Positions 1 to 64,000 of a stretch of 64,000 bases of DNA are shown in pieces; the stretch's first letter is position 1; the number at the start of each line of letters is the position of its first letter. The position numbers and the translations under genes were made by a program. The stretch is taken from positions 62,001 through 126,000 of the forward strand of contig JACPAV010000006.1 in assembly GCA_016180645.1 (NCBI GenBank). Reading direction: 5' to 3'. The notes below the pieces were generated by a model. The model saw only the letters and a list, made by a program, of their open reading frames with translations, was not told the DNA's origin and did no database searches. The stretch is from Nitrospirota bacterium (GTDB lineage Bacteria; JACPQY01).

Positions 1-1001
1 TGCTTGGCTTCGCGCAAGGCCCACGTCCAAGGACGGCGATATGAAACCAGATGATGATGCGGCGCGGAGTGGATGTCTTTGGCGATCTGCCGCTTCAACG
101 CATCCACGGAATCAAATTTCTTCTCTGACCGAATTCGCTCCAGGAGCTCGACGCGCAAGGTCCGCCCGTAGAGCGGTTTCTTCCATCCTGGGATGTGTAC
201 CTCCAGGCTGAGCGTCTTCCCTCCCACCGTGGGATTGGTGCCAATGCTCATGACGGCCGGTAGCCGCTCGGGGGGATATTTACCCCTGTCCATCTCCACC
301 CAAACCGAGTAGATGCCCTTGGCCGGGATCACCGCGTCACCCACATCCAGGTTCGCCGTGGGGAAACCGATCCTGGAACCGAGCCCTCGCCCCTTGCGGA
401 CAACTCCGATCAACACGTAGGGACGCCCCAGGAGTTTCCGGGCTTCCGCCACTTCGCCCGCATTGATCTTCTCCCGAATCAGTGTGCTCTTGATGAGGAC
501 CCCGTGCCGGCGGATCGGCGCCACGACCTGAAACTGAAATCCCCATTCCCGGGCCAGTTTCTCCAACAGGGCAGAATCACCCTCCCTATCTCTCCCGAAG
601 AAGAAGTCATAGCCCACGATCAACACCCGCGCGCCCAGCCCCTTCACCACATAGCGCCGCACAAAATCCCTCGGAGCGAGACGCGCCGTACTGTGGCTGA
701 ATCGAAGAACAAACAGGTGGTCCACTCCCGAAGACCGGATCTGGCGAATTTTTTCCGGGAGAGGGGTCAACAGCCTGAAATCCGCCGCCTTGCCGAGGAC
801 CTTTCCGGGATGCGGGTGGAGCGTCACGATCACCGATTGGAGACCGGCCCGTCGGGCCGTCTCGCGGACGCGCCGGAAAATCTCCTGATGTCCCAAGTGC
901 ACACCGTCAAAATTCCCGATCGTGGCAACGGTCCCGACCTTCCTGCTCCGTGCAGCCAGGATTGAAGCTCGAATCGATTTCAAACCGGTGTGGGCACGCA
1001 T
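1..1001 (-). CDS. ribF: Bifunctional riboflavin kinase / FAD synthetase, 3' end off the left edge
   Basis: Converts riboflavin to FMN and FMN to FAD in the cytoplasm. Read on the minus strand from an ATG at 1001, the adenylyltransferase domain carries GNFDGVHLGHQ at residues 29-39 and a later STLIRE motif. The kinase domain carries GFPTANL near residue 200. About 333 residues are visible and the frame is still open at base 1. The family is usually 300-330 residues long, so little can be missing and this protein may have a short C-terminal extension. The gene is divergent from lptF. The 73 bases between them must hold both promoters, but I see no convincing operator there. The assignment is secure from the motif order. 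Confidence 0.93.
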   Translation of the reverse strand, partial: MRAHTGLKSIRASILAARSRKVGTVATIGNFDGVHLGHQEIFRRVRETARRAGLQSVIVTLHPHPGKVLGKAADFRLLTPLPEKIRQIRSSGVDHLFVLRFSHSTARLAPRDFVRRYVVKGLGARVLIVGYDFFFGRDREGDSALLEKLAREWGFQFQVVAPIRRHGVLIKSTLIREKINAGEVAEARKLLGRPYVLIGVVRKGRGLGSRIGFPTANLDVGDAVIPAKGIYSVWVEMDRGKYPPERLPAVMSIGTNPTVGGKTLSLEVHIPGWKKPLYGRTLRVELLERIRSEKKFDSVDALKRQIAKDIHSAPHHHLVSYRRPWTWALREAK

Positions 1002-1074
1002 AGAATGCGGACACCCAAGCTATCCTCTCGATCCTTCGATGTCAACGGAACGGGCATGATGTAGACTACGCGCC

Positions 1075-2196
1075 ATGATCATGCACGCCTACATCGTCAA
1101 GGAGTTCCTCATTCCTTGTCTCATCGGCTTCTGCTTGTTCACATCCGTATTTCTCTCGGACAAAATTCTCCGCTTGCTGGACCTCCTCCTCACCCAGGGC
1201 GTGCCCTTCGCCGTGATTGCGCGACTCTATCTCCTCTCGCTTCCCTCGTTTCTCCCCATCACCATCCCGCTTTCATTCCTTGTGGGCCTCACGGTCGGGT
1301 TCGCCCGACTGTCCGCCGACGGCGAGTACATGGCGATGAGAGTGTCCGGCCGGCCGTTCCGGTCGCTCCTGGTTGCGCCGGCCGTCTTCGGGGTGATCTT
1401 CTACTCGCTTTCCATGTATGTTTCCGTCTACGCCCAGCCCAAAGCCGCCATGTCCTTCAAAGACCTCCTGAGAGAAACGGCCGAGAGCCAGATCGAGTCC
1501 GCCGTGAAAGAGCGCGTGTTCTTCGACGAGTTCGAAAACCTCCTGCTCTACGTTCAAAAGGTTTCCAAAGATACCCGCGCGTTTGGAGGGGTATTCATCT
1601 CCGACCAACGTGAAGGACGGAACATGACCGTGATAGCACGGAGCGGAGTCCTGACCAAACCCGCGGAGGATGTGCCCGAAGGCGAGCAGGAATCGCGAAA
1701 ATTCGTCCTCGAGGGGGGCGTGTCCGTCAGCCGGGCGAAGGATCGCGACGAGCTGACGCTTGTGCGTTTCGATCGCTACGAACTGCCGATGCGAAATGTG
1801 AAGAAGTCTTTCGTGAAGCCCCTGCCCGACCCGCGGGATCTGACTCACATTCAACTCAAGGCCGAAATCCAGCGCATGAAGGCCGAACAGGTGGAATTCA
1901 AACAGGTCTTTCCCTACGAAATCGAATTCTATCGTAAATGGGCAATGCCCTTTTCGTGCTTCGTTTTTCTCCTGCTGGGGCCCGCCCTCGTGGCGGTGGC
2001 CCGGGGTTCCGGCGCGTTGCGCGGGTATTGGGTTTGCCTGAGTCTCGCGTTCACCTACTACCTACTCCTCACCGCGTCCACGCGCCTTGGCGAGCGCGGC
2101 CTCATCCAGCCGATCATCGTCGCATGGGCGCCGAACGTTGTGCTCACAATCGTCGGCCTGCTCCTGTACGCCCGAAGGGAGCGGCAAGGTGTCTGA
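1075..2196 (+). CDS. lptF: LPS export permease LptF
   Basis: Inner-membrane permease of the LptBFG ABC transporter, which extracts lipopolysaccharide and feeds it to the periplasmic bridge. The 373-residue protein has the YjgP/YjgQ layout: N-terminal membrane helices (residues 8-30, 45-75, 95-120), a periplasmic beta-rich domain (about 125-260) and three C-terminal helices (about 280-365). The start could be the ATG at 1075 or the one at 1081 (M-I-M). It overlaps the next gene, lptG, by 8 bases, so the two are translationally coupled. The pair shows that the organism has an LPS-type outer membrane. Confidence 0.9.
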   Translation: MIMHAYIVKEFLIPCLIGFCLFTSVFLSDKILRLLDLLLTQGVPFAVIARLYLLSLPSFLPITIPLSFLVGLTVGFARLSADGEYMAMRVSGRPFRSLLVAPAVFGVIFYSLSMYVSVYAQPKAAMSFKDLLRETAESQIESAVKERVFFDEFENLLLYVQKVSKDTRAFGGVFISDQREGRNMTVIARSGVLTKPAEDVPEGEQESRKFVLEGGVSVSRAKDRDELTLVRFDRYELPMRNVKKSFVKPLPDPRDLTHIQLKAEIQRMKAEQVEFKQVFPYEIEFYRKWAMPFSCFVFLLLGPALVAVARGSGALRGYWVCLSLAFTYYLLLTASTRLGERGLIQPIIVAWAPNVVLTIVGLLLYARRERQGV

Positions 2197-3316
2197 CCCT
2201 GAGAAGAAGGGCCGGTTCGGTTTCCGTTCAACGCTCCGGATCACAACGACCAAGTACCTGATCTCGGAGTACGCGAAACTCATCCTTCTGACCCTGTCGG
2301 GGCTGCTCGTTGTCTATGCCATCGTCGATCTTTTCGAGATCGGGCGGCTGCTTTACCGGTACCGCGCCGCACTGAGCTTCCTTCCCAAACTGCTGTTCCT
2401 GAACCTTCCCCTGATCATCTATCACCTCATTCCCGTCGCCGTCCTGATCGGGACGCTCATCTCGACCGGCCTGCTCATCCGGAACAACGAGCTGGTCGTC
2501 CTCCGAATTTGCGGGTTTACCTACCTGCGCCTCTTCGCCGTCATCGCCATCCCCTGCGCGGGCTTCGCCGCCACCAGTTTCCTCATCGGCGAGAAACTGG
2601 TGCCGCGCACCATCGAAGTTCGGAACAAGATCATCGTTCAGGAGATTCGCAAGATTCAGAGGGCGGCGGTCCAGACGACTCACGGGATCTGGATTCCCGG
2701 CATCAGTTCCATCTTCCAGGCGGAATCGATCCGTCAGGAAGAGCGGCTCCTCCAGAAGGTGAGGGTGTACCGGCTCGATGAGGCCTTTCGGCTCCACACG
2801 TACATCGAGGCGGAAGAAGGACAATACGATAAAAAGGAATGGGTCTTCCGGCGGGGGAAGTCCCACCAGTTCAAGGAAGGGGATCTCTTCTCCGTACAAC
2901 CCTTCGAGGAATTGCGCGTGCGCCTGCCGGAGTCCTTCGACGATTTCGAAATCTTCAAAGAGGATCCGGACACGATGAGCTTCGGCCACCTGTGGACGCT
3001 GACGCGGAAGCTGATGAATGAGGGGTACGACGCCCGGGAGTATCTTGTGGCTCTTCATACGCGGCTTTCGTTTCCCTCGTTGGCGCTGCCATTGTCACTC
3101 CTCGGATTTGCGCTCGCCCACATGGGGGGCGGGCGGAAGAAGACGCTCGGGGGGACGCTGTTTCTCGCCGTGCTCGCCTCGTTCTTCGCCTGGACGCTCT
3201 TCGCCCTCACCATCATCCTGGGCCGTCACGGCCTCCTCCCCGCCGAGATCGCCGCCTGGCTCATCCACCTCCCCCTCCTCTCCGCCGGCCTCATCATCCT
3301 GGCCCGGCAGATGTAG
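2189..3316 (+). CDS. lptG: LPS export permease LptG
   Basis: Partner permease of LptF in the LptBFG complex. The frame is open further upstream (to 2087), but that stretch lies inside lptF and has an Arg/Ser-rich shadow composition. I therefore choose the GTG at 2189, which has a GGGAGCGG ribosome site just upstream and overlaps the lptF stop by 8 bases. The product is 375 residues, with a first helix after the TKYLISEYAKLILL stretch, a periplasmic domain in the middle and C-terminal helices in the YjgQ order. The stop is followed by a small hairpin (CACAGGC / GCCTGTG, about 3319-3337) that lacks a T tract. Confidence 0.88.
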   Translation: MSDPEKKGRFGFRSTLRITTTKYLISEYAKLILLTLSGLLVVYAIVDLFEIGRLLYRYRAALSFLPKLLFLNLPLIIYHLIPVAVLIGTLISTGLLIRNNELVVLRICGFTYLRLFAVIAIPCAGFAATSFLIGEKLVPRTIEVRNKIIVQEIRKIQRAAVQTTHGIWIPGISSIFQAESIRQEERLLQKVRVYRLDEAFRLHTYIEAEEGQYDKKEWVFRRGKSHQFKEGDLFSVQPFEELRVRLPESFDDFEIFKEDPDTMSFGHLWTLTRKLMNEGYDAREYLVALHTRLSFPSLALPLSLLGFALAHMGGGRKKTLGGTLFLAVLASFFAWTLFALTIILGRHGLLPAEIAAWLIHLPLLSAGLIILARQM

Positions 3317-3373
3317 CGCACACAGGCCCAGCCTGTGGAAAAATGGTACAAGTGCTAGTGTGTTCTTCATGGA

Positions 3374-3409
3374 TTGATTCTGTGTACCAAATCGCATAGA
3401 ATAGTTCTA
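3374..3409 (+). promoter_or_regulatory. Promoter of the VapBC-type pair, probably giving a leaderless transcript
   Basis: TTGATT at 3374-3379 and TAGAAT at 3397-3402 are separated by exactly 17 bases. Transcription would start near 3409, which is the A of the antitoxin ATG. No Shine-Dalgarno sequence precedes that ATG. A small palindrome AGAA-TAG-TTCT overlaps the -10 region and could be the autoregulatory operator. Confidence 0.5.
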
Positions 3410-3618
3410 TGAATCGCACAACAGTGACACTTCCCGAGAGTGCCGTCGAAGAGCTCCGCCGCCTCCGGGGTGCGCGAAGCAAGGCGGATGCCGTTCGCTC
3501 GGCGGTGGAAGAGGCCATCGCGTACCAGAAGCAGATCCTGTGGTTGGAACAGACCAGGGGAAAGCGGCACCTCCATCCCAACACGGCGGGCTGGCGTGAC
3601 CGGATCGGCGACCGATAG
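3409..3618 (+). CDS. Ribbon-helix-helix antitoxin (VapB-like)
   Basis: Small 69-residue protein with the ribbon-helix-helix pattern: a short N-terminal strand (RTTVTLP) followed by two helices (about residues 11-20 and 25-40). It should bind its own operator and neutralise the PIN toxin encoded just downstream. Its C-terminal tail (residues 45-69) is the likely toxin-binding part. The toxin frame overlaps its 3' end, which is typical of toxin-antitoxin operons. The family is inferred from size, fold pattern and partner, not from a specific signature. Confidence 0.75.
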   Translation: MNRTTVTLPESAVEELRRLRGARSKADAVRSAVEEAIAYQKQILWLEQTRGKRHLHPNTAGWRDRIGDR

Positions 3619-4006
3619 GCCCGTCCTCGTCGATACCTCCGCCTGGATCGACCACGACCACGGAAGAGGCCTTGCACCGTTGGTAGAAGAGCTGGTTCGC
3701 TCCCGGCGCGCTCTCGTGACGGCCCCGGTGGTCGCCGAACTCTTGAGAGGCGCGAAAACCGTAACCGGTCGAGCGCGGTATCGTTCGCTGGTGGGCATCT
3801 TCCCCGTCGTCGAGCCTCGCCTGGAGGATTGGATTCGAGCCGGCGAGGTCGCCGCTGATTTCGACCGCCGGGGAACGAGAATTCCGATGATAGATTTCCT
3901 CCTGGCAGCCCTGGCCGCCCGGTTGGGCAGCTCCATCCTCACCTCAGATCCCCACTTTCAAACGATTGCCGCTGCCACCGGGGCAACTCTTTATCGCACA
4001 GTCTAG
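3596..4006 (+). CDS. PIN-domain ribonuclease toxin (VapC-like)
   Basis: 136-residue PIN-domain RNase, expected to cleave RNA when not held by the antitoxin. Acidic metal-binding positions are visible in order: D in LVDTSAW, E in VVAELLRG, D in IDFLLAA and D in TSDPHF. The frame is open back to 3440, but homology begins only at RPVLVDTS, so I place the start at the GTG at 3596. That makes a 23-base overlap with the antitoxin. No ATG is available nearby. Confidence 0.8.
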   Translation: MTGSATDRPVLVDTSAWIDHDHGRGLAPLVEELVRSRRALVTAPVVAELLRGAKTVTGRARYRSLVGIFPVVEPRLEDWIRAGEVAADFDRRGTRIPMIDFLLAALAARLGSSILTSDPHFQTIAAATGATLYRTV

Positions 4007-4122
4007 AGCACGACCCCAACCTCAAGCCGATTTCCAAACAAGTCAATATTCAAGATTGACCCCGTGTACCCAATAGCCCTTTAAGGCTCGGCGACCTGAC
4101 CTGCCAGGCAGCCGCCGACCCA

Positions 4123-5295
4123 TCAATCGTTCAGCGAGACTTCGAGGTAGTCGGTGCGCTGGAAGGCTTTGCCCTTCTGGAGGTCGCTCATGTCGGCCAT
4201 GCCGTCCGTCACCATCGCGCCCGGCGCGCCGGAGGCAATGCCGGAGAAACGGAGACGGAGGTCCTCCGGATTGTTGGAGTTGGCAAGCGCCTCGTCCTGC
4301 GTCACCTTCCCCTCCTTCACGAGCTGGAAAAGGTGCTGATTGAAGCTCTGCATCCGGTAGTACGTGTTGGAACTCTCGATCGCCTGATTGATCTTGAACG
4401 TTTCCCCCTCGGCGATCATCTTGGAGATGGTCGGTGAGTTGATCATGATTTCCATCGCCGCAGCGCGGCCCTGACCGCTCGCCAGCCGGCACAAGCGCTG
4501 GGCGATAACCGCCACGAGGCAGGATGAAAGCTGCTGCCGCACTTGTCCCTGCTGCTCGTGCGGAAACGAATCGACGATACGGTCGATCGATTGCCGGGCA
4601 TCGTTCGTGTGCAGCGTAGATAGAACCAAATGCCCCGTTTCAGCGGCTGTGACCGCCGTGTTAATCGTCTCCGGATCGCGCATTTCGCCCACAAGAATGA
4701 GGTCCGGGTCCTGCCGCATGGCCCGTCGAAGACCTTCCGCCATGCTCCGCGTATCGAGGCCGATCTCCCGCTGATTGATCGTGGCGAACTTGTCCGCGTA
4801 AACGAATTCGATCGGGTCCTCCAGCGTCACCACGTGACACGCGCGGGTTCCATTCACGTAATCGATGATGGCGGCGAGCGACGTCGACTTCCCGCTTCCC
4901 GTCGGACCGGTCACCAGGATCAGTCCGCGATGTTTGGAAGCAAGGTCCTTCAACACGGGCGGAAGCCCCATTTCATCGATGGTCGGAATCTTGTAGGGGA
5001 TGGCGCGGACGACCATGCCCACGTTGCCTTTCTGGATGAACCCGTTGACGCGGAACCGGGAAAGGTTGGTGATTTCGTAGGAGAAGTCGATCTCCTGGTC
5101 GTTCTCATACTTCTGAATCTGGCGTTGCGTCATCATACTGTAGAGCAGGGCCTTGATTTCCTCCTGTGCCAGGGGATTGGCCTTCGAGGGTAGAAGTTTC
5201 CCTTGAACACGGAACAGGGCGGGCCGCCCTACTTTCAAATGCAGGTCAGATGCCTTGTTCTTGATGAGGGCCTGGAGCAGTTCGTTGATCTGCAT
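4123..5295 (-). CDS. Type IV pilus retraction ATPase, PilT/PilU family
   Basis: Hexameric cytoplasmic ATPase that powers pilus retraction and twitching. The 390 residues include Walker A GPTGSGKS (130-137), the Asp box VVTLEDPIEF, Walker B DPDLILVGEMRD and the His box STLHTND. The C-terminal AIRNLIRE signature of canonical PilT is absent. The equivalent stretch (INQAIESSN...FNQHLF) and the end (DLRLRFSG) look more like PilU, and about 40 extra residues follow. No other pilus gene lies in the window. It starts 2 bases after the GAF gene and is the last gene of the minus-strand train. The 116 bases downstream contain a hairpin around AGCCCTTTAAGGCT but no clear T-tract terminator. Confidence 0.88.
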   Translation of the reverse strand: MQINELLQALIKNKASDLHLKVGRPALFRVQGKLLPSKANPLAQEEIKALLYSMMTQRQIQKYENDQEIDFSYEITNLSRFRVNGFIQKGNVGMVVRAIPYKIPTIDEMGLPPVLKDLASKHRGLILVTGPTGSGKSTSLAAIIDYVNGTRACHVVTLEDPIEFVYADKFATINQREIGLDTRSMAEGLRRAMRQDPDLILVGEMRDPETINTAVTAAETGHLVLSTLHTNDARQSIDRIVDSFPHEQQGQVRQQLSSCLVAVIAQRLCRLASGQGRAAAMEIMINSPTISKMIAEGETFKINQAIESSNTYYRMQSFNQHLFQLVKEGKVTQDEALANSNNPEDLRLRFSGIASGAPGAMVTDGMADMSDLQKGKAFQRTDYLEVSLND

Positions 5296-5297
5296 CG

Positions 5298-6404
5298 TCA
5301 GGAGGGTTGAGGCGGCGTCTCCCTCTTGAGAAACCGGCCGATCGATCCTGATGCGCCGATTCCGAGGGCCATCAACACTTTCTGCTCTTCACTGCCGACC
5401 GGCTGAATCCCGTTCGATCCGATCCCCAGTGAGCCCAGGAGGACTTGGCCGTACCAGATCGGAACGCAAAAAAGTGATTGCATCTGGGCGGACGCCTTCA
5501 CTTCCGGCGGGAGTTTCCAGTCGTCCACTCCGTCCGCCTTCTGCTTGAGGATCGGCTTCTGCCCCTTGATGCTTTCGAAAAAGGCCGAACCCTCCTCCTT
5601 CACGATCACCGGATCGCCGAATCCCTGGGTCGTATGGGAATAGAGCATGTGCTTGGCGCCGTCGGTCAGGAGGAGAAAAGATGAGTCCGTCTGCGTAAGT
5701 TGAAGGGCGGATTTCAGGATGCTTCTCGAACATTCGTAAAGGGATTTCGCATTATAGACCGACGGCACCGACTCGATGATCGAGACAAGCGATTTCAGGC
5801 GCCGCTCGTATTTCTGCATCAGTCGGAAATTCTCGATGAGCGAAGCCGCGCCGTGGGAGATCTCTTTGAGGATCTCCAGGTCGTCCGCCGTAAAAACGTC
5901 GTTTCCCTTCTTGTTGATCCACTCCACCACGCCGTACACCTTCCCCCGGATATTGATCGGCATGCAGAGGATGGAGCGCGTTTCGAATTTCAGCGCCTCG
6001 CTGATTTCCTTGAAGAAGCGGGGATCCTTGAAGACGTCCGACACCGCCAAGGTCTCCGACGTTTCGGCGCTGTATCCCGCAATGCCCTTCCCCATCGGCA
6101 CCCTGAACTTCATGACCTGATCGGCCGCGGGGCCGCGGGCGGCGACGAAGAAGAGATCCCCCTTCTTCTCGTCCACTTCCAGAATGCTGCCGGCCTCGCA
6201 ATCCACGGCCTCCATGCACAGATCCATGATCTTGTTGATAAGCACACTGAACTCACCCCGCAGGGAAAGCAGGGACACCAGTTTCCCAACGATTTCGAGG
6301 CGCTTACCGAGTTGGGTTACACCCTGATCGAAGACGAGACCTTCGGAGATCTGGACCTCCTCCGGCGTGGGTACTTCCTCGGGGGTTTCCAATTCGATGG
6401 TCAC
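5298..6404 (-). CDS. Tandem GAF-domain sensor protein
   Basis: 368 residues with two GAF domains (about 45-195 and 215-360) and no output domain. The first carries the typical GAF features G-S-I-L, PMGKGIAGYSAET and a CMPI...G-V-V-E-W core. The second ends in LGSLGIGSNG. It could bind a small ligand or cyclic nucleotide, or act as a scaffold. It sits 2 bases upstream of the pilus ATPase, so a role in controlling pilus retraction is a reasonable inference. The ligand cannot be told from the sequence. Confidence 0.8.
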   Translation of the reverse strand: MTIELETPEEVPTPEEVQISEGLVFDQGVTQLGKRLEIVGKLVSLLSLRGEFSVLINKIMDLCMEAVDCEAGSILEVDEKKGDLFFVAARGPAADQVMKFRVPMGKGIAGYSAETSETLAVSDVFKDPRFFKEISEALKFETRSILCMPINIRGKVYGVVEWINKKGNDVFTADDLEILKEISHGAASLIENFRLMQKYERRLKSLVSIIESVPSVYNAKSLYECSRSILKSALQLTQTDSSFLLLTDGAKHMLYSHTTQGFGDPVIVKEEGSAFFESIKGQKPILKQKADGVDDWKLPPEVKASAQMQSLFCVPIWYGQVLLGSLGIGSNGIQPVGSEEQKVLMALGIGASGSIGRFLKRETPPQPS

Positions 6405-6420
6405 GAAGATCGACTCTCTT

Positions 6421-6948
6421 CTACTGTCCCCAACTGTCCCAAAGGATTTTCAATTCCGGTTTGCGGCCGCTCATGCCCGAAACCTTCAGCACCATGTGTT
6501 CCTTTCGGTTCCCATCCTCGTACGCAACCTTCACCACGTCCCGATCCAACCACTCCGGCTTAAGGAAATACCAGGCTGCCCCGTAGTGCGTGGCCGGATG
6601 GGGGATCAGTTTGGCCGCCTCTTCCGTTTCGAAGAACTTCTCAACCTCTCCCCGATCGATTTCCGCACCGGAGGAGACCACCTCGGCGGGACCGCCCTTG
6701 GCCCGCTCCCGGATGCTCTCAATCTTGTCCTTTAGTGCACCGATAATCGCCTCGGGTTTCTGGAGATTCACGCCCTGGGCGGGCGCGGGCTTCTTGGATT
6801 TGAGCCACTCCGGCTCCCGAAAACCGCGGATGTCCATGATCATGTACATGACAGCCACGGTCAGAGCGGACGCGAAAAGGGCCTTGATGTTCCCGGCTCC
6901 TCGATGGTTTGCAGCCACGGGAAGCATCTTACCTCGGAACGCCTTCAC
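6421..6948 (-). CDS. Uncharacterised single-pass membrane protein
   Basis: 175 residues with one hydrophobic segment near residues 22-40 (IKALFASALTVAVMYMIMD), then a soluble, mostly periplasmic-looking domain with conserved-looking Trp residues (AAWYFLKPEW, ILWDSWGQ). I do not recognise a family. The first ATG at 6948 overlaps lipA by 20 bases. A second ATG at 6927 begins right after the lipA stop and is equally plausible. It lies 16 bases before the GAF gene in the same transcription unit. Confidence 0.6.
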   Translation of the reverse strand: MKAFRGKMLPVAANHRGAGNIKALFASALTVAVMYMIMDIRGFREPEWLKSKKPAPAQGVNLQKPEAIIGALKDKIESIRERAKGGPAEVVSSGAEIDRGEVEKFFETEEAAKLIPHPATHYGAAWYFLKPEWLDRDVVKVAYEDGNRKEHMVLKVSGMSGRKPELKILWDSWGQ

Positions 6949-7915
6949 TTTGAACCCTTTCGTTTACCCCACCATCTGAAACAGCCGCTGTTGGCGGCTC
7001 GCGGCACGAGGCCACCCCGTGGCCGGTTTCAGGTGGTGGGGTCACACCGGCCTCGTGCCTGGCCCTCTCCGCATGATAGGAACTCCTGACGAACGGGCCG
7101 GAAGCCGCCTGCCTAAACCCCAATTCCAGAGCTTTCGTCCGGAGGCGCGCGAAAACCTCCGGATGCACATATTCAGAAACCGGCAGGCAATCCGCGGAGG
7201 GCCGGAGGTACTGACCAATGGTCACCATTTCGCAGCCGGCCCCGCGTAGATCCTTGAGAACGTCGATGACTTCGTCTTCCCGTTCCCCCAAGCCCACCAT
7301 CAGCCCCGATTTCGCCACCACTTTCGGTTCAGCCTTTTTCGCAGACGTCAGGACTCCAAGAGACCGATCATAAGACGCGGCGGGTCGGACCCGCTTCTGG
7401 AGGCGGGGGACCGTCTCGATATTGTGGTTGTAGATGTGGACGCCGCTCCGGGCAACTCGTGCGATTTTTCCCTCATCTCCGCTGAAGTCTGGTGTAAGAA
7501 CCTCGACGGTGACGGTTGGGACGGAGTTTCTCAGCGCACGCACGCAAGCCTCGAACCCCGCGGCTCCTTCGTCCGGGAGATCATCGCGGGCGGGGGAGGT
7601 CAGGACCACATGCTTGAGACGAAGTTTCTCCACAGCCTCGGCGACGTGGCGCGGCTCAAGGGGGTCTACCGTCGGTGGTTTTCCGGTGGTAACCGAGCAG
7701 AAGCCGCAGCGCCGGGTGCAGACATCCCCCAATATCATGAAGGTCGCCGTCCCCAGAGTAAAACACTCCTCCATGTTCGGGCAGCGCGCCTCCTCGCAGA
7801 CCGTGTGGAGTTTCGTTCCACGGAGCAGGATCTTCATGCCGTGGAGACCTTCGCTCCAGCGAATAGGCTTGCGAACCCACTCGGGAAGCCGTGTTTGGGG
7901 TAGCCGGACGCCCAT
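6929..7915 (-). CDS. lipA: Lipoyl synthase (radical SAM)
   Basis: Inserts two sulfurs into octanoyl-E2 or GcvH to make lipoyl cofactor. The 328-residue protein has the auxiliary cluster motif CEEARCPNMEEC and the radical SAM motif CTRRCGFC. The C-terminal RSSYHAE matches the family RSSYHAD/E motif, whose Ser ligates the auxiliary cluster. I choose the ATG at 7915 (5 bases after the recG stop), not the longer reading to 7957, because that overlaps recG and adds a non-conserved Gly-rich stretch. The last 30 residues after RSSYHAE are an extra, weakly conserved tail. It supplies lipoyl groups for SucB encoded at 23.8 kb. Confidence 0.93.
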   Translation of the reverse strand: MGVRLPQTRLPEWVRKPIRWSEGLHGMKILLRGTKLHTVCEEARCPNMEECFTLGTATFMILGDVCTRRCGFCSVTTGKPPTVDPLEPRHVAEAVEKLRLKHVVLTSPARDDLPDEGAAGFEACVRALRNSVPTVTVEVLTPDFSGDEGKIARVARSGVHIYNHNIETVPRLQKRVRPAASYDRSLGVLTSAKKAEPKVVAKSGLMVGLGEREDEVIDVLKDLRGAGCEMVTIGQYLRPSADCLPVSEYVHPEVFARLRTKALELGFRQAASGPFVRSSYHAERARHEAGVTPPPETGHGVASCREPPTAAVSDGGVNERVQSEGVPR

Positions 7916-7920
7916 GGACG

Positions 7921-10179
7921 TTATCCCACGGCCCCCAGTTCCAACCGCCCCTGCCATTTCCTAAGGAGAATTCGCCGGGTCTCACGGTGCTCGGGGCGCG
8001 AGAGGTCCGAATCCGTTTCCAATGTCTTGTCCGCCCAGTCCCGCGCTTTCCGCAGAAGGCTGACATCCGTAACCAAATTGCCGAGGTGGAATTCCGGAAT
8101 GCCGGATTGTCTCACGCCAAGGAATTCGCCCGGCCCCCGGATGCGGAGGTCTTCATCGGCGATCTCAAAGCCATTCTGGGTACGCGTCATGATTTCCAGC
8201 CGGCGGGCCGAGTCCCCTCCGACTCCCCCCCCCCCGGCCACCAGCAGGCACGTGGAGGGAGCCGAGCCTCGCCCGACCCGCCCCCGCAACTGGTGGAGTT
8301 GCGAAAGCCCGAACCGCTCGGCGTGCTCCACCACCATGACCGTGGCGTTGGGCACATCGATACCCACCTCGACCACCGTCGTCGAAACCAGGATATCGAT
8401 CCGGCCTTCACCGAAACTCCGCATGATCTTGTCCTTGTCCTCCTCCTTCATCCTCCCGTGGACCAGCCCCACACGCAAGTCCGGAAATATCCGCTTCTGG
8501 AACTCTTCGGCCATCCGGACCGCGTTTTTCAGATAGAGCTTTTCGGATTCTTCGATGAGAGGATACACGATGAAGGCCTGATGGCCTTTTTTCACTTCAT
8601 CGTGGACGAACTTGTAGTACCGGGCGCGCTGGGATTCCCGGACCACGCGCGTGGCCACCGGCTGCCTACCGGGTGGGAGTTCGTCCAACGTGCTGACATC
8701 GAGATCGCCATACAGAGTCATGGCCAAGGTCCGCGGGATCGGCGTCGCCGTCATGCTCAGAACATGGGGAGAAGTTCCTTTACCCATCAGGATGGCACGT
8801 TGGGCCACACCGAATCGATGCTGTTCATCCACCACCACAAGTCCCAACCGCCCGAATTCGACGCGATCCTGGATCAGGGCGTGCGTTCCCACAACGATCT
8901 TGCACAAGCCTGACTTGAGATCGGACGCGATGCGTCGACGCTCCTGCGGGCCCATGCGACCGGTCAGAATTTCCACTCGAAGTTTCAAAGGCCCAGCCCA
9001 CGCTTGCAGCGTACGGTGGTGTTGCTCCGCCAGGATTTCCGTCGGCGCCATGAAGACGGTTTGGAACTCATTCTCCGCAGCGTTCAACGCCGCCAGAAAG
9101 GCCACCACGGTTTTTCCGCTTCCGACATCGCCCTCAAGGAGCCGGTGCATGGGGACCGGACGCCGCAGATCCGCGGTCACCTCGCCCAGGCAGCGCTCCT
9201 GCGCCGCGGTAAGGGCGAATCCCAAGCCGGCCTTCGCCCGTCCGGCCAACTCCCCCTGGATTTCGAAGGCATGTCCTCTTTGCTTTTGCAGCGAGCGCTT
9301 CCTGAGCAGCAACCCCAGACCGAGCAGATAAAACTCCTCAAGAATGATTCGGCGTTGGCAGGGTGAGCGTCTCGACAAAAGTTTCACCAGATCGTCGTCG
9401 CCCGCCGGGAAATGGACTTTTTCCAGCGATGGAGCCAGCGCCGGGAGGCGTTCGGTTCGTTCAAGGGCCGGCGGCAGGGCCGAGCGAACCGATGAGGCCG
9501 CCGAGTTCAGCGCCTCGCGCATGATCGTTCGGATGCGTCTCGAACTCAGTCCGCCAATCTCGGTATAGACGGGGACCAGGCGGCCGAAATGAAGCGACGG
9601 GACAGACCCGGTACCCAGCGGCGACGTCGGAACTGCTCCCGCCGTTTCGGAAATGAGTTCGATTCCCGGATGGATGATTTCCCGCCGACCCCGAAACGTC
9701 CGTACCTGGCCAATGAGCACCATCTCCAGTCCCGGCTTGAAAACCGCTTCGTATCCCGCCCGAAATTGAAACCAGCGACCGGTCAGATAGCCGGTTCCAT
9801 CGGAGAAGACGACGTCCAGCACCCTTCTTCCTCCTCGAAGGAATCCCAATTTGGAATGAACGACACGGCCGACGGTGGTCGCATCCTCACCGGCCCGCAG
9901 TTGGGAGAAAGGGGTGATACGGCGCCGGTCCTCATAGGATCGGGGAAAGAAGTAGAGGAGGTCCGCCATCGTCTCAATCCCCGACTTCTGGAAAATCGAA
10001 CCGATCTTCGGCCCGACACCCCGCACATACCGCACCTGCTTCTCCAACATGGATTCCGATCGAGGTCCCGGTGGAGGACCGGACGTAGAGGATGAGCGAG
10101 GGGGATTACTCTGGAGATCCAGGGAGCCGGGGTCTTGGATGGAGGAAGCGTCAGGCGGCGATTCCAAGGGTGGATTCAA
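7921..10179 (-). CDS. recG: ATP-dependent DNA helicase RecG
   Basis: Branch-migration helicase that rescues stalled forks and processes Holliday junctions. The 752 residues contain the N-terminal wedge/OB region beginning at LEKQVRYVRGVGP (about 45), Walker A GDVGSGKT, the DEQHRFG box, TATPIPRT and a second RecA lobe ending QLRGRVGRG. The frame extends to a TTG at 10179 that overlaps the greA stop by 4 bases. An ATG at 10050 begins right at the conserved domain, and the 43 residues before it are Pro/Ser-rich, so the shorter start is a real alternative. A Gly-rich loop (residues 640-650, AGGGGVGG) is an unusual small insertion. Confidence 0.94.
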   Translation of the reverse strand: MNPPLESPPDASSIQDPGSLDLQSNPPRSSSTSGPPPGPRSESMLEKQVRYVRGVGPKIGSIFQKSGIETMADLLYFFPRSYEDRRRITPFSQLRAGEDATTVGRVVHSKLGFLRGGRRVLDVVFSDGTGYLTGRWFQFRAGYEAVFKPGLEMVLIGQVRTFRGRREIIHPGIELISETAGAVPTSPLGTGSVPSLHFGRLVPVYTEIGGLSSRRIRTIMREALNSAASSVRSALPPALERTERLPALAPSLEKVHFPAGDDDLVKLLSRRSPCQRRIILEEFYLLGLGLLLRKRSLQKQRGHAFEIQGELAGRAKAGLGFALTAAQERCLGEVTADLRRPVPMHRLLEGDVGSGKTVVAFLAALNAAENEFQTVFMAPTEILAEQHHRTLQAWAGPLKLRVEILTGRMGPQERRRIASDLKSGLCKIVVGTHALIQDRVEFGRLGLVVVDEQHRFGVAQRAILMGKGTSPHVLSMTATPIPRTLAMTLYGDLDVSTLDELPPGRQPVATRVVRESQRARYYKFVHDEVKKGHQAFIVYPLIEESEKLYLKNAVRMAEEFQKRIFPDLRVGLVHGRMKEEDKDKIMRSFGEGRIDILVSTTVVEVGIDVPNATVMVVEHAERFGLSQLHQLRGRVGRGSAPSTCLLVAGGGGVGGDSARRLEIMTRTQNGFEIADEDLRIRGPGEFLGVRQSGIPEFHLGNLVTDVSLLRKARDWADKTLETDSDLSRPEHRETRRILLRKWQGRLELGAVG

Positions 10180-10661
10180 GCCGCGTCGCCGATGGTGACG
10201 ATCTTGTATTCCTTGAGCCCCCCGGGCGCTTCCACCTCCACCAGATCACCCGGTTTCTTGCCCAGCATGGCCTTCCCGAGGGGGGACTGAATCGAAATCT
10301 TTCCATCCTTTATGTTGCTTTCCTCGGGGCCCACGAGGAGATAGCGCGTGACCCGCTTGCTCGACGTCTCTTCCAGCGTGACCCGCGAACCGAAAACGGC
10401 CACGTCCGTCCGCGCCATGGAGGGGTCGATCACCACGGCCCGGGCCAACTTGTCCTCCACTTCGAGGATTCGCCCCTCAACCCATCCCTGCCTGTCTTTG
10501 GCGGCCTCGTACTCCGCATTCTCGGAGATGTCTCCGTGCGCCCGCGCATCGATCAACTGCTGAATAACCTTCGGCCGATCCACGCTCTTCAGCTTTCGTA
10601 GTTCTTCTTCAATCTTCTTCTTGCCTTCCGGCGTCATCGGAATGGGCACGTTGTTGCTCAT
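10176..10661 (-). CDS. greA: Transcription elongation factor GreA
   Basis: Stimulates cleavage of backtracked RNA by RNA polymerase. The 161-residue protein has the N-terminal antiparallel coiled coil (about 9-80) with the conserved DISENAEYEAAKDRQ stretch holding the acidic tip, then the FKBP-like C-terminal domain ending in SPLGKAMLGKKPGD. An AAGGAGG ribosome site precedes the ATG. It sits between carB (22 bases upstream) and recG (4-base overlap). Confidence 0.94.
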   Translation of the reverse strand: MSNNVPIPMTPEGKKKIEEELRKLKSVDRPKVIQQLIDARAHGDISENAEYEAAKDRQGWVEGRILEVEDKLARAVVIDPSMARTDVAVFGSRVTLEETSSKRVTRYLLVGPEESNIKDGKISIQSPLGKAMLGKKPGDLVEVEAPGGLKEYKIVTIGDAA

Positions 10662-10683
10662 CGTGTGTGGTTCCTCCTTGGTA

Positions 10684-13600
10684 TCAAGCGGCCGCGCTCA
10701 GGTCTCGTTCCTGATAGTAACTTTGCAGGCATTTCACCCCCATCTCCCCCTGGCGGAGGGCCTCCGCCGCGCGCGAGACCGCCTGGGCGCCTTCAACGGT
10801 CGTGTAGTAGGGGATGTTTTTTCGAATCGCCGTCGCTCGGATCGGATACGAGTCCTGAACATCGGCGGCACCGGACGTTGTGTTGATCACAAGCGCCACG
10901 CCTTCCTTCTCCACCAAGTCGAGAATGTTGGGGCTTCCTTCTTTGACTTTCTTGATGATATTTACATGGATCTCGCCACCGGAAGCGGACTCCATGTATT
11001 GGCCTGTGCCGCGCGTGGCGTAGAGCCTGAACCCAAGACGGAAGTACCGCCTGGCCACATCCAGGATCGCCGGTTTGTCCGCGTTTTTCACGCTTAGGAA
11101 GATATTTCCGCTCGAAGGCAGGGGCATTCCGGCGGCAACCTGCGATTTCGCAAATGCGATTTCGAAACGGTCGTCGATCCCCATCACTTCGCCCGTCGAT
11201 TTCATCTCCGGGCCAAGGAGCGGATCCACGCCTGGGAATTTCGTGAAAGGGAGCACGGCCTCCTTCACGCTCACGTAGGAAGGGGTCATCTCTTTGGTGA
11301 ACTTGAGCTCCTCCAGCGTGCGACCCACCAGCACCTTGGTCGCCAGTTTGGCCAGGGGGACCCCGATGGCTTTGCTCACAAACGGGATGGTTCGGGATGC
11401 GCGAGGATTCACTTCGAGGATATAGACCTCCTCGTCCTTCACCGCGAACTGCACGTTCATGAGACCGACAACTCGGAGCGCCGCGGCGAGCCGCTTCGTC
11501 TGCTCCCGGATCTGCTCCGTCACGCGCAGGGAAAGCGAGTACGGCGGCAGCGCGCAGGCGCTGTCTCCCGAGTGGATTCCCGCCTCCTCGATATGTTGCA
11601 TCACTCCGCCGATGACGGTGGTGCGGCCGTCGCTGATGGCGTCCACGTCCACCTCCGTCGCGTCCTTCAAGAACTGATCGATGAGAACCGGATGATCGGG
11701 CGAAACCCAGATCGCCTCCTTCACGTACCGCCCCAGCATGGCCTCATCATAAATGATTTCCATCGCGCGCCCGCCCAGAACGTAGGAGGGACGAGTCAGA
11801 ATAGGATACCCGATCCTGCCGGCCACGGTGAGGGCCTCTTTGAGAGAATAGGCAAGACCGCTCCGCGGCTGCCGGAGCTTCAGCCGGCGGACAAGTTTTG
11901 AAAACAACCCGCGGTCCTCGGCGATATCGATGGAACGCGGTGAGGTTCCGAGAATCGGCACCCGCGCCCTGGCCAGCGGCACCGCGAGCTTGAGCGGCGT
12001 CTGGCCTCCGAACTGGATGATGACGCCCTCCGGCTTCTCGCGACGAATAATGCTCATCACATCTTCGTAGGTCAGCGGCTCGAAGTACAGGCGATCCGAG
12101 GTGTCGTAGTCCGTGCTCACCGTTTCCGGATTGCAGTTGACCATGATGGCTTCGAAATCCTCCTCCCGGAGGGCGAACGAGCCGTGGACACAGCAGTAGT
12201 CGAACTCGATCCCCTGACCGATGCGGTTCGGCCCCCCGCCGAGGATGATGACCTTCTTCCGGCCCGTCGGCGGCATTTCGTCCTCCGATTCGTAGGTCGA
12301 GTACAAGTACGGGGTCTGGGCCTCGAATTCCGCGGCGCACGTATCCACGGCTTTGTATACCGGTTGCACCTTCCATTTCTCCCGCAATACTCGGACCTGC
12401 GATTCAGGCAGACCGGTGAGCTGCCCGATCCGGATGTCGGACAGTCCGATTTCCTTCGCGTGCCGGAGAATGGAACGTCCCCTCGAAACCCGCCCCTTCC
12501 GGAAATCTTCCCGTGCCCGGGCGACGGCGGCCTCCGCATCGATGACCTGGGCCAGATTATCCAGGAACCAGGGATCGACTCCCGTGCGTCGATAGAGATC
12601 CGCAACCGTCACCTTCATCCGAAGGGCTTCCGCCAGCAGCCATAGGCGATCCGACGAAGGCCGTTTGAGCCTGCGAAGAAGCGCCTTCTTTCGCGCTGCC
12701 GGCTTGAGCGAAGCCCAGCTCGCATCCTTCAGGTAGAGCCCATGCACGTCGATCTCGAGGGAACGGACCGCCTTGAGGAGCGATTCCTTGAACGTCCGGC
12801 CGATGGCCATGACCTCCCCCACCGATTTCATCTGCGTGGTCAGCACGTTGTCCGCGGCCTTGAATTTCTCGAAGGTGAAGCGCGGAATTTTCGTCACGAC
12901 GTAGTCGATGGTCGGCTCGAAGCAGGCGGGGGTCTTCTTCGTTATGTCATTCGGGATTTCGTCGAGCGTATATCCCACAGCCAGGAGCGCCGCGATTTTG
13001 GCGATGGGAAAACCCGTCGCCTTGGAAGCCAATGCCGAACTCCGCGAAACACGGGGATTCATCTCGATCGCGAGCACCCGGCCGGTTTTCGGATGCGTGG
13101 CAAATTGGATGTTGGACCCACCGGTATCCACGCCGATTTCGCGGATGATCTTGATCGAGGCATCGCGGAGGATCTGGTACTCCTTGTCGGTCAGCGTCTG
13201 GGCGGGCGCCACGGTGATGCTGTCGCCGGTGTGAACCCCCATCGGATCGAAGTTCTCAATCGGGCAAACGATGACGACGTTGTCTTTTCGATCGCGCATG
13301 ACTTCGAGCTCGTATTCTTTCCATCCCATTACCGATTCTTCCACAAGTACTTTGTGCACGGGACTGAGCTCCAGTGCCCACTCGATGGCTCCCTTGAGCT
13401 GTTTCGGAGTATGCGCGATGCTCCCGCCGGTTCCTCCCAGCGTAAACGATGGACGCAAAATCAGCGGATACCCGACCTCATCCGCAAAATCAGAGGCTTC
13501 CTGCACCGAGCCGACATAGGCGCTCCGCGGACATTCCAGGCCCACCCGGCGCATCGATTCCTTGAACAGCGCGCGGTCCTCTGCCTTCCGGATCGCCTCA

Positions 13601-13959
13601 ACACCCGCGCCGATCATCTCCACATTGAATTTCTTCAAGACACCGCGCTCGGCAAGATCCAATGCGAGATTGAGTCCGGTCTGACCGCCGAGAGTGGGAA
13701 GAAGGGCTTCAGGCCTCTCCCGCTCGATGATTTTGGCCACCGCGTCCACCGTGAGCGGCTCCACGTAGGTTCGGTCCGCAAATTCGGGGTCCGTCATGAT
13801 GGTGGCCGGATTCGAATTCACGAGGATCATCTTGTAGCCCTCTTTGCGGAGGATCTTACAAGCCTGGGTTCCGGAGTAGTCGAATTCACACGCCTGGCCG
13901 ATGACGATCGGGCCGGAGCCGATGAGCAGGATCTTCTCGATGTCCGTCCTCTTAGGCAT
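10684..13959 (-). CDS. carB: Carbamoyl-phosphate synthase large subunit
   Basis: Makes carbamoyl phosphate from bicarbonate, ATP and ammonia delivered by CarA. It feeds both pyrimidine and arginine synthesis. The 1091 residues show the two ATP-grasp halves (about 1-400 and 555-935), the oligomerisation segment between them and the C-terminal allosteric MGS-like domain (about 940-1090). The start at 13959 ([17 protein letters not shown]) is the family start and overlaps the carA stop by 8 bases. A reading 6 codons longer, to 13977, is less likely. Confidence 0.96.
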
Positions 13960-15202
13960 GCCCAGCCGCCCCCTCATCCATCATCTTGAGGAACCGGTCG
14001 AAAAGGTAGCTCGCGTCATGCGGCCCAGGGGACGCCTCGGGGTGGTACTGCACGGAGAAGACCTGCAGCTCCGTGTGCCGCATCCCCTCCACAGTCCGAT
14101 CATTCAGATTGAGGTGCGTGATTTTCAGTCCCTTTGCGAGTGAATTATCGGCCGTCATGCCCACCGTCCGTGGATCGACGGCGAAACCATGGTTCTGGCT
14201 CGTGATCTCAATCTTTCCCGTTTCCAAGTCCGCCACGGGGTGGTTCGCTCCATGGTGTCCATATTTCAGCTTGAACGTTTTCCCGCCGAACGCCAGTCCC
14301 AGGATCTGGTGCCCGAGGCAGATGCCGAAGATCGGTTTCTTCCCCAGCAGTTTTCTCACGTTCTCGATGGCGTATGTGACGGCTTCGGGATCACCCGGCC
14401 CGTTGGACAGAAAGATGCCGTCCGGCTTCCATTCGAGAACTTGCTCGGCGGACGTGGAGGCCGGGACCACTCGAACCCTGCACCCGGCTGAGGCCAACAT
14501 GCGAAGGATATTCCACTTGATCCCGTAGTCGAAGGCGACGACGTTGAACGATCGTTGGCGCTCATCCCCACCCTCACCCTCCCCCTTCGAGGGGGAGGGG
14601 AATTCTTGAGGCCCTTCCCCCCTTGAGGGGGAAGGTGCGGATGGGGGGGTCCGAAGGACGCCCTTCCAGTCGAAGGCTGTTGGCGTCGTGACATCGCGCA
14701 CCAGATCGACACCTACGATGCTCGGAAGGGCGCGCGCTTTTTCCGCCAAAGTTTTCGGATCAAGCATTTCAGTGGAGATGATTCCCTGCATGGCGCCTCG
14801 CTCACGCAGCCGGCGCACGAGCGCGCGGGTATCCAGGCCCTGAATGCCCACGATTCCGTGTTTCTCCAGATAGCGCCCGAGCGAGCCGCCCGAGCGGAAA
14901 TTGCTGGGCCGGTCCCAATACTCTTTCACGATGAATCCCTGGACATGGGGCTTGGATGACTCTACGTCATCCTCGTTCACGCCATAGTTTCCGATTTCGG
15001 GATAGGTCATGACCACGAACTGGCCGCGATAGGAGGGGTCCGTCAGGATCTCCTGGTAGCCGGTCATCGCCGTGTTGAAAACCACCTCGCCCGTGGTTTC
15101 GCCTTCCGAACCGAAGTTCGTGCCCTCATAGATTGTTCCATCCGCAAGGGCGAGCAGCGCGGGGCGAGGTCTTCCAGCGCGGAGGAACTTGGCTTTTCTC
15201 AT
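13952..15202 (-). CDS. carA: Carbamoyl-phosphate synthase small subunit with an in-frame palindromic insert
   Basis: Glutaminase subunit of carbamoyl-phosphate synthase. The 416 residues comprise the N-terminal CPSase_sm domain (about 13-175) and the class I GATase domain (about 218-410) with the nucleophile Cys in GICLGHQ and the His-x-Glu pair in QYHPEAS. Between them, residues about 185-216 (Pro/Ser/Gly/Glu-rich, two copies of an SPS-K/R-GEG motif) have no counterpart in the family. They are encoded by a dispersed DNA repeat that also occurs in two intergenic regions of this window. The frame and all catalytic motifs are intact, so the protein is probably functional. Start and stop overlap pyrC and carB by 4 and 8 bases. 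Confidence 0.95.
14563..14652. repeat. Dispersed palindromic repeat, copy A, inside carA
   Basis: Two adjacent hairpins, CTCCCCC-TTCGA-GGGGGAG and CTTCCCCCCTTGAGGGGGAAG, are bounded by CATCCCCACCC and GGATGGGGGG. The same order and near-identical sequence appear intergenically at 19563-19652 and 30909-31048, all in the same orientation on the plus strand. In carA the length keeps the reading frame. Confidence 0.9.
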
Positions 15203-16635
15203 GCCGTCAGCGGGGTGTCCTGCTCCGGTTCGGAAGCATGACCTTCGGACGACGGATCAGCCAGACTCGCGGCCGTGCCAAAAGGTCTCGCCCAATCCGC
15301 CCGGTAACTCATGGTCCCCATACCGATGGTGTACGCCGTGTCTCCCGTGAAAGTCCAGTTCTCAAAGGCGGAGTTCCGGCTCTTCGATCTCAGCTCCGCC
15401 GCTTTCACCGTCCAACTCCGATGGGGGTCGAAAATCGCCAGAGAGGCCGGCCTGCCCTCCAGGATGCGCCCGTGGGAAAGATTGAAAACCTTGGAAGGAT
15501 TCAAGGACATCTTCTCCGCAAGCTGGAGATACGTCAGGACGCCTTTGTGCACGAGGAAAAGCCCGACCGCCAGGGCCGTCTCCAGTCCAATGACGCCAAA
15601 TGGAGCCGACGCAAACTCCACGCTCTTGTCATCCGCGGAATGCGGCGCGTGATCGGTAGCGATACAATCGATCGTTCCATCCTGGAGACCGTGGGCGAGC
15701 GCTTCGCCGTCCTTGATCGTTCGGAGGGGCGGATTCATCTTGAAATGGGTGTTGTACCCACCGTCGGCCATGAGCGATTCGTGCGTCAGCAGGAGATGGT
15801 GGGGCGTCACCTCCGCCGTCACCGGAAGCCCGTCATGCTTGGCCCGTCGGACCAGCTCCACGCTTCCCGCCGTGCTGATATGGGCAAGATGGAGCCGGGC
15901 CCCCGTCAATCCCGCCAGATGAATGTCACGCGACACCATGATCTCTTCCGCCTCGGCGGGCATGCCCTCCAGACCGAGTCGGGTTGAAACGACTCCCTCG
16001 TGCATAACGCCATGCGGGCACAAGGTCGAGTCTTCGCAGTGGGAGACGACCGGCAGGCCGAACGTCCGCGCATATTCGAGCGCCCGGCGCATGAGTCCTG
16101 AATCCAGAACCGGCTTGCCGTCGTCGCTCACGGCCACGATGCCGCCGCTTTTCATGTCGCCGATCTCGGCGAGTTCTTTTCCCTGAAGCCCCTTGCTCGC
16201 CGCGCCGATCGGATGAACCTGCACGCCTTTGACCTCCGCGGCCTTCTTGAGAATGAATTCGGTAACCGCTCGGCAGTCGTTCACGGGCTGCGTATTCGCC
16301 ATCGCGCACACGGCGGTGAATCCGCCCCGCGCCGCCGCCGCGCACCCTGTTTTGACCGTCTCCTTGTACTCAAATCCCGGTTCGCGAAGATGGACGTGCA
16401 CATCCACGAGTCCCGGGAAGATCACAAGATCCCGCCCGTTGAGCACATCCAGCGACGAGCCCCTCATCCGGGCCCGCGCCCGTAGCACCTGTTGTTCCGC
16501 TTCCGCTCGGGCAATTTTCTTGACCAGTCCGTCTTCGATCAGTACGGATGCCGTTCCATCACTGTGCCGGTCGGGATCCACGAGCCGGATGGAATCGATG
16601 AGGAGGTTCAGGGGCCGATTCGCGTTGTCCATCAC
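15199..16635 (-). CDS. pyrC: Dihydroorotase
   Basis: Zinc amidohydrolase that cyclises carbamoyl aspartate to dihydroorotate. The 478-residue type I-like enzyme has the metal motif [10 protein letters not shown] (about 77-86), the later His ligands in HCEDS and HLAHIS, and the catalytic Asp in ATDHAPHS. It follows pyrB by 2 bases and overlaps carA by 4. The C-terminal 25 residues (Ser/Glu-rich) are an unconserved tail. The start could be either of two consecutive ATGs. Confidence 0.94.
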
Positions 16636-16637
16636 CG

Positions 16638-17579
16638 TCAGTTCACCGAGGTTCCGCGACCGATGAGGAGGTAGAGGACGGCCATCCTCACGGCCACGCC
16701 GTTTTCAACTTGTTCGAGGATGACCGACGCCTCTCCATCGGCCACCTCGCTGGCGATTTCGATGCCCCGGTTCATGGGGCCGGGGTGCAAAATGATCGCA
16801 CCCTTCCGGGCCTTTCCGAGCCTCTGGGCATTCAGACCGAACATTTGTGCATATTCGCGGACGCTCGGGAAAAGCGTTCCGCTCCCACGCTCCATTTGTA
16901 TCCGAAGCATCATGATCACGTCCGCGCCATCGATGGCCTCGTCCATGTCCGTGGTGACGCGCGCGCCAAGGCGGTCGATCTCGCGCGGAATCATGGTCCC
17001 GGGTCCGCAGAGCCACACCACGGCCCCCATCCGCGTGAAAGCAAAGAGATTGGAGCGGGCCACGCGGCTGTGCGCGATGTCTCCAATGATGGCGATCTTC
17101 ATTCCTTCGACCGGCCCCTTGTTCTCCTCCACCGTCATCAGATCCAGGAGGGCCTGCGTGGGATGTTCGTGCGAGCCGTCACCGGCATTGATCACCGCGG
17201 CCTTCACCGCCTTGGAAAGAAGGACGGGCGCGCCCGAGGCGGAGTGGCGGATCACGATGGCGTCCGGGGCCATCGCTTCGAGGTTCCGGGCGGTGTCCGC
17301 GAGGGTCTCACCTTTGGAGAGGCTCGATCCGGTCGCGCTGAAGGAGAGCGTATCGGCCGAAAGCCGTTTGGCGGCGATTTCGAAGGAGGACCGCGTGCGG
17401 GTGCTGGATTCCAGGAAAAGATTCACGATGGTCTTGCCGCGGAGCGCGGGGACTTTCTTTATGGCCCGCTGCGAAACCGACTTCATCGACTTGGCGGTAT
17501 CGACAATCGTCCGGATATCAGATTTTGTCAGGGGCTCGATCCCCCAGAGATGCTTCACGCTCAATTGGGCCATGGTCAA
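16638..17579 (-). CDS. pyrB: Aspartate carbamoyltransferase catalytic subunit
   Basis: Condenses carbamoyl phosphate and aspartate. 313 residues with the carbamoyl-phosphate motif [11 protein letters not shown] (about 57-67), HPTQALLDL, and LHPGPMNRG. No regulatory pyrI is present, which fits control through PyrR instead. It overlaps pyrR by 4 bases. Confidence 0.96.
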
Positions 17580-18181
17580 CCCTCCACCACCACCTGATCC
17601 TTGCCGTCCTCCTCGGCAAGCATGACTTTAACTTTCTCGTCCCTGGAGGTCGGAATGTTTTTGCCCACGTAGTCGGCCTTGATGGGAAGCTCGCGGTGCC
17701 CGCGGTCGATGAGCACGGCGAGCTGGATGCTCTTCGGCCGACCGAAATCCACCAGCGCGTCCATGGCCGACCGCACCGTGCGGCCGGTGAAGAGCACGTC
17801 GTCCACGAGGACCACGATCTTGTCAGCCAGATCAAAGCTAATTTCCGTGCTCTTGAGTTCCGGCTGATTCTCACGATGGTCTAGGTCGTCGCGGTAAAGC
17901 GTGATGTCCACGGTTCCAAGAGGCGGTGATACATTTTCGATCTTGAGGATTTCATCGCGAAGACGCTGGGCCATCGTCACGCCGCGCGTCCGGACGCCGA
18001 TCAAGCTCAGACCGTCGAGGCCGTGATTGCGTTCAAGGATTTCATGGGCGATTCGCGCAAGGGCACGGCGAATTTCGTCGGCGGAGAGGACGGTACGGGA
18101 AGGCACTGGAGCACCGTGGGAACTCTTCGGGGGGGCCGCCTGAGCGGCGTAGGGACTCCTTGCTGATCGTGGCGTCGTCAT
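17576..18181 (-). CDS. pyrR: PyrR bifunctional regulator / uracil phosphoribosyltransferase
   Basis: UMP-responsive RNA-binding attenuation or translation regulator of pyr genes, with weak UPRTase activity. The 201 residues carry the PRPP loop [17 protein letters not shown] and the family [11 protein letters not shown]-like segment (here [10 protein letters not shown]). A 28-residue N-terminal extension rich in Ala/Pro/Ser precedes the usual start around [10 protein letters not shown]. First gene of the operon. Its AAAGGG ribosome site is directly adjacent to a hairpin with the PyrR loop consensus (see 18192-18209), suggesting autoregulation. Confidence 0.95.
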
Positions 18182-18191
18182 ATCGCCCTTT

Positions 18192-18209
18192 CCGGTCTCT
18201 CCGGACCGG
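18192..18209 (-). promoter_or_regulatory. PyrR-binding RNA hairpin next to the pyrR ribosome site
   Basis: On the minus strand the sequence is CCGGTC-CGGAGA-GACCGG: a perfect 6-bp stem with a hexaloop that fits the known PyrR loop consensus CNGNGA. The AAAGGG Shine-Dalgarno follows within two bases and the ATG is at 18181. The distance from the predicted transcription start is only about 35-40 bases, too short for the antiterminator-terminator switch of Bacillus. Repression of translation, as described for mycobacterial PyrR, is the better fit. Confidence 0.75.
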
Positions 18210-18226
18210 ATTAAAAGGTCAGGGCC

Positions 18227-18254
18227 ACTATAGCGCCGTCTGGGAACTTGTCAA
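18227..18254 (-). promoter_or_regulatory. Sigma70-type promoter of the pyr operon
   Basis: On the minus strand TTGACA (18249-18254) and TATAGT (18227-18232) are 16 bases apart. Transcription would begin near 18220. It is the only strong promoter-like sequence I see ahead of the eleven closely spaced genes from pyrR to pilT/U. Confidence 0.7.
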
Positions 18255-18295
18255 ATCATTCCATACAGCCACTCGGACCATCGCGGCGGCGCGGG

Positions 18296-18637
18296 TTACA
18301 GTTGAAGCAGCGTCCGGAGCACGTCCTCCACAGAGATCAGGGTCCTCGCGGAAACCATGCCGCGCCGCTTGACCAATCTTTCCTTGGCGATCGATCGGAT
18401 GCCTTCGCACATGGCGACGCTCGTTTTTCCGAGCCCTCCCTCCGGCGCGCCGAGGAGGATTTGCGAGGGAATTCCCCGGAGCGTCGAGGTGACGGGAAGC
18501 GCAATGACCAGGCCCGATGGCCCTCGGTTGAAGATGTCGTGAGACACGACCAAGACCGGTCGAAACCCGGCCTGCTCCCGGCCTCGAGTCGGATTGAGGT
18601 CCGCCATCCAGATTTCACCACGCAGGGGGGGAGTCAC
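18296..18637 (-). CDS. MazF/PemK-family endoribonuclease toxin
   Basis: 113-residue toxin expected to cleave mRNA. It has the family opening RGEIWMADLNPTRGREQAGFRPVLVVS, the TSTLRG segment and the C-terminal MVSARTLISVEDVLRTL pattern. It starts at a GTG (18637) overlapping the stop of the upstream antitoxin by 4 bases. Its stop lies about 40 bases from the pyr promoter, on the same strand, so some read-through into pyrR is conceivable. Confidence 0.88.
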   Translation of the reverse strand: MTPPLRGEIWMADLNPTRGREQAGFRPVLVVSHDIFNRGPSGLVIALPVTSTLRGIPSQILLGAPEGGLGKTSVAMCEGIRSIAKERLVKRRGMVSARTLISVEDVLRTLLQL

Positions 18638-18933
18638 TTCTCCGGCCTCCTCCTCCTACCCCTACCCGGCCTCCTACCGATAGGGTGTTCCGCCTCCAAT
18701 CCATCGGCCAACGTCTGGTCCCACACTTCCCGTTCCTCTCCGATCTGCTGCCGCTCCAGGGGATCGCCGAGAGTCCGGGCATAGGCGCGGTTCACATCCT
18801 CAAGAAGCCGCTCGCGCCGGTAGTGCTCCACGGCACGACCCACCAGCACTTGCATGGATTCCTGCGAATCAGCCGCCATTTTCCGCAGAAGCGCATGGGT
18901 TTCGGGGCTCAACCGCACAAGGGGCGTAGCCAT
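18634..18933 (-). CDS. Antitoxin partner of the MazF-like toxin
   Basis: 99 residues. The N-terminal half (VRLSPETHALLRKMAADSQESMQVLVGRAVEHYRRER) has a ribbon-helix-helix look. The C-terminal half is acidic then Arg-rich (GRRPGRGRRRRPEK). Toxin and antitoxin overlap by 4 bases. The assignment rests on position and fold pattern. A strong AGAAGGAGGA ribosome site precedes the ATG. Confidence 0.75.
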   Translation of the reverse strand: MATPLVRLSPETHALLRKMAADSQESMQVLVGRAVEHYRRERLLEDVNRAYARTLGDPLERQQIGEEREVWDQTLADGLEAEHPIGRRPGRGRRRRPEK

Positions 18934-18948
18934 CAGGGTCCTCCTTCT

Positions 18949-18989
18949 GTATACAATTCAGTATACAATATAGAATACCCATGTGTCCA
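18949..18989 (-). promoter_or_regulatory. Promoter and tandem operator of the MazEF-like pair
   Basis: Two direct copies of GTATACAAT (18949-18957 and 18961-18969) are spaced 12 bases apart, about one helical turn. On the minus strand TATACT (18960-18965) is a good -10, and TGGACA 18 bases upstream is a fair -35. Tandem sites overlapping the promoter suit cooperative autorepression by the antitoxin. Confidence 0.55.
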
Positions 18990-19077
18990 CTCCACATGGG
19001 TTCGCCGAAGACGTGGAACCTTCGACCGGGCCACCTCCGCAGGTTGTCTCGCGGGCGACAGCGGCTATAATCCCGAC

Positions 19078-19545
19078 GTGACGCTCCACGAAGATTTCAT
19101 GCGCTCGGCCATCGAGGAGGCCCGCGCCGCCGCCGCGAAGGCGGAGGTCCCCATCGGGGCGGTCATCGTGAAGAATGATCAGGTGGTCGTCCGCGCCCAC
19201 AATTTGAGGGAGAGCGCGCAGGATCCCACCGCGCATGCCGAGCTCCTGGCGATCAAGGAGGCCGCCGCGAAGGAAGGAAGTTGGCGGCTGACCGACGCGA
19301 CGATGTATGTGACGCTCGAACCCTGCATCATGTGCGTGGGAGCGATCCTTCTCGCCCGGATCCCGCGTCTTGTTTTCGGAGCGCGCGACGAAAAGGCCGG
19401 TGCGGCCGGCTCGCTTTATGACATTCCGAAGGACAAGCGCCTCTCCCATCGCATGACGGTCGTCGGCGGCATCCTGGAACGGGAGTGCGCGGATCTTCTC
19501 ACCACGTTCTTCAAAGAACTCCGAAAGGCCTCGACTCCCACATGA
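19078..19545 (+). CDS. tadA: tRNA adenosine(34) deaminase TadA
   Basis: Deaminates A34 to inosine in tRNA-Arg(ACG). 155 residues with zinc-deaminase motifs HAELLAI and PCIMCVGA and the start-proximal helix EDFMRSAIEEARAAA. The frame is open from 18685, but homology starts at the GTG at 19078. An ATG at 19099 would cut into the first helix. It is monocistronic by context, lying between a divergent toxin-antitoxin operon and a repeat. Confidence 0.92.
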   Translation: MTLHEDFMRSAIEEARAAAAKAEVPIGAVIVKNDQVVVRAHNLRESAQDPTAHAELLAIKEAAAKEGSWRLTDATMYVTLEPCIMCVGAILLARIPRLVFGARDEKAGAAGSLYDIPKDKRLSHRMTVVGGILERECADLLTTFFKELRKASTPT

Positions 19546-19562
19546 CCTCATCGTCGGCTGCG

Positions 19563-19652
19563 TTCTCACCCCCACCCCTACCCTCCCCCGTCAAGGAGGA
19601 GGGAAATTGGATCCCTTCCCCCCTAGCGGGGGAAGGTCAGGATGGGGGGCGC
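19563..19652. repeat. Dispersed palindromic repeat, copy B, between tadA and the MscS gene
   Basis: Same two-hairpin architecture as the copy inside carA: CACCCCCACCC boundary, CCTCCCCC...GGAGGG hairpin, CTTCCCCC...GGGGGAAG hairpin and GGATGGGGGG boundary. It fills the entire gap between the two genes and ends only 4 bases before the channel ATG, so it also supplies that gene's upstream region. Confidence 0.9.
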
Positions 19653-19655
19653 TAG

Positions 19656-20702
19656 ATGGCTTCAGGCTGGATTTCTCACGCCATGGCCGCAGGCCGATTC
19701 GTCCTGGTTTTTGGCGTCGTCCTTGCCACGGGACTTCTCGTCCGGCGATTTGCATTCCGCGGCCTCACCCGATGGGCCGAGCGAACGGCCTGGAAATGGG
19801 ACGACATCCTCGTCTCGGCGCTCCGAAAGCCCACTGGGGCATGGATCGTACTAATCGCGGCCTACGGCGCACTCGGCACAGCCGAGTTTTCCGCGCGGCT
19901 CTTCCGAGTTTTCAACAGTGCCCTCCTCACGCTGCTAATCCTCTCCATCCTCGTGGCGGCCACGAAGACAACAACCGGCATCATCCGCGAGTATGCCTCG
20001 CGCGTCCCGAACTTTCCGCGGACGACGCTGATCACCCACATTCTCAACGGCGTCATCATCGCCATCGGTGTCCTCATGCTGCTCAGCCACTTCGGCATTT
20101 CGATCACCCCCATCCTCACGGCCCTCGGCGTAGGCGGCCTCGCCGTGGCGCTCGGACTTCAAGAGACACTCTCGAATGTCTTTTCAGGACTCTACATCAC
20201 CGTCGCCCGGAAGGTGCGGATCGGGGATTTTGTGCGCCTCGAATCCGGACAGGAGGGCACCGTCAAAGACATCGGCTGGCGGCAGGTGAGCATCGAAGAA
20301 CTTCCCGGAAACCTCGTCATTGTTCCCAACAACAGGTTTGCCCAAGCGATCATGACCAACTTCAGCCTCCCCGGCTCGGATACCGCCGTTCTCATCCAAG
20401 GCGGGGTGGCGTACGGATCAAATCTCGAGAAAGTCGAACAGGTCACACTCGAAGTGGCTCGGGAAGTCCTGTGCTCTACGGCGGGTGGTGTAGCGGATTT
20501 CCAGCCCCTCGTCCGATTCCACACTTTCGCGGATTCCAGCATCAATTTCACCACGGTACTTCGGGCCAGGACGTTTCCCGATCAACATATCCTCAAGCAC
20601 GAGTTCATCAAGCGCATCCACGATCGGTACGCCCGCGAAGGCATCAAAATCCCCTTCCCCGTCCGCACCGTCCACCTTAACCGCGCGGACGAAAAGATCT
20701 GA
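19656..20702 (+). CDS. MscS-family mechanosensitive ion channel
   Basis: 348 residues. N-terminal membrane helices (about 10-30, 60-80, 85-105, 125-150), then the pore helix with the Ala/Gly-rich packing pattern LTALGVGGLAVALGLQETLSNVFSGL (about 150-175), the beta domain (GDFVRLESGQEGTVKDIGWR) and the C-terminal alpha-beta domain. It protects against hypo-osmotic shock in the inner membrane. The ATG has no clear ribosome site because a palindromic repeat abuts it. Confidence 0.9.
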   Translation: MASGWISHAMAAGRFVLVFGVVLATGLLVRRFAFRGLTRWAERTAWKWDDILVSALRKPTGAWIVLIAAYGALGTAEFSARLFRVFNSALLTLLILSILVAATKTTTGIIREYASRVPNFPRTTLITHILNGVIIAIGVLMLLSHFGISITPILTALGVGGLAVALGLQETLSNVFSGLYITVARKVRIGDFVRLESGQEGTVKDIGWRQVSIEELPGNLVIVPNNRFAQAIMTNFSLPGSDTAVLIQGGVAYGSNLEKVEQVTLEVAREVLCSTAGGVADFQPLVRFHTFADSSINFTTVLRARTFPDQHILKHEFIKRIHDRYAREGIKIPFPVRTVHLNRADEKI

Positions 20703-20708
20703 TATAAT
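20700..20708 (+). promoter_or_regulatory. Extended -10 promoter of the 2-oxoglutarate dehydrogenase operon
   Basis: TG-A-TATAAT, a perfect extended -10 element, overlaps the stop codon of the MscS gene. The -35 region is weak, as expected for extended -10 promoters. Transcription would begin near 20715, giving a leader of about 40 bases before sucA. Confidence 0.65.
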
Positions 20709-20753
20709 TCGGTACCTTCTGGAGAGACGAACAGAGGGCGTTGGACGAGTGGC

Positions 20754-23633
20754 ATGAGCGAAACCGAGCGAGAACCTAGCTTTCTGAGTCTGGCCTTCGT
20801 GGAAGGCCTGTACGCAGACTATCTGCGGGACCCCTCCTCCGTTCCTCTCGATTGGCGGCGCTATTTCGAAGAGGTCGGGGGGGGGAACGGCACCGCCATC
20901 GAACCCCGTCTCGGCCCGACGTTCCGCCCATCGAGCCTCTTCAATCCCCCGGGTGTCGGCGCCTCTAACGGCCAGGCCAAACGGCATGATGTTGAGGTTG
21001 CCGCCCTCCAGGACCGTGTGGACCAGATGATCCGGGCCTACCGAGTCAGAGGGCACATGATCGCGCGGCTCGATCCCCTGCGTCGACCCCGCCCCCACTT
21101 CAGGGAATTGGACCCCGAATTCTACGGCCTGACCGAGGCCGACATGGAGCGGTCGTTCTCCACCCGAACGATCCAGGGTCCCCAGTCGCTGACTCTCAGG
21201 CAGATCTTCGATCGAATGCGCAATACCTACTGCCGCTTCCTCGGCGTCCAGTTCATGCACATCGACGATCCCACGGTAAAATCCTGGCTCCAAGAGCGAA
21301 TGGAAGGAACCGAGAACCGCCTGGAGCTGAGCCGCAACGAGCAGATGATGATTCTGACCCGGCTCACAGACGCCGTGATCTTCGAGGAATTCATCCAAAA
21401 GAAATTCATCGGCGCCAAGAGTTTTTCCCTTGAAGGGGCGGAAACCCTCATCCCGCTCCTGGAACTCGCCATCGAGAAGGCCGGACAGCAGGGAATCGGC
21501 GACGTGGTTCTTTCCATGGCACACCGCGGTCGGCTGAACGTGCTCGCCAACATCATGGGCAAGCACCCTCGCGAGATTTTCCGCGAATTTGAGGACGCCG
21601 CGCCGGAACTGCACATTGGTCGCGGCGACGCGGGGACCTCATCGCTCCGTTCGTCGTCCCTGGAGCGAAGCGCAGGGGGAGACGTAAAGTACCATCTCGG
21701 CCACAGTAACGATTGGGTGACCTCGACTGGACAAACCGTCCACCTCACGCTTTGCTTCAACCCCAGCCACCTCGAATTCGTCAATCCGGTCGCCCTCGGC
21801 AGACTGCGGGCCAAACAGGACCGCGAAGGAGACCGCGCCCGCTCGCACGCCATGGGAATCCTGATCCACGGCGATGCCGCCTTCGCGGGCGAAGGCATCA
21901 CCCAGGAAACCTTGAACCTGAGCCAACTTCAGGCCTACTCGACCGGCGGCACACTCCACATCGTCGTCAACAATCAGATCGGTTTTACCACGCCTCCGGA
22001 GGAGGGCCGCTCCAGCACCTACTGCACGGACGTCGCGAAGATGCTGCAAGTTCCGATCTTCCACGTGAACGGGGAGGACCCGGAGTCGGTCGCACAAGCC
22101 GTTCGGCTGGCCATGGATTTTCGGCAGAAATTCCGTCGGGATGTGGTGATCGACATGTATTGTTACCGTCGGCGAGGCCATAATGAGGGCGACGAGCCTT
22201 CGTTCACTCAACCTCTTCTTTACCGGGAAATCGAGAAGCGCCTCTCCATTCGTGATGACTATCTCAAGCGCCTCTTGAAAATGGGTGGCGTACCCCGTGA
22301 GGAAGCCGACCGGATCGGCGTCGAACGCCGGGAGCAATTGGAACGCGAACTGGCCGTGGCCCGCAGCGAGCAGAACGTGCGCGCCGCGGACACGCTCGGA
22401 GGAAGCTGGACGGGCTACTTCGGCGGCTACGAACGCGGATTGTCGGAAGTGGAGACGGCGGTGCCACGGGACCGACTCGCCACCCTGCTCACCAAGCAGA
22501 CCGAACTACCGCCCGGGTTCCGCCCGCATCCAAAAACGGCGAAATGGCTGGAGATGCGGAAGGAGGTTTCCCGTGGCAAGCAGCCGGTCGATTGGTCAGC
22601 CGCTGAAGCGCTGGCTTTCGGCTCGTTGGCCACCGAAGGATTCCGGATTCGTCTCACCGGACAGGACACCGCGCGCGGAACCTTCAGCCAACGGCACGCG
22701 ATGTTGCACGATGTCGAAGACGGCCACGCCTACATGCCGCTCCAGCACTTGGACCCGAACCAGGCGCCCGTCGAAATCTGCAACAGTCCGCTCTCCGAGA
22801 CTGCCGTGCTCGGATTCGAGTACGGCTACAGCCTGGATACCCCGAAGGGTCTCGTTGCCTGGGAGGCGCAATTCGGTGATTTCTGCAACGTGGCACAGGT
22901 CATCATCGACCAGTTTATCGTAAGCGGCGAGGAAAAATGGCAACGGCTCTCCGGACTGGTCCTCCTTCTCCCCCACGGGTTCGAGGGAATGGGACCGGAG
23001 CACTCCAGCGCAAGGCTCGAACGATTTCTCGCGCTCTCCGCCGAGGACAATATACAGGTCGTCAATCTCACCACGCCGGCCCAGTACTTCCACTGCCTCC
23101 GGCGACAAGCCCTTTCGATGTGGAAGAAACCGCTCGTCATCATGACGCCCAAGAGCATGCTGCGTCACCCTAAGGCGGTTTCGTCGCTCAAAGAACTCAG
23201 CCACGGGCGGTTCGAGCGCGTCATGCCGGACTCGCATGAAGGTGGGCCTCATGCAAAACTGATTCTTCTGTGCAGCGGGAAGGTGTACTACGATCTCCTC
23301 CAGAAACGCGATGAGGCTGGGCGCTCCGACGTGGCCATCATCCGACTTGAACAACTCTATCCCTTGGCGGAAGACCGGATGCGCGAGGTCTTCAAGCCGT
23401 ATGCCGATGGCACCCCGGTTCGCTGGGTGCAGGAAGAACCCGAGAACATGGGGGCGTGGCGGTACATGGACAACCGGTACTGCGCAACCTTTCTCGATCG
23501 CTTCCCCTTTTCGGGCGTCTGCCGACCGGCCTCGGCGAGTCCTGCAACCGGCTCGGCCAGCAGCCATCGGTTGGAGCAGAGCCAACTCGTCGAACGGGCG
23601 TTTGCCCCGCCGACGGAGACACGGACGTGCTGA
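20754..23633 (+). CDS. sucA: 2-oxoglutarate dehydrogenase E1 component
   Basis: Thiamine diphosphate enzyme of the TCA cycle that decarboxylates 2-oxoglutarate and loads succinyl onto SucB. The 959 residues include the N-terminal SucB-docking segment (FVEGLYADYLRDPSSVPLDWRRYF), VVLSMAHRGRLNVLANI, the GDAAFAGEGI and NNQIGFTT cofactor segments and the C-terminal QEEPENMGAW motif. Between FREFEDA and GDVKYHLG there is a Ser/Arg-rich stretch (about residues 290-310) holding a 7-bp inverted repeat. This may be a second coding palindromic insert. It heads the operon sucA-sucB-lpdA-ligase. Confidence 0.95.
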   Translation: MSETEREPSFLSLAFVEGLYADYLRDPSSVPLDWRRYFEEVGGGNGTAIEPRLGPTFRPSSLFNPPGVGASNGQAKRHDVEVAALQDRVDQMIRAYRVRGHMIARLDPLRRPRPHFRELDPEFYGLTEADMERSFSTRTIQGPQSLTLRQIFDRMRNTYCRFLGVQFMHIDDPTVKSWLQERMEGTENRLELSRNEQMMILTRLTDAVIFEEFIQKKFIGAKSFSLEGAETLIPLLELAIEKAGQQGIGDVVLSMAHRGRLNVLANIMGKHPREIFREFEDAAPELHIGRGDAGTSSLRSSSLERSAGGDVKYHLGHSNDWVTSTGQTVHLTLCFNPSHLEFVNPVALGRLRAKQDREGDRARSHAMGILIHGDAAFAGEGITQETLNLSQLQAYSTGGTLHIVVNNQIGFTTPPEEGRSSTYCTDVAKMLQVPIFHVNGEDPESVAQAVRLAMDFRQKFRRDVVIDMYCYRRRGHNEGDEPSFTQPLLYREIEKRLSIRDDYLKRLLKMGGVPREEADRIGVERREQLERELAVARSEQNVRAADTLGGSWTGYFGGYERGLSEVETAVPRDRLATLLTKQTELPPGFRPHPKTAKWLEMRKEVSRGKQPVDWSAAEALAFGSLATEGFRIRLTGQDTARGTFSQRHAMLHDVEDGHAYMPLQHLDPNQAPVEICNSPLSETAVLGFEYGYSLDTPKGLVAWEAQFGDFCNVAQVIIDQFIVSGEEKWQRLSGLVLLLPHGFEGMGPEHSSARLERFLALSAEDNIQVVNLTTPAQYFHCLRRQALSMWKKPLVIMTPKSMLRHPKAVSSLKELSHGRFERVMPDSHEGGPHAKLILLCSGKVYYDLLQKRDEAGRSDVAIIRLEQLYPLAEDRMREVFKPYADGTPVRWVQEEPENMGAWRYMDNRYCATFLDRFPFSGVCRPASASPATGSASSHRLEQSQLVERAFAPPTETRTC
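21642..21668. repeat. Inverted repeat inside sucA, possible coding palindromic insert
   Basis: TCGCTCC (21642-21648) and GGAGCGA (21662-21668) form a perfect 7-bp stem with a 13-base loop. The encoded peptide (TSSLRSSSLERSAGG) sits in a loop where related E1 proteins vary in length. No second copy of the DNA is visible in this window, so the insert status is inferred. Confidence 0.4.
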
Positions 23634-23639
23634 GATCCT

Positions 23640-23807
23640 CGTGTTAAGAGGCTCTGACTCTCTGACGCGGGCTAAAGCCCCATGCCACGGAAGGTATGGG
23701 ACCATGATATGTCGCCGCACCACGGATGGTGCGGCATGGAACATGGCCCGCGGCTACCATGAATCTGAATCTCCGGTAGGCGCAGGCTTTATGCCTGCGG
23801 AGATCCC
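23640..23807. repeat. Cluster of three short palindromic repeats between sucA and sucB
   Basis: Three hairpins fill the 174-base gap: GGGCT-AA-AGCCC, GCCGCACC-ACGGAT-GGTGCGGC and GCAGGC-TTTAT-GCCTGC. The last unit (23776-23800) recurs almost identically at 30951-30975, inside another repeat. The array ends a few bases before the sucB ATG and leaves no classical ribosome site, so it may influence the sucA:sucB ratio. Confidence 0.8.
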
Positions 23808-25127
23808 ATGGCTGTTGAACTGAAAGTCCCTCCCATCGGTGAATCCATCACCGAAGTCCAGATCGGCCAATGGATGAAAGCCGAGGGCGACGTGGTGGGC
23901 CGCGATGAGACCATCGTCATCCTGGAAAGCGAAAAGGCCACGGTGGAATTGCCCTCGCCCGTGTCCGGCATTCTCACCCGCATTCTGAAGAAGACCGGGG
24001 AGGCGGCGGTCATCGGCGAAGTCATAGGCATGATGGAGGAAGCGAAAGGTGGGAAGAACACGGACACGAAAACGATCCGAAAGGAGGAGAGTCCGCCGGC
24101 TCCCACTCTGCCGTCGCGAGGAGCAGAGCAGCGGGTAATGCCTTCGGCGAGACGGGCGTTGGCACAGGAAGGTGTTGACGCCGGGGGCATGAAGGGGACC
24201 GGTCCCGGGGGGCGGGTCCTCAAGACGGATGTTGCCCGGCAAGTCGAAACCCGGAGGAAGGAGCCGCCGCTTCCATCCCCTCCAATACCGCCCACTCCAA
24301 CTGTGTCAGCAGACATTCCGGCACTCACAGGCGGGGATGGCGCGGCCGCAAGGTCCGAATGGTCAACTCCCATGCCTGACCCCATTGTCCGCATTGCCCT
24401 CAGTCCCCAGCCCTCTCCCGGCCTGTTCCGCGAGGAGGAAGCTGTGCCGATGACGCTCCTGCGAAAGAAGGTGGCGCAACGCCTGGTGGCCGCGCAGCAG
24501 ACCACCGCTCACTTGACCACATTCAACGAGATCGACATGTCCACGGTGAACGCTCTCCGGCAGGAGCACCGCGAAGCGTTTCAGAAAAAACACGGCATCA
24601 AGTTGGGCCTCATGTCTTTCTTCGTCAAGGCGGCCATCGAGGCACTCAAGCAGATCCCGGCGATCAACGCGGAAATCCGGGCGGACAGCATCGTGTACAA
24701 GAACTATTACGACATCGGTATCGCGGTGGGAGGCGGGCGCGGATTGGTGGTGCCCATCCTGCGCAACGCCGAACGCATGAGTCTGGCCGGGATTGAAACG
24801 GCGATCGCCGATTTCGCGAAGCGTGCGCAGGAAAACAGGCTCAAGCTGGAGGAACTTCAGGGCGGGACGTTCACGATCAGCAACGGGGGCGTCTATGGTT
24901 CACTCCTGTCGACACCTATCCTGAATCCCCCACAGAGTGGCATCCTGGGGCTTCACGCAACCCAGGACCGCCCCGTTGTGCGCGGAGGTCAGATTGTCAT
25001 TAGGCCGATGATGTATGTGGCGCTCACCTACGACCACCGGATCGTGGACGGACGCGAAGCGGTGACCTTCCTGAAGCACATCAAGGAGCTGATGGAAGAA
25101 CCCGCGCGGATCCTGTTGGAACTCTGA
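23808..25127 (+). CDS. sucB: Dihydrolipoyllysine-residue succinyltransferase (E2)
   Basis: Core of the 2-oxoglutarate dehydrogenase complex. 439 residues: lipoyl domain (1-76) with the lipoylated Lys in ESEKATVELPSP, a Pro/Ser linker, the E3-binding domain (about 108-145, MPSARRALAQEGVDAGGMKGTGPGGRVLKTDV pattern), a second Pro-rich linker and the catalytic domain (about 215-439) with YDHRIVDGREA near the C-terminus. The lipoyl group would come from LipA (6.9 kb) or from the ligase at 26.5 kb. It is 2 bases from lpdA. Confidence 0.94.
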   Translation: MAVELKVPPIGESITEVQIGQWMKAEGDVVGRDETIVILESEKATVELPSPVSGILTRILKKTGEAAVIGEVIGMMEEAKGGKNTDTKTIRKEESPPAPTLPSRGAEQRVMPSARRALAQEGVDAGGMKGTGPGGRVLKTDVARQVETRRKEPPLPSPPIPPTPTVSADIPALTGGDGAAARSEWSTPMPDPIVRIALSPQPSPGLFREEEAVPMTLLRKKVAQRLVAAQQTTAHLTTFNEIDMSTVNALRQEHREAFQKKHGIKLGLMSFFVKAAIEALKQIPAINAEIRADSIVYKNYYDIGIAVGGGRGLVVPILRNAERMSLAGIETAIADFAKRAQENRLKLEELQGGTFTISNGGVYGSLLSTPILNPPQSGILGLHATQDRPVVRGGQIVIRPMMYVALTYDHRIVDGREAVTFLKHIKELMEEPARILLEL

Positions 25128-25129
25128 GA

Positions 25130-26542
25130 ATGGAAAAGAAGAGACACGATCTGCTTGTCATCGGCTCCGGTCCCGGCGGCTATGTCGCGGCCATCCGCGC
25201 CGCCCAACTGGGGTGGAACGTGGGGTGCGTCGATTCCGAGAAGGTGTCCGGAGGCACGTGCCTCCGCGTCGGCTGCATTCCAAGCAAGGCGATGCTGGAA
25301 TCGAGCGATATCTACTGGGAGGCGAAAGCAGGCCTGAAGGACCACGGCGTTGTGATCTCCGACTTGAAACTCGATCTCGCAGCCATGCTCAAGCGGAAGA
25401 ATGACATCGTGAACATTCTCACCAAGGGCGTGGATGGGCTTTTCGCGAAGAACAAAGTCAAACGCTATGTCGGGCGCGCCCGGATCGAGGCTCCGAGTCG
25501 AGTGGTCGTGGCAGCGACGGCGAACGCCAAGTCCGGAGCTGCCAACGAAATCTCAGTCGAGGCCGAGCACATCCTCATCGCCACCGGAAGCGTGCCGGCC
25601 ACACTTCCCGGAGTCGAAATGGACGGCGGCCGAATCGGCACCAGCACGGACGCGCTGGAGTTTCCGGAAGTGCCCAAACATCTGATCGTAATCGGGGCCG
25701 GCTTCATCGGCTTGGAGCTTGGATCGGTCTGGAGGAGATTGGGCTCGAAGGTCACCGTGCTGGAGTACTTCAAGAGAATTCTGCCCGGCATGGATTCTGA
25801 AATGGCTGATGAAGCGCTTCGCATTTTCCGGAGGCAAGGTTTGGAATTCCGGCTTGGGACGAAGGTGACTTCCGGCAGAATCGTTGGAAAGGACTGCGTC
25901 GTGGAAATCGAGGGAGAGGAGCCGATGCGGGGTGATCGCGTCCTCGTTTCGGTAGGCCGTTCATCCAACATTGAAGGCTTGGGACTTGAAGGGATCGGGA
26001 TCAACCTCGACGAGAAAGGCCGGATATCCGTGAACGATCAGTTCGAAACATCGGTGAAAGGCATCTTCGCCGTGGGCGACGTCATCCGCGGACCGATGCT
26101 GGCCCACAAGGCTTCCGAAGAGGGCATCGCGTGTGTCGAGCGTCTCATCACGGGTTACGGGCACGTGAACTATGAGGCCATCCCGGGAATCGTTTATACC
26201 CAGCCGGAAATTGCCTCCGTCGGGAAAACGGAAGACGATTTGAAGGAAGCCGGTATCAAATATCGCAAGGGCACTTTTCCTTTTGTGGCGAACGGTCGGG
26301 CTCGCTGCCTCGGCCACCGCGAGGGAAGCGTGAAAGTGCTGGCGAATGCGGAAACCGATCGCGTTCTCGGCGTTCATATCATCGGTCCTCGGGCAGGCGA
26401 CTTGATCGCAGAGGCCGCCGTCGCCATCGACTACGCTGCAACCAGCGAAGATCTGGCTCGCTCCTGCCACGCCCACCCCACTCTTTCCGAAGCCCTTCGC
26501 GAGGCCGCCCTCGCGGTGGACAAGCGCGCGATCCACGCGTGA
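25130..26542 (+). CDS. lpdA: Dihydrolipoyl dehydrogenase (E3)
   Basis: FAD-dependent disulfide oxidoreductase that reoxidises the lipoyl arm and makes NADH. 470 residues with the N-terminal FAD fingerprint GSGPGGYVAA, the redox disulfide GGTCLRVGCIPSK, the NAD fingerprint GAGFIGLELG, FAVGDVI and the catalytic HAHPTLSEA at the C-terminus. It overlaps the following ligase gene by 4 bases (GTGA). Confidence 0.96.
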   Translation: MEKKRHDLLVIGSGPGGYVAAIRAAQLGWNVGCVDSEKVSGGTCLRVGCIPSKAMLESSDIYWEAKAGLKDHGVVISDLKLDLAAMLKRKNDIVNILTKGVDGLFAKNKVKRYVGRARIEAPSRVVVAATANAKSGAANEISVEAEHILIATGSVPATLPGVEMDGGRIGTSTDALEFPEVPKHLIVIGAGFIGLELGSVWRRLGSKVTVLEYFKRILPGMDSEMADEALRIFRRQGLEFRLGTKVTSGRIVGKDCVVEIEGEEPMRGDRVLVSVGRSSNIEGLGLEGIGINLDEKGRISVNDQFETSVKGIFAVGDVIRGPMLAHKASEEGIACVERLITGYGHVNYEAIPGIVYTQPEIASVGKTEDDLKEAGIKYRKGTFPFVANGRARCLGHREGSVKVLANAETDRVLGVHIIGPRAGDLIAEAAVAIDYAATSEDLARSCHAHPTLSEALREAALAVDKRAIHA

Positions 26543-27258
26543 CACGAATTCAGGTCCTCAACCGGACCTGTCCCTCACCCAAGGAAGACCTCGAACTCGA
26601 CGACCGCTTGCTTGACGAATGCGACCGCGGCAAGCATGGGCCGGCACTTCGATTCTGGGAGTCTCCAGTGCATTGCGTCGTCCTCGGCACCTCGTCCCAA
26701 CCGGAGCGAGACGTCAACGACTCTGAGTGTGAGCGGCTGAACATTTCGATTCTGAGGCGCTCCAGCGGTGGCGGAACCGTACTCATCGGTCCCGGCTGCC
26801 TGAACTTCTCTCTTGTGCTCCCCATTCCAGAATCCGGCCCCCTCCGGAACATCCAGGACACAACCTGTTTCATCCTCACTCGCCACCGTGCCGCGTTGGA
26901 GCCAATTCTCGGAGCGCCGATCGAATCCCAGGGAACAAGCGATCTCACTCTGGGAGGCCGCAAGTTCTCCGGTAATGCCCAGCGCCGCAAGCGCCGCGCC
27001 CTCCTCTTCCACGGAACGTTCCTGTACGATTTCGATCTCTCCCTCGTTGAGCGGGTCCTCCACGCACCGCTTCGGCAGCCTGCCTATCGATCCGAGCGAT
27101 CCCACAAGGATTTCCTGATAAACCTGCCCCTGCTGCCCGGACGGATCAGAAAGGTCTTGGAAGGCGCTTGGTCCTCTGGTTATTCCGAAAGTCTCCAAGT
27201 TTGCTCTGCTCCCACACGCTCCGATTCCACCCACCCCTCAAATTCGAAAGCCAATTGA
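26539..27258 (+). CDS. Lipoate/octanoate protein ligase family (LplA/LipM-like)
   Basis: 239 residues of the biotin/lipoyl ligase fold. Motifs: RRSSGGGTVLIGPGCLNFSLV (about 75-95) and the catalytic Lys in GRKFSGNAQRRKRRALLFHGT (about 139-159). The accessory C-terminal domain of E. coli LplA is absent, as in LipM-type octanoyltransferases. Its place at the end of the sucA-sucB-lpdA operon implies it modifies SucB. Octanoyl transfer (to be completed by LipA) or scavenged lipoate ligation cannot be distinguished from the sequence. It starts at a GTG overlapping lpdA. Confidence 0.85.
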   Translation: MTRIQVLNRTCPSPKEDLELDDRLLDECDRGKHGPALRFWESPVHCVVLGTSSQPERDVNDSECERLNISILRRSSGGGTVLIGPGCLNFSLVLPIPESGPLRNIQDTTCFILTRHRAALEPILGAPIESQGTSDLTLGGRKFSGNAQRRKRRALLFHGTFLYDFDLSLVERVLHAPLRQPAYRSERSHKDFLINLPLLPGRIRKVLEGAWSSGYSESLQVCSAPTRSDSTHPSNSKAN

Positions 27259-27590
27259 CGCAGGCCCGAAGCAAGCGACTGGCGTCATCTTGAGCTGGCC
27301 GATTCATTTGTAGTCGCGCCGAACTGTGAACACCATTGACGGCTTTCCACAAACGGCTCGCAGCCCCGGTTGGTCCCATTGGGGGCGAAGTCGGAAGAAA
27401 GTCGGAATTCGCGGATCTCCCGGCCTGTGGATCGCATTCTCGACCTTTCCGCACTCCTCCGCTCCTCGATTCATCACGCTGCGTGTGGTTCCCGCCGACA
27501 TTCCCTCCACCTCCAAGAGCAGGGACAAGAATGCCATGGAACAACCTTGAGAAGAGCCTCCGCGGCAACCCTGTCGAAGGGTGAGGCCTT
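27259..27590. repeat. Gene-free stretch holding a dispersed repeat
   Basis: No credible gene in 332 bases. Positions about 27377-27440 match, in opposite orientation, a segment at about 56140-56200. The shared core contains GGGGGCGAAGTCGGAAGAAA followed closely by GGAATTCGCGG, with flanks that drift apart. The rest of the stretch shows neither promoters nor hairpins that I can defend. Confidence 0.7.
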
Positions 27591-27722
27591 ATTCTGGGAG
27601 CACCCGATAGCCCGTCCAGTCGTGGATCATGAGGCCGGATATTCCGCCCTCCGCTGGAGTGGCTCCGATCGCGGAAATGAAATCCCCCACCTTCTTTTTG
27701 GAGGTCCCGGAGAGAGTTCTAT
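27591..27722 (-). pseudogene. Detached copy of the 3' end of the hydrolase-like gene at 28535
   Basis: In one minus-strand frame this encodes about 40 residues ending GLMIHDWTGYRVLPE, then a stop. The true C-terminus of the gene at 28535-30106 ends GVMIHDWTGYRVLPE. Over the shared stretch the protein is about two-thirds identical, including the SKKKV / SKKRV and FIS-IG blocks. No start codon or upstream part of the gene is present. The damaged HEPN/MNT pair lies exactly between the two copies. Confidence 0.85.
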
Positions 27723-28066
27723 TTCCTTTTCCTGCGGACGGGATCTCCCGATAGCCCGAGCTTTTTTCGGAGGAAACCCCGCACTCGCTTCATTCGCTGC
27801 GCGGCTGTGCGCGCCTCGGCGGGGGAGGCTTCCTCCCCAGGGTATCGGATCTCGACGGAATAGGGTTTCAGAGCCGCAGTGTCGCGGCGGAGTACTTCCA
27901 TAAGGGGATCCTTCTCGACAGCTTCACTCAGGAGATGCTCCAGATCGTGCGTCTTCGGAAACGTGATCCGGTGAAGAACCAGAAAGCCTTTCAGGTATTT
28001 CTCGACACATTGCTGCGCGTGGAAACAAGCCACATCGGGTGCGTGAACCAACCGACCTCTGACCAA
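27719..28066 (-). pseudogene. HEPN-domain protein, 5' end interrupted by a stop codon
   Basis: HEPN RNase-type partner of a MNT nucleotidyltransferase. 115 residues remain: ACFHAQQCVEKYLKGFLVLH, KTHDLEHLLSEAV and LKPYSVEIRYPGEE, all typical of PF05168. The frame upstream of the TTG at 28066 still encodes the family N-terminus (DEWVR, stop, AEQDFLVANLLVRG), but a TAA at 28099-28097 interrupts it and no ATG/GTG start lies in frame upstream. Either the gene is dead or a shortened protein starts at the TTG. The basic tail (VRRKRK) is intact. Confidence 0.7.
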
Positions 28067-28127
28067 GAGATTGGCTACAAGGAAGTCCTGTTCCGCTTAC
28101 CTCACCCACTCGTCGACATCCCGATCC

Positions 28128-28457
28128 CTAGCTCTTGCCATTTCTATCGTAAAGGATCTTGCCCTTGGCCAGCACTTCTTGCCAGAAAGGCCGAAATCCT
28201 GTTCTGAGCCGTTCAATTTCGGAAGGTGTTCGAACCAAGATGTCCATGGAGATGGTCCCAGGGTGGCAAGCCAGAGAAATGTCTGTTGCCCGTGCCGCAG
28301 GACGTTTGCGACTCCTCATGATGACCAGAAGGTCCACGTCGCTATCCGGGCCAGGCTTGCCGTAGGCATGGGAGCCGAACAGAATGATCTTGTCGGGACG
28401 AAAGTTCTCGACAATCTTCCTTGCTATCTCTTGCAATAGACCGGGAGATACATGCAT
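28128..28457 (-). CDS. MNT-type minimal nucleotidyltransferase
   Basis: 109 residues of the polymerase-beta-like minimal nucleotidyltransferase family, usually the antitoxin of HEPN/MNT pairs, acting by adenylylating the HEPN toxin. The motif GSHAYGKPGPDSDVDLLV gives the GS and D-x-D residues, and a third Asp lies in SMDILVRT. I take the ATG at 28457, not the TTG at 28487, because the longer reading adds no homology. If the HEPN partner is inactive, this gene may be an orphan. Confidence 0.82.
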   Translation of the reverse strand: MHVSPGLLQEIARKIVENFRPDKIILFGSHAYGKPGPDSDVDLLVIMRSRKRPAARATDISLACHPGTISMDILVRTPSEIERLRTGFRPFWQEVLAKGKILYDRNGKS

Positions 28458-28534
28458 CGTTGAAAGGTTACACCCGTGGGCGGGCAAACGGAAAACCGAG
28501 AAGGCTGGGGTCGACGCCTATGAACGAGTCCGCT

Positions 28535-30106
28535 TCATTCGGGGAGCACCCGATAGCCAGTCCAATCGTGGATCATGACGCCGGAGAGGCCGGATGCGGC
28601 GGGGCTTGAACCGATTTCGGAGATGAATTCCGACACGCGTTTCTTCGATCGGCCGGCGAAAGACAGGCGCTCGGGGCGCACGAGGTATCTCTCACGGATC
28701 CGAAAGCTTGGAATACCATCGGCGGCAGGCGGCGCGAAAATCAGCCGAGAGGTCTGTGCCTCCACGCGCGCTTGGGCCAGGAGGGGATCCGCTTCCCGAA
28801 CCAGCACGATATGCTCTTCGAGCGCCAGAGGGCGGGTCTCTATCGCGAGCCAAACCGGGACGCCGGTAAGTCTCGAATAGCGAATCCAATCGCCGGAGAT
28901 ATCGAAAAGTTCTCCCCGATCGGTCCGATAGCTCATCACCGCCACGTCATCGACGATGTTCATCACCGAAAATCCGACGGGACGACCCTCCACGCGCCGC
29001 TGATTGAACCAGAACGGCATGACCACGGACAAGCTCGATCGCTCGCCGACCAGCGCCGCCAGACGCGAAATCAGCTCCACGTATTTTCGATCCCCTATTT
29101 CGGGGTCGGCAGCAAACTGCGGAAGTAGGTACGGCTCAATGTCCAGTTGAATACCCGCGGCGGCGTTTCCAGGCAGTGAGAGAGCCTTTTCCACCCTCCC
29201 GACCAGCGGATCGGGGTTGAGCACCGCTTCGGGATATCCGTCCAAGGCGAGGGACTCGATTCCCTGCTTCTGCGCGGCGCTCAAGAGCTCACCGTAGGCC
29301 TTCCAGACTTCCTCCCCTTCCGCAAGGTCCGGGATCTGGATCGAAAGCCTCGTACATTGAAGCGAGAGGCAAGTCTCGATGGTACGCCTTGGATCCTGCA
29401 GGGCATCCTTGTACTCCCAGAGCCAGAGGCCCGTCCTCAATGGCAAGCTGGAATCCGACGATATCGCCGCCAATCGAGCTTTGTCGATGGTCACGCTTTT
29501 TCCACCCTTCCCCAGCGTCACGACGAAACCGGCGAGACGGCGCAAATCCACCGAAGGCGCAATCGAGGCCAGCGGAAGGGTAAGGTCCAATTTTCCGTTC
29601 GACTTTGCCACCTCGGTCCCCGCTCCGATCGATGGACCGATCCGGTCGGCCAGCGAGAACGTGAACGCTGCGATACCTGACACTTTCAGAGCCAGCGAAC
29701 CGAACGAAAGAACATCCAGCAGGTCGTCCTTTCCCCCGAAGGGTATCAGCCACCGACAGCCCGCATGCGCGTTGCCTTTCGGCGTCAGTCGGTAGGACTT
29801 CGCAGACCTGACGACGTCGCTTTCGCATCCGTTCTGCGCGACGGGATCACCCAGACGCGGCAGGAGGTCAACGGCGGGTCCGGAAAGCACTTCGATCCTG
29901 GGTTCCACGGACACAGTCAAAGCGAATCGAAAGGTCACGGACGGTTTTTTGCCTTCGATCAGAACGACTTCGATTTCCTGGACATCCGGACCGGGAATCG
30001 TCTCAAGTGGGATTTCGGTTCCATTGGAGGCTCCCGACATGGCGGCAGGGCAGACCATCAGAAGGAGTGTGCAGCGCGCGACGCGGCACAGCGCGCGAAT
30101 TCGCAT
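28535..30106 (-). CDS. Secreted hydrolase-like protein of the polysaccharide locus
   Basis: 523 residues with a signal peptide (MRIRALCRVARCTLLLMVCPAAMSGA), a beta-rich N-terminal part and a C-terminal half that reads as a TIM barrel. GLWLWEYKD, RLSIQIPD, SLALDGYPE, then GIQLDIEPYLLP with the Asp-x-Glu pair expected of a GH18-like or related catalytic centre, and SVVMPFW. I could not place it in a named family. By position it may trim or process the polymer made by the GT2 enzyme, as PgaB or PelA do in other systems. The start at 30106 has a GAAGGGG ribosome site, and a longer reading to 30163 overlaps the barrel gene. Confidence 0.65.
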   Translation of the reverse strand: MRIRALCRVARCTLLLMVCPAAMSGASNGTEIPLETIPGPDVQEIEVVLIEGKKPSVTFRFALTVSVEPRIEVLSGPAVDLLPRLGDPVAQNGCESDVVRSAKSYRLTPKGNAHAGCRWLIPFGGKDDLLDVLSFGSLALKVSGIAAFTFSLADRIGPSIGAGTEVAKSNGKLDLTLPLASIAPSVDLRRLAGFVVTLGKGGKSVTIDKARLAAISSDSSLPLRTGLWLWEYKDALQDPRRTIETCLSLQCTRLSIQIPDLAEGEEVWKAYGELLSAAQKQGIESLALDGYPEAVLNPDPLVGRVEKALSLPGNAAAGIQLDIEPYLLPQFAADPEIGDRKYVELISRLAALVGERSSLSVVMPFWFNQRRVEGRPVGFSVMNIVDDVAVMSYRTDRGELFDISGDWIRYSRLTGVPVWLAIETRPLALEEHIVLVREADPLLAQARVEAQTSRLIFAPPAADGIPSFRIRERYLVRPERLSFAGRSKKRVSEFISEIGSSPAASGLSGVMIHDWTGYRVLPE

Positions 30107-30120
30107 CCCCTTCAATTGGC

Positions 30121-30891
30121 CTACCATCGGCCGAGTACGCCCACGCTCGCACCGACTCCCCAAGGAGTCCGCTCGGCATCATTGAAGGACACGAGCAGCG
30201 ACACCCCTAGATGCCTGGAAAAGTACCGTTGCGCCCTCGCAAGAATGTCAGTGGCGTATCGGAGATCCAGCCGGGGCCCGGGTCCCAGGACGATCACCTG
30301 CCGCCCAAGGGCGCCGCCGATCTCCACGAAATCATCCCCCGATTCGAAGAAGTATCTCGCCGAGCCGGCGCCCCGATATCCGATTTCACCGTGGCTGGGG
30401 TTGGCGAAGGCCCGCCCCCGCAGGTACCAGTTCCCGAGATAGCGGCCGAGGGAAATTCCCGGCATGTTCACTACGCTCTCCTTGAACATCATGTTTCTAT
30501 AACTGGCGGAAACCTCCCAGCCCCCTCCAAAGCCTTGGAACAACTCCGCGTACACATCCGCCGTCGGCATGACGTCGGGATCGAACACCCCCTGGACTCT
30601 GAGATTGCCATAGGCCCGGCTCCAAAGGCCGAAGTAGGAGTCGAGCGCCACTCCCTCATCCCATTTGCCGAATCGGGAGACTCGAAAACCCTCCAAAATC
30701 AGCGAGGCCGGAGCGAACTTCCGCTCGAGGCTACCGGTGAACACGTGCCAGTCGGCTTGATCCTTTTCGAACCGCTGAAACTCGTACCGAGCGGAGGACT
30801 TCCAGGGAAACTCACTCTCACGGGCCAACGTCGAATCGGCTCCGAAGAGGATCGAAACAGCAAATCCCGCCGCGGCCACCCCACCCTTCAT
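30121..30891 (-). CDS. YaiO-like outer-membrane beta-barrel
   Basis: 256 residues: signal peptide (MKGGVAAAGFAVSILFGADSTLA), then alternating aromatic/polar beta strands typical of a small outer-membrane barrel (ARYEFQRFEKDQADWHVFTGSLERKF, YRNMMFKES, GRYLGNWYLRGRAF, YRGAGSARYFFESGDD), ending in Trp. The pattern resembles YaiO barrels found with exopolysaccharide genes. The frame is open to 31143, but that extension is encoded by the composite repeat at 30909-31048, so I start at 30891. Confidence 0.7.
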   Translation of the reverse strand: MKGGVAAAGFAVSILFGADSTLARESEFPWKSSARYEFQRFEKDQADWHVFTGSLERKFAPASLILEGFRVSRFGKWDEGVALDSYFGLWSRAYGNLRVQGVFDPDVMPTADVYAELFQGFGGGWEVSASYRNMMFKESVVNMPGISLGRYLGNWYLRGRAFANPSHGEIGYRGAGSARYFFESGDDFVEIGGALGRQVIVLGPGPRLDLRYATDILARAQRYFSRHLGVSLLVSFNDAERTPWGVGASVGVLGRW

Positions 30892-30908
30892 CAGGCGCAA
30901 GCGTTCGC

Positions 30909-31048
30909 ACCCACCCCCACCCGAACCCTCCCCCGTCGAGGGGGAGGGGGTAGGCGCAGGCTTTATGCCTGCGTCCGAAGACGCACCCGTAAAGGGTGCG
31001 GCTACCGTCCCTTCCCCCCTTGCGGGGGAAGGTGAGGATGGGGGGTGC
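30909..31048. repeat. Composite repeat: copy C of the carA-type element with another repeat nested in it
   Basis: The outer element shows the CACCCCCACCC boundary, CTCCCCC-GTCGA-GGGGGAG hairpin, CTTCCCCCCTTGCGGGGGAAG hairpin and GGATGGGGGG boundary. Between its two hairpins (about 30950-31007) sits a different unit made of GCAGGC-TTTAT-GCCTGC and GCACCC-GTAAA-GGGTGC. The inner unit is shared with the sucA-sucB gap. It must have inserted after the outer element. Confidence 0.85.
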
Positions 31049-31117
31049 TCATCGCGTGCCATCACGCCATCGCCCCCTCCGTTACTCTTCGGGGACGACG
31101 AAAGGTACACCATCCAA

Positions 31118-32542
31118 TCACGCCGTCGCCCTCTCCGTCTCAAAGCCCTTGCGAGCCAGCGTTCCCCAGGTCTTCACCCCCCGGACGGACGAGAGAAATC
31201 CGCGAACCCGCCAGTAGGTCGAGAATTGGCGGTAGCCGAAGTTCTCGGCGAAGGCGAGAAGGAACAACCGAAACAGGTCGCCGGTCTTCGGATACCTCCT
31301 CATTGAGAGTTCCTCCAATCCAACCGCCATGATCGAGAGCGAAACACCGAAGACCACGGCCACCATCAGGAAGGCGAAGACATAGGACGGAGGCGTGTTC
31401 CCCAGGGCCACGGTGCCGATGAACGCCAGATAACCTCCCAGTTCGATCACCGGACCCAACATTTCCAGAAAGAAGAAATACGGGAAAGCGATCAGCCCAA
31501 TTCGCCCGTAACGCGGGTTGAGCAACATTCGTGAATGCCGAAGCAACGAGTCCATTAAGCCCCGCTGCCAGCGATCCCTCTGGCGGGCGAGCTGTTTGAT
31601 CGATTCGGGACATTCCGTCCACGCCACCGGATCGGGAACGAAGGATATCTTGTATTTCATGCCTTTCTCGCGGCAGTACCGGTGCAGGCGTACCACCAGC
31701 TCCATGTCTTCCCCCACCGTATCCGTGGCATAACCGCCCACCTCCACCACGGGCCCGCGCTTGAACAGCCCGAAGGCTCCCGAAATGATCAGGGTGGAAT
31801 CCATCGCATCCCAACCCATGCGTCCCGACAAGAAAGCACGGAGATACTCCAGGACCTGTATCCGGGCCAGGAATTTTCGCGGAAGCCCAACGGAGGTGAC
31901 GCGGCCCTGCACGACCCTGCACCCGTTCACGACACGAATGATCCCCCCGGCGGCGACGGTCGTCGCATCCTCCATGAAGGGGCGGACGATGCGAAGGAGC
32001 CCATCGCGTTCCAGAACGCTGTCGGCGTCCATCGCGCAGTAGAGGGGCGTCCGGCAGAAATTGATGCCGGCGTTCAAGGCATCGGCCTTCCCGCCATTGT
32101 CCTTGTCGATCACCCAAAGATTGGGATGCCGCCGGCTGCGATAGGTACCCCTCACCCGTTTGGTGGGAATTTCGGACGTCGGATACCTCGCGGCGGGAGC
32201 GAGATCGAACGCCTCTTTCATGCGATCCAAGGTGCGATCCCGGGAACCGTCGTTCACCAGCAGGACATCGTAGTCGGAATAGCGGAGCCCGAGAAAGGAC
32301 CGCACCGCATCCACGCAGGTTTTTTCCTCGTTGAACGCGGGCGCGATCAGGGTGATGGGAGGGGGACCCGCCGACGCGATGAGATTTTCGAAATCGAGGG
32401 CCCGCATCCGCTTCGCGTATCGCCGGAGGGCGCCAAAGGCGAATAGGCTGGTGATCAGGTAGGCCGTGTTGAGCAGCACGAAGTACAGGAGGACGATCGC
32501 ATTGATCGCGCCGATCGCCTGCCATATCCGGTGGATGATCAC
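31118..32542 (-). CDS. Processive GT2 glycosyltransferase (PgaC/BcsA-like)
   Basis: Membrane enzyme expected to polymerise and export a polysaccharide. 474 residues: an N-terminal helix (about 8-35), the GT-A domain with ITLIAPAFNEEKT, VLLVNDGSRDRT, the metal motif MDADS, GEDMELV and the processivity motif QRDRWQRG, then several C-terminal helices (about 335-420). I choose the GTG at 32542 because it makes a GTGA overlap with the HEAT gene and the upstream extension lies inside that gene. Sugar specificity is not evident. Confidence 0.88.
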   Translation of the reverse strand: MIIHRIWQAIGAINAIVLLYFVLLNTAYLITSLFAFGALRRYAKRMRALDFENLIASAGPPPITLIAPAFNEEKTCVDAVRSFLGLRYSDYDVLLVNDGSRDRTLDRMKEAFDLAPAARYPTSEIPTKRVRGTYRSRRHPNLWVIDKDNGGKADALNAGINFCRTPLYCAMDADSVLERDGLLRIVRPFMEDATTVAAGGIIRVVNGCRVVQGRVTSVGLPRKFLARIQVLEYLRAFLSGRMGWDAMDSTLIISGAFGLFKRGPVVEVGGYATDTVGEDMELVVRLHRYCREKGMKYKISFVPDPVAWTECPESIKQLARQRDRWQRGLMDSLLRHSRMLLNPRYGRIGLIAFPYFFFLEMLGPVIELGGYLAFIGTVALGNTPPSYVFAFLMVAVVFGVSLSIMAVGLEELSMRRYPKTGDLFRLFLLAFAENFGYRQFSTYWRVRGFLSSVRGVKTWGTLARKGFETERATA

Positions 32543-33609
32543 GCGGCCGACTCCAGAATCTGCTGGGCCAGGATGTGTCTCGGATGGCTTGGGGCCTCTG
32601 CGATGGCCTCGAGGATTCCGTCTGCTCCGATCCCCTTCAGCGCGGTGGCCGCCTGGATGGCCACCCAAGGAGACTTGTCCATGAAGGCCCGCCGGAGGAC
32701 GGCCACATCCTCCATGTCACCCAGCCTTCCCAAGGCTCCGATGGCTTGGGCCCGAATGGAAAAGTGACTCGATTTCGCCTGGCGCCGGATGAGGTCAAGG
32801 TGTTCGGGGCGTCCGACCGCGCCCAACAACCGCAGGCACGCGGCCACAAGATCCACACTCTGTTCCGTTTCGATGATCGCCGCGGCCCTTTCCGCCGCCG
32901 AAAATTGATTCAGGCGGAGCAGGGCCTCGGCGGCCACCGAACGAGCGGAGGTTTGCTTTTCGGGGTCTGAGAGAAAGCCTTCGAGTTGCGGGGCCAATTC
33001 CGGCCCCACAGCCGCGAGCATGGCCGCCAGGAAGCCCGGGCTCCAGTCCTCAAAGCGGTGGAGGTGATCCATGATCGCCGTGGCATGACCCACAAACTCT
33101 TTCTGCGCCAAGGCTCGTGCGGCGATCATGGCCACGAGCGGCGAAGGATCGTCAAGGAACTTCAGGACTTCGTCAGCGTACTCGGGAAGTCCGAGGCTGC
33201 TGAGCATCTGAACGGCGCGCGCCCGGTCCTCGGGATCTTTAGACCGGCGCCTACGGGCTATTCGGGCAAGAAACGGATGGGCCAACGAAGATAGGGTGCG
33301 TCGCTCCTCGCCCCGGAATCGGTTCGCGTAGCGCAAGAGGAATTCAAGAAAGTAGTCCCGATCCCAGGGGCGGATCCATTCGGCAAGGAACGCGGTGTGC
33401 CGCCCTCGCCCGACGGCCTCCATCACCCAGGGTTCCCACTCCCGTTCCAGACGAGCCCAGCGTCTGGCCTTGATGTTGTTTCGCAATCGCATCATGACTG
33501 TGAAACCGGCGAACAGGAGGGTCAGTCCAAGGAGGACCAGGACCGATATGCCCAGGTAGAGCAGCACCTTGTCCTGAAGGAAACGGTCCGCCAATACGTC
33601 AAGTCCCAT
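32539..33609 (-). CDS. Membrane-anchored HEAT-repeat protein
   Basis: 356 residues: one membrane helix (about 15-40, YLGISVLVLLGLTLLFAGFTVMM), a basic stretch, then about eight HEAT/PBS-lyase-type helical repeats (for example ARAVQMLSSLGLPEYADEVLKFLDDPSPLVAMIAARAL and SIRAQAIGALGRLGDMEDVAVLRRAFMD). A scaffold for the adjacent glycosyltransferase is likely, since the genes overlap by 4 bases. The ATG at 33609 has a GGGAAGA ribosome site. Confidence 0.75.
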   Translation of the reverse strand: MGLDVLADRFLQDKVLLYLGISVLVLLGLTLLFAGFTVMMRLRNNIKARRWARLEREWEPWVMEAVGRGRHTAFLAEWIRPWDRDYFLEFLLRYANRFRGEERRTLSSLAHPFLARIARRRRSKDPEDRARAVQMLSSLGLPEYADEVLKFLDDPSPLVAMIAARALAQKEFVGHATAIMDHLHRFEDWSPGFLAAMLAAVGPELAPQLEGFLSDPEKQTSARSVAAEALLRLNQFSAAERAAAIIETEQSVDLVAACLRLLGAVGRPEHLDLIRRQAKSSHFSIRAQAIGALGRLGDMEDVAVLRRAFMDKSPWVAIQAATALKGIGADGILEAIAEAPSHPRHILAQQILESAA

Positions 33610-33671
33610 GGGGGCGATCTTCCCAGCAACGCTGGCCGGGAGCAACCGGTGGATCCAGTGGGGCAGGCGGG

Positions 33672-35216
33672 TCAGCCGCGCGTCATCTGCCGGCGGATTC
33701 GCGCCACCAGTTCCACGGGAGAGAAGGGTTTGGTGATGGCGTCGTTCGCTCCCAATTCCAGGGCGCGCGACACCGTCCCCTCGCTCCCCAACCCCGCCAA
33801 AAGGACGATCGGAACCTTCCGGAGGAACGGATGGCCGCGAAACCGACTCAACAGTTCCAAACCGTCCATTCCGCGAATCTCAACATCGAGGATGATGAGA
33901 TCGGGCGCAGCCTTCTTGCAAGAATCCAGAGCGACGATTCCCTCCGTGTATGTGGACACTTCAAATCCTTCCCGCTCCAGACGATGCTGGAGCACGGATG
34001 CCACGATGGGATCGTCCTCGACCAGCAGCACCTTCTTGACCTGCAGAGCCGTTCCCTCATCGGAAAAAATCACCCGGTCCCGGCCGGCCCCTTTCGCCGC
34101 GTTCATGAGGCGGATCGCCTCACGGACGACATCCTCCACGCGGTCCCCGGCCCGAACGGGCGTGACCCCCGCGGAGAATGTCGCTTTGAATTTCCCGCCA
34201 TCCCTTGATTGAAATGTGCCCTTGCGAAGATGCTCCAAGGCCTTTTCGAGGGCCCGTGCCGCCCCCTTGCCATCGGTGTCCGGAAAGAGGACGACGAATC
34301 CTTCCCACCCCCAGCGCGCCAGGAGGTCGGACTTCCGAAGCCCCTGGGAGACGACTGCGCTGAAGCGACGAATCACCCCGTTGCCCACGGAGCGCCCGTA
34401 GGATTCGTTGATCAATTGAAGATGATCGAGATCGAGCATCGCCACCGAAACCGGCTCGCGGGTCCGAGCGGCATGCGACTGCGCGCGCTGAAAAGCCTCG
34501 ATAAAGGCCCCCCGGCTCGGCACGCGCGTCAGGGGATCGTAGAGCGATCCGCGAGAAATCTCATCGGCACGTTGGAGGCGCGCGGATACGACGGTGGCCA
34601 AATGCTCCAGATCGAGCGGCTTGGTCAGAACGTCCTCCGCGCCGAGGGCCAGGCATTCCAATCGCGTCCGCCGGTGGGCCGAATCCGAAAGGATCAGCAC
34701 GGGAATCCCAGACGTGGCCGACTCCTCCTTGAGGCGCACAAGGAGGTCTCTGGCGTCGATGTCGGGCAGGAACATTCCGAGAAGAATCAGTTGGATGTTG
34801 GACGAGGCCAGGATCTCACCCGCCCTCGCCGCGGAGTCCGCCGTAACGATTCGACGGCCGGAGGAAGTCAGCCGCTCACGCAGGGCCGCGAGAACGTTCG
34901 GATCCGAATCGACCGCCAGGATGGATTTGCGGCGATCTTCCGGAATACCGTCGACGGTATGGAGCATCGCCAGAATCCGACCGAGGCGATCGGGCATCGC
35001 AGCATCATCGGCTAAAGCCAGGGCTTGAGCCGCATCGGTAATTTCACAGAAGCCGCATTGTGCGCACAGGGAACGGATGGAATTGGCGATACGCCGGATG
35101 GAACCGACGGACTCCACCTCTCCCTTGCCAAGGGCGTCCCGCGCCGCCTCCAGCGCCGCGGCGCGGGCCAGAAGGGCTTCGTGACACCAGTTCTTGAGGT
35201 CGTCCGCTTCCGTCAT
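33672..35216 (-). CDS. Hpt-like/REC-GGDEF-REC regulator with degenerate catalytic sites
   Basis: 514 residues: a helical Hpt-like region (1-90) without the phosphorylatable His, a REC domain (about 98-215) whose acceptor position is Gly147 (LILLGMFLPD) instead of Asp, and a GGDEF domain (about 225-385) whose signature reads WGWEG (302-306). The final REC domain (about 393-512) keeps Asp444 and the DD pair at 401-402. The first three modules therefore look inactive and only the last REC can be phosphorylated. It may bind c-di-GMP or partners without making c-di-GMP. Its position next to a glycosyltransferase suggests polymer control. An intact paralogue with the same architecture starts at 62594. 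Confidence 0.85.
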   Translation of the reverse strand: MTEADDLKNWCHEALLARAAALEAARDALGKGEVESVGSIRRIANSIRSLCAQCGFCEITDAAQALALADDAAMPDRLGRILAMLHTVDGIPEDRRKSILAVDSDPNVLAALRERLTSSGRRIVTADSAARAGEILASSNIQLILLGMFLPDIDARDLLVRLKEESATSGIPVLILSDSAHRRTRLECLALGAEDVLTKPLDLEHLATVVSARLQRADEISRGSLYDPLTRVPSRGAFIEAFQRAQSHAARTREPVSVAMLDLDHLQLINESYGRSVGNGVIRRFSAVVSQGLRKSDLLARWGWEGFVVLFPDTDGKGAARALEKALEHLRKGTFQSRDGGKFKATFSAGVTPVRAGDRVEDVVREAIRLMNAAKGAGRDRVIFSDEGTALQVKKVLLVEDDPIVASVLQHRLEREGFEVSTYTEGIVALDSCKKAAPDLIILDVEIRGMDGLELLSRFRGHPFLRKVPIVLLAGLGSEGTVSRALELGANDAITKPFSPVELVARIRRQMTRG

Positions 35217-35308
35217 GGTCTTGCCGCCGACAGGGTCGGCCTTTGGAGGTTTGGGACGGGACTCCGCGCGCCTACGCAGCGGAGATCTTGGAAGGCGAGG
35301 CGTTCGGA

Positions 35309-36589
35309 TCAGTCATCTCCGCCGCAATCCTTGGCGTTGTTGGTATCCGAGCATGACCCCCCGTGAACCGTGAGGATCCTGAGCCCACCGAGGCCGGAGG
35401 CAACGAACAGCACATTTCCCCGATAGGAGACATGGTTCACCGATTCTTGTTTGGCAAATTGAAGCCGGCCCAGCAGGGGAAGGTCGAATGGGGCATCTGC
35501 ATTGTCCTTCTCAAGGTTGCCGGTCGCCCGTGCCACGTAGACGCCTGCCTCGCCGTTGGAGATGAAGACCAGATCCCCGTGAACGGAAACCGCATTGGTA
35601 ACCACCACGGAGGCATCCAGCCCGGAAACGGTTGGGACCGCCACGCGGGAAAGAATGCTCCCGCTCTTCAGAGCGATCACCTGCGCGCCCTTCGATCCCG
35701 CCGCAACGAAGGCTTTTCCGCCCTTCACAACGACCGTGGATTTGGATTGGGGAATGTCGGCTCCCTCGAAGGGGAAACTCGAAATCAAACCGGCGGACGA
35801 ACGATCCAGCACGGCGAGCCGCCCGTTGGTGCCCTGAACCACCGCAACCTGATCCCCGGCCACGTCCAGCCACCGGGCATCGCTTAGGACGGCGCTGGAC
35901 AGGAGCGAAATGGACTTCGAATCGAAGATGAAAAGCCCGCCCCCATCGCCCGAGGTCGCATAGACACGGCCTCCCTGGACGGCCACGGCCGTTCCGGCGA
36001 AGCTGCTCAGGGCCACCCTCAGATTGTTTTCCAGCCCCAGTTTCCCCTGCGAAGCCGACATGCGCTCCAGCACCGCGGAACTTGTGAACCCGGCATCGCC
36101 GGTGGCCTCCGCGAGGAACACCTCGCCTGACTCGTATGCCACCGCGTTGATGTCGGCGTTCTGGAACACGGCTTGGGAGATCAGCTTGGGTTCTTCGGGC
36201 TTGGTCACGTCAAATACGTTGAGCGCGCCCGCGTACACGTCCCCCTTCACATTGTAGCTCACGAACGCCAGGTGGCCCGAGATGGCCACGGAGGTCGCCT
36301 GGACAGCCTGTCCACCGACCGTGGGGGGGTGCACTTCCGCCACGAGTTTGAGGTCGATGGGTTGGGGGGACGATGGAGCCCGACGAATCGCGCTGGGGTC
36401 CGCCACGCCCTCCACCGGCACGGTCGTATCGGTCAACTGAACCTGATCGCCCAGGCTGGATTCGTCGTTGGTGATTGAAACCCGGCCCTCGGATTTTTCA
36501 TCCGACCCGGAATCCTGGCACCCGGGAGCCAACCCGAACGAAACAATCAGAAGGGCTGCCGAAATTGGGGTGGGCATGAACATCCGCAT
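35309..36589 (-). CDS. Lipoprotein with beta-propeller (LVIVD-like) repeats
   Basis: 426 residues. A lipobox (SFGLAPGC) ends the signal peptide near residue 24. It is followed by an acidic linker and repeated blades with the alternation ...VAISGHLAFVSYN, VAVQGGRVYATSGDGGGLFIFD, VVVKGGKAFVAAGSKGAQVIAL and VSVHGDLVFISNGEAGVYVA, typical of LVIVD-type propellers. It ends in a Cys-containing acidic tail (CSDTNNAKDCGGDD). The ATG at 36589 has AGAGAGG upstream. Probably a periplasmic or surface scaffold, with function unknown. Confidence 0.75.
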   Translation of the reverse strand: MRMFMPTPISAALLIVSFGLAPGCQDSGSDEKSEGRVSITNDESSLGDQVQLTDTTVPVEGVADPSAIRRAPSSPQPIDLKLVAEVHPPTVGGQAVQATSVAISGHLAFVSYNVKGDVYAGALNVFDVTKPEEPKLISQAVFQNADINAVAYESGEVFLAEATGDAGFTSSAVLERMSASQGKLGLENNLRVALSSFAGTAVAVQGGRVYATSGDGGGLFIFDSKSISLLSSAVLSDARWLDVAGDQVAVVQGTNGRLAVLDRSSAGLISSFPFEGADIPQSKSTVVVKGGKAFVAAGSKGAQVIALKSGSILSRVAVPTVSGLDASVVVTNAVSVHGDLVFISNGEAGVYVARATGNLEKDNADAPFDLPLLGRLQFAKQESVNHVSYRGNVLFVASGLGGLRILTVHGGSCSDTNNAKDCGGDD

Positions 36590-36649
36590 TAATGACCTCT
36601 CTTGTCGTGGAAGGCTACCAAAATGCTTGATGAAATGCAATGTCGGGCC

Positions 36650-37774
36650 TCACTTTCGGTCACTGATCTGGGAAAGAAGATGCTCCATCAAGGGGAGGTA
36701 GACATTCCAGAAGAAAACCTCTGGCTTGACCCGTGGGTTCATGGGCAGCAGCCGATAAAAGAACTCAAGGCCCCAGATTTTCCAGGTGAACGGGGCGCCT
36801 TGGATATCGGCAAAATCTCCGGCGAAATAGAAGACCGGAACCTGTCCCTCCATCTTGCGCATCACGGCAGGGAACGAATCGGGAATGCCGGCCTTCAGGA
36901 TCTTCTCCTTCCCCACCTCCGAGACGTTCAACTGATACCGCGCCAGTACAGAGGCGCCAGGCGGGACACGGACGACATCAAACCAATAGAGGTAAGGGAG
37001 CCCGGACTTCGCATCGATTGCGCCGCTGTTCGATTTCTCGATTTCGAACGTCACACCATCACGGGATATGTCGTTCCGCGTCGATAGGACCACCAACCTT
37101 CCATCGTCGTGCACGAAGAGAAGGCCCGGCCCGCTGAAGTTCCACGGTTCTCCGTATTGCCGCTCGTACCCCTGCACGGCCCAGAGGGGAACCTCCCCAC
37201 TTCGATGCAAGTTGTCGAAAATCCGACCAACCCAGCCGGACCATTCCACCCCGAGAGTTTCGGAGAGGATCCTCCGTGCTTCAGCGCCCGTGGGCGTGGC
37301 GAAGGAATTGAACTCCGCGATCAGCGCCGTGCCTTTGCGTACCGCATCCTGAATCTGTCCGGCCTCCTTGACTTCGAGTCCACCATAGAGGAGCGATGAG
37401 AATTTGCCTCGGGTATCTCCCAAGTAGTATTCACTCGCATACACACCGTAGGTGTCCGCGATGTAGAGCAGATCGACCCCCTCAAGCGAGTCCGGCAGCG
37501 ATTGGACACGGAATTTCTTTTCCGGCAAAGGATGGAATCCGGCGTAGTCCCGGTCGTAGGCGAAATCCGAGCCGTCCGGCTTCACGACCTTGAGATGATT
37601 CAGCACCCACATCAGCCCCTTATGCTCGCGATAGCTCGGATCCGGAACCGTTTTGTCGAGGATTACGACGGACAGGGGGCGCGCGTCGGATTGTCTCCAA
37701 ATCAGGTGCGGACCCAAGACCAGCAGCGTGACTGTGGCGAGAAGGAAGAGAGACCACGTTCCGCCCTTTTTCAG
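36650..37774 (-). CDS. Membrane-anchored GATase1/DUF4350-like protein with an unclear start
   Basis: About 374 residues. A membrane helix (WSLFLLATVTLLVLGPHLIW) precedes a soluble domain with the alternation of a Rossmann/GATase1-like fold (SVVILDKTV, GVDLLYIADTYGVY, GTALIAEFNSFATP). No catalytic triad is obvious. There is no ATG, GTG or TTG in frame ahead of the helix. The only NTG is a CTG at 37774, inside a hairpin (CCGCCCT / AGGGCGG) 7 bases after the stop of the phosphatase-TPR gene. A TTG at 37717 would remove the helix. A frameshift fusion with the upstream gene cannot be excluded. Confidence 0.6.
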   Translation of the reverse strand: MKKGGTWSLFLLATVTLLVLGPHLIWRQSDARPLSVVILDKTVPDPSYREHKGLMWVLNHLKVVKPDGSDFAYDRDYAGFHPLPEKKFRVQSLPDSLEGVDLLYIADTYGVYASEYYLGDTRGKFSSLLYGGLEVKEAGQIQDAVRKGTALIAEFNSFATPTGAEARRILSETLGVEWSGWVGRIFDNLHRSGEVPLWAVQGYERQYGEPWNFSGPGLLFVHDDGRLVVLSTRNDISRDGVTFEIEKSNSGAIDAKSGLPYLYWFDVVRVPPGASVLARYQLNVSEVGKEKILKAGIPDSFPAVMRKMEGQVPVFYFAGDFADIQGAPFTWKIWGLEFFYRLLPMNPRVKPEVFFWNVYLPLMEHLLSQISDRK

Positions 37775-37781
37775 GGCGGTC

Positions 37782-38735
37782 TTATTTTTTCCTGCCAGCT
37801 TGAACCTTCCCGAGGAGTTCCAGGGCTTCCTGATTCTGGGGATCGAGCTTGAGGACCGTTTCCATCCTGAGCGCCGCTTCTTGCGAATTTCCCTGCCGGA
37901 ACCGCACGTGGCCGAGTCCGATCAGGCCCGATACATTCGCCGGATCGCCTTTGAGCACGGAAGAGAACTGAACGTCCGCCGTCGAAAGATCGTTCTGCCG
38001 CAGAGCCGTGTATCCGAGGCCGAGCTGCCCATCCGTACTTTCCGGTAGATCCTTCAGAGCGGACTCGAAGGCGATGCGAGCGCCCCCCATGTCACCCGTG
38101 TGATAGGCGGCCCAGCCGCGAAGCAGGAACGCAGGCGGCTCCGGGGCGGCTATTCCCGAGAGGGTTTCGATTACCTGCGCATACTTCCGCTCGTCGAATT
38201 CCTGCTGGGCGCGATCCAGGAGTCGGGTGTCTTGCGAACGGTCCCCTTGGCGGATGAGGTAGCTCCCCGACTCCGTACCCCTGGCGTCCAGAAGCGCTTT
38301 CACCCTGGCCACTCGATGGATTCCCAGATAGCAGTGAACATAAACTTTTCCGTCGATCCCGGCGATGCCGGCTGCCGCTTCAGCGGCACGTTGCTCCGCA
38401 TCCGCGCCAAGCGCTTTTCCAAGAATGCTCGCCATGGGGAGATTGATTACCGTTACGCCGTATTTTTCACCCAGCGTTTTCTCGCGTTTCAGCAGCACCG
38501 CCTCATAGGGAACCCTGGGATCGAGAAGGCTGGCGATGGTTTTCACCCCATGGCCTCGAAGGATTTCGAAGTCGCTCTCGACCGGGTACGGCCCGATGAT
38601 GACCTTGCCACCGGTATCGGAAATCTTGCCGCGGAACAGGCTCGTCAATGGATTGTCCGGCGTCAGGAGAATCCAGACCGCCGCGACCCCGAGGAGAACC
38701 CCGGCGCCAATAATTGACCACACCCAACGCTTCAT
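37782..38735 (-). CDS. Membrane-anchored dual-specificity-phosphatase-like protein with TPR repeats
   Basis: 317 residues: a membrane helix (about 5-24), a cysteine phosphatase-like domain (about 40-165) with the CX5R signature VHCYLGIHR (Cys135, Arg141), then TPR repeats (about 170-315). The signature supports phosphate-ester chemistry on a protein, lipid or sugar phosphate. First gene of the polysaccharide locus on this strand. Upstream, TTGTAA and TAAACG 17 bases apart (about 38740-38770) are a weak promoter candidate. Confidence 0.75.
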   Translation of the reverse strand: MKRWVWSIIGAGVLLGVAAVWILLTPDNPLTSLFRGKISDTGGKVIIGPYPVESDFEILRGHGVKTIASLLDPRVPYEAVLLKREKTLGEKYGVTVINLPMASILGKALGADAEQRAAEAAAGIAGIDGKVYVHCYLGIHRVARVKALLDARGTESGSYLIRQGDRSQDTRLLDRAQQEFDERKYAQVIETLSGIAAPEPPAFLLRGWAAYHTGDMGGARIAFESALKDLPESTDGQLGLGYTALRQNDLSTADVQFSSVLKGDPANVSGLIGLGHVRFRQGNSQEAALRMETVLKLDPQNQEALELLGKVQAGRKK

Positions 38736-38819
38736 AATTTTTCTCGTTTACCCGGTAGCGCGATGCTTTACAAGAGGAGAAGGTTACGACCGGGTGCTTG
38801 AGCCAAGATGGCGATGGCA

Positions 38820-38938
38820 CCGGCTTCCTTGATTGCGGGCAGGATTGCCCGCATGACGAAACCCAGTGCCTGAGCCAGGAAGGCGATGGTATTCGCTTCC
38901 TCTGACGTCGGCAGGATTGCCGACATCAGGAAGCGAAT
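38820..38938. repeat. Two related long palindromes downstream of the tRNA
   Basis: The inner cores GCGGGCA-GGAT-TGCCCGC (about 38836-38853) and GTCGGCA-GGAT-TGCCGAC (about 38907-38924) are variants of one unit. The second has long outer arms (ATTCGCTTCC ... GGAAGCGAAT) that together pair about 20 of 23 bases. That hairpin begins immediately after the last base of the tRNA and could serve as its transcription end or processing signal. Confidence 0.8.
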
Positions 38939-39009
38939 GCCGGCGGGCCGGATTGAACGGCCAACCTAGGGCTTATGAGACCCTCGCTCTGCCATTGAGC
39001 TACACCGGC
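38938..39009 (-). tRNA. tRNA with CAT anticodon (elongator Met or Ile2), chimeric after island integration
   Basis: A full cloverleaf can be drawn. Acceptor GCCGGTG/CGCCGGC with one T-G wobble at position 6, D arm GCTC/GAGC, anticodon arm AGGGT-CTCATAA-GCCCT, T arm GGCCG-TTCAATC-CGGCC, discriminator A. G1-C72 pairing excludes the initiator tRNA. CCA is not encoded. Its 5' half belongs to the integrated element: another copy of this half lies at the island's right end, and that copy would restore a perfect C-G pair at position 6. Confidence 0.92.
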
Positions 39010-39011
39010 GA
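38973..39011. other. attL: left attachment site
   Basis: Overlaps the tRNA 5' half plus two flanking bases. It differs from attR only at 39004 (A here, G at 55830). Confidence 0.85.
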
Positions 39012-39039
39012 CTTAGTTGTTTCGCAAGGTTAGCCGACC

Positions 39040-40206
39040 TCACCGCCTTTTGCCATCCCCCTCGGTGGCTGTCTTGATGGCTGTTGGGTCCCCTACCTTC
39101 ACGTCCGAAAGCTTCTCAACAGCCGACTTCATGTGGTCGGGTGAAAAATGTGCATAACGAAGGACCAAACTGAGCGACTTGGGGGAATGACCCAGGAGCT
39201 TCCCGATTTCAGCAAGTGGCACGCCAGCCATGGCCAGGCGACTCGCGAAATCGTGGCGCAGATCGTGAAAATGTACGTCGTCTACTCCCGCCCGCTTCGC
39301 AAGACGTCTGAAAAAATTCGACAAGTAGTGGACGGCCCTGCCGAACCACGCGGGGAAAATGGGGAGCTCCTTGATTTGCCCCGATGGGAGCGTAGTCACA
39401 TTGCCCGCATCCCTTACCTGGACTCTCCGGATCACTCGGAGCCGAAGCCCCCATAGAATTTCGTACACTTCGCTGTTCATCGGTACCTCGTACGTCTTAC
39501 CGCCCTTATTCTCCCGGACCGTGATAGTGCGCTTGTGAAAATCAGCATCGCCCCACCGGAGCGATGTGAGTCCCGTCAGGCGAATCCCCGTGTTCCACGC
39601 GATCCTGATCAGCGGGATGTTCTCCGTGTCACATGCCGATAGCAACTTCGCGCGCTCATCTTCGCTCAGATACCTGACCCGGTCATTGTCCTCCGTGAGG
39701 AAAAGCCCCCGCTTCTTGGGGAATGCGGCGGGGTTCGTCTTGACCCTCGTCTTAGGGTCGATCATCGAACGATAGTAGATAGCCCGGAGAGTCCCGATGT
39801 ATCGATTCACAGTTCCCGGTTCATGTCCCTCTATGAGACGTTGTTTCACGCTCTCAATGTCGTCGGGCGTAATCGTATCGGCGGGCCGATCCCCAAGAAC
39901 CTTCGTCCAAAACTTTACGTGACGTTCAATCGACGGCATGTACTTCCCATTTTTCACCGCGTACTCAACATAAGCCGACGCAATTTTTCGGAATTGAATT
40001 GTTCCTGCTCGCCCGACCGACTCCGGGAAGAATTTTGCTTCCCGCACTTCCGTTTTGCGCTTCCGATAGACCTCAACGGCCAGCCCCCTCGGGCCAACTT
40101 TTTCTCGGTGACGTTTCCCGATCTGGTCATAGAACACTACCCACCACACTCCCGATGCCTTGGGGTACTCGTACACACCCCGCTGTTTCTTCGCCTGCCT
40201 TCCCAT
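39040..40206 (-). CDS. int: Tyrosine recombinase / integrase
   Basis: 388 residues. N-terminal AP2-like/DNA-binding start (GVYEYPKASGVWWVVFYD), SAM-like core-binding domain (about 85-170), and catalytic domain (about 190-360) with Arg in NTGIRLTGLTSLRW, HDLRH, GHSPKSL and the nucleophile Tyr in LVLRYAH. The frame is open to 40344, but homology begins at the ATG at 40206. It directs recombination at the adjacent tRNA and is oriented toward it. Confidence 0.93.
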   Translation of the reverse strand: MGRQAKKQRGVYEYPKASGVWWVVFYDQIGKRHREKVGPRGLAVEVYRKRKTEVREAKFFPESVGRAGTIQFRKIASAYVEYAVKNGKYMPSIERHVKFWTKVLGDRPADTITPDDIESVKQRLIEGHEPGTVNRYIGTLRAIYYRSMIDPKTRVKTNPAAFPKKRGLFLTEDNDRVRYLSEDERAKLLSACDTENIPLIRIAWNTGIRLTGLTSLRWGDADFHKRTITVRENKGGKTYEVPMNSEVYEILWGLRLRVIRRVQVRDAGNVTTLPSGQIKELPIFPAWFGRAVHYLSNFFRRLAKRAGVDDVHFHDLRHDFASRLAMAGVPLAEIGKLLGHSPKSLSLVLRYAHFSPDHMKSAVEKLSDVKVGDPTAIKTATEGDGKRR

Positions 40207-40220
40207 CTTCAAACCTCCAA

Positions 40221-40412
40221 TTATTCCTTTCCGCCGATCCGCAAGGCTCCGTCCATGATCTTTTGAATCACCTCCTCCCTGAAGCGAAGAGCACGCCCTA
40301 ATTTCACCACCGCTCCCACCGGGAACTTTTTCAGATAGACCCATTTGTAGACCGTACTAACCTTCAGCCCGAGCTTTTCAGCCAGGTCAGGGGGTCTGAT
40401 GAGTTTCTGCAT
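40221..40412 (-). CDS. AlpA/excisionase-like small HTH protein
   Basis: 63 residues: MQKLIRPPDLAEKLGLKVSTVYKWVYLKKFP is the MerR-type winged-helix opening used by AlpA and excisionases. The frame continues upstream to 40646, but that part overlaps the next gene and is of shadow composition. It is 14 bases upstream of int and probably favours excision or controls int. Confidence 0.85.
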   Translation of the reverse strand: MQKLIRPPDLAEKLGLKVSTVYKWVYLKKFPVGAVVKLGRALRFREEVIQKIMDGALRIGGKE

Positions 40413-40417
40413 CGCGC

Positions 40418-40744
40418 CTACCTCCTCCCCTTGTCCTGGGGTGAAACAATCGTGCCATAGAGTCGTGCCGCCAAAACGCCCGCCGCGAGGATCAATCCTC
40501 CGACGGCCGCAGCTTTGGCGATCTCCTTCCCGAAATGCCGCTGGTCCGCCGCCCTTCGGAGCTTGAGGCACTCGCTCTGAAGAATTCCCAGGACCTGCCT
40601 CGCCAGCGGGTCTAGCCGAACTTCCTTGCCTCCCGCAGCTTCCCACCTGAAAATGCTACTCGGGTGAACACCAGCAGCCTTCGCCAGCTGTATCGGCGAC
40701 AGCCCGAGACACTCTCGAAGGTCTTCGATCTCCTGTCCGGTCAT
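40418..40744 (-). CDS. XRE-type HTH protein with a C-terminal membrane helix
   Basis: 108 residues. HTH at 1-55 (IEDLRECLGLSPIQLAKAAGVHPSSIFRWEAAG), a helical middle and one hydrophobic helix (about 78-98, AAAVGGLILAAGVLAARLYG). A DNA-binding protein tethered to the membrane is unusual and could report envelope state to the island. It is divergent from hsdR and may repress both directions from the shared A+T-rich region. It is followed closely by the excisionase gene (gap of 5 bases). Confidence 0.75.
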   Translation of the reverse strand: MTGQEIEDLRECLGLSPIQLAKAAGVHPSSIFRWEAAGGKEVRLDPLARQVLGILQSECLKLRRAADQRHFGKEIAKAAAVGGLILAAGVLAARLYGTIVSPQDKGRR

Positions 40745-40812
40745 ATTTATATAGAGTCTTATATACAATCCTATACAAGTCAAGCGATTTTTCTCCCTCA
40801 GGAGGTGTGCCA
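40745..40812. promoter_or_regulatory. A+T-rich divergent promoter/operator region
   Basis: Strikingly A+T-rich against the surrounding GC-rich DNA. Contains the near-palindrome TATATA-GAGTCT-TATATA (40748-40765) and repeated TATACAA words, plus TTGACT on the minus strand (40778-40783). It probably houses the promoters and operator of the XRE gene and of the hsd operon. I cannot assign single elements firmly. Confidence 0.5.
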
Positions 40813-40872
40813 ATGAGGGTGCTCCGAGAGGTGGACTGCTCAACAGCGGAGTCGTACAATTACCGGAATTGA
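40813..40872 (+). CDS. Short leader ORF ahead of hsdR
   Basis: 19 codons from an ATG that has a strong GGAGG ribosome site 7 bases upstream. The TGA ends one base before the hsdR ATG, which has no ribosome site of its own. hsdR is therefore likely translated by coupling to this leader peptide. No family resemblance. Confidence 0.45.
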   Translation: MRVLREVDCSTAESYNYRN

Positions 40873-40873
40873 C

Positions 40874-43567
40874 ATGGTGCAGGGGCTGGGCGACGAACTA
40901 GAGTGGAAGACCCGGAAAAAGCGAATCGATCCGAGGCTGGATGCCTGCGACTGGAGATTACCCACGAAAGGGCAAGTGCCCCTTCGGACGCCGTACCGGA
41001 CCGAGGAATACCCTACAGATAACGGGCCGGCAGATTACGCCCTGCATCTTGACGGGAAAGTTCTTGGGATCGTCGAGGCGAAGAAGGTAACACTCGGTCC
41101 GCAGAACGTTCTGACTCAAGCAGAGCGGTATGCACGCGGGGCCACCAATAACGGGTTCGATTTCAATGGACTGCGTGTACCGTTCCTCTATTCGACCAAC
41201 GGTGAAGTGATCTGGTTCCATGATATCCGACATCCCCTAAACCGGTCCCGTCGCATCGCCGGATTCCACACGCCCGAAGCCCTAAAAGAGCAACTTGGCC
41301 GCGATTTCGACGCCTCCTGCCGATGGTTTACGGAGAATGCGAATGCCCACCCAAGATTGCGCCCCTACCAAGTAGAGGCAAACACCGCCACGGAGCAGGC
41401 CATCGCGAACCGGAAACGCGAAATGCTCGTGGCGATGGCCACGGGCTCCGGCAAGACGTTCACCATGGCGAATCAGATGTATCGATTCATGAAGTCCGGT
41501 GTATCCAAGCGCATTCTTTTCCTGGTGGATCGGCGGGCGCTCGCCGCCCAAGCCGTTCGCACGCTCGCCTCATTCGAACCGGAACCCGGACAGAAGTTCG
41601 ACAAGCTCTACGAGGTTTACAGCCAACGTTTCCACCGCGACGATCTCGACGAAGAGGAGAAATTCGATCCGGAAGTCCTTCCGTCAGACTACCTGCTGAA
41701 GCCCAGCCCCGATCACTCGTTCGTTTACGTCTGCACCATCCAGCGAATGGCGATAAATCTTTTTGGACGGAACGCGATTTTCGGCTCGGGCGACGAGGAA
41801 ATCGACGAGGATGCCGATCACCTCGATATCCCTATCCACGCCTTCGATGTCGTCATCGCCGACGAGTGCCACCGAGGCTACACATCTCAAGAACTTTCGG
41901 TCTGGCGGAACACGCTCGACCACTTCGATGCGATCAAAATCGGCCTCACCGCCACACCCGCCGCGCACACGACGAGCTATTTCAAGGAAGTCGTCTTCCG
42001 ATATGAGTACGAACGAGCCGTCCGGGAGGGCTATCTCGTGGATTACGATCCCGTTGCCGTTCACTCCGATGTGCGGCTGCGCGGCGTGTTCGTCAAAGAA
42101 GGGGAGAAAGTTGAGAGGGTGGATACGGAGACCGGAAACGAGCAACTCGATCTCATGGAGGACGAGAGGCATTTCGACGTGCCGGAGGTGGAACAGCACG
42201 TCACGTCTCCGGATTCCAATCGCAAGATCATTGAAGAACTCAAGAAACACGCCTTGGAGCATGAACAGAAATACGGGCGCTTTCCCAAGACGTTGATCTT
42301 CGCCGCAAACGACCTGCCGCACACCTCCCATGCCAATCAGCTCGTCGACATCTGCCGCCGGGCATTCGAACGGGGCGATGCCTTCGTTCAAAAGATCACG
42401 GGATCGAAGGACGTCGACCGACCTCTCCAGCGCATCCGGGAATTCCGCAACCGTCCCCTTCCGGGTATCGTCGTCTCGGTCGACATGATGTCCACCGGGG
42501 TCGACATCCCCGATCTGGAATTCATCGTTCTCCTTCGGCCCATCAAGTCCCGCATCCTTTTTGAGCAGATGCTGGGCCGGGGCACCCGGAAGGGCGAAAA
42601 ACATCCGGACAAATCCCATTTCACGGTATTCGACTGCTTCGGCGGTTCTCTTTTGGAATACTTCCGGAAGGCCACGGCAATTTCGGCCATCGCGCCGGAA
42701 CGGGTGGCCCGGACCATCGAAGAGGTCATCAATGATGTCTGGAGCAACCGGGACCGCGAGTACAACATCTGTTGCCTGGTGAAGCGGCTTCAACGTATCA
42801 ACAAGGAGATCGCGCCCGAGGGACGTGACAATCTGAAAGTTTTCTTGCCTGATGGCGATCTGGGCCGATACGCTCAAGGACTCCCCCACGCGCTCAATCA
42901 GGATTTCGTTGCCACGATGAAGCTCTTACGCGATCCCGACTTTCAGAAACTCCTGACCGATTTCCCCCGACCGAAACGCGTCTTTTACGTGGCCATCGAG
43001 AGCCAGGACACCGTCAGCTCGGAAGTCCTCATCCGGGATGCGGTTGGAAACGAATGGACGCCGGGGGACTACATCAAGGCCTTCCACGCTTTTGTTCGGG
43101 AGAATCCGGATCAGATCCAGGCGATTGGAATCCTCCTCAACCGACCCCAGGATTGGGGGATGGAGGCGCTCGTCGATCTTCAGAGCAAGCTGGCGGTCAC
43201 CAAACTGCGGTTCACTGTGAAGAACTTGCAGACGGCCTACGGCGCACGCTACAAGAAAGCCCTGGTGGACATCATCTCGATGATCAAGCATGCGGCACGC
43301 GAGGGGGAACCTCTCCTGACCGCCGAGGAGAGGGTTGAGAAGGTGTTCAACATCATCAGGTCGCGCTACGAATTCAGCTACGAACAACAGAATTGGCTCG
43401 CCAGAATCCGCGAGCATCTCGTGGCCAATTTGTCCATCGACCCGAAGGACTTCGACGAGATTCCTGTTCTCTCGCGCGAGGGAGGATGGCAGAAAGCCAG
43501 AGGTGTTTTCGAGAAGGGCCGGCTTCGCCAAATCCTCCAGGATTTCAACCAATCCATCGCCGCATGA
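40874..43567 (+). CDS. hsdR: Type I restriction enzyme R subunit
   Basis: ATP-dependent translocase and nuclease of the HsdRMS complex. 897 residues. The nuclease domain is marked by PADYALHLDGKVLGIVEAKK (Asp54, Glu68-x-Lys70). The SF2 helicase shows ATGSGKT (189-195), ADECHRG, GLTATP, STGVDIP and QMLGRGTR. The C-terminal helical part binds the methylase. It resembles the EcoEI-like group with the N-terminal HsdR_N domain. The stop overlaps the hsdM start (ATGA). Confidence 0.94.
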   Translation: MVQGLGDELEWKTRKKRIDPRLDACDWRLPTKGQVPLRTPYRTEEYPTDNGPADYALHLDGKVLGIVEAKKVTLGPQNVLTQAERYARGATNNGFDFNGLRVPFLYSTNGEVIWFHDIRHPLNRSRRIAGFHTPEALKEQLGRDFDASCRWFTENANAHPRLRPYQVEANTATEQAIANRKREMLVAMATGSGKTFTMANQMYRFMKSGVSKRILFLVDRRALAAQAVRTLASFEPEPGQKFDKLYEVYSQRFHRDDLDEEEKFDPEVLPSDYLLKPSPDHSFVYVCTIQRMAINLFGRNAIFGSGDEEIDEDADHLDIPIHAFDVVIADECHRGYTSQELSVWRNTLDHFDAIKIGLTATPAAHTTSYFKEVVFRYEYERAVREGYLVDYDPVAVHSDVRLRGVFVKEGEKVERVDTETGNEQLDLMEDERHFDVPEVEQHVTSPDSNRKIIEELKKHALEHEQKYGRFPKTLIFAANDLPHTSHANQLVDICRRAFERGDAFVQKITGSKDVDRPLQRIREFRNRPLPGIVVSVDMMSTGVDIPDLEFIVLLRPIKSRILFEQMLGRGTRKGEKHPDKSHFTVFDCFGGSLLEYFRKATAISAIAPERVARTIEEVINDVWSNRDREYNICCLVKRLQRINKEIAPEGRDNLKVFLPDGDLGRYAQGLPHALNQDFVATMKLLRDPDFQKLLTDFPRPKRVFYVAIESQDTVSSEVLIRDAVGNEWTPGDYIKAFHAFVRENPDQIQAIGILLNRPQDWGMEALVDLQSKLAVTKLRFTVKNLQTAYGARYKKALVDIISMIKHAAREGEPLLTAEERVEKVFNIIRSRYEFSYEQQNWLARIREHLVANLSIDPKDFDEIPVLSREGGWQKARGVFEKGRLRQILQDFNQSIAA

Positions 43568-45003
43568 GTGACGTCGTCCAAAAACTTTGGGGCTTTTGCC
43601 ACACCCTCCGTCACGACGGCATCAGCTACGGCGACTACATCGAACAAATCACCTATCTGCTCTTTCTGAAAATGGCCGACGAGAAGGACGTGAGAATTCC
43701 CAAAGCGTGCGCGTGGCCCGAACTTCGTGCCCAATCGGGCAGCGACCTTCTCGACGGCTACGTGGATATTCTCCGAAAGCTTGGGAAGGAGAAAGGCATC
43801 CTCGGTGATATCTACTCCTCCGCGCAGTCGCGGTTCCGGAATCCCGTCAATCTCAAGAAATTGATCAGTTTGATCGATGAGACGGAATGGACGGCGCTCG
43901 GCGTGGACGTGAAGGCCGAAGCCTACGAGGGCCTCCTGGAAAAAGCGGCCAGCGAGGGCAAGAAAGGAGCGGGGCAATACTTCACCCCGCGCATTCTGAT
44001 CCAGTCGATTGTCCGTTGCATGAAACCCGATCCGAGGAAACACGCCGAGTTCACTATTTGCGATCCCGGCTGCGGAACGGGTGGATTTCTCGTGGCGGCG
44101 TATGAATGGCTTGTCGGTCGAACAAAGGGCGGCGCGCTGGATCGCGAGATCGCAAAGCGAATTAGGGCGAAAACCTATTTCGGCCAGGACCTCGATCCCC
44201 AGCCGCGCCGTCTTGCCCTGATGAATCTCTATCTCCACGGTTTGGAGGCGGTCATCGCGCTGGGCGACTCAATCTACGAGCCACCGGGAAGTGAGAAGTT
44301 CGATGTTGTCCTGACGAATCCACCTTTCGGGACGCGAGGCGCGAACCAAGCGCCGGACCGGGAAGATTTCACCGTGGCCACGTCGAATAAACAGCTCAAT
44401 TTCGTCCAGCACGTCCTCACCATTCTGAAGCCCGGCGGTCGGGCGGCGATTGTGTTGCCGGACAATTGCTTGTTCGAGGATCAGGCCGGAGAGGTGATGA
44501 AAATACTCACCGAGGATTGCGATCTCCATACGGTATTACGCTTGCCGCGTGGGACCTTCACCCCCTACAGCCAGGGCGTGAAGGCAAATGTTGTGTTTTT
44601 CACCAAGGGATACGCGACGGAGACGGTATGGATTTACGACGCCCGAACGAACGTGCCGGGGATCACCAAGAAAGATCGCCCGCTCGCGCCGAAGCACTTC
44701 GAGGGATTCGAGAAGTGCTATGGCTCCGATCCGAATGGCCGTGGAAAACGGAATCCGACGGACTCGAAGGAGGATCGTTGGCGGAGCTTCCATATTTCAG
44801 ATGTCAAAACCCACGATTTCAAGCTGGACAGCTTCAAATGGCTCAAGGAAGACTCCCTTGAGGACGCCGATGACCTCCCGGACCCAGAGGAACTCGTAGC
44901 CGACGCCGTTTCCGAACTCAATGCCGCCATGAAGGATTTGAACAAGATCATGGCGTATCTTGAGAATGGAGAAGCGGTACCAAACAAACCGAAGGGGACA
45001 TGA
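43564..45003 (+). CDS. hsdM: Type I restriction-modification methyltransferase M subunit
   Basis: N6-adenine methyltransferase of the HsdRMS complex. 479 residues: N-terminal helical HsdM_N domain (about 1-135), SAM motif DPGCGTGGF and catalytic NPPFG. A 58-codon upstream open stretch overlaps hsdR and is not part of the gene. Overlaps at both ends (ATGA) give a tightly coupled R-M-S operon. Confidence 0.95.
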   Translation: MSDVVQKLWGFCHTLRHDGISYGDYIEQITYLLFLKMADEKDVRIPKACAWPELRAQSGSDLLDGYVDILRKLGKEKGILGDIYSSAQSRFRNPVNLKKLISLIDETEWTALGVDVKAEAYEGLLEKAASEGKKGAGQYFTPRILIQSIVRCMKPDPRKHAEFTICDPGCGTGGFLVAAYEWLVGRTKGGALDREIAKRIRAKTYFGQDLDPQPRRLALMNLYLHGLEAVIALGDSIYEPPGSEKFDVVLTNPPFGTRGANQAPDREDFTVATSNKQLNFVQHVLTILKPGGRAAIVLPDNCLFEDQAGEVMKILTEDCDLHTVLRLPRGTFTPYSQGVKANVVFFTKGYATETVWIYDARTNVPGITKKDRPLAPKHFEGFEKCYGSDPNGRGKRNPTDSKEDRWRSFHISDVKTHDFKLDSFKWLKEDSLEDADDLPDPEELVADAVSELNAAMKDLNKIMAYLENGEAVPNKPKGT

Positions 45004-46376
45004 TAGTTACAGCACCCAACTCGGCGACCGGCACTCCTTCGGCTCCGAGTCACTCTGAACTCCCCGAACGGTGGACAATTGCCAAGCTTCTGGAGGTTTG
45101 CGAGCTGAATCCGAAGAAGCCGGCGAGGAACGCCCTGCCGAAAACCGCTCCAGTATCATTCGTGCCAATGGCGGCGGTAGACGAGAAGGAGGGCGCGATT
45201 CGTATAGTCCATGAGCGGGCATTCGCAAGCGTAAGGAATGGGTACACTGCCTTTCGTGAAGGCGACGTATTGATGGCAAAAATCACCCCGTGTATGGAGA
45301 ATGGCAAAGCGGCTGTTGCCCGAGGCTTGAAGAATGGGATCGGTTTCGGATCAAGCGAATTCCATGTTCTCCGTCCGTCCCCGCAGGTGTTGCCTGAGTT
45401 CATCTTTCACTTCATTCGGCAAGAATCGTTCAGAAGGCGCGCCGAAAATGAAATGACGGGTTCAGTGGGGCAAGAAAGGGTACCAACGGAATTCTTCGAC
45501 GATGTCGAGATTCCGTTTGCGCGCATATCAGACCAGAAGCGGCTTGTGGCGGTCGTTGAAACCCTGCTCGCCCAAGCCCATTCCGCCCGCGAACGTTTGG
45601 CGCGGGTGCGTGGAATAATGAAGCGCTTCCGTCAGTCCGTCCTCGCCGCCGCCTGCTCCGGCCGCCTCACCGCCGACTGGCGGGAGGAGGAGGCCGTGGC
45701 TTCAGAGATCGCTGACGAGCCTTGGCAATTCGAAAGCATCGCTTCTGTGTGCTCAGAGGTTGTCGACTGCCCACACTCAACTCCAAAGTGGGCCGACAGG
45801 GGCGAGATCTGTCTAAGAACCACAAATTTCACCATTGATGGGTTGGATCTTTCGACCGTACGGTACGTTTCGCGTGAGACCTACAGTCAGCGGGTGATCC
45901 GGCTAGAGCCGAGGCAGGACGACATTGTGTATAGCCGAGAAGGAGGAATCCTCGGAATAGCATGTATCATTCCAGCGGGCCTTCGCGCGTGCCTGGGTCA
46001 GCGGATGATGCTTATGCGTTGCAACCAGAAGACAATTCGGGCCAATTTTCTTTGCCATGTACTGAACTCCCCTCAGATGATGCATCGCGTAGTAGAACTC
46101 ACCGGCGGGAGCGCTTCTCCGCATCTCAATGTAGGGGTCATTAAGAGGTTTCCAGTTCCATCTCCTCGACTAGAAGAGCAGGATGAAATTCTCCGTCGCG
46201 TCGAGTCCCTTTTCAGGCTCGCGGACAAAATCGAGGAGCGCGTTTCCACCGCCGCCGCCCGCGCCGACAAACTCACCCAATCCATCCTCGCCAAAGCCTT
46301 CCGCGGCGAACTTTTCCTCACGCATGCTGATTCAACCCATTGCGAACCGACCTCCGGACATGCAATTAAACGATGA
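45000..46376 (+). CDS. hsdS: Type I restriction-modification specificity S subunit
   Basis: Defines the DNA target. 458 residues with two target-recognition domains (about 15-180 and 225-400), each followed by a long helix (first spacer around DQKRLVAVVETLLAQAHSARERLARVRGIMKRF, second around EEQDEILRRVESLFRLADKIEERV). The gene order R-M-S is continuous and intact, so the system is probably active. Its stop is 6 bases from the stop of the convergent SIR2 gene. Confidence 0.93.
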   Translation: MIVTAPNSATGTPSAPSHSELPERWTIAKLLEVCELNPKKPARNALPKTAPVSFVPMAAVDEKEGAIRIVHERAFASVRNGYTAFREGDVLMAKITPCMENGKAAVARGLKNGIGFGSSEFHVLRPSPQVLPEFIFHFIRQESFRRRAENEMTGSVGQERVPTEFFDDVEIPFARISDQKRLVAVVETLLAQAHSARERLARVRGIMKRFRQSVLAAACSGRLTADWREEEAVASEIADEPWQFESIASVCSEVVDCPHSTPKWADRGEICLRTTNFTIDGLDLSTVRYVSRETYSQRVIRLEPRQDDIVYSREGGILGIACIIPAGLRACLGQRMMLMRCNQKTIRANFLCHVLNSPQMMHRVVELTGGSASPHLNVGVIKRFPVPSPRLEEQDEILRRVESLFRLADKIEERVSTAAARADKLTQSILAKAFRGELFLTHADSTHCEPTSGHAIKR

Positions 46377-46382
46377 GGCAGA

Positions 46383-47474
46383 TCACGCAGCCGAATTGGT
46401 GCTTTGGGAAAGGACCTGGCGACAAAGATCGGAAAATGTCTTATAGATTGTCACTCCGTTCGCGGATCGGCCGCGGAAGAACTTCTTCATCTTTTTCTGG
46501 ACGCAATCGGAAGGATCCACCACCACGATTCTACGGTACTTTGTATTCTTATCATTCATCGCCTTTGAGAGAATTGCCCGAAGATGGAAATCGGTTGAGA
46601 TGAGGGAACATCCGATGATTACAATCTGATCTGCGTCCTTTGCGGCTCCGTATGTAGCTATCCATAGCTTCCGCCAGAATTGGTTCCTAAAGAATTTCGA
46701 ATAGAGCGGCGGAACAAAGAGGCGTACCAATCGTTGCGCCTTCCTTTCATTTACCATTGGGAGTGCAGTCATTCGGATCTCAGAAACAGGGCGACGTTCA
46801 AGCACTTCTTCGAGATTCTTGGAGTTCCCTTTAGCGAACCAGTTAAGTGACCCGTGGGGCTTGAGAAGCCGCACACTTATGAGATGCACTTGCTGGCCAT
46901 ACTGGGGGACTGAGATTTCACTGCTTAGTCTTGCGGAAAAGCCGTACCCTTTTCGAGGATTCCAGCCCGCCGTAAATAACGCGTTGTCTACAAGCGTGTC
47001 ATAGTTGAGGGAGACGATCACATCATGCGGTTGTAGCGAACGTGCGAGAAGATCGTGATGTTGAATGCCATCCCGAGGACGACAAGTCTTTTGAACAAAA
47101 CGGAACAAGTGGATCAACAGATTGAGAAAATCTCTAATTTCGGGCCTGTACCCTACCGATGTTTTTCTGCCTCTCCCCTTATGAAAGATTTCCGGCAGAT
47201 CTTTGGAGATAAAGAGGATGCTAAAGACTTCCTCCATGGTCGGTTGGCGGAAGCCTTTCGGTCCGACCTCGTGGTTCACGAAATCAGCAAGCCGGTCGTA
47301 GGCGGCTCTATGCGTTTGGCCGTCATTCGTCCGAATGTATTTTCTGAGCACTTCAAAGAAATCGCCATTAAGGGGGGCAGTTACCCGAGGGGAATGCGTC
47401 CCTCTAAGTGCACCTTTCGTCGCGCCGGCGCCAAGGACGATCAACGTCTTTGAGTTGCGACCATTGATGATCAC
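46383..47474 (-). CDS. SIR2-domain protein, probable NAD-degrading defence effector
   Basis: 363 residues of the SIR2_2-like group. Visible motifs are the NAD-binding start IVLGAGAT (12-19), SLNYDTLVDNAL with the Asn-Tyr-Asp triad, LLKPHGSLNW with the His-Gly pair, and IIGCSLISTDFHL. Stand-alone SIR2 proteins of this kind act as NADases in several anti-phage systems. The GTG at 47474 has GAGGGAG upstream, and a TTG at 47504 is an alternative. It lies downstream of three mini-HTH genes on the same strand, convergent with hsdS. No TIR, MORN or STAND module is fused to it. Confidence 0.82.
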   Translation of the reverse strand: MIINGRNSKTLIVLGAGATKGALRGTHSPRVTAPLNGDFFEVLRKYIRTNDGQTHRAAYDRLADFVNHEVGPKGFRQPTMEEVFSILFISKDLPEIFHKGRGRKTSVGYRPEIRDFLNLLIHLFRFVQKTCRPRDGIQHHDLLARSLQPHDVIVSLNYDTLVDNALFTAGWNPRKGYGFSARLSSEISVPQYGQQVHLISVRLLKPHGSLNWFAKGNSKNLEEVLERRPVSEIRMTALPMVNERKAQRLVRLFVPPLYSKFFRNQFWRKLWIATYGAAKDADQIVIIGCSLISTDFHLRAILSKAMNDKNTKYRRIVVVDPSDCVQKKMKKFFRGRSANGVTIYKTFSDLCRQVLSQSTNSAA

Positions 47475-47543
47475 TGCAACTCCCTCACCCGTCCGAAACC
47501 ACAAGACGGCGTAAGCGCAACCGCATCATGAACAGCCAGCGGC

Positions 47544-47741
47544 TTACCTTCTGCGCCCAACCTTAGTGCGCCGCCCAGCGTATTTCCTAGGATTGAGAAT
47601 CTGCGAGAGACGTCCTTGCGAAATCCCCATAGCGCTGGAAATCTCCGGATTGGGAATCTCGGCCTTCCTCAGAAGTAAGACCAGAAGCCGGGACATCGTC
47701 CGAAGTTCCTTCAGGATGAGTTGAGCTATTTCGTCATTCAT
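47544..47741 (-). CDS. Mini-HTH protein 1
   Basis: 65 residues: a leucine-rich N-terminal helix (IAQLILKELRTMSRLLVLLL) followed by a helix-turn-helix (IPNPEISSAMGISQGRLSQILN) and a basic tail (AGRRTKVGRRR). Third of three consecutive genes with the same plan, 69 bases upstream of the SIR2 start. The hydrophobic helix suggests oligomers. Function unknown. Confidence 0.7.
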   Translation of the reverse strand: MNDEIAQLILKELRTMSRLLVLLLRKAEIPNPEISSAMGISQGRLSQILNPRKYAGRRTKVGRRR

Positions 47742-47755
47742 TCTTCCCCCCGTTG

Positions 47756-47992
47756 TTAGGAATTCCTTCGGGGAAGCTTGGCGATCCCCCTCTTGCGTAG
47801 ATTCGCCAAGGCCACATTGACGGTATTAGAAGTCGTGTTGAGGGCTTTGGCGATCTCTGTGGGCCGCATGCCAGCAAGGCTTAGAAGCCGGATTTGTTCA
47901 GACTGAGTTTTCCCCTCCGTCATCCGTAGAACCATCAACGTAAGAATCCCATTCAGCTTTGATACGATCGATTGGGCTAATTGCTGTTCCAT
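47756..47992 (-). CDS. Mini-HTH protein 2
   Basis: 78 residues: leucine-rich N-terminal helix (LAQSIVSKLNGILTLMVLRM), an acidic turn, then a sigma-region-4-like HTH (IRLLSLAGMRPTEIAKALNTTSNTVNVALANLRKRG) and basic end. It follows mini-HTH 3 by 3 bases. Confidence 0.72.
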   Translation of the reverse strand: MEQQLAQSIVSKLNGILTLMVLRMTEGKTQSEQIRLLSLAGMRPTEIAKALNTTSNTVNVALANLRKRGIAKLPRRNS

Positions 47993-47995
47993 TAG

Positions 47996-48223
47996 CTAGA
48001 TCCTCCTCTTCGATTTCGCTTGTGCTATGGTTGCCGTAACGAAGTTAATTGGCTTCCCTACAATTCGAGCAATCTCTGAAGGGCTTGCTCCCATTGCAAG
48101 CAGTCTTCGGATCTTCTGCGCTGCGCTGGCGATTTCATCAAAATCGACCTGGTCAAGCAGAAGAGCCGTGATGAGGTCGAGCCGTCTTGCAATTCCCTCA
48201 AGAATGTCATCTTTTCGTTTCAT
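47996..48223 (-). CDS. Mini-HTH protein 3 (first gene of the operon)
   Basis: 75 residues: N-terminal helix (IARRLDLITALLLDQVDFD), HTH (KIRRLLAMGASPSEIARIVGKPINFVTATIAQAK) and basic tail. A strong promoter and an AAGGAGG ribosome site precede it. The three proteins share the plan but are not close copies, so they look like an old tandem set that may form a hetero-oligomer. Confidence 0.72.
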   Translation of the reverse strand: MKRKDDILEGIARRLDLITALLLDQVDFDEIASAAQKIRRLLAMGASPSEIARIVGKPINFVTATIAQAKSKRRI

Positions 48224-48244
48224 AGCTACCTCCTTGTGTTACTA

Positions 48245-48273
48245 AGCATAATATCTAGCTAAGAGGCTGTCAA
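48245..48273 (-). promoter_or_regulatory. Promoter of the mini-HTH/SIR2 operon
   Basis: On the minus strand TTGACA (48268-48273) and TATGCT (48245-48250) are separated by 17 bases. The predicted start lies about 15 bases upstream of the ATG, leaving room for the AGGAGG site. It is one of the best promoter matches in the window. Confidence 0.7.
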
Positions 48274-48346
48274 TAGGCAATACTCCAGTCATTAGTTAGG
48301 CTATGAATGTTCGGAGGCGTTACACTTTATTACGGTCAATCAAGGG

Positions 48347-48415
48347 TTACCGGCGAAGGTCATCCATCCGGTCCCGCAGGCAGGTGAGGAGCCGGATCAG
48401 GGCCTCCGGGCTCAT
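48347..48415 (-). CDS. Possible 22-codon ORF
   Basis: MSPEALIRLLTCLRDRMDDLRR with a GGGGGAG ribosome-site-like sequence immediately upstream. It would be the last gene of the nuclease-EVE operon. A short amphipathic helix is all that can be said. It may be chance. Confidence 0.25.
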   Translation of the reverse strand: MSPEALIRLLTCLRDRMDDLRR

Positions 48416-48465
48416 GTCTCCCCCATCCCCGAACGGAAGTCTCCGATTGGCGCTCCGCCGCCGGC

Positions 48466-48897
48466 TCACGGGAACCCTGCGGCAGAAGACCTTCGGAGAG
48501 GGCCGATCCCGGCGCTTTGAGGCGGTTTCCGGTCGACGACACCCATTTCCGTTTCAGCGCTCAGGACGATAGGATCCTTTCTCCATTCCTCTTCATCCTT
48601 GAGCTTCTCAAGCCCCCACCGCCGTCCCCGGTCGATAGGCTTCCTCCCGTCGTCGCTCAGGCCGCTGAACAGCCGCCAAGCCGTCTCCTGAACCAAGTCC
48701 TGCGCACGGACCACGTAATCCCGCGCCCAGTACCAAGGAACATCGCGGTGCTTGAGGAGATCGATCCATTTCCCAAGGGAAGTAGGCTGCCGGCGCAGGG
48801 TTTGAAGGCTCTCCATCTCGGACCAAGGATCGAAGGATGGGGCCGATGGCTTCGACCGCCTCCCTCCGATCCGGCCTTTCGTTGCACGTCTACCCAC
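48466..48897 (-). CDS. Small basic protein, partner of the truncated EVE copy
   Basis: 143 residues. The GTG at 48897 overlaps the EVE-fragment stop by 8 bases. Its opening (GRRATKGRIGGRRSKPSAP) resembles the opening of the 81-residue protein at 50248-50493 (GKRTNQGRGSGRRPKRSAP), which overlaps the full EVE gene in the same way. The middle contains a helical stretch (YWARDYVVRAQDLVQETAWRLFSGL) that faintly recalls sigma region 2, and the C-terminal 30 residues are low-complexity. No known family. Confidence 0.5.
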   Translation of the reverse strand: MGRRATKGRIGGRRSKPSAPSFDPWSEMESLQTLRRQPTSLGKWIDLLKHRDVPWYWARDYVVRAQDLVQETAWRLFSGLSDDGRKPIDRGRRWGLEKLKDEEEWRKDPIVLSAETEMGVVDRKPPQSAGIGPLRRSSAAGFP

Positions 48898-49213
48898 GGC
48901 GGGTGAGCACCTCGAAATCATGCGCGGTGATCCGGTGCGTCGGCTGGACGAACCAGGCCCATGGACGCTCCGGATCGTGGTCGCGGAAAACATCGAGCCT
49001 CGCGCGGAGGCGCACATCGAGGGCGACCGGACTGTCGATGTAAAGGGCGACGTCCGCGAGCCTGACGAGCCAGGGGTACTTCTCAGGCACCTCCACGGGA
49101 GCCTTGAGTCCTTTTTCCACCGCCGACGCAAGCCGCGCATGGCCGACAGTGCCCTTGGAGGCGGCGTAGAAGCAGATAGAGTCCCCAGCCTTGGCCGACT
49201 TCCGGGCCGCACT
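48890..49213 (-). pseudogene. Truncated EVE-domain copy
   Basis: Encodes GDSICFYAASKGTVGHARLASAVEKG... through HRITAHDFEVLTRRG, closely matching the C-terminal EVE domain of the gene at 50486-51628 (QICFYACGVGAVAHARIAS ... RRISPKDFEILTSRG). The first third of the EVE domain and the whole nuclease domain are missing, and a stop (49216-49214) closes the frame upstream. A GTG at 49120 could start a shorter product. It is the relic of a duplicated module. Confidence 0.8.
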
Positions 49214-49228
49214 CTAGTCCCACGAACC

Positions 49229-49504
49229 TCAAAGAGTTGTACCCACCGCCCAATACGTGACCGTGAGGCCGCACTTGAAGAAAGTCGCCTTCATCTCCGC
49301 CGCTGCGTCGCTCGGCCAGTAGCCGCCGACTTCTACCGTGAACTCGGCTTCAGCGCCACCTACCCCGTCCTTTGCCTCCGAGACGGCGAGAGGACCTTGG
49401 AACGCGTACCGCAATGTTGTGTGGGAGGATTCCGCCAGGCGGCGCTGAATGTCCGCAACTTTCTCCGGCGTTGGATACGGTTTGAACTGGACGAGGAGTT
49501 TCAT
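49229..49504 (-). CDS. Uncharacterised 91-residue protein
   Basis: Starts MKLLVQFKPYPTPEKVADIQRRLAES and ends FFKCGLTVTYWAVGTTL: an alternating strand-helix-strand pattern of a small alpha/beta protein. The ATG overlaps the phosphoesterase stop by 4 bases, so the two are made together. No family recognised. The frame open up to 49594 lies inside the phosphoesterase gene and is ignored. Confidence 0.6.
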   Translation of the reverse strand: MKLLVQFKPYPTPEKVADIQRRLAESSHTTLRYAFQGPLAVSEAKDGVGGAEAEFTVEVGGYWPSDAAAEMKATFFKCGLTVTYWAVGTTL

Positions 49505-50223
49505 CGGCTTGGTATCGATAGCTCGATCACCATCCCGTCCGGCCCCGGATTCACGATCCGGGTGGAGCCGATGGAATCCTCCCGCCCGAAACACTCATGG
49601 AAGTGACCGCAGATGACGATGCGGGGCTTCAAGGATTCGACGATCCTACGCACCGCCTTGCTGCCGATGCGCTTGCCGTCTTTGGGCACCGTCCAAAGCG
49701 AGCCGGTCCAGATCGGCTCCAGACCACAACAGGCCGTGTCGGACGGCGGGAAGTGCGTGAGAAAAATCACCGGAAGGGCCGGGTCGACCTGCGCTTTCAG
49801 GGTGGGCAGGTAGCTCCCGTAGCACTCCTGGTCTTCTCCGAAGAGCGGGGATAGGTCGGTCGTGCCGTCTAGACCGGCAATCAGGACTCTCGTGCCCTCC
49901 GCCGCGCCGAACACGTCAACCTTGAGATCGACATACCGCAGGACCGGGAACGCCTTGGAGACCGCAGAGCAAATGGTTCCGTACTCGTGGTTCCCGGCGA
50001 TGAAGTAGATCGGGATTCCAGCCTCGCTGAGCATCTTGAAGGATGGATGGAGACCTTCCGATTCGATGGTGAAGTCCCCCGCGCACACGATGAACGACGC
50101 CCGGCTCTCTCGTGTGAGGCGGAGGACCTTCTGGATCGACTCGACTGAGGCGTGGTGGTCCGTGAACGCTACGAAGCGAACCGGCGGGGAGGACGTCCGC
50201 TCCTGTTGTTCCTTCACGGGCAT
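49501..50223 (-). CDS. Calcineurin-like metallophosphoesterase
   Basis: 240 residues with the five metal-binding blocks in order: FTDHHA (the usual D-x-H), CAGDF, GNHE, THFPP and GHFH. Substrates in the family include nucleotides, cyclic nucleotides and nucleic acid ends. Lying between the nuclease-EVE gene and the small genes in a coupled operon, it may process nucleic acid ends or a nucleotide signal, but this is inference. Confidence 0.85.
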   Translation of the reverse strand: MPVKEQQERTSSPPVRFVAFTDHHASVESIQKVLRLTRESRASFIVCAGDFTIESEGLHPSFKMLSEAGIPIYFIAGNHEYGTICSAVSKAFPVLRYVDLKVDVFGAAEGTRVLIAGLDGTTDLSPLFGEDQECYGSYLPTLKAQVDPALPVIFLTHFPPSDTACCGLEPIWTGSLWTVPKDGKRIGSKAVRRIVESLKPRIVICGHFHECFGREDSIGSTRIVNPGPDGMVIELSIPSR

Positions 50224-50247
50224 GACCTACCCGCAGCTTCCCGCAAC

Positions 50248-50493
50248 TCAATGCTTGGAGGAACCCGCATCGACCCGACGCTGGAGGGACATCGCCATCT
50301 CCAGCGCGTACTGGACACGATCCCGGAGTTGGACCCACTGGCGATGCACTCTCTCCATCCCGTTCACTCGGTCGCGAACAATGGTCAAGATCTGGATCAG
50401 ATCCTCCGCGTCGAACTCCTCATCCAAGGGAGGAGGGGCCGACCGTTTCGGCCGCCTCCCACTACCCCGCCCTTGGTTCGTTCTCTTACCCAC
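50248..50493 (-). CDS. Small basic/coiled-coil protein coupled to the nuclease-EVE gene
   Basis: 81 residues: a basic, disordered-looking opening (GKRTNQGRGSGRRPKR) followed by a long amphipathic helix (EDLIQILTIVRDRVNGMERVHRQWVQLRDRVQYALEMAMSLQRRV). It starts at a GTG that overlaps the nuclease-EVE stop by 8 bases. A DNA- or partner-binding accessory subunit is likely. A diverged relative occupies the same position behind the truncated EVE copy. Confidence 0.65.
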   Translation of the reverse strand: MGKRTNQGRGSGRRPKRSAPPPLDEEFDAEDLIQILTIVRDRVNGMERVHRQWVQLRDRVQYALEMAMSLQRRVDAGSSKH

Positions 50494-51628
50494 GGCTGGT
50501 GAGGATCTCGAAGTCCTTGGGGGAGATCCGCCGTGTCATCTTGAGGAACCACCCCCAGGACCCTTCCGGGTTCCGACCCTCGAACGCATCGAGCTCGGCA
50601 CGCACCTTCGCGTTGAGCACCTTGGGTTGCTCGACGTACAGGTGGACATCACCCAGCCGGATGCCCCAAGGATACTTCTCCGGGATAGGCACCTCGGCGT
50701 GGAGCCCCTTTTCCGGCCTGGAGGCGATTCGGGCATGGGCAACCGCCCCCACGCCGCAGGCGTAGAAACAGATCTGATCGTTCTCCTTCATCTGCCTCCG
50801 GGCGGGGGACCGGTCCCCAAGGGCGAACACGCGCCCGACACCCACGAGGGAGCGGATGATCTCGGTGGCCTTCGATCCATTCGATCCGACCGGGGCCAGC
50901 CAGCAGGTAGGCTCATCGGCGGTGACCACCTTTTCAGTGGAGGGAGCCAATGCCGGCTTGGGGAGGGTGTCCGGCTCCCGGCGGGCCATCAGGCGGGCGA
51001 GGAGGTCCACCACGGGGTCGACGTCCGGCGTGGAAGGCCGGAGGATGGCCAGTACATCCTCATGGGTGGCCTCCTGCTCGTCCACCATCTCCGCGAGGGA
51101 GAGGAGGGATTCGACGGAGGCCACTCGGAGTTGATGGGTCCTCTTTTCTGCGATGATGGCGTTCTCAAGCTGTCGCACCTGGGGATCGGGCCGTCCGACG
51201 ACATACAGCCCCAGGGCGTGGTCCCAGCCGGGTATGACCCCTTGGGAGATGAGTTCATCCACGTACCCCACCAAGGCGGAGGTCTTGATGGCATAGGTTT
51301 CGGAGGTCTTCACCTCGATGACGAGGGAGAACCCTCCGGGAGATTTCCAGAGGCCGTCGAAGCCGACCTCTCCCCGGCCCCCGTTGTACCGGCCATAGGC
51401 GACATCGAACCCGAGGAGTTCCCCCAAACGGACCACCATATCCTGGAGCGCCCGGCTGGGCTGTTCGCCGGTCTCGCCGAGGCATTCCTCGATGTAGTCC
51501 CGGAGCTGGCCTACCTCCATGACGTTGCTCCGCAGATAGGACCGGAACCGCTCGCGCGGGGTGTTTTCGCCGGGGCTGTCGTCCAGCCTCCCGGCGAGGT
51601 CGAGTATCCGTTTCAAGCTGATCATCAT
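50486..51628 (-). CDS. PD-(D/E)xK nuclease fused to an EVE domain
   Basis: 380 residues. The N-terminal domain (about 25-130) has a restriction-endonuclease-like core: GEVGFDGLW (Asp91) and SLVIEVKTS (Glu105-x-Lys107). A middle helical linker (about 150-235) follows. The C-terminal domain (about 240-380) is an EVE/PUA-like fold: CWLAPVGSNG, QICFYACGVGAVAHARIAS, IPEKYPWGIRLGDV, and ISPKDFEILTSRG. EVE domains read modified bases, so the fusion looks like a modification-dependent restriction enzyme. First gene of an operon with overlapping starts. AAAGGAGG precedes the ATG. Confidence 0.8.
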   Translation of the reverse strand: MMISLKRILDLAGRLDDSPGENTPRERFRSYLRSNVMEVGQLRDYIEECLGETGEQPSRALQDMVVRLGELLGFDVAYGRYNGGRGEVGFDGLWKSPGGFSLVIEVKTSETYAIKTSALVGYVDELISQGVIPGWDHALGLYVVGRPDPQVRQLENAIIAEKRTHQLRVASVESLLSLAEMVDEQEATHEDVLAILRPSTPDVDPVVDLLARLMARREPDTLPKPALAPSTEKVVTADEPTCWLAPVGSNGSKATEIIRSLVGVGRVFALGDRSPARRQMKENDQICFYACGVGAVAHARIASRPEKGLHAEVPIPEKYPWGIRLGDVHLYVEQPKVLNAKVRAELDAFEGRNPEGSWGWFLKMTRRISPKDFEILTSRG

Positions 51629-51730
51629 TTTCTACCTCCTTTACGTCTCTTTCCGTTCTCTCGGCCTCACTCAGCCAAGATGACTATTTGTCAACACCAA
51701 CGCTCTTGGGCCGCGACAAGTCAAGTACTT

Positions 51731-52207
51731 TCAAACAGATCGGGGCTTCATGGCCTGCTCGATTTCGGCCTTCCGAAGATGGGCAATGTAGGCAGGATTT
51801 GAGACGAGGTTGAAGGCGTAGGCGAGGGCCGGATTCAATTCGGAAGGGATCGGCGTGCCTGCTGGACCCAGGTGCCACAAGCGATCCGCGAAATCGTGAT
51901 CGCAGGAAACGACGCCGATGGGGTCAGGGAGGTCCGCGGTGACCTTGTCCAGTGTCCTTCCCGATAGGAAATGGGCGTAGAGGCCGTAAGCGGGGGGATC
52001 AGTGGAGCAACGGTGGATGACAACGCCCCGGTCGGAAGCCGTGTGCGATTTGAAGACGACGAGCCAATCGGGGGCGGGGAAAGAGTGTTGGCCCACCGCT
52101 GTCCGGGCCGTCGGCTGGATCGCCGCGCCGGCCGCCATATCGGCGGCCATCCGGAGGAACTCCCGCCGTTCGAGGTGTTTTGCACTGCTCGGTCTCTTGG
52201 CGTCCAT
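51731..52207 (-). CDS. Uncharacterised protein with a Tat-like N-terminus
   Basis: 158 residues. The N-terminus has RREFLRMAADMAAGAAIQPTA, a twin-arginine followed by a moderately hydrophobic stretch. The remainder (WLVVFKSHTASDRGVV, GVVSCDHDFADRLWHLGPAG) is a soluble domain I do not recognise. It lies upstream of the nuclease-EVE operon on the same strand with a 102-base gap that includes TTGACA-like words. Confidence 0.5.
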   Translation of the reverse strand: MDAKRPSSAKHLERREFLRMAADMAAGAAIQPTARTAVGQHSFPAPDWLVVFKSHTASDRGVVIHRCSTDPPAYGLYAHFLSGRTLDKVTADLPDPIGVVSCDHDFADRLWHLGPAGTPIPSELNPALAYAFNLVSNPAYIAHLRKAEIEQAMKPRSV

Positions 52208-52334
52208 TGGTCGCCATGGACGCTTCGTTCCCGCGAACAGTCAAGTCGATTCGGACGATTTCAGACTATGGGTTGCTATTCAGAACTCTTGGCCGAAGTT
52301 CGGGGAAGAGCAGCGAAGTAAGGGGATGGGGGGA

Positions 52335-52772
52335 TTACAGACAGCCGGTGGTGGTCTTGGAGCAGGTGCAGTCGCAGGAGTTCGCGCCAAGCGTACAAGG
52401 GTCCTTGGTGCCCATGCAGGTGGACTCGGCGGTGAATGCGACGGAACTCGATGAGGCCGATGAACTTTCGCATGAGGTGACGTTCACGCTGGCGTTCGCG
52501 GTCGTACAAACCGCCGTACAGCGGCAGTTCCAGTTGACCTTGGTCGTGGTGACGGTGGTTGTCGTCGCTGTGTCCGTTTGGCCGGTCTTGGAATCCTTCG
52601 TGGTGGTCGTTGTGCTTTTCGTAGAGCCTGAGCTGCTCGTGGTAGTGGCGGTCTCCTCGTCATCCCCGTCCAGGAGATCTTCCAACTCACCGCAGGCGAC
52701 GAGCGGTGCCATTAGGCAGAGGAGAATTGCAAATGTCTTCAACCCTGAAGAACGAACTTTTGCTTGCATCAT
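52335..52772 (-). CDS. Ser/Thr-rich lipoprotein with a Cys-rich C-terminal module
   Basis: 145 residues: signal peptide with lipobox (MAPLVAC), an acidic segment, a long Ser/Thr/Lys linker (about 40-78) and a Cys-rich end (WNCRCTAVC, CTCSKTTTGC) with eight or more cysteines. The Cys module resembles that of the next gene upstream (WSCNCDVTC). The 4-base overlap with that gene shows co-expression. Looks like a surface-displayed, disulfide-stabilised domain on a stalk. Confidence 0.65.
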   Translation of the reverse strand: MMQAKVRSSGLKTFAILLCLMAPLVACGELEDLLDGDDEETATTTSSSGSTKSTTTTTKDSKTGQTDTATTTTVTTTKVNWNCRCTAVCTTANASVNVTSCESSSASSSSVAFTAESTCMGTKDPCTLGANSCDCTCSKTTTGCL

Positions 52773-53590
52773 TTACAAAGATTTCGGGCGCAGGTCTTGG
52801 CAGTCGCAGAACACCCACAAGTCCCGCACGAGAGTTTTGCCGTCCCGGTTGGACATTGGTAGGAAACGACATCTTGGGAGCAATTTCCTGCGGCCGTTGT
52901 CGCGACCGTGGCCTTATCAGTATTGTCCAAGGCGCATTCGACGCCTGATGCATTGCCTATGATGATGGCCCCGCCTCTTGGTATTGTAATCGTCCTACTC
53001 GGAATCTGATTGGTACCCTGGCAAGTTACGTCGCAATTGCAGCTCCATTCTGCGCATGCGACAGGCTTCGTGTCGTCGTTGTCTGTTCCTCCGGAGACCT
53101 TGTCAACGTAGGAATCACAGTCCACATCGGGGCCACAAACATGATTCTTGGGATCGATGACTTTGGGAGAGTACTGGAAATTGATAGGGGCGGGTGGGGA
53201 GGGAGGGTCGATCACAATGACTGAACCAACTTGCGCTGCCTTCTGTTCGGGCTTTTCAAAACAATCCACGGTGAACAACTTGTAAGACCCAGCTGAAACT
53301 TGGGAAAAAGTGAATGTGCCATCCGAGTCCGTTAAGGTAGCTGCATTGGACGCTGATTTTTCAGTGGCGGAATCGACCAGAGCCAGTGGGAACTTCGAAA
53401 TCGGAGAACCATCGCAAGTTCGTTTGACCGTACCAGAGATCGACACGGTAGGAGGTGGAGGCGCCGCCGCCGTGGTCAGATCTGTGTCTCCTTGCTCCGG
53501 GTCGCCGCTACACGACATAGCGAGGGCGAGGAAAGTAGCAAGAAAATATGTGCGTGCGCCAGCCCGGCCTCTCTGGACATTGCCTCGCAT
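52769..53590 (-). CDS. Lipoprotein with a carboxypeptidase-regulatory-like domain and Cys-rich module
   Basis: 273 residues. Signal peptide and lipobox (FLALAMSC), a Pro linker, a CarboxypepD_reg/peptidase-associated beta domain (SISGTVKRTCDGSPISKFPLALVD ... GSYKLFTVDC), then a Cys-rich part (WSCNCDVTC, LSCGTCGCSATAKTCARNLC). The ATG at 53590 gives the cleaner signal peptide, and one at 53626 is possible. A minus-strand promoter-like pair TTGACT/TATTCT (18 bases apart, about 53640-53672) overlaps the divergent XRE gene. Confidence 0.65.
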   Translation of the reverse strand: MRGNVQRGRAGARTYFLATFLALAMSCSGDPEQGDTDLTTAAAPPPPTVSISGTVKRTCDGSPISKFPLALVDSATEKSASNAATLTDSDGTFTFSQVSAGSYKLFTVDCFEKPEQKAAQVGSVIVIDPPSPPAPINFQYSPKVIDPKNHVCGPDVDCDSYVDKVSGGTDNDDTKPVACAEWSCNCDVTCQGTNQIPSRTITIPRGGAIIIGNASGVECALDNTDKATVATTAAGNCSQDVVSYQCPTGTAKLSCGTCGCSATAKTCARNLCK

Positions 53591-53649
53591 CTTGGCTTGG
53601 CATCGATAAGACCCCCAGTATTCCATGTGTAGGGCGGAGAATACGTCCT

Positions 53650-54066
53650 ATGGATAGAATAAGTCAAGTCCTCTCTGTGTATTGGGATGTTCCGGGCCGG
53701 AGTCTGGCGGCCAATAATCGGGCCACGGTGGACCAGAAGGACAAGATCAAGGCCCTCGTGGGTGACCGGATGCAATCGCTTCGAAAGGCGAAGGGTCTGA
53801 CTCAGGGAGAGTTGTCCGAGAGGGTGGGCATCTCCGACAAGTACCTCTCGAACGTCGAGTGCGGACGGGAAAACCCGACGCTGGACACTCTCCTCGGCGT
53901 AGCCGCGGCCCTAGGCGTTCCGATCTGGGAATTCTTTGCAATCCAGGAAGCAAGCCTTTCTGACGTGGACAAGGTGAAGACGGCCCAATCGCTCTTGAAG
54001 AAGGCTGCCCCGAAAGACGTCGATATCGTTCTCCGCCTCCTCCGCGAGATCGGAATCAAGCCTTAG
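53650..54066 (+). CDS. XRE-family transcriptional regulator
   Basis: 138 residues. The HTH at about 38-95 (MQSLRKAKGLTQGELSERVGISDKYLSNVECGRENPTLDTLLGVAAALGVPIWEFF) is a textbook Cro/CI type. The N-terminal 30 residues are variable, so an internal start at the ATG at 53770 is possible. It is divergent from the lipoprotein pair and could repress it. Confidence 0.85.
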   Translation: MDRISQVLSVYWDVPGRSLAANNRATVDQKDKIKALVGDRMQSLRKAKGLTQGELSERVGISDKYLSNVECGRENPTLDTLLGVAAALGVPIWEFFAIQEASLSDVDKVKTAQSLLKKAAPKDVDIVLRLLREIGIKP

Positions 54067-54331
54067 CTGGGGGACGCCGGGGTGAGATCCGGCGGCCACG
54101 TTATCGCCGCGAGCGTCGCAGCCCAAGGACGAGTTCGTAGGCGTCTTGCGCGTGGTCGCGGAGGTCGGCGCATTCCCGCTTCGTTCCAAGGGCAAGTCAA
54201 ATCGTTTCGGATTCGACATAGGTCTGGACAAGCGTGGTTCGCGGGTGGCGAATGGGCGGTCGATTCACCTTCGATTCCCGCGCGGTGTACACGACCTCTC
54301 AAATTAGCGAAAATCAGGGTATAGTTGGGTC

Positions 54332-54565
54332 ATGAGTTTGCCAGGCCGAATTGCCGTTGATCCCAATTACTGTGGCGGGCGGCCCCATTTCCGGGGCACG
54401 CGAGTACCGGTCTATGTGGTGTTGGAGATGCTCGCGAATCGCGAGGACACGAATGAAATTCTATCCGAATATCCCAATCTTACCGCCGAGGATCTCCGGG
54501 ACGCGCTTGTGTACGCCAAGCAACTGGCTGAGATTCCGGGAGCGCCGTTAGCCGTCGGCTCCTGA
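54332..54565 (+). CDS. DUF433-family antitoxin
   Basis: 77 residues: RIAVDPNYCGGRPHFRGTRVPVYVVLEMLANREDTNEILSEYPNLTAEDLRDALVYA is the DUF433 winged-helix pattern (G-P-x-I/x-G-T-R). It precedes a DUF5615 gene, the usual partner. TATAGT lies 6 bases before the ATG (54320-54325), suggesting a leaderless transcript as for the VapBC-type pair at 3.4 kb. The 265 bases upstream are empty. Confidence 0.85.
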   Translation: MSLPGRIAVDPNYCGGRPHFRGTRVPVYVVLEMLANREDTNEILSEYPNLTAEDLRDALVYAKQLAEIPGAPLAVGS

Positions 54566-54599
54566 TCGCCGATCTCTGCATACGGCCCGAGCGGTCGCC

Positions 54600-54944
54600 G
54601 TGAAGATCATCGTCGACAACAACCTGCCAGCCAGTCTCGCTCACCTAATCCGTTCGGCCGGCTTCGACGCATCGCATGTTGTTGAGATCGGAATGGGATC
54701 TGCGAGTGACGCCGAGATACGCCGGAAATACGATCAGGAGAATATCATCTTCGTTTCTCGCGATTCCGATTTCTGGTTTCAGCGGCCGAAAGGTTGGTCA
54801 GTAGCTTGGATATCCGTTCACAACCCCACGCTTGCCCAATTGCGGGGACCCATCGCCCAGCGACTGAAGGAAGCATTGCCGAGAATGACGCCGGGGTCGA
54901 GGATGATGGTGACGGAGCAGGCGGTGGTCTTCTACAGCGGCTAG
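54600..54944 (+). CDS. DUF5615 PIN-like toxin
   Basis: 114 residues: IIVDNNLPASLAHLIRSAGFDASHVVEIGMGSASDAEI is the DUF5615/Mut7-C PIN-like start, with acidic residues in VDNNLP and FVSRDSDFW. It starts at a GTG, 34 bases after the antitoxin stop. Expected to be an RNase toxin. Confidence 0.82.
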   Translation: MKIIVDNNLPASLAHLIRSAGFDASHVVEIGMGSASDAEIRRKYDQENIIFVSRDSDFWFQRPKGWSVAWISVHNPTLAQLRGPIAQRLKEALPRMTPGSRMMVTEQAVVFYSG

Positions 54945-55024
54945 GGAGTAGATTCCTCCGCGGCACCTAGATTCATTGGCGATGCGTTGGGTTTGGCCTT
55001 CACGTGCCGGCGGCGAGAGGCTGG

Positions 55025-55600
55025 CTATAACCCTATTCCCTTGAGCGCCTTGTTGACCACGCGGTCCGACAGTTTGCCGACAACTTTCCGACCAATTCCG
55101 TCGATCACGCGCCCGGCCTCATCGGTCGCTTGCTCTTTGCCTACCACACTCGCCCGACCGGCCACGTAGCCGCCCAAGGCGGCTAAGCAAATACCACCAC
55201 CTATAACCCAAGGACTGGCCCACCAAGGCCGGGAGACCGAAGCCGGCACCTGTCGGCTTCGATCGTCTCGTTGAAACCGCAAGCCCGTGATCATTCTCGT
55301 CACCCCGTCCATCTTGGCGTTGAGAGAGGCGATTTGGTCGGCGGAGTAATCATGGGAAACAGCCGAGGGCTCAGGGGTGGGTGGGTTCAAGATTTCCGGC
55401 ATGGGTGCCTCCCATTGAGGGTTACCCCCAGGGGTAGGGGTAGGGCTCCCGAACCGTTGCATCGGCGCCGCCGGCGGCCTCGGCCGGAATTCGCACCGGC
55501 CCATGTGCCCGTTCGCCTGGTCGGATTCGTCATACGCCCTATCGCAGTACGGGCACGGGAACTTTCCTTCGGTGTTCCTCACGGGTTTCAATCTGCTCAT
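55025..55600 (-). CDS. C2HC zinc-finger protein with a membrane helix
   Basis: 191 residues: a zinc-finger-like start (CPYCDRAYDESDQANGHMGRC: Cys16-x2-Cys19-x12-His32-x3-Cys36), a Pro-rich linker (about 40-85), a helical stretch (DQIASLNAKMDGVTRMITGL) and one membrane helix (about 128-150, WASPWVIGGGICLAALGGYVAGRA) followed by a soluble tail. No family recognised. Last gene of the island before attR. Confidence 0.6.
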   Translation of the reverse strand: MSRLKPVRNTEGKFPCPYCDRAYDESDQANGHMGRCEFRPRPPAAPMQRFGSPTPTPGGNPQWEAPMPEILNPPTPEPSAVSHDYSADQIASLNAKMDGVTRMITGLRFQRDDRSRQVPASVSRPWWASPWVIGGGICLAALGGYVAGRASVVGKEQATDEAGRVIDGIGRKVVGKLSDRVVNKALKGIGL

Positions 55601-55798
55601 TGCGTGTCCTCCTTTCGCAGAGGTTGGTGGCTGTGGTGGTGGCTGTCGGCTCGTAAGGCCGGGCCATGGTGGTCCGACGCCGTCAATGACGGCGGTGGCG
55701 CGACATGGGTGAATAACTTCGAACTTTCGCAGACAAATCCGATTCCGTCGGGGATCGTCAAACAGTAGGAAAGACGTGAGGATCGAGGGCTGGAAGTG

Positions 55799-55874
55799 TT
55801 ATGAGACCCTCGCTCTGCCATTGAGCTACGCCGGCGAGCATTCGTAAAATGGACTCGGCACGTCCCCCTGTCAA
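55799..55874 (-). other. attR with the displaced ancestral tRNA 5' half and its promoter
   Basis: 55799-55837 repeats the tRNA 5' half. Joined to the 3' half at 38938-38972 it would give a tRNA with a perfect acceptor stem (C6-G67 instead of the present T6-G67). On the minus strand TTGACA (55869-55874) and CATTTT (55846-55851) are 17 bases apart and would start transcription close to the tRNA 5' end. This is therefore the original tRNA promoter, now separated from the tRNA. Confidence 0.85.
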
Positions 55875-55943
55875 TGAGCGAAACGCGTGATCCACGTTCA
55901 CCGCTCAATGGCGACGAACTGAACGCCATGAAAACCTATCGCG

Positions 55944-56001
55944 GCCATTGAGCTACGCCAACAATCGCTCGTAAGATGCACTCGGCGCGCGCGACTGTCA
56001 A
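55944..56001 (-). pseudogene. 5' remnant of a second tRNA gene with its promoter
   Basis: GCGTAGCTCAATGGC on the minus strand matches the start of the tRNA (acceptor end, T8, D stem), then the sequence diverges. Upstream, TTGACA (55996-56001) and CATCTT (55973-55978) are again 17 bases apart, the same geometry as at 55846-55874, and the intervening CGAGT-CATTTTACGA / CGAGTG-CATCTTACGA words agree. It is either an earlier integration scar or a broken tandem tRNA. Confidence 0.7.
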
Positions 56002-56440
56002 CAAATGGAAACTTAGTTGTGATTGCATTCAGGGTCATCACGAGGTCGCTCGGAACTGGTCCAGCATCGATCGCGAGACACACTCAGCGTGATAGGACGA
56101 CTTCCCGAGAATTGCGGAATAGCCGCCGACGGGGTCTACAAGCCTGGAGAACCGCGAATTCCTACTTTCTTCCGACTTCGCCCCCAATCCATCATCGGCC
56201 ATGACCCGTAAAACGAGTTGAACATTGAGGATAGTGGAGGTAGAGTGTTCCCTCATGGGGAGCAGCAAGCATCCTGGTCTCCGTTCCGGCGGAGTTTCTC
56301 TTACGTCCAGAATCATGCCTACGTCGAAAATGCCAGCTCATCCTCAACAACTCGCGGTCCAGCGTTCCCAGGCTACAAGATCATTCTCATGGTTCGCGTG
56401 TGGGCAGCAGTCCATTACAACTGACCCTAATCCTATCCGC
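56002..56440. repeat. Gene-free stretch with a dispersed repeat
   Basis: No convincing gene in about 440 bases. Around 56140-56200 it contains the second copy of the repeat seen at 27377-27440, inverted relative to it (CGCGAATTCCTACTTTCTTC and CGACTTCGCCCCCAATCC here). A frame open from 56225 runs into the next gene but lacks coding character before 56441. Confidence 0.65.
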
Positions 56441-58270
56441 ATGGGCAGCACCCAACGAGCGGTTTTCCGGGTCCTAGCGCTCATCACGTTCTGTGCCTTG
56501 CCATCCTGCGGTTCATCGCCGGGCGACGCAACGACTCCCATGGTCGATCTCGCGGCTCCTGCGGGACTTGCTGCATCGGCGGGGAACGGCGGAGTGACGC
56601 TTTCGTGGAACGCGGCGACCGGGGCAACGGGTTACAAGGTCTACTACGGCACGTCTTCCACCAGCTTGAACCCGTCGGTCATTTCAACCGGGACGAAGGC
56701 TACAATTGGAAGCCTGACGAACGGGACGACCTACTATTTCGCCGTGTCGAGTACGGCGGGCCCGTTCGAGGGCCTGAAGAGCAGCACCGTGAGCGCGACG
56801 CCAACCGGCACGTCACAGGAAGTGATCCTCTCCGCTCCCACGGGTCTGGCCGCCGCGGTCGGCGACAAGCAGATCAGCCTAGCGTGGAATGCGGTGACCG
56901 GCGCATTGAGCTACAAGGCGTACTATGGGACAGCCCAGGACCAGTTGACCACGACGCTCGCCGTGACGACGACGACCGTGACCGTCACGGGACTCACGAA
57001 CGGAACCACGTACTACTTTGGGGTTGCTGCCATTTCGGGCTCGACCGAGAGCGCGAAAAGCGTCGTCGTATCGGCCAAACCGACGGACGTGGCGGACACG
57101 ACCGCGCCGACGTTCGCGGGACTATCCGCGGCAACGGCCACGTCCGCGAGTCAGATCGATCTTGCCTGGACGGCCGCTGCGGACAACGTAAGCATGGCGT
57201 CGGCGATCGTGTACAAGATCTGCCAATCCACAACGTCGGGGACCTGCGGTGCGAGTTTCACGGCCACGTACACCACGAGCGTCGGCGTTACGTCCTATTC
57301 GGCAACGGGTCTCTCAGCGGGCACAGCATACTACTTTGTCGCGCACGCGGTGGATGAGGCGGGAAATGCGGATTCAAATACTCTTCAGAAGAGCGCAACG
57401 ACGAAGGCGCCTTCTTTCGGTGCGTGCAACAGCCAAGCCTTCGAGTGCTGCGTGACGGAGGCGTACGACTGCATGATCGCCATCCCCGCGGGCACGTTCG
57501 TCCAGGGGTCGAAGTCCGGAGAAGGCGATACCGACGAAAAGCCCCGCCGACTCGTGACGCTTTCGAACTACTACATCGACAAGTACGAAGTGACGAACGC
57601 GAACTTCAAGGCGTGTGTCACCGCCGGGGAATGCACGGCGCCGTCAGGGGCGAATTCGTACACACGCACCACGTACTATGGCAACGCCACGTATGACAAC
57701 TACCCGGTGATCAAAGTGAACCACCTGCAGGGCGTGGACTACTGCAGGTGGAAAGGGCGGCGGCTTCCGACGGAGGCGGAGTGGGAAAAGGCGGCGCGGG
57801 GTCCGGCGGATGGTAGCCTCGTGGGCCTCACGAGCGGCCAGTGCACCTCCGCGGACGCGGCGGGCACGGGCCGCAACGTCAATTGCAATCTCCGGCCCTA
57901 TCCCTGGGGCGGGACGATCACCTCGAGCGAGCCCTATGCCACGGGTGCGGACTGCACGAACGGGAACGTCTCATCGGATTGTGTCGGCGATACGAGTCTG
58001 GTCGGGAGCTACCCCACCGGCGCCTCGCCGTATGGCGTGCTCGACATGGCCGGGAACGTGTTTGAATGGGTGAAGGATGGGTACGATTCAGCCTATTACG
58101 CCTCGGCACCCTCGACTGACCCACCGGGGCCGACGAGTGGGACCACTCCGGTGTGGCGCGGCGGCTCGTGGGCCTGGGACTCAGGCAGCGTGCGCTCTGC
58201 GGACCGCAACAGCGCCTCTTTGCAGTTTACGAAAGGCGAGTTCGGGTTTCGTTGTTCCAGGACGCCATGA
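56441..58270 (+). CDS. Lipoprotein with fibronectin-III repeats and an FGE-sulfatase-type domain
   Basis: 609 residues: signal peptide and lipobox (ITFCALPSC), two clear FN3 repeats (APAGLAASAGNGGVTLSWNAATGATGYKVYY..., APTGLAAAVGDKQISLAWNAVTGALSYKAYY...), a third FN3-like repeat (about 215-310), and a C-terminal formylglycine-generating-enzyme-type domain (IPAGTFVQGS, YYIDKYEVTNANFKACV, RRLPTEAEWEKAARG, GVLDMAGNVFEWV, WRGGSW, GFRCSR). Members outside true FGE mostly bind rather than catalyse. An outer-surface recognition or adhesion role is likely. The ATG at 56441 gives the signal peptide. Confidence 0.85.
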   Translation: MGSTQRAVFRVLALITFCALPSCGSSPGDATTPMVDLAAPAGLAASAGNGGVTLSWNAATGATGYKVYYGTSSTSLNPSVISTGTKATIGSLTNGTTYYFAVSSTAGPFEGLKSSTVSATPTGTSQEVILSAPTGLAAAVGDKQISLAWNAVTGALSYKAYYGTAQDQLTTTLAVTTTTVTVTGLTNGTTYYFGVAAISGSTESAKSVVVSAKPTDVADTTAPTFAGLSAATATSASQIDLAWTAAADNVSMASAIVYKICQSTTSGTCGASFTATYTTSVGVTSYSATGLSAGTAYYFVAHAVDEAGNADSNTLQKSATTKAPSFGACNSQAFECCVTEAYDCMIAIPAGTFVQGSKSGEGDTDEKPRRLVTLSNYYIDKYEVTNANFKACVTAGECTAPSGANSYTRTTYYGNATYDNYPVIKVNHLQGVDYCRWKGRRLPTEAEWEKAARGPADGSLVGLTSGQCTSADAAGTGRNVNCNLRPYPWGGTITSSEPYATGADCTNGNVSSDCVGDTSLVGSYPTGASPYGVLDMAGNVFEWVKDGYDSAYYASAPSTDPPGPTSGTTPVWRGGSWAWDSGSVRSADRNSASLQFTKGEFGFRCSRTP

Positions 58271-58286
58271 CCAAGCATTACTTACC

Positions 58287-58598
58287 ATGCAACCGAGCCC
58301 TGATTCCCATGATACTTTTCCCATCCTCTACCCTACGCTGTGCTGGCGGGGCATCGAGATCATCTATGCCTACGTTGGAGGACCCCTGTGTAACGGCATG
58401 GCCGAGCACTTCATGCGGGTCCTCAAGGAGCAGTGCATTTGGGTTCACCGGTTTCAAAACCTCGAGGAGGCCCGACGAATCATCGGCGAGTTCATTGAGC
58501 GATACAATCGAGAATGGATCCTGGAGCGGTGGGTCTATCGGACCCCCGCCCAAGTGCGGAATGACTTCCAATCCCATCCGGAGGCCCAGGCCGCATAA
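58287..58598 (+). pseudogene. C-terminal fragment of an IS3/rve-type transposase
   Basis: From about 58347 the frame reads RGIEIIYAYVGGPLCNGMAEHFMRVLKEQ... NLEEARRIIGEFIERYNREWILERWVYRTPAQVR, the end of an integrase-core transposase with the second catalytic region (G-x-N-G-x-x-E). The first catalytic Asp region and the rest of the IS are missing, and no terminal inverted repeats are visible. A decayed insertion between the FGE gene and the cassette. Confidence 0.8.
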
Positions 58599-58623
58599 TC
58601 CGGAATTAAGCGCTGGCGCAGGT

Positions 58624-58644
58624 CGCCCCGCCTTCGGCGGGGCG
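58624..58644. other. GC-rich hairpin after the transposase fragment
   Basis: CGCCCCGCC-TTC-GGCGGGGCG: a perfect 9-bp stem with a 3-base loop. No T tract follows on either strand, so it is probably a repeat unit or structural element, not an intrinsic terminator. Confidence 0.6.
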
Positions 58645-58698
58645 AAATCCCGGCCAAAATAAGCTGTCATTCTGTCCAAGAAACCCAGTGCGATTCAG

Positions 58699-58779
58699 CA
58701 CTAACAACGCGTTCAAGACAGACGCCCAAAAGCGGCGCTTCTCGCCCGTTTTGCTCGCGACTCAACGCGAACCTTAGGC
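58699..58779. other. attC-like recombination site 1
   Basis: 81 bases with integron attC layout. The left core is CACTAAC; the L boxes CGCGTTCAAG and CTCAACGCG pair with the extra unpaired base expected of attC; a central imperfect stem is present; the right core is CTTAGGC (consensus GTTRRRY, first base changed). The words TAACAA and GTTCAAG are those of classical 59-base elements. Confidence 0.6.
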
Positions 58780-58795
58780 GGATTATCGAAGAGCT

Positions 58796-59554
58796 ATGCG
58801 GATCGGGATTCTCATCGTCGGTTCTCTGTATTGGGACGGTTCGCCTGTTCGATGCCAGTGGCGTCGTGACCGGCTTGGCTGCACCGGGCAGTTCAAAGTC
58901 CGTGTGCCCATACGTTACGGCCGGAAGTCTTTGTCGCGAGGGAATACGTTTACCATGGTTTTCGCTAGGTCATGCTCAGCGCCAGAGAGGTTGGGGACAG
59001 GGCTTGTGGTCCCCGCTCGTGCAGAGTGTTGCGATCCCGAGCATCTTCTCGAGGAAGCGGAGTGCCTATGGGCCGCCGAGAAAAACTCCCGTGACCGAGA
59101 TGGCATTGCACGCGAATGGGGCAGGGTGTGCCTCGTGTGCCAGCCAGACCGACCACTTCCAAGTCAGTTCGCTTCCGTGTGGAAGGCAGCAGTTGGAAAG
59201 GCTGGATGGTGCTATCGGGCCGTCCCTGGAGCCGAGGGGGAAGAACAGCTCATAGATCCTGTCTTGGGCCTTGCTCAGTTCGAATGGCCTGTTGACGCCG
59301 AGAGCCTGCAACCGCTGACGGAGTTCGATTTGCTTCTCATGACCGCCACCGAGCCGACTTTGAGGAATTCGCACTATCCAAGCGCCACAGAAATCGCCGA
59401 AGCATGGAGAGCAGACCCGAACGACCACGTGTCGTACTTCTACAGCAATCGGCGACACGGAATCAGGACCTACGAAGACGATGAGATATTGAGGGTGGTC
59501 AAGGGAGAATCGTCTAACATCGCGATGGAGCCAACGGCGCCGGAAACGTTGTGA
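58796..59554 (+). CDS. Uncharacterised protein in an integron-like cassette
   Basis: 252 residues beginning MRIGILIVGSLYWDGSPVRCQWRRDRL, mixed alpha/beta, with no motif I recognise and several Cys and Trp residues. The ATG lies 16 bases after the first attC-like site. The last dozen residues (SNIAMEPTAPETL) are encoded by the second attC-like site, as is common for cassette genes. A GAAGAG ribosome site is present. Function unknown. Confidence 0.65.
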   Translation: MRIGILIVGSLYWDGSPVRCQWRRDRLGCTGQFKVRVPIRYGRKSLSRGNTFTMVFARSCSAPERLGTGLVVPARAECCDPEHLLEEAECLWAAEKNSRDRDGIAREWGRVCLVCQPDRPLPSQFASVWKAAVGKAGWCYRAVPGAEGEEQLIDPVLGLAQFEWPVDAESLQPLTEFDLLLMTATEPTLRNSHYPSATEIAEAWRADPNDHVSYFYSNRRHGIRTYEDDEILRVVKGESSNIAMEPTAPETL

Positions 59555-59584
59555 GCGCCACGGCTCATCGCGCGACGTTCTGCC
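59512..59584. other. attC-like recombination site 2
   Basis: 73 bases. Left core GTCTAAC fits RYYYAAC exactly. Boxes CGCGATGGAGCC (59521-59532) and GGCTCATCGCG (59562-59572) pair perfectly apart from one extra G, the extrahelical base typical of attC. The right core keeps the GTT (59577-59579) but not the following purines. Confidence 0.65.
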
Positions 59585-59768
59585 ATCATGAGCGGAGAGG
59601 GGGGACCTTGCTCACTTTGTCAACTTGCGCGGGAACGTGAGAGCTTTCGGGCTGGCTTCCGGCGATCCCCGCCGGGAGGCGGACGGGACGGGACGACCAC
59701 GTGAAACGTGGCGTGCGGTGAACGACCTCCCCCGTTGCCATAACGTGGCTGCGTTGAACTGAGCCGGA

Positions 59769-60239
59769 ATGAAAGAATTCATCGTCTACGTGGATGCCTC
59801 TGTCGTCGGTGGCTGCGAGGATGCAGAATTCTCTACGGACAGCCGTGCACTCTGGACTTTCTTCACGGATGGACGGTACAAGCTTGTTCTTTCAACGCAC
59901 ACGCTGCGCGAACTCGAAGGGGCTCCCGCGTCCGTGCAAAGTTGGCTGGACCGCGTCCCTCCCGAACACCAGATCGTTCTCCCGGACTCGGAGGAGTCAG
60001 CCGAGCTTGCACGGGCGTATCTGACGAAGAAAGTCGTAGGTCCCGGCTCGAAGGAGGATGCCCGGCATGTGGCGCTGGCTACGGTAGGACGGGTGGACGT
60101 ATTGGTGAGTTGGAATTTCAAGCATATCGTGAACTTGGGGCGTATCCGACTTTTCAACTCCGTGAATGTGGAGCGGGGCTATGGTATGCTGGAGATTAGA
60201 ACCCCGAAGGAGGTGGTCCGGAATGAAGAAGGGATTTGA
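59769..60239 (+). CDS. PIN-domain protein
   Basis: 156 residues with PIN-like acidic positions: YVDASVVGG, LRELEGAP, KEDARHVALATV and VSWNFKHIV. Length and motifs suit a toxin-type RNase. Its 3' end overlaps a small gene that has a strong ribosome site, so the order would be toxin first. The 184 bases upstream are empty apart from the end of the attC-like site. Confidence 0.75.
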   Translation: MKEFIVYVDASVVGGCEDAEFSTDSRALWTFFTDGRYKLVLSTHTLRELEGAPASVQSWLDRVPPEHQIVLPDSEESAELARAYLTKKVVGPGSKEDARHVALATVGRVDVLVSWNFKHIVNLGRIRLFNSVNVERGYGMLEIRTPKEVVRNEEGI

Positions 60240-60429
60240 TGCCGTAGCTTGGATGAGAAAACGGCGCGAGGAAATCGAGCGGGAGGACGCGGGGCTGACT
60301 TGGCAGGAGAAAAGCCTCAAAACCCTCGGTCTTTTGAAGGACAATCCTTTCTGGCAGAGGCTGAAGAACCGCGTCGTGGCGCCGGACTCCCAAGCTTCAG
60401 GTGTTGCCCAAGCGGCGGGCAAGCGCTGA
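60223..60429 (+). CDS. Small partner of the PIN gene, probable antitoxin
   Basis: 68 residues: MKKGFDAVAWMRKRREEIEREDAGLTWQEKSLKTLGLLKDNPFWQRL, a charged helical protein. The ATG at 60223 is preceded by AAGGAGGTGG and overlaps the PIN gene by 17 bases. Antitoxin is inferred from position only. About 50 bases downstream, CCGAAGG / CCTTCGG (about 60480-60501) forms a hairpin without a T tract. Confidence 0.65.
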   Translation: MKKGFDAVAWMRKRREEIEREDAGLTWQEKSLKTLGLLKDNPFWQRLKNRVVAPDSQASGVAQAAGKR

Positions 60430-60626
60430 TGAAGCGTTCTCGCTCCCGGAAGATACTCTCCCCAAACTCCTGATCCAGAGCCGAAGGCTTTTCCCCTTCG
60501 GAGTAAGGGGCCATTCCGAAGAACGTCAACGCAAACGGCGTTGGCACACTGGGAGTGATGTGCACGTCGCCAGGAGAGAATCACGCGCGAGAAGCCGTTG
60601 TCGGTTCCCCGGTGGTGCGGGCGCTT

Positions 60627-61835
60627 TCATCCGCCGGTAATGGAATCGATGATCGGCGTGAGGAATTCCGTGTCCTTCCATTCGTCCGGGGGAACCGTGC
60701 CGAGATTGGGAATCAGGCCGCCGGCGGGGTACCGCGCGAATAGAGACGGATCCGCCACGGGCCTTCCGCTGTACTTGACGTAGCGGCCATTACGGACCAC
60801 CACGAGTTCCAGCGAGGGAATCACGTAAACGTACTGCCCGTCGTAGCCCACGGCGGCGAATGTATCCGCCGGCAGCCGTCGGTTGGTGCGGCCGCTGAGC
60901 CACCATTGGTAGCCATAGCCCCGGAAGCTCCTGGAGGGCGAAGTGGAATCCGCCACCCACCCAGCGGGAACGACTTGCTTGTTTCTCCAATAACCCTGAC
61001 GCTGATAGAGCAAACCAAACCGCGCAAAGTCCTGGCTCGTCATGTCCACACAGCAGTAGGTGAGAGTGTGCCCGCTCGCGTCGGTCCACCAGTCCACGCT
61101 ATTTATTCCGAGGGGTGAGAAGAGCGCCTGAACTGCAAAATCGCCGGCCTTCATGCCGGTTGCCGCTTCGAGCACGCCCGACAACAGCAGGGTGTCGCCA
61201 CTTGAATAGTGAAAGCGACTGCCGGGCTGCCTGGCCATTTCACGATTCGCGGCGTATGCAAGCTGGTCCCTTTCCGCCAAGCCCAGCCGGATGATATCCG
61301 AGCTGCCGAACGCCGCGGGATTGTAGTCCTCGACCCAGGCGAGTCCGGAGGCCATCGTGAGCACGTCACGAAGGGTGATACCCGCCTTATCCGTGCCCCT
61401 CCATTGTGGAAAATACTTGGCGAGGCTGACCTCTACGCCCGGGATGATTCCTTGACCGATGGCGATTCCGATGAGGGCGCTCGCGAAGCTCTTGCCGACG
61501 GACCAGCTTGCAGCCCACGAGCCGGCGTCGGCGCCCCCGCCGTACCACTCAGCCACGAGGACTCCGCGCCGCACCACGACCACCCCCTGCGTATTCTTGC
61601 CGGGTTGGAAGGCATAGTCTTTCGCGCGCGATAGGACGGATTCGTCCATTCCTTGTTCCACTGGGTTTTGCACGATCCAATCCGTCGTCGGCCATGAGGC
61701 ATCGCCCGCTGGCGTCGGCCATGGGGCAACCTCCCGGTCGTCGCCGGAGCAGCCCGCGACCAGCATGAAGATCGCCACCCCCCACATTGGAATAAGCCGC
61801 TTTCCCGCCGTCTTGAGGAGTGACCGGCACCGCAT
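60627..61835 (-). CDS. Serine beta-lactamase/penicillin-binding-protein-family lipoprotein
   Basis: 402 residues with lipobox (IFMLVAGC). Class C/esterase-type hydrolase (PF00144): the catalytic SVGK (S-x-x-K) in SWSVGKSFASAL, YSS in FHYSSGD as the Y-x-N/S element, and a C-terminal GYDGQYVYVIP strand in place of KTG. Most relatives are esterases or peptidases of unknown substrate, not resistance enzymes. I use the ATG at 61835, and the frame is open to 61925. Confidence 0.85.
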   Translation of the reverse strand: MRCRSLLKTAGKRLIPMWGVAIFMLVAGCSGDDREVAPWPTPAGDASWPTTDWIVQNPVEQGMDESVLSRAKDYAFQPGKNTQGVVVVRRGVLVAEWYGGGADAGSWAASWSVGKSFASALIGIAIGQGIIPGVEVSLAKYFPQWRGTDKAGITLRDVLTMASGLAWVEDYNPAAFGSSDIIRLGLAERDQLAYAANREMARQPGSRFHYSSGDTLLLSGVLEAATGMKAGDFAVQALFSPLGINSVDWWTDASGHTLTYCCVDMTSQDFARFGLLYQRQGYWRNKQVVPAGWVADSTSPSRSFRGYGYQWWLSGRTNRRLPADTFAAVGYDGQYVYVIPSLELVVVRNGRYVKYSGRPVADPSLFARYPAGGLIPNLGTVPPDEWKDTEFLTPIIDSITGG

Positions 61836-61930
61836 ATCAATCGGAACGTGGGGGTTCAGATCCTTGGGAACTCTTCGCTCAGGAATGCAAACGGAACGCG
61901 GGGCTCCCGCCTTGGCGACTCGCAACTGAT

Positions 61931-62524
61931 CTATAGCCAGCGGCGAACTCGGCGGCGGTAGGCGAGGTAGGATTCGCCGTGGAGCTTCTCAAGATGTTCC
62001 TCTTCGAGGCGAACTTGGATTTGGATGAGGACATGACCGAGAATGAGAACAACAAGGGAAACCATGTTCGGCGCGGCCAGAAAGAATCCCAGGAGCGTCA
62101 CCGTCATTCCGAGGAAGATCGGATTCCTTGAGATGCGGAACAGGCCGTGAGCCACCATCTCCGTGCGGTGCTCCTGATCCACCCCCACTCGGAACGACGC
62201 CCCCATCTGCGCCTGCGCCACGGCGATCCACACGAAAGAGACGGTGAGGAGGATCAGTCCCGCCATCTTTAGGGAACGGTGTTCCAACCAGGGGATCGGT
62301 TCGAGCCAAGGGTAGGCCGAGGGGAAAAATCCGTACACCACGAGGAAAGCGGCGATGACGAGGAAAACCCACACCATGCACTGCCCCACGTAGTCATGCG
62401 CGCGGTCTCCGCGCTTGATTACGATGGGATTCACACCGGTCTGTTTCCACACACGGTAGGACCGCCACCCCATCAGCACGAGGAAGAAGGCGACGGCGTA
62501 GGCGGGAAGGATCCAGCGGGGCAT
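61931..62524 (-). CDS. Isoprenylcysteine carboxyl methyltransferase (ICMT/PEMT)-like membrane protein
   Basis: 197 residues with five membrane helices (about 5-20, 45-65, 85-105, 135-165) and the SAM-binding C-terminus: HGLFRISRNPIFLGM and EEEHLEKLHGESYLAYRRRVRRW. This is the family signature of small integral membrane methyltransferases. The substrate is unknown. It is upstream of, and on the same strand as, the serine hydrolase gene. Confidence 0.85.
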   Translation of the reverse strand: MPRWILPAYAVAFFLVLMGWRSYRVWKQTGVNPIVIKRGDRAHDYVGQCMVWVFLVIAAFLVVYGFFPSAYPWLEPIPWLEHRSLKMAGLILLTVSFVWIAVAQAQMGASFRVGVDQEHRTEMVAHGLFRISRNPIFLGMTVTLLGFFLAAPNMVSLVVLILGHVLIQIQVRLEEEHLEKLHGESYLAYRRRVRRWL

Positions 62525-62593
62525 GTGTCAGGATATTCCACGAATCGGGGGGTGGAATCAAGGCCGGACGGAGAGGAAACCCTCACCCCCGCT

Positions 62594-64000
62594 TCATCCT
62601 CTTTGCTTCAGGAGCCTCCTGACGCGGGCGGCCAGTTCCACCGGAGAGAAAGGCTTGGTGACATAGTCGTCCGCGCCCAATTCGAGACCCCGTACCACGT
62701 CGGCTTCATTCCCCAACGAGGTGAGCATCATGACCGGCTTCTTGGCGAGGGACGGCTTCTTCCGAAGCCGTTCGAGCAGTTGGAAACCATCCATGTTCGG
62801 CATCTGAACATCCAAGAGGAAAAGTTCCACTGAAGGATCATCCGATCCAGCCAGTGCGGCCTCCCCGTCCGGATAGTGAATCACTTCGAATCCATCGTTT
62901 CCCAATCTTTGGGTCACCACCGTGGTGACGAGAGGATCGTCGTCCGCGATCAGAATCTTCCGCGTGGCAACCGCGACCTCATCATCCACCGCTGTTACCC
63001 GATTCCTTCCGGCCGCCTTGGCCTTGTAGAGCAGACGGTCCGCCGACTCCAGAGCTTCCTCCAGTTCGGCCCCCGGCCGCACGTCGGCCACTCCCGCGGA
63101 GAACCGGACTTGGAATGAGCGGCCATCTCCCGCTTGGAGCACCAAATCCCGGACCTCTCCGAGCGCCTTTTCAAGCGCCGCCCTGGCTCCCTGTCGATCC
63201 GCATCAGCAAATACAGCCACGAACTCCTCGCCCCCCACCCGGGCGAAGATGTCGGCCTGACGGAGGCTTTTGCTGATGACACCCGCCGCCGAACGGAGCG
63301 CTTCATCCCCGGCGGCATGTCCGTAGGTGTCGTTGATGGATTTGAAGTGATCCATGTCGATGATGCCGATGGACACCGGCTCTTTTGCGCGTTGCGCGCG
63401 GGCCTGGGCGAGGCCGAACGCCACCCTGAGGGAGGCCCGGTTGAGCAGGCCGGTGAGTGGATCGCGGCCGGACTCCTGCAATGAAGCTCCCGCCCGCTGA
63501 AGCCGGGCGGATACCAGGGAAGCGAGGAGATCGATTTGAAACGGTTTGTCGACGTACTCGTCGGCCCCGAGCGCCAGACATTCCGTTCTCGATTGGCGGT
63601 TTCTTAGGGCGGAAAGAACAATGATCGGAACCGAGGCCATCTCCGTTTGCTCGCGCAGTTTGAGAAGGAGATTCCGGCCGTCCATGTCCGGAAGCACGAT
63701 ATCCAGGATGATCAGGCTGACCGGGGTCCTCGTCAGGATCTCCTGCGCCGAGGAGCCGCTGTAAGCCACCAGGATCCGGCGCGCCTCGGACGTCAATTCT
63801 TGCTTCAGCAGGCGGCCAATCGCCGGATCGTCATCCACCACCAGCACATTCGTCTTGGGAACGTCCCCGCCGGCCACGACCTCCCGCAGCGTCACGAGAA
63901 GCCTCTCCAGGCAGGCCGCCACCCGGTCGTCCGGGGCATCCTCCACTTTGCCCGCGGATTCCGTGATCTCCGGAAATCCGTACGTGGCCCCGGATCCCCG
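62594..64000 (-). CDS. Hpt-REC-GGDEF-REC diguanylate cyclase, 5' end off the right edge
   Basis: The visible 468 residues start in an Hpt-like segment (SGATYGFPEITESAGKVE) at the edge. They continue with REC1 (Asp in LIILDIVLPDMDG), a GGDEF domain with intact RVGGEEF and the DMDHFKSINDTYGH substrate loop, and REC2 (Asp in LFLLDVQMPNMDG). All catalytic and acceptor residues are present, unlike the paralogue at 33672-35216. It should make c-di-GMP under phosphorelay control. A GTG at 63946 has been passed over as a start because the homologous frame continues to the edge. Confidence 0.9.
   Translation of the reverse strand, partial: RGSGATYGFPEITESAGKVEDAPDDRVAACLERLLVTLREVVAGGDVPKTNVLVVDDDPAIGRLLKQELTSEARRILVAYSGSSAQEILTRTPVSLIILDIVLPDMDGRNLLLKLREQTEMASVPIIVLSALRNRQSRTECLALGADEYVDKPFQIDLLASLVSARLQRAGASLQESGRDPLTGLLNRASLRVAFGLAQARAQRAKEPVSIGIIDMDHFKSINDTYGHAAGDEALRSAAGVISKSLRQADIFARVGGEEFVAVFADADRQGARAALEKALGEVRDLVLQAGDGRSFQVRFSAGVADVRPGAELEEALESADRLLYKAKAAGRNRVTAVDDEVAVATRKILIADDDPLVTTVVTQRLGNDGFEVIHYPDGEAALAGSDDPSVELFLLDVQMPNMDGFQLLERLRKKPSLAKKPVMMLTSLGNEADVVRGLELGADDYVTKPFSPVELAARVRRLLKQRG

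Follow-up and report, generated by a model that had tools for sequence, protein, structure and literature searches.

The carA gene in the window, by which we mean the whole 64,000-nt stretch of DNA analysed here, carries an in-frame insert that we interpret, with a probability of roughly 0.8, as an old copy of a non-autonomous MITE with IS66-type ends that is often read through within genes as a disordered linker. Copies of this element have landed in many genes besides carA. In the course of events that we propose, an element of approximately 127 nt would insert while duplicating 8 bp of its target, with an IS66-type transposase, acting in trans and since lost, as its likely mover. Copies arriving in genes would often be read through as a disordered segment rich in Pro, Ser, Gly and Glu, after which selection would retain mainly those that are read in the most hydrophilic frame and that lie in linkers. 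For carA, this would be the linker before the glutaminase domain.

The carA ORF (carbamoyl-phosphate synthase small subunit; 13952..15202, minus strand, 416 aa) is uninterrupted across both hairpin units of the insert and reaches 509 bits against TIGR01368, for which the cut-off is 307. The preliminary description had placed a two-hairpin repeat within this gene and considered its frame intact; both points are borne out, the repeat occupying 14562-14650 with boundaries that move by only 1-2 nt. It consists of a left unit of the L type (14562..14600, plus strand; 57.9 bits and E 2.5e-8 with covariance model R1), an 11-nt spacer (14601..14611) of the short form common to four other 89-nt copies, and a right unit of the R type that is inverted relative to the left one (14612..14650, minus strand; 58.0 bits and E 2.3e-8 with the same model). 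The gain in protein length is smaller than the approximately 32 residues first claimed: about 31 residues derive from the repeat sequence, and the net gain is about 25 compared to CarA of the closest relative (G001). In the HMMER alignment, E. coli CarA is shorter by 18 residues over the stretch with the insert.

We aligned the window protein with 12 insert-free CarA proteins, and also with PDB chains of E. coli CarA. The insert lies in the linker that follows the N-terminal domain and precedes the glutaminase domain, and this linker is shorter in CarA of G001, a family relative and the only other genome compared from the same phylum, and of 11 other bacteria; the insert is in none of these and present only in the window protein. 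A structure prediction based on the 13-sequence alignment is confident on either side of the insert, with pLDDT values below 50 only at the N-terminus and at residues 185-215, the sole internal stretch, which corresponds to the insert. The insert is apparently translated into a flexible linker, and from the intact ORF together with the predicted disorder we infer that the enzyme tolerates the encoded peptide. At the flanks of the carA copy, terminal repeats were placed by their position relative to intact copies. A probable decayed left repeat, GTTGGCGC (14554..14561, plus strand), matches GTAAGCGT at 5/8 positions, and a probable decayed right repeat (14651..14662, minus strand) matches CTGAACGGTTAC at 6/12, each match being weak on its own; no target-site duplication survives at the flanks. 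Since the ends match only to this extent and the duplication is gone, the carA copy is old. Its membership of the family rests on the units, their order and their spacing, which gives good but not complete confidence.

The repeat is found throughout the 4.7-Mb genome to which the window belongs (G000, a draft of 65 contigs) as well as in G001, the two genomes being 97% and 84% complete. A 31-base pattern of the repeat gave 39 matches in the 4.7-Mb genome versus 0 for the reversed control, and the covariance model of the 39-nt unit gave 66 matches in G000 and 27 in G001 at E<=0.01; the repeat thus clearly exceeds what chance would give. After grouping, with somewhat weaker matches included, units occur at 52 places in G000 and at 20 in G001; this list, which was compiled from profile and pattern searches, is possibly incomplete. 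An Rfam search with the repeat matched no family. Two further copies within the window, which had both been described as intergenic, are real and contain both units (plus strand). The one at 19566..19651 is indeed intergenic and lies between cytidine/deoxycytidylate deaminase-like and mechanosensitive-channel-like genes, names that come from sequence reading only. For the one at 30911..31047, of which the spacer is filled by a GTAG...CTAC REP pair (30950..31008, plus strand), the description has to be adjusted: read on the minus strand, it stays open in the frame of the probable signal-peptide start that follows it, and is either located upstream of the gene or part of an N-terminal extension of its protein. 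Elsewhere in G000, the copy at C16:79118 (L209) abuts a long C run, possibly an assembly problem. Related hairpin units occur in very large ORFs (L218, L219, L223 and L196, in C57, C60, C36 and at C15:90460 of G000), in a similar place between Cys-containing repeats, and these possibly spread by gene duplication and not by independent insertion.

The structure of the element is apparent from its better preserved copies. The units converge in all 29 two-unit copies, and in 28 of these one unit is of the L type and the other of the R type; in the only exception, a unit is truncated. C5:110943 and G001 C79:30867 look like misfits, but prove to be truncated matches of the unit. Alignment of the flanks shows that intact copies reach GTAAGCGT at one end and CTGAACGGTTAC at the opposite end; the element ends in GTAAGCGT(TCA) and GTAACCGTTCAG, and inward of each end lies a C-rich hairpin unit. 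The terminal inverted repeats of intact copies read GTAAGCGTTCA / GTAACCGTTCA, or GTAAGCGTTCA / GTAACCGTTCAG. Immediately outside the ends there are 8-bp direct repeats, e.g. CACTGAGG/CACTGAGG, AGACTTTC/AGACTTTC and AAGCAAAG/AAGTAAAG. In the nine copies with the best ends, to which this statistic is confined, the duplicates match at 58/72 positions at zero shift versus 13-22/72 at shifts of 1-4, and 0 out of 100,000 shuffles reached 58. The consensus is 127 nt long, with further forms of 109 nt and 157 nt. Because of its terminal inverted repeats and 8-bp target-site duplications, the element is a MITE: short, multi-copy and without a transposase gene. That the repeat family moves, as had been claimed from the sequence of the window, is shown directly by these duplications.

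A second repeat family in G001 has the same GTAAGCGTTCA ends and a different interior (L266:1632-1752 and L267:1561-1674), with exact 8-bp duplications, TCGCGCCG and AAGGATGA, at these two loci; ends similar to those of this family also occur at L268, L269, L270, L271 and L275. In G000, copy L198 (C61:4111-4216), flanked by the perfect duplication TCATGGTC, is located where a PP2C-like gene begins, and the likely start codon of that gene is part of the duplicated sequence.

The IS66 family is recognised by a terminal repeat starting with GTAAGCG and by 8-bp direct repeats (PMC11946415, PMC3281130), and an IRL GTAAGCGTCCGG and IRR GTAACCGTCCGG of the IS66 type have been published (PMC12888890). 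The element described here has both this terminal start and direct repeats of this length. Since its ends and its 8-bp duplication match the IS66 family, an IS66-type transposase is the likely mover, and mobilisation would have taken place in trans by an enzyme that is now absent. A resident IS66 parent was looked for and not found: the IS66 transposase (PF03050) was not found in the 97% and 84% complete genomes G000 and G001, and an exact search for GTAASCGTTCA returned only short repeats and isolated sites, around which we did not recognise any long element sharing these ends. The resemblance of the element to IS66 is confined to its ends, tnpA, tnpB and DDE transposase genes being absent. 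The missing autonomous partner weakens the IS66 link, and not the MITE assignment.

With its duplication, an insertion of the consensus adds 127 + 8 = 135 nt, or 45 codons, and for the forms of 109 and 157 nt, the total is 117 and 165 nt. Element plus duplication being a multiple of three, full-length insertions keep the reading frame, and since three of the six frames of the consensus are also free of stops, genic copies would frequently be read through. The best single case, at C15:94538, has a perfect duplication AGACTTTC on both sides and near-perfect ends, and lies in frame in an ORF of 1788 aa that encodes protein-kinase and AAA domains before the insert and TPR, GAF and sigma-54 domains after it. 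Removal of the element and one duplicate (135 nt) yields ...PAKTFILFTAAAEG..., which contains no stop and leaves the ORF open; this copy is read in a frame other than the favoured one discussed below. In-frame copies are also present in genes for methylmalonyl-CoA mutase (in the G001 gene, with none in the G000 gene), malQ, two cheA genes and an MFS transporter. Units are flanked on either side, or spanned, by Pfam domains in the MFS transporter, the two cheA genes, a radical-SAM/PCP_red protein, a TraC-like ATPase and a GcvT-like protein, as well as in an AhpC/pyridine-nucleotide oxidoreductase fusion. In malQ, PCMT and a GMC oxidoreductase, the copies are located upstream of a recognised domain. 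In the fusion gene (L204:2824-4374), AhpC/TSA-like and pyridine-nucleotide oxidoreductase domains share one ORF with the unit at their join, and the element may have made this gene fusion.

Copies within genes are not read in all frames alike. When coding ORFs were assigned by an automatic codon-usage criterion, and one- and two-unit copies were pooled, 20 out of 27 copies were in the frame that gives PSPxxGEG-type peptides, where one third would be expected (p = 1.8e-5). This favoured frame is used by 14/18 one-unit copies (p = 1.4e-4), and by 6/9 two-unit copies, which on their own do not reach significance (p = 0.07). Direct reading of the unit sequences shows that all frames inside a single L or R unit are usually open, and therefore stops alone do not explain the bias. 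We infer that it results from the removal of harmful frames.

Could the repeat have another origin than a MITE? Two inverted hairpins with a spacer are also what a REPIN looks like, in which paired REP hairpins are moved by a RAYT tyrosine transposase and no target duplication is made. The genome contains seven Y1_Tnp matches; two proteins encoded on C34 match NF047646 (REP_Tyr_transpos) at 71 bits, below the cut-off of 80, three units lie 1-2.5 kb downstream of these RAYT-like genes, and some spacers harbour a true GTAG REP. However, the 8-bp duplications and extended terminal repeats do not fit a REPIN, and the hairpin foot of the consensus carries no GTAG tetranucleotide or variant thereof, only the nested repeat having one. 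Furthermore, no convincing unit was found in the examined flanks of other RAYT-like genes in either genome, and approximately 0.4 neighbourhoods with a unit near a RAYT gene are expected by chance, as estimated from copy numbers. With units flanking only one cluster of RAYT-like genes and the duplications arguing against it, we rejected a REPIN/RAYT origin as quite improbable. The two RAYT-like proteins on C34 of G000 are encoded in tandem (L098:4213-5295 and 5615-6577), and the three element copies downstream lie in a locally duplicated stretch. The GTAG-type REP (GTAGGCGCAGGC-loop-GCCTGCG) is found at 23775-23799 and 30950-31008 of the window, its GTAGGCGCAGGC half matches the genome about 70 times, and it is nested in the spacers of several MITE copies. 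It is a family different from the MITE, and is probably linked to the RAYT-like genes.

For carA itself, the decayed ends, and the fact that the same hairpin type is found singly in G000 and in other phyla, could suggest that, instead of a MITE copy, carA received a REP-like repeat with one hairpin, or two such repeats in separate events. We consider this unlikely, as carA has one L and one R unit that converge like those of nearly all two-unit copies, and as its 11-nt spacer length recurs in other 89-nt copies. The single hairpins of this type in other phyla are without terminal repeats, as are many single-unit places here, and some of the single-unit copies, also among those in genes, may belong to a distinct REP-like repeat. 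That the insert stems from assembly or binning is hardly credible: while the repeat is high-copy in a draft of many contigs, with some copies at contig ends or beside C runs, the carA ORF is open and coding-like on both sides, genes bearing the repeat recur in two independently assembled genomes, and exact duplications flank copies, which misjoins would not create. Finally, the recurrent use of one frame and the repeated presence in interdomain linkers, e.g. of cheA and the radical-SAM/PCP_red protein, might mean that the encoded segment is kept for a useful role, such as a regulatory or partner-binding linker. This is very unlikely in our view, since the host genes have nothing obvious in common, relatives manage without the segment, and the frame bias is explicable by counterselection against harmful frames.

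How palindromic elements enter coding sequences without destroying the gene has been a question since the discovery of the Rickettsia elements, for which no target duplication has been established. The recent copies of the MITE described here display its ends and its duplication, along with the arithmetic by which the frame is kept, with a second genome for comparison, and provide a testable route from selfish DNA to protein linkers, essential enzymes included. Tentatively, one might go further and regard the element as shaped to be harmless in genes: its length classes of 109, 127 and 157 nt all become multiples of three with the 8 bp added, and at least one stop-free frame per orientation would encode a disordered, hydrophilic linker. 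Such a selfish, frame-neutral element would seed linkers throughout the proteome, and would be a case in which duplications reveal an insertion mechanism that is unknown for the Rickettsia elements.

Rickettsia palindromic elements (RPEs) are approximately 105-150 bp long and occur in frame in many unrelated conserved genes, where they encode a recurrent, tolerated peptide (PMC10969869, PMC2229807); their target duplication is listed as unknown (PMC2229807). The comparison with RPEs made in the preliminary description holds as an analogy, for here too in-frame copies in unrelated protein genes give a recurrent, linker-like peptide. Identity is unsupported, as the host is another, the sequence is different as far as seen, and the present element is a MITE with defined IS66-type ends and a clear 8-bp duplication. 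GTAG- and CGTC-tagged REPs are palindromic repeats that lie in genes of several bacteria and are read in frame there (PMC3733652), but these are tagged with GTAG or CGTC at one end, whereas the element here has GTAAGCG inverted repeats and an 8-bp duplication. ERIC, YPAL, the 107-bp Correia element and the Coxiella QMITEs are likewise small and non-autonomous, with open frames, and are found in frame in ORFs (PMC2229807, PMC5896051), yet their ends and hosts are unrelated to those described here. In our literature search, we came across no previous account of a MITE of the IS66 type that is read through in genes. IS66 insertion sequences themselves share with the element the terminal repeats starting with GTAAGCG or GTAACCG and the 8-bp direct repeats (PMC11946415, PMC12888890, PMC3281130), but measure approximately 2.5-3 kb, whereas the element is 127 nt long and carries no tnpA/B/C.

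Follow-up and report, generated by a model that had tools for sequence, protein, structure and literature searches.

A fusion of a PD-(D/E)xK nuclease with a divergent EVE-like domain, a probable modification-dependent restriction endonuclease of a putative tRNA-Met island

Two kinds of described protein come closest to the one considered here. Fusions of EVE domains with PD-(D/E)XK nucleases were catalogued by Bell et al. 2020 as putative type IV restriction enzymes (PMC7641849), and this architecture is thus already described as a kind of modification-dependent restriction enzyme; the same study reports that standalone EVE proteins associate with COG1743/DUF499 systems (PMC7641849). VcaM4I is an EVE-HNH endonuclease, in which the base is flipped into a pocket with the residues P24, W82 and Y130 (PMC7897488). 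Here, we describe NucEVE, which joins a PD-(D/E)xK nuclease to a divergent EVE domain and is encoded on a stretch of 64,000 nucleotides from a Nitrospirota bacterium (the window). In our reading, to which we give a probability of about 0.68, NucEVE acts on its own as a modification-dependent (type IV-like) restriction endonuclease, carried by a tRNA-integrated defence island; the small protein B would be part of the same unit, and the metallophosphoesterase MPE and the small protein D would be neighbours. The initial annotation had proposed a type IV-like restriction operon of all four genes, of which we keep type IV-like restriction as the most likely reading of the fusion and give up the operon as a single system.

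The fusion and its two domains are placed as follows:
50486..51628, minus strand: NucEVE, PD-(D/E)xK nuclease and EVE fusion, 380 aa; AAAGGAGGT precedes the gene
50984..51628, minus strand: N-terminal nuclease domain of NucEVE, residues 1-215, with D91, E105 and K107
50489..50911, minus strand: C-terminal EVE-like domain of NucEVE, residues 240-380

Transcription on the minus strand runs in the order U (a Tat-signal protein), NucEVE, B, MPE, D, a second EVE copy and a B-like frame. NucEVE and MPE are clearly coding by codon usage, and the open reading frames lie where they had been placed before. We did not accept two antisense frames (48920-49606 and 50036-51802) as genes, their codon scores being close to zero and conserved genes lying opposite them. 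Direct scans of NucEVE against Pfam, NCBIfam and PADLOC gave no useful match, and the sequences of solved structures, searched with NucEVE, the NucEVE alignment, D and the MPE alignment, returned nothing informative. What bears out the proposed fusion is the catalytic triad, the folds matched by the domains and profile-profile evidence for the EVE part.

In the N-terminal domain, NucEVE has the catalytic D...E-x-K arrangement of the PD-(D/E)xK superfamily within the core fold. D91, E105 and K107, the residues first picked out from the single sequence, are each invariant in the nuclease-family alignment (32 of 32), and nuclease folds are matched: the nuclease part of the predicted structure, mostly at pLDDT 70-90, finds FokI (E 3.9e-4), Nt.BspD6I, EndoMS and an archaeal repair endonuclease as its best solved structures in Foldseek. 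No Pfam model covers this domain in the members scanned, and one relative has a sub-threshold match to NucS_C. The relatives come from bacterial and archaeal genomes and, in addition, from two viral contigs, which carry the same nuclease with a different C-terminus; phage records held no match to NucEVE, and the single match in plasmids, from Halalkalicoccus, is partial and covers the nuclease only. Most relatives carry another domain at the C-terminus, DUF4357 in one case, and four besides NucEVE have an EVE-like domain. Since the C-termini behind the same nuclease vary, the nuclease is best seen as a module with exchangeable partners, in which the C-terminal position can be taken by EVE, DUF4357 or other domains.

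The C-terminal domain is more divergent. The initial annotation suggested a profile search of residues 240-380 against EVE; a Pfam scan gave no direct match to PF01878 in NucEVE, and the support came instead from profile-profile comparison and from weak YTH and EVE fold matches. Of the six sequences in the homologue alignment, four match PF01878 below the cut-off (best E 0.014), reaching at most 15.8 bits where the curated cut-off is 23 bits, and we therefore call the domain 'EVE-like' and not a Pfam member. When the domain was compared by hhalign with PF01878 members of other genomes, values of 81-93% were obtained, and all controls (20 column shuffles and one reversal) stayed below 1%. The structural model of the domain is weak (mean pLDDT 61); its first 25 Foldseek matches are all YTH domains, followed by the EVE proteins 1wmm and 1zce, and the best E-value is 0.035, so none is significant alone. 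By remote homology and fold, that is, the hhalign values and the weak yet uniform YTH/EVE matches, the domain falls in the EVE/YTH group of the PUA superfamily, and we take it as EVE-like from individually weak scores and a low-confidence model.

These fold matches also bear on what is read. RNA readers are known among YTH and EVE domains, and several of the YTH domains that are the closest folds are in RNA complexes. The target of the domain could thus be a self mark or modified RNA, in which case NucEVE would act in suicide or regulation and not in restriction. The N-terminal domain, however, is closest to DNA endonucleases, and the defence-gene contexts described below fit DNA restriction; we consider an RNA or self-mark reader highly improbable.

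Four full-length homologues of NucEVE were found, 40-54% identical:
L006: full-length homologue, in a record labelled Bryobacteraceae
L007: full-length homologue, in a record labelled Zipacnadia, with an in-frame TAG
L008: full-length homologue, in a record labelled Planctomycetota, with a frameshift
L009: full-length homologue, in a record labelled Clostridia

None of MPE, B and D is present at the loci of the NucEVE family, where the sequence extends 98 bases past the gene at L007 and 1.8 kb upstream at L009. Recurrence of the partners with homologues of the fusion, as a conserved four-gene system would show it, was not seen, the flanks of L007 and L009 being incomplete. The available homologues of the fusion thus lacked the phosphoesterase and the small genes, an outcome that the initial annotation had named as refuting its reading. 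Other genes are found instead: at L008 one flank of the fusion has HmaB/DUF1156 and a HEC-01A-like ATPase, the opposite flank HmaC/DUF499, and at L007 it directly follows a QatC-like gene. The nuclease subfamily is in this way present in records of several distant groups, adjoining Hma and Qat genes.

The window has a defence context of its own, a putative tRNA-Met island of 16.8 kb (38938-55837) that holds HsdR/M/S, SIR2, three HTH genes and a DUF433/DUF5615 pair, and is marked by the following features:
38938-39009: tRNA-Met
39040-40344: tyrosine integrase
38973-39011 and 55799-55837: 39-bp repeat of part of tRNA-Met, 97% identical

The boundary is provisional, since it is the 5' part of the tRNA that the repeat spans, a less usual arrangement. 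A third copy of the tRNA-Met repeat, 69% identical, lies at 55926-55964, just past the putative island end. The SIR2-like protein (46383-48223, minus strand) comes after a run of three small HTH proteins, each 65-78 aa long, in a region with a GC content below that of the rest of the window. With HsdRMS on the same island as NucEVE, one homologue among HmaB/HmaC genes and another adjoining QatC, and with EVE proteins reported alongside type I RM and COG1743/DUF499 systems (PMC7641849), the fusion might be an effector swapped into Hma- or Qat-like systems, and in the window it would work with the type I RM genes and add specificity for modified DNA. We regard this as quite unlikely: HsdRMS is encoded on the strand opposite to NucEVE, with SIR2 and the three HTH genes in between, and L006 and L009 have no Hma-, Qat- or type I RM-like partner among the open reading frames read.

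The genes around NucEVE that require a separate account are the following:
51731..52207, minus strand: U, Tat-signal, FlhB-C-like protein, upstream of NucEVE
49501..50223, minus strand: MPE, metallophosphoesterase, 240 aa, Pfam Metallophos E 1e-15
49229..49504, minus strand: D, 91 aa, in ATGA overlap with the MPE stop

MPE scores 59.1 bits against PF00149 (cut-off 21.5), which places it in the calcineurin-like family, and the five metal blocks already recognized in the single sequence (D22xH24, GD50, GN78H79E, H157 and GH207xH209) are intact and invariant in three homologues. Overlapping starts had been described for the operon, and these are found between NucEVE and B (8 nt) and between MPE and D (4 nt), whereas B and MPE are separated by a gap of 24 nt; this tight packing makes co-expression of the four genes likely and may reflect a functional link at this locus. 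The codon score of D is at the 99th percentile of non-coding frames, and D has no homologue in 386 genomes or in plasmids, the one exception being a 78-bp piece of D in the same genome.

The distribution of MPE points away from NucEVE. Among 192 genomes, its only strong homologues are on a further contig of the same genome (C18, 55% identical) and on contig C29 of G001, the sole other genome of the source's family in the set, and neither locus has NucEVE; a search of viral contigs with MPE gave nothing. At all three MPE loci (3/3) a Tat-signal FlhB-C-like protein is encoded within about 3 kb, and two of the three are without NucEVE. U aligns with both of the other FlhB-C-like proteins, which resemble PF01312 with E-values of 1e-4 and 2.5e-13, and itself has no Pfam match. 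In 41 genomes the U family comprises exactly three loci (51731-52207, minus strand; L077:7337-7852; L078:3635-4123), whose proteins lack a clear NPTH autocleavage motif; the remaining matches score lower, mostly in frames as long as FlhB. C18 and the window also share XRE genes and the lipoproteins lipoA (52335-52772) and lipoB (52769-53626). As MPE and U recur together at two loci without the fusion, it is only here that NucEVE and B stand between them. What may be present is a lineage-specific MPE set, made up of XRE, the lipoproteins, the Tat FlhB-C-like protein and MPE, into which NucEVE and B would have been interposed. At L077:4659-9414, the MPE paralogue and the FlhB-C-like protein cluster with a SLOG (cpYpsA) protein and a protein with a cREC domain, and at 814-1122 of the same locus (on C18) there are scrambled fragments of B, XRE (92% identical in DNA) and D (96% in DNA), the XRE and D fragments overlapping by 15 bp.

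MPE is therefore probably not a partner of NucEVE, though co-transcribed with it by position. The contrary case is a single restriction system made up of NucEVE, B, MPE and D, with cut ends, modified nucleotides or a signal as the substrate of the phosphoesterase. It draws on the compact minus-strand operon, on the intact metal ligands of MPE and on its weak match to the candidate defence family PDC-S10. It is unlikely in our view, since MPE, B and D are absent from the loci of the NucEVE family, MPE homologues occur with U and without NucEVE at two loci, and D has no full-length homologue in the 386 genomes. A new composite system of NucEVE, B and MPE, with the phosphoesterase acting on nuclease products or on released modified nucleotides, seems distinctly improbable. 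A literature search yielded no paper joining a metallophosphoesterase, anti-phage activity, a restriction endonuclease and an operon. The phosphoesterase and the 91-residue protein, which had been taken as accessory parts, thus find no support as such: MPE tracks U, and neither MPE nor D is at the loci of the fusion's relatives. The case calls for caution in general: genes packed closely together on a mobile island need not form one system, and MPE follows other genes elsewhere.

B is a different matter, as its surroundings are partly repeated further along the window:
50248..50493, minus strand: B, 81 aa with a basic N-terminus; the GTG start and the NucEVE stop overlap by 8 nt
48890..49213, minus strand: second EVE copy, truncated, with no nuclease, no start and a TAG just upstream
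48466..48897, minus strand: B' open frame, overlapping the stop of the second EVE copy as B overlaps NucEVE

The second EVE copy, absent from the initial annotation, is 53% identical to the EVE domain of NucEVE over 107 residues, and B' resembles B over about the first 20 residues, the remainder being unlike B. At the DNA level, 48834-48973 and 50431-50569 are 72.5% identical over 142 bp. The codon score of B is at the 95th percentile of non-coding frames; B may be a companion of NucEVE, because a B-like start also follows the second EVE copy. The second EVE-B copy and the DNA repeat together indicate that the unit of NucEVE and B, which is probably one mobile unit, was probably duplicated or acquired twice, with one copy decayed. 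Our guess is that the decay of the second copy accompanied the arrival of MPE and D.

For a free-standing NucEVE, a mechanism can be proposed from its anatomy and from related enzymes. The EVE domain would flip a modified base of incoming DNA into a pocket; by analogy with VcaM4I, this base would most likely be a modified cytosine. Its capture would position or release the N-terminal PD-(D/E)xK domain, which would then make a metal-dependent cut nearby. Host DNA, being unmodified, would be spared, and as it would not carry the mark, no methyltransferase would be needed. The reader domain and the nuclease are present and the operon is without a methyltransferase, but HsdM is encoded on the same island.

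Among the known systems, PDC-S10 of PADLOC, a candidate defence family, is matched weakly by MPE (E 2e-8), over part of MPE only and best at residues 182-225. The Hma (HmaB/HmaC) and Qat (QatC) systems of PADLOC have two NucEVE homologues inside or beside their genes, whereas the window has neither system and carries HsdRMS and SIR2 instead; the HmaB/HmaC/DUF499 context of L008 resembles the COG1743-DUF499-EVE association of Bell et al. (PMC7641849). Like VcaM4I, NucEVE joins a modified-base reader (a role predicted for NucEVE) and a nuclease in a single polypeptide, but VcaM4I has an HNH nuclease and an N-terminal EVE domain, in contrast to the PD-(D/E)xK nuclease and C-terminal EVE-like domain of NucEVE. 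The fusions of Bell et al. (PMC7641849) share with NucEVE a divergent defence-type EVE domain and a PD-(D/E)xK nuclease; the nuclease subfamily of NucEVE, which has no Pfam model match, may or may not be among them. Modification-dependent restriction enzymes would with NucEVE gain a nuclease subfamily that lies outside all Pfam/NCBIfam models.
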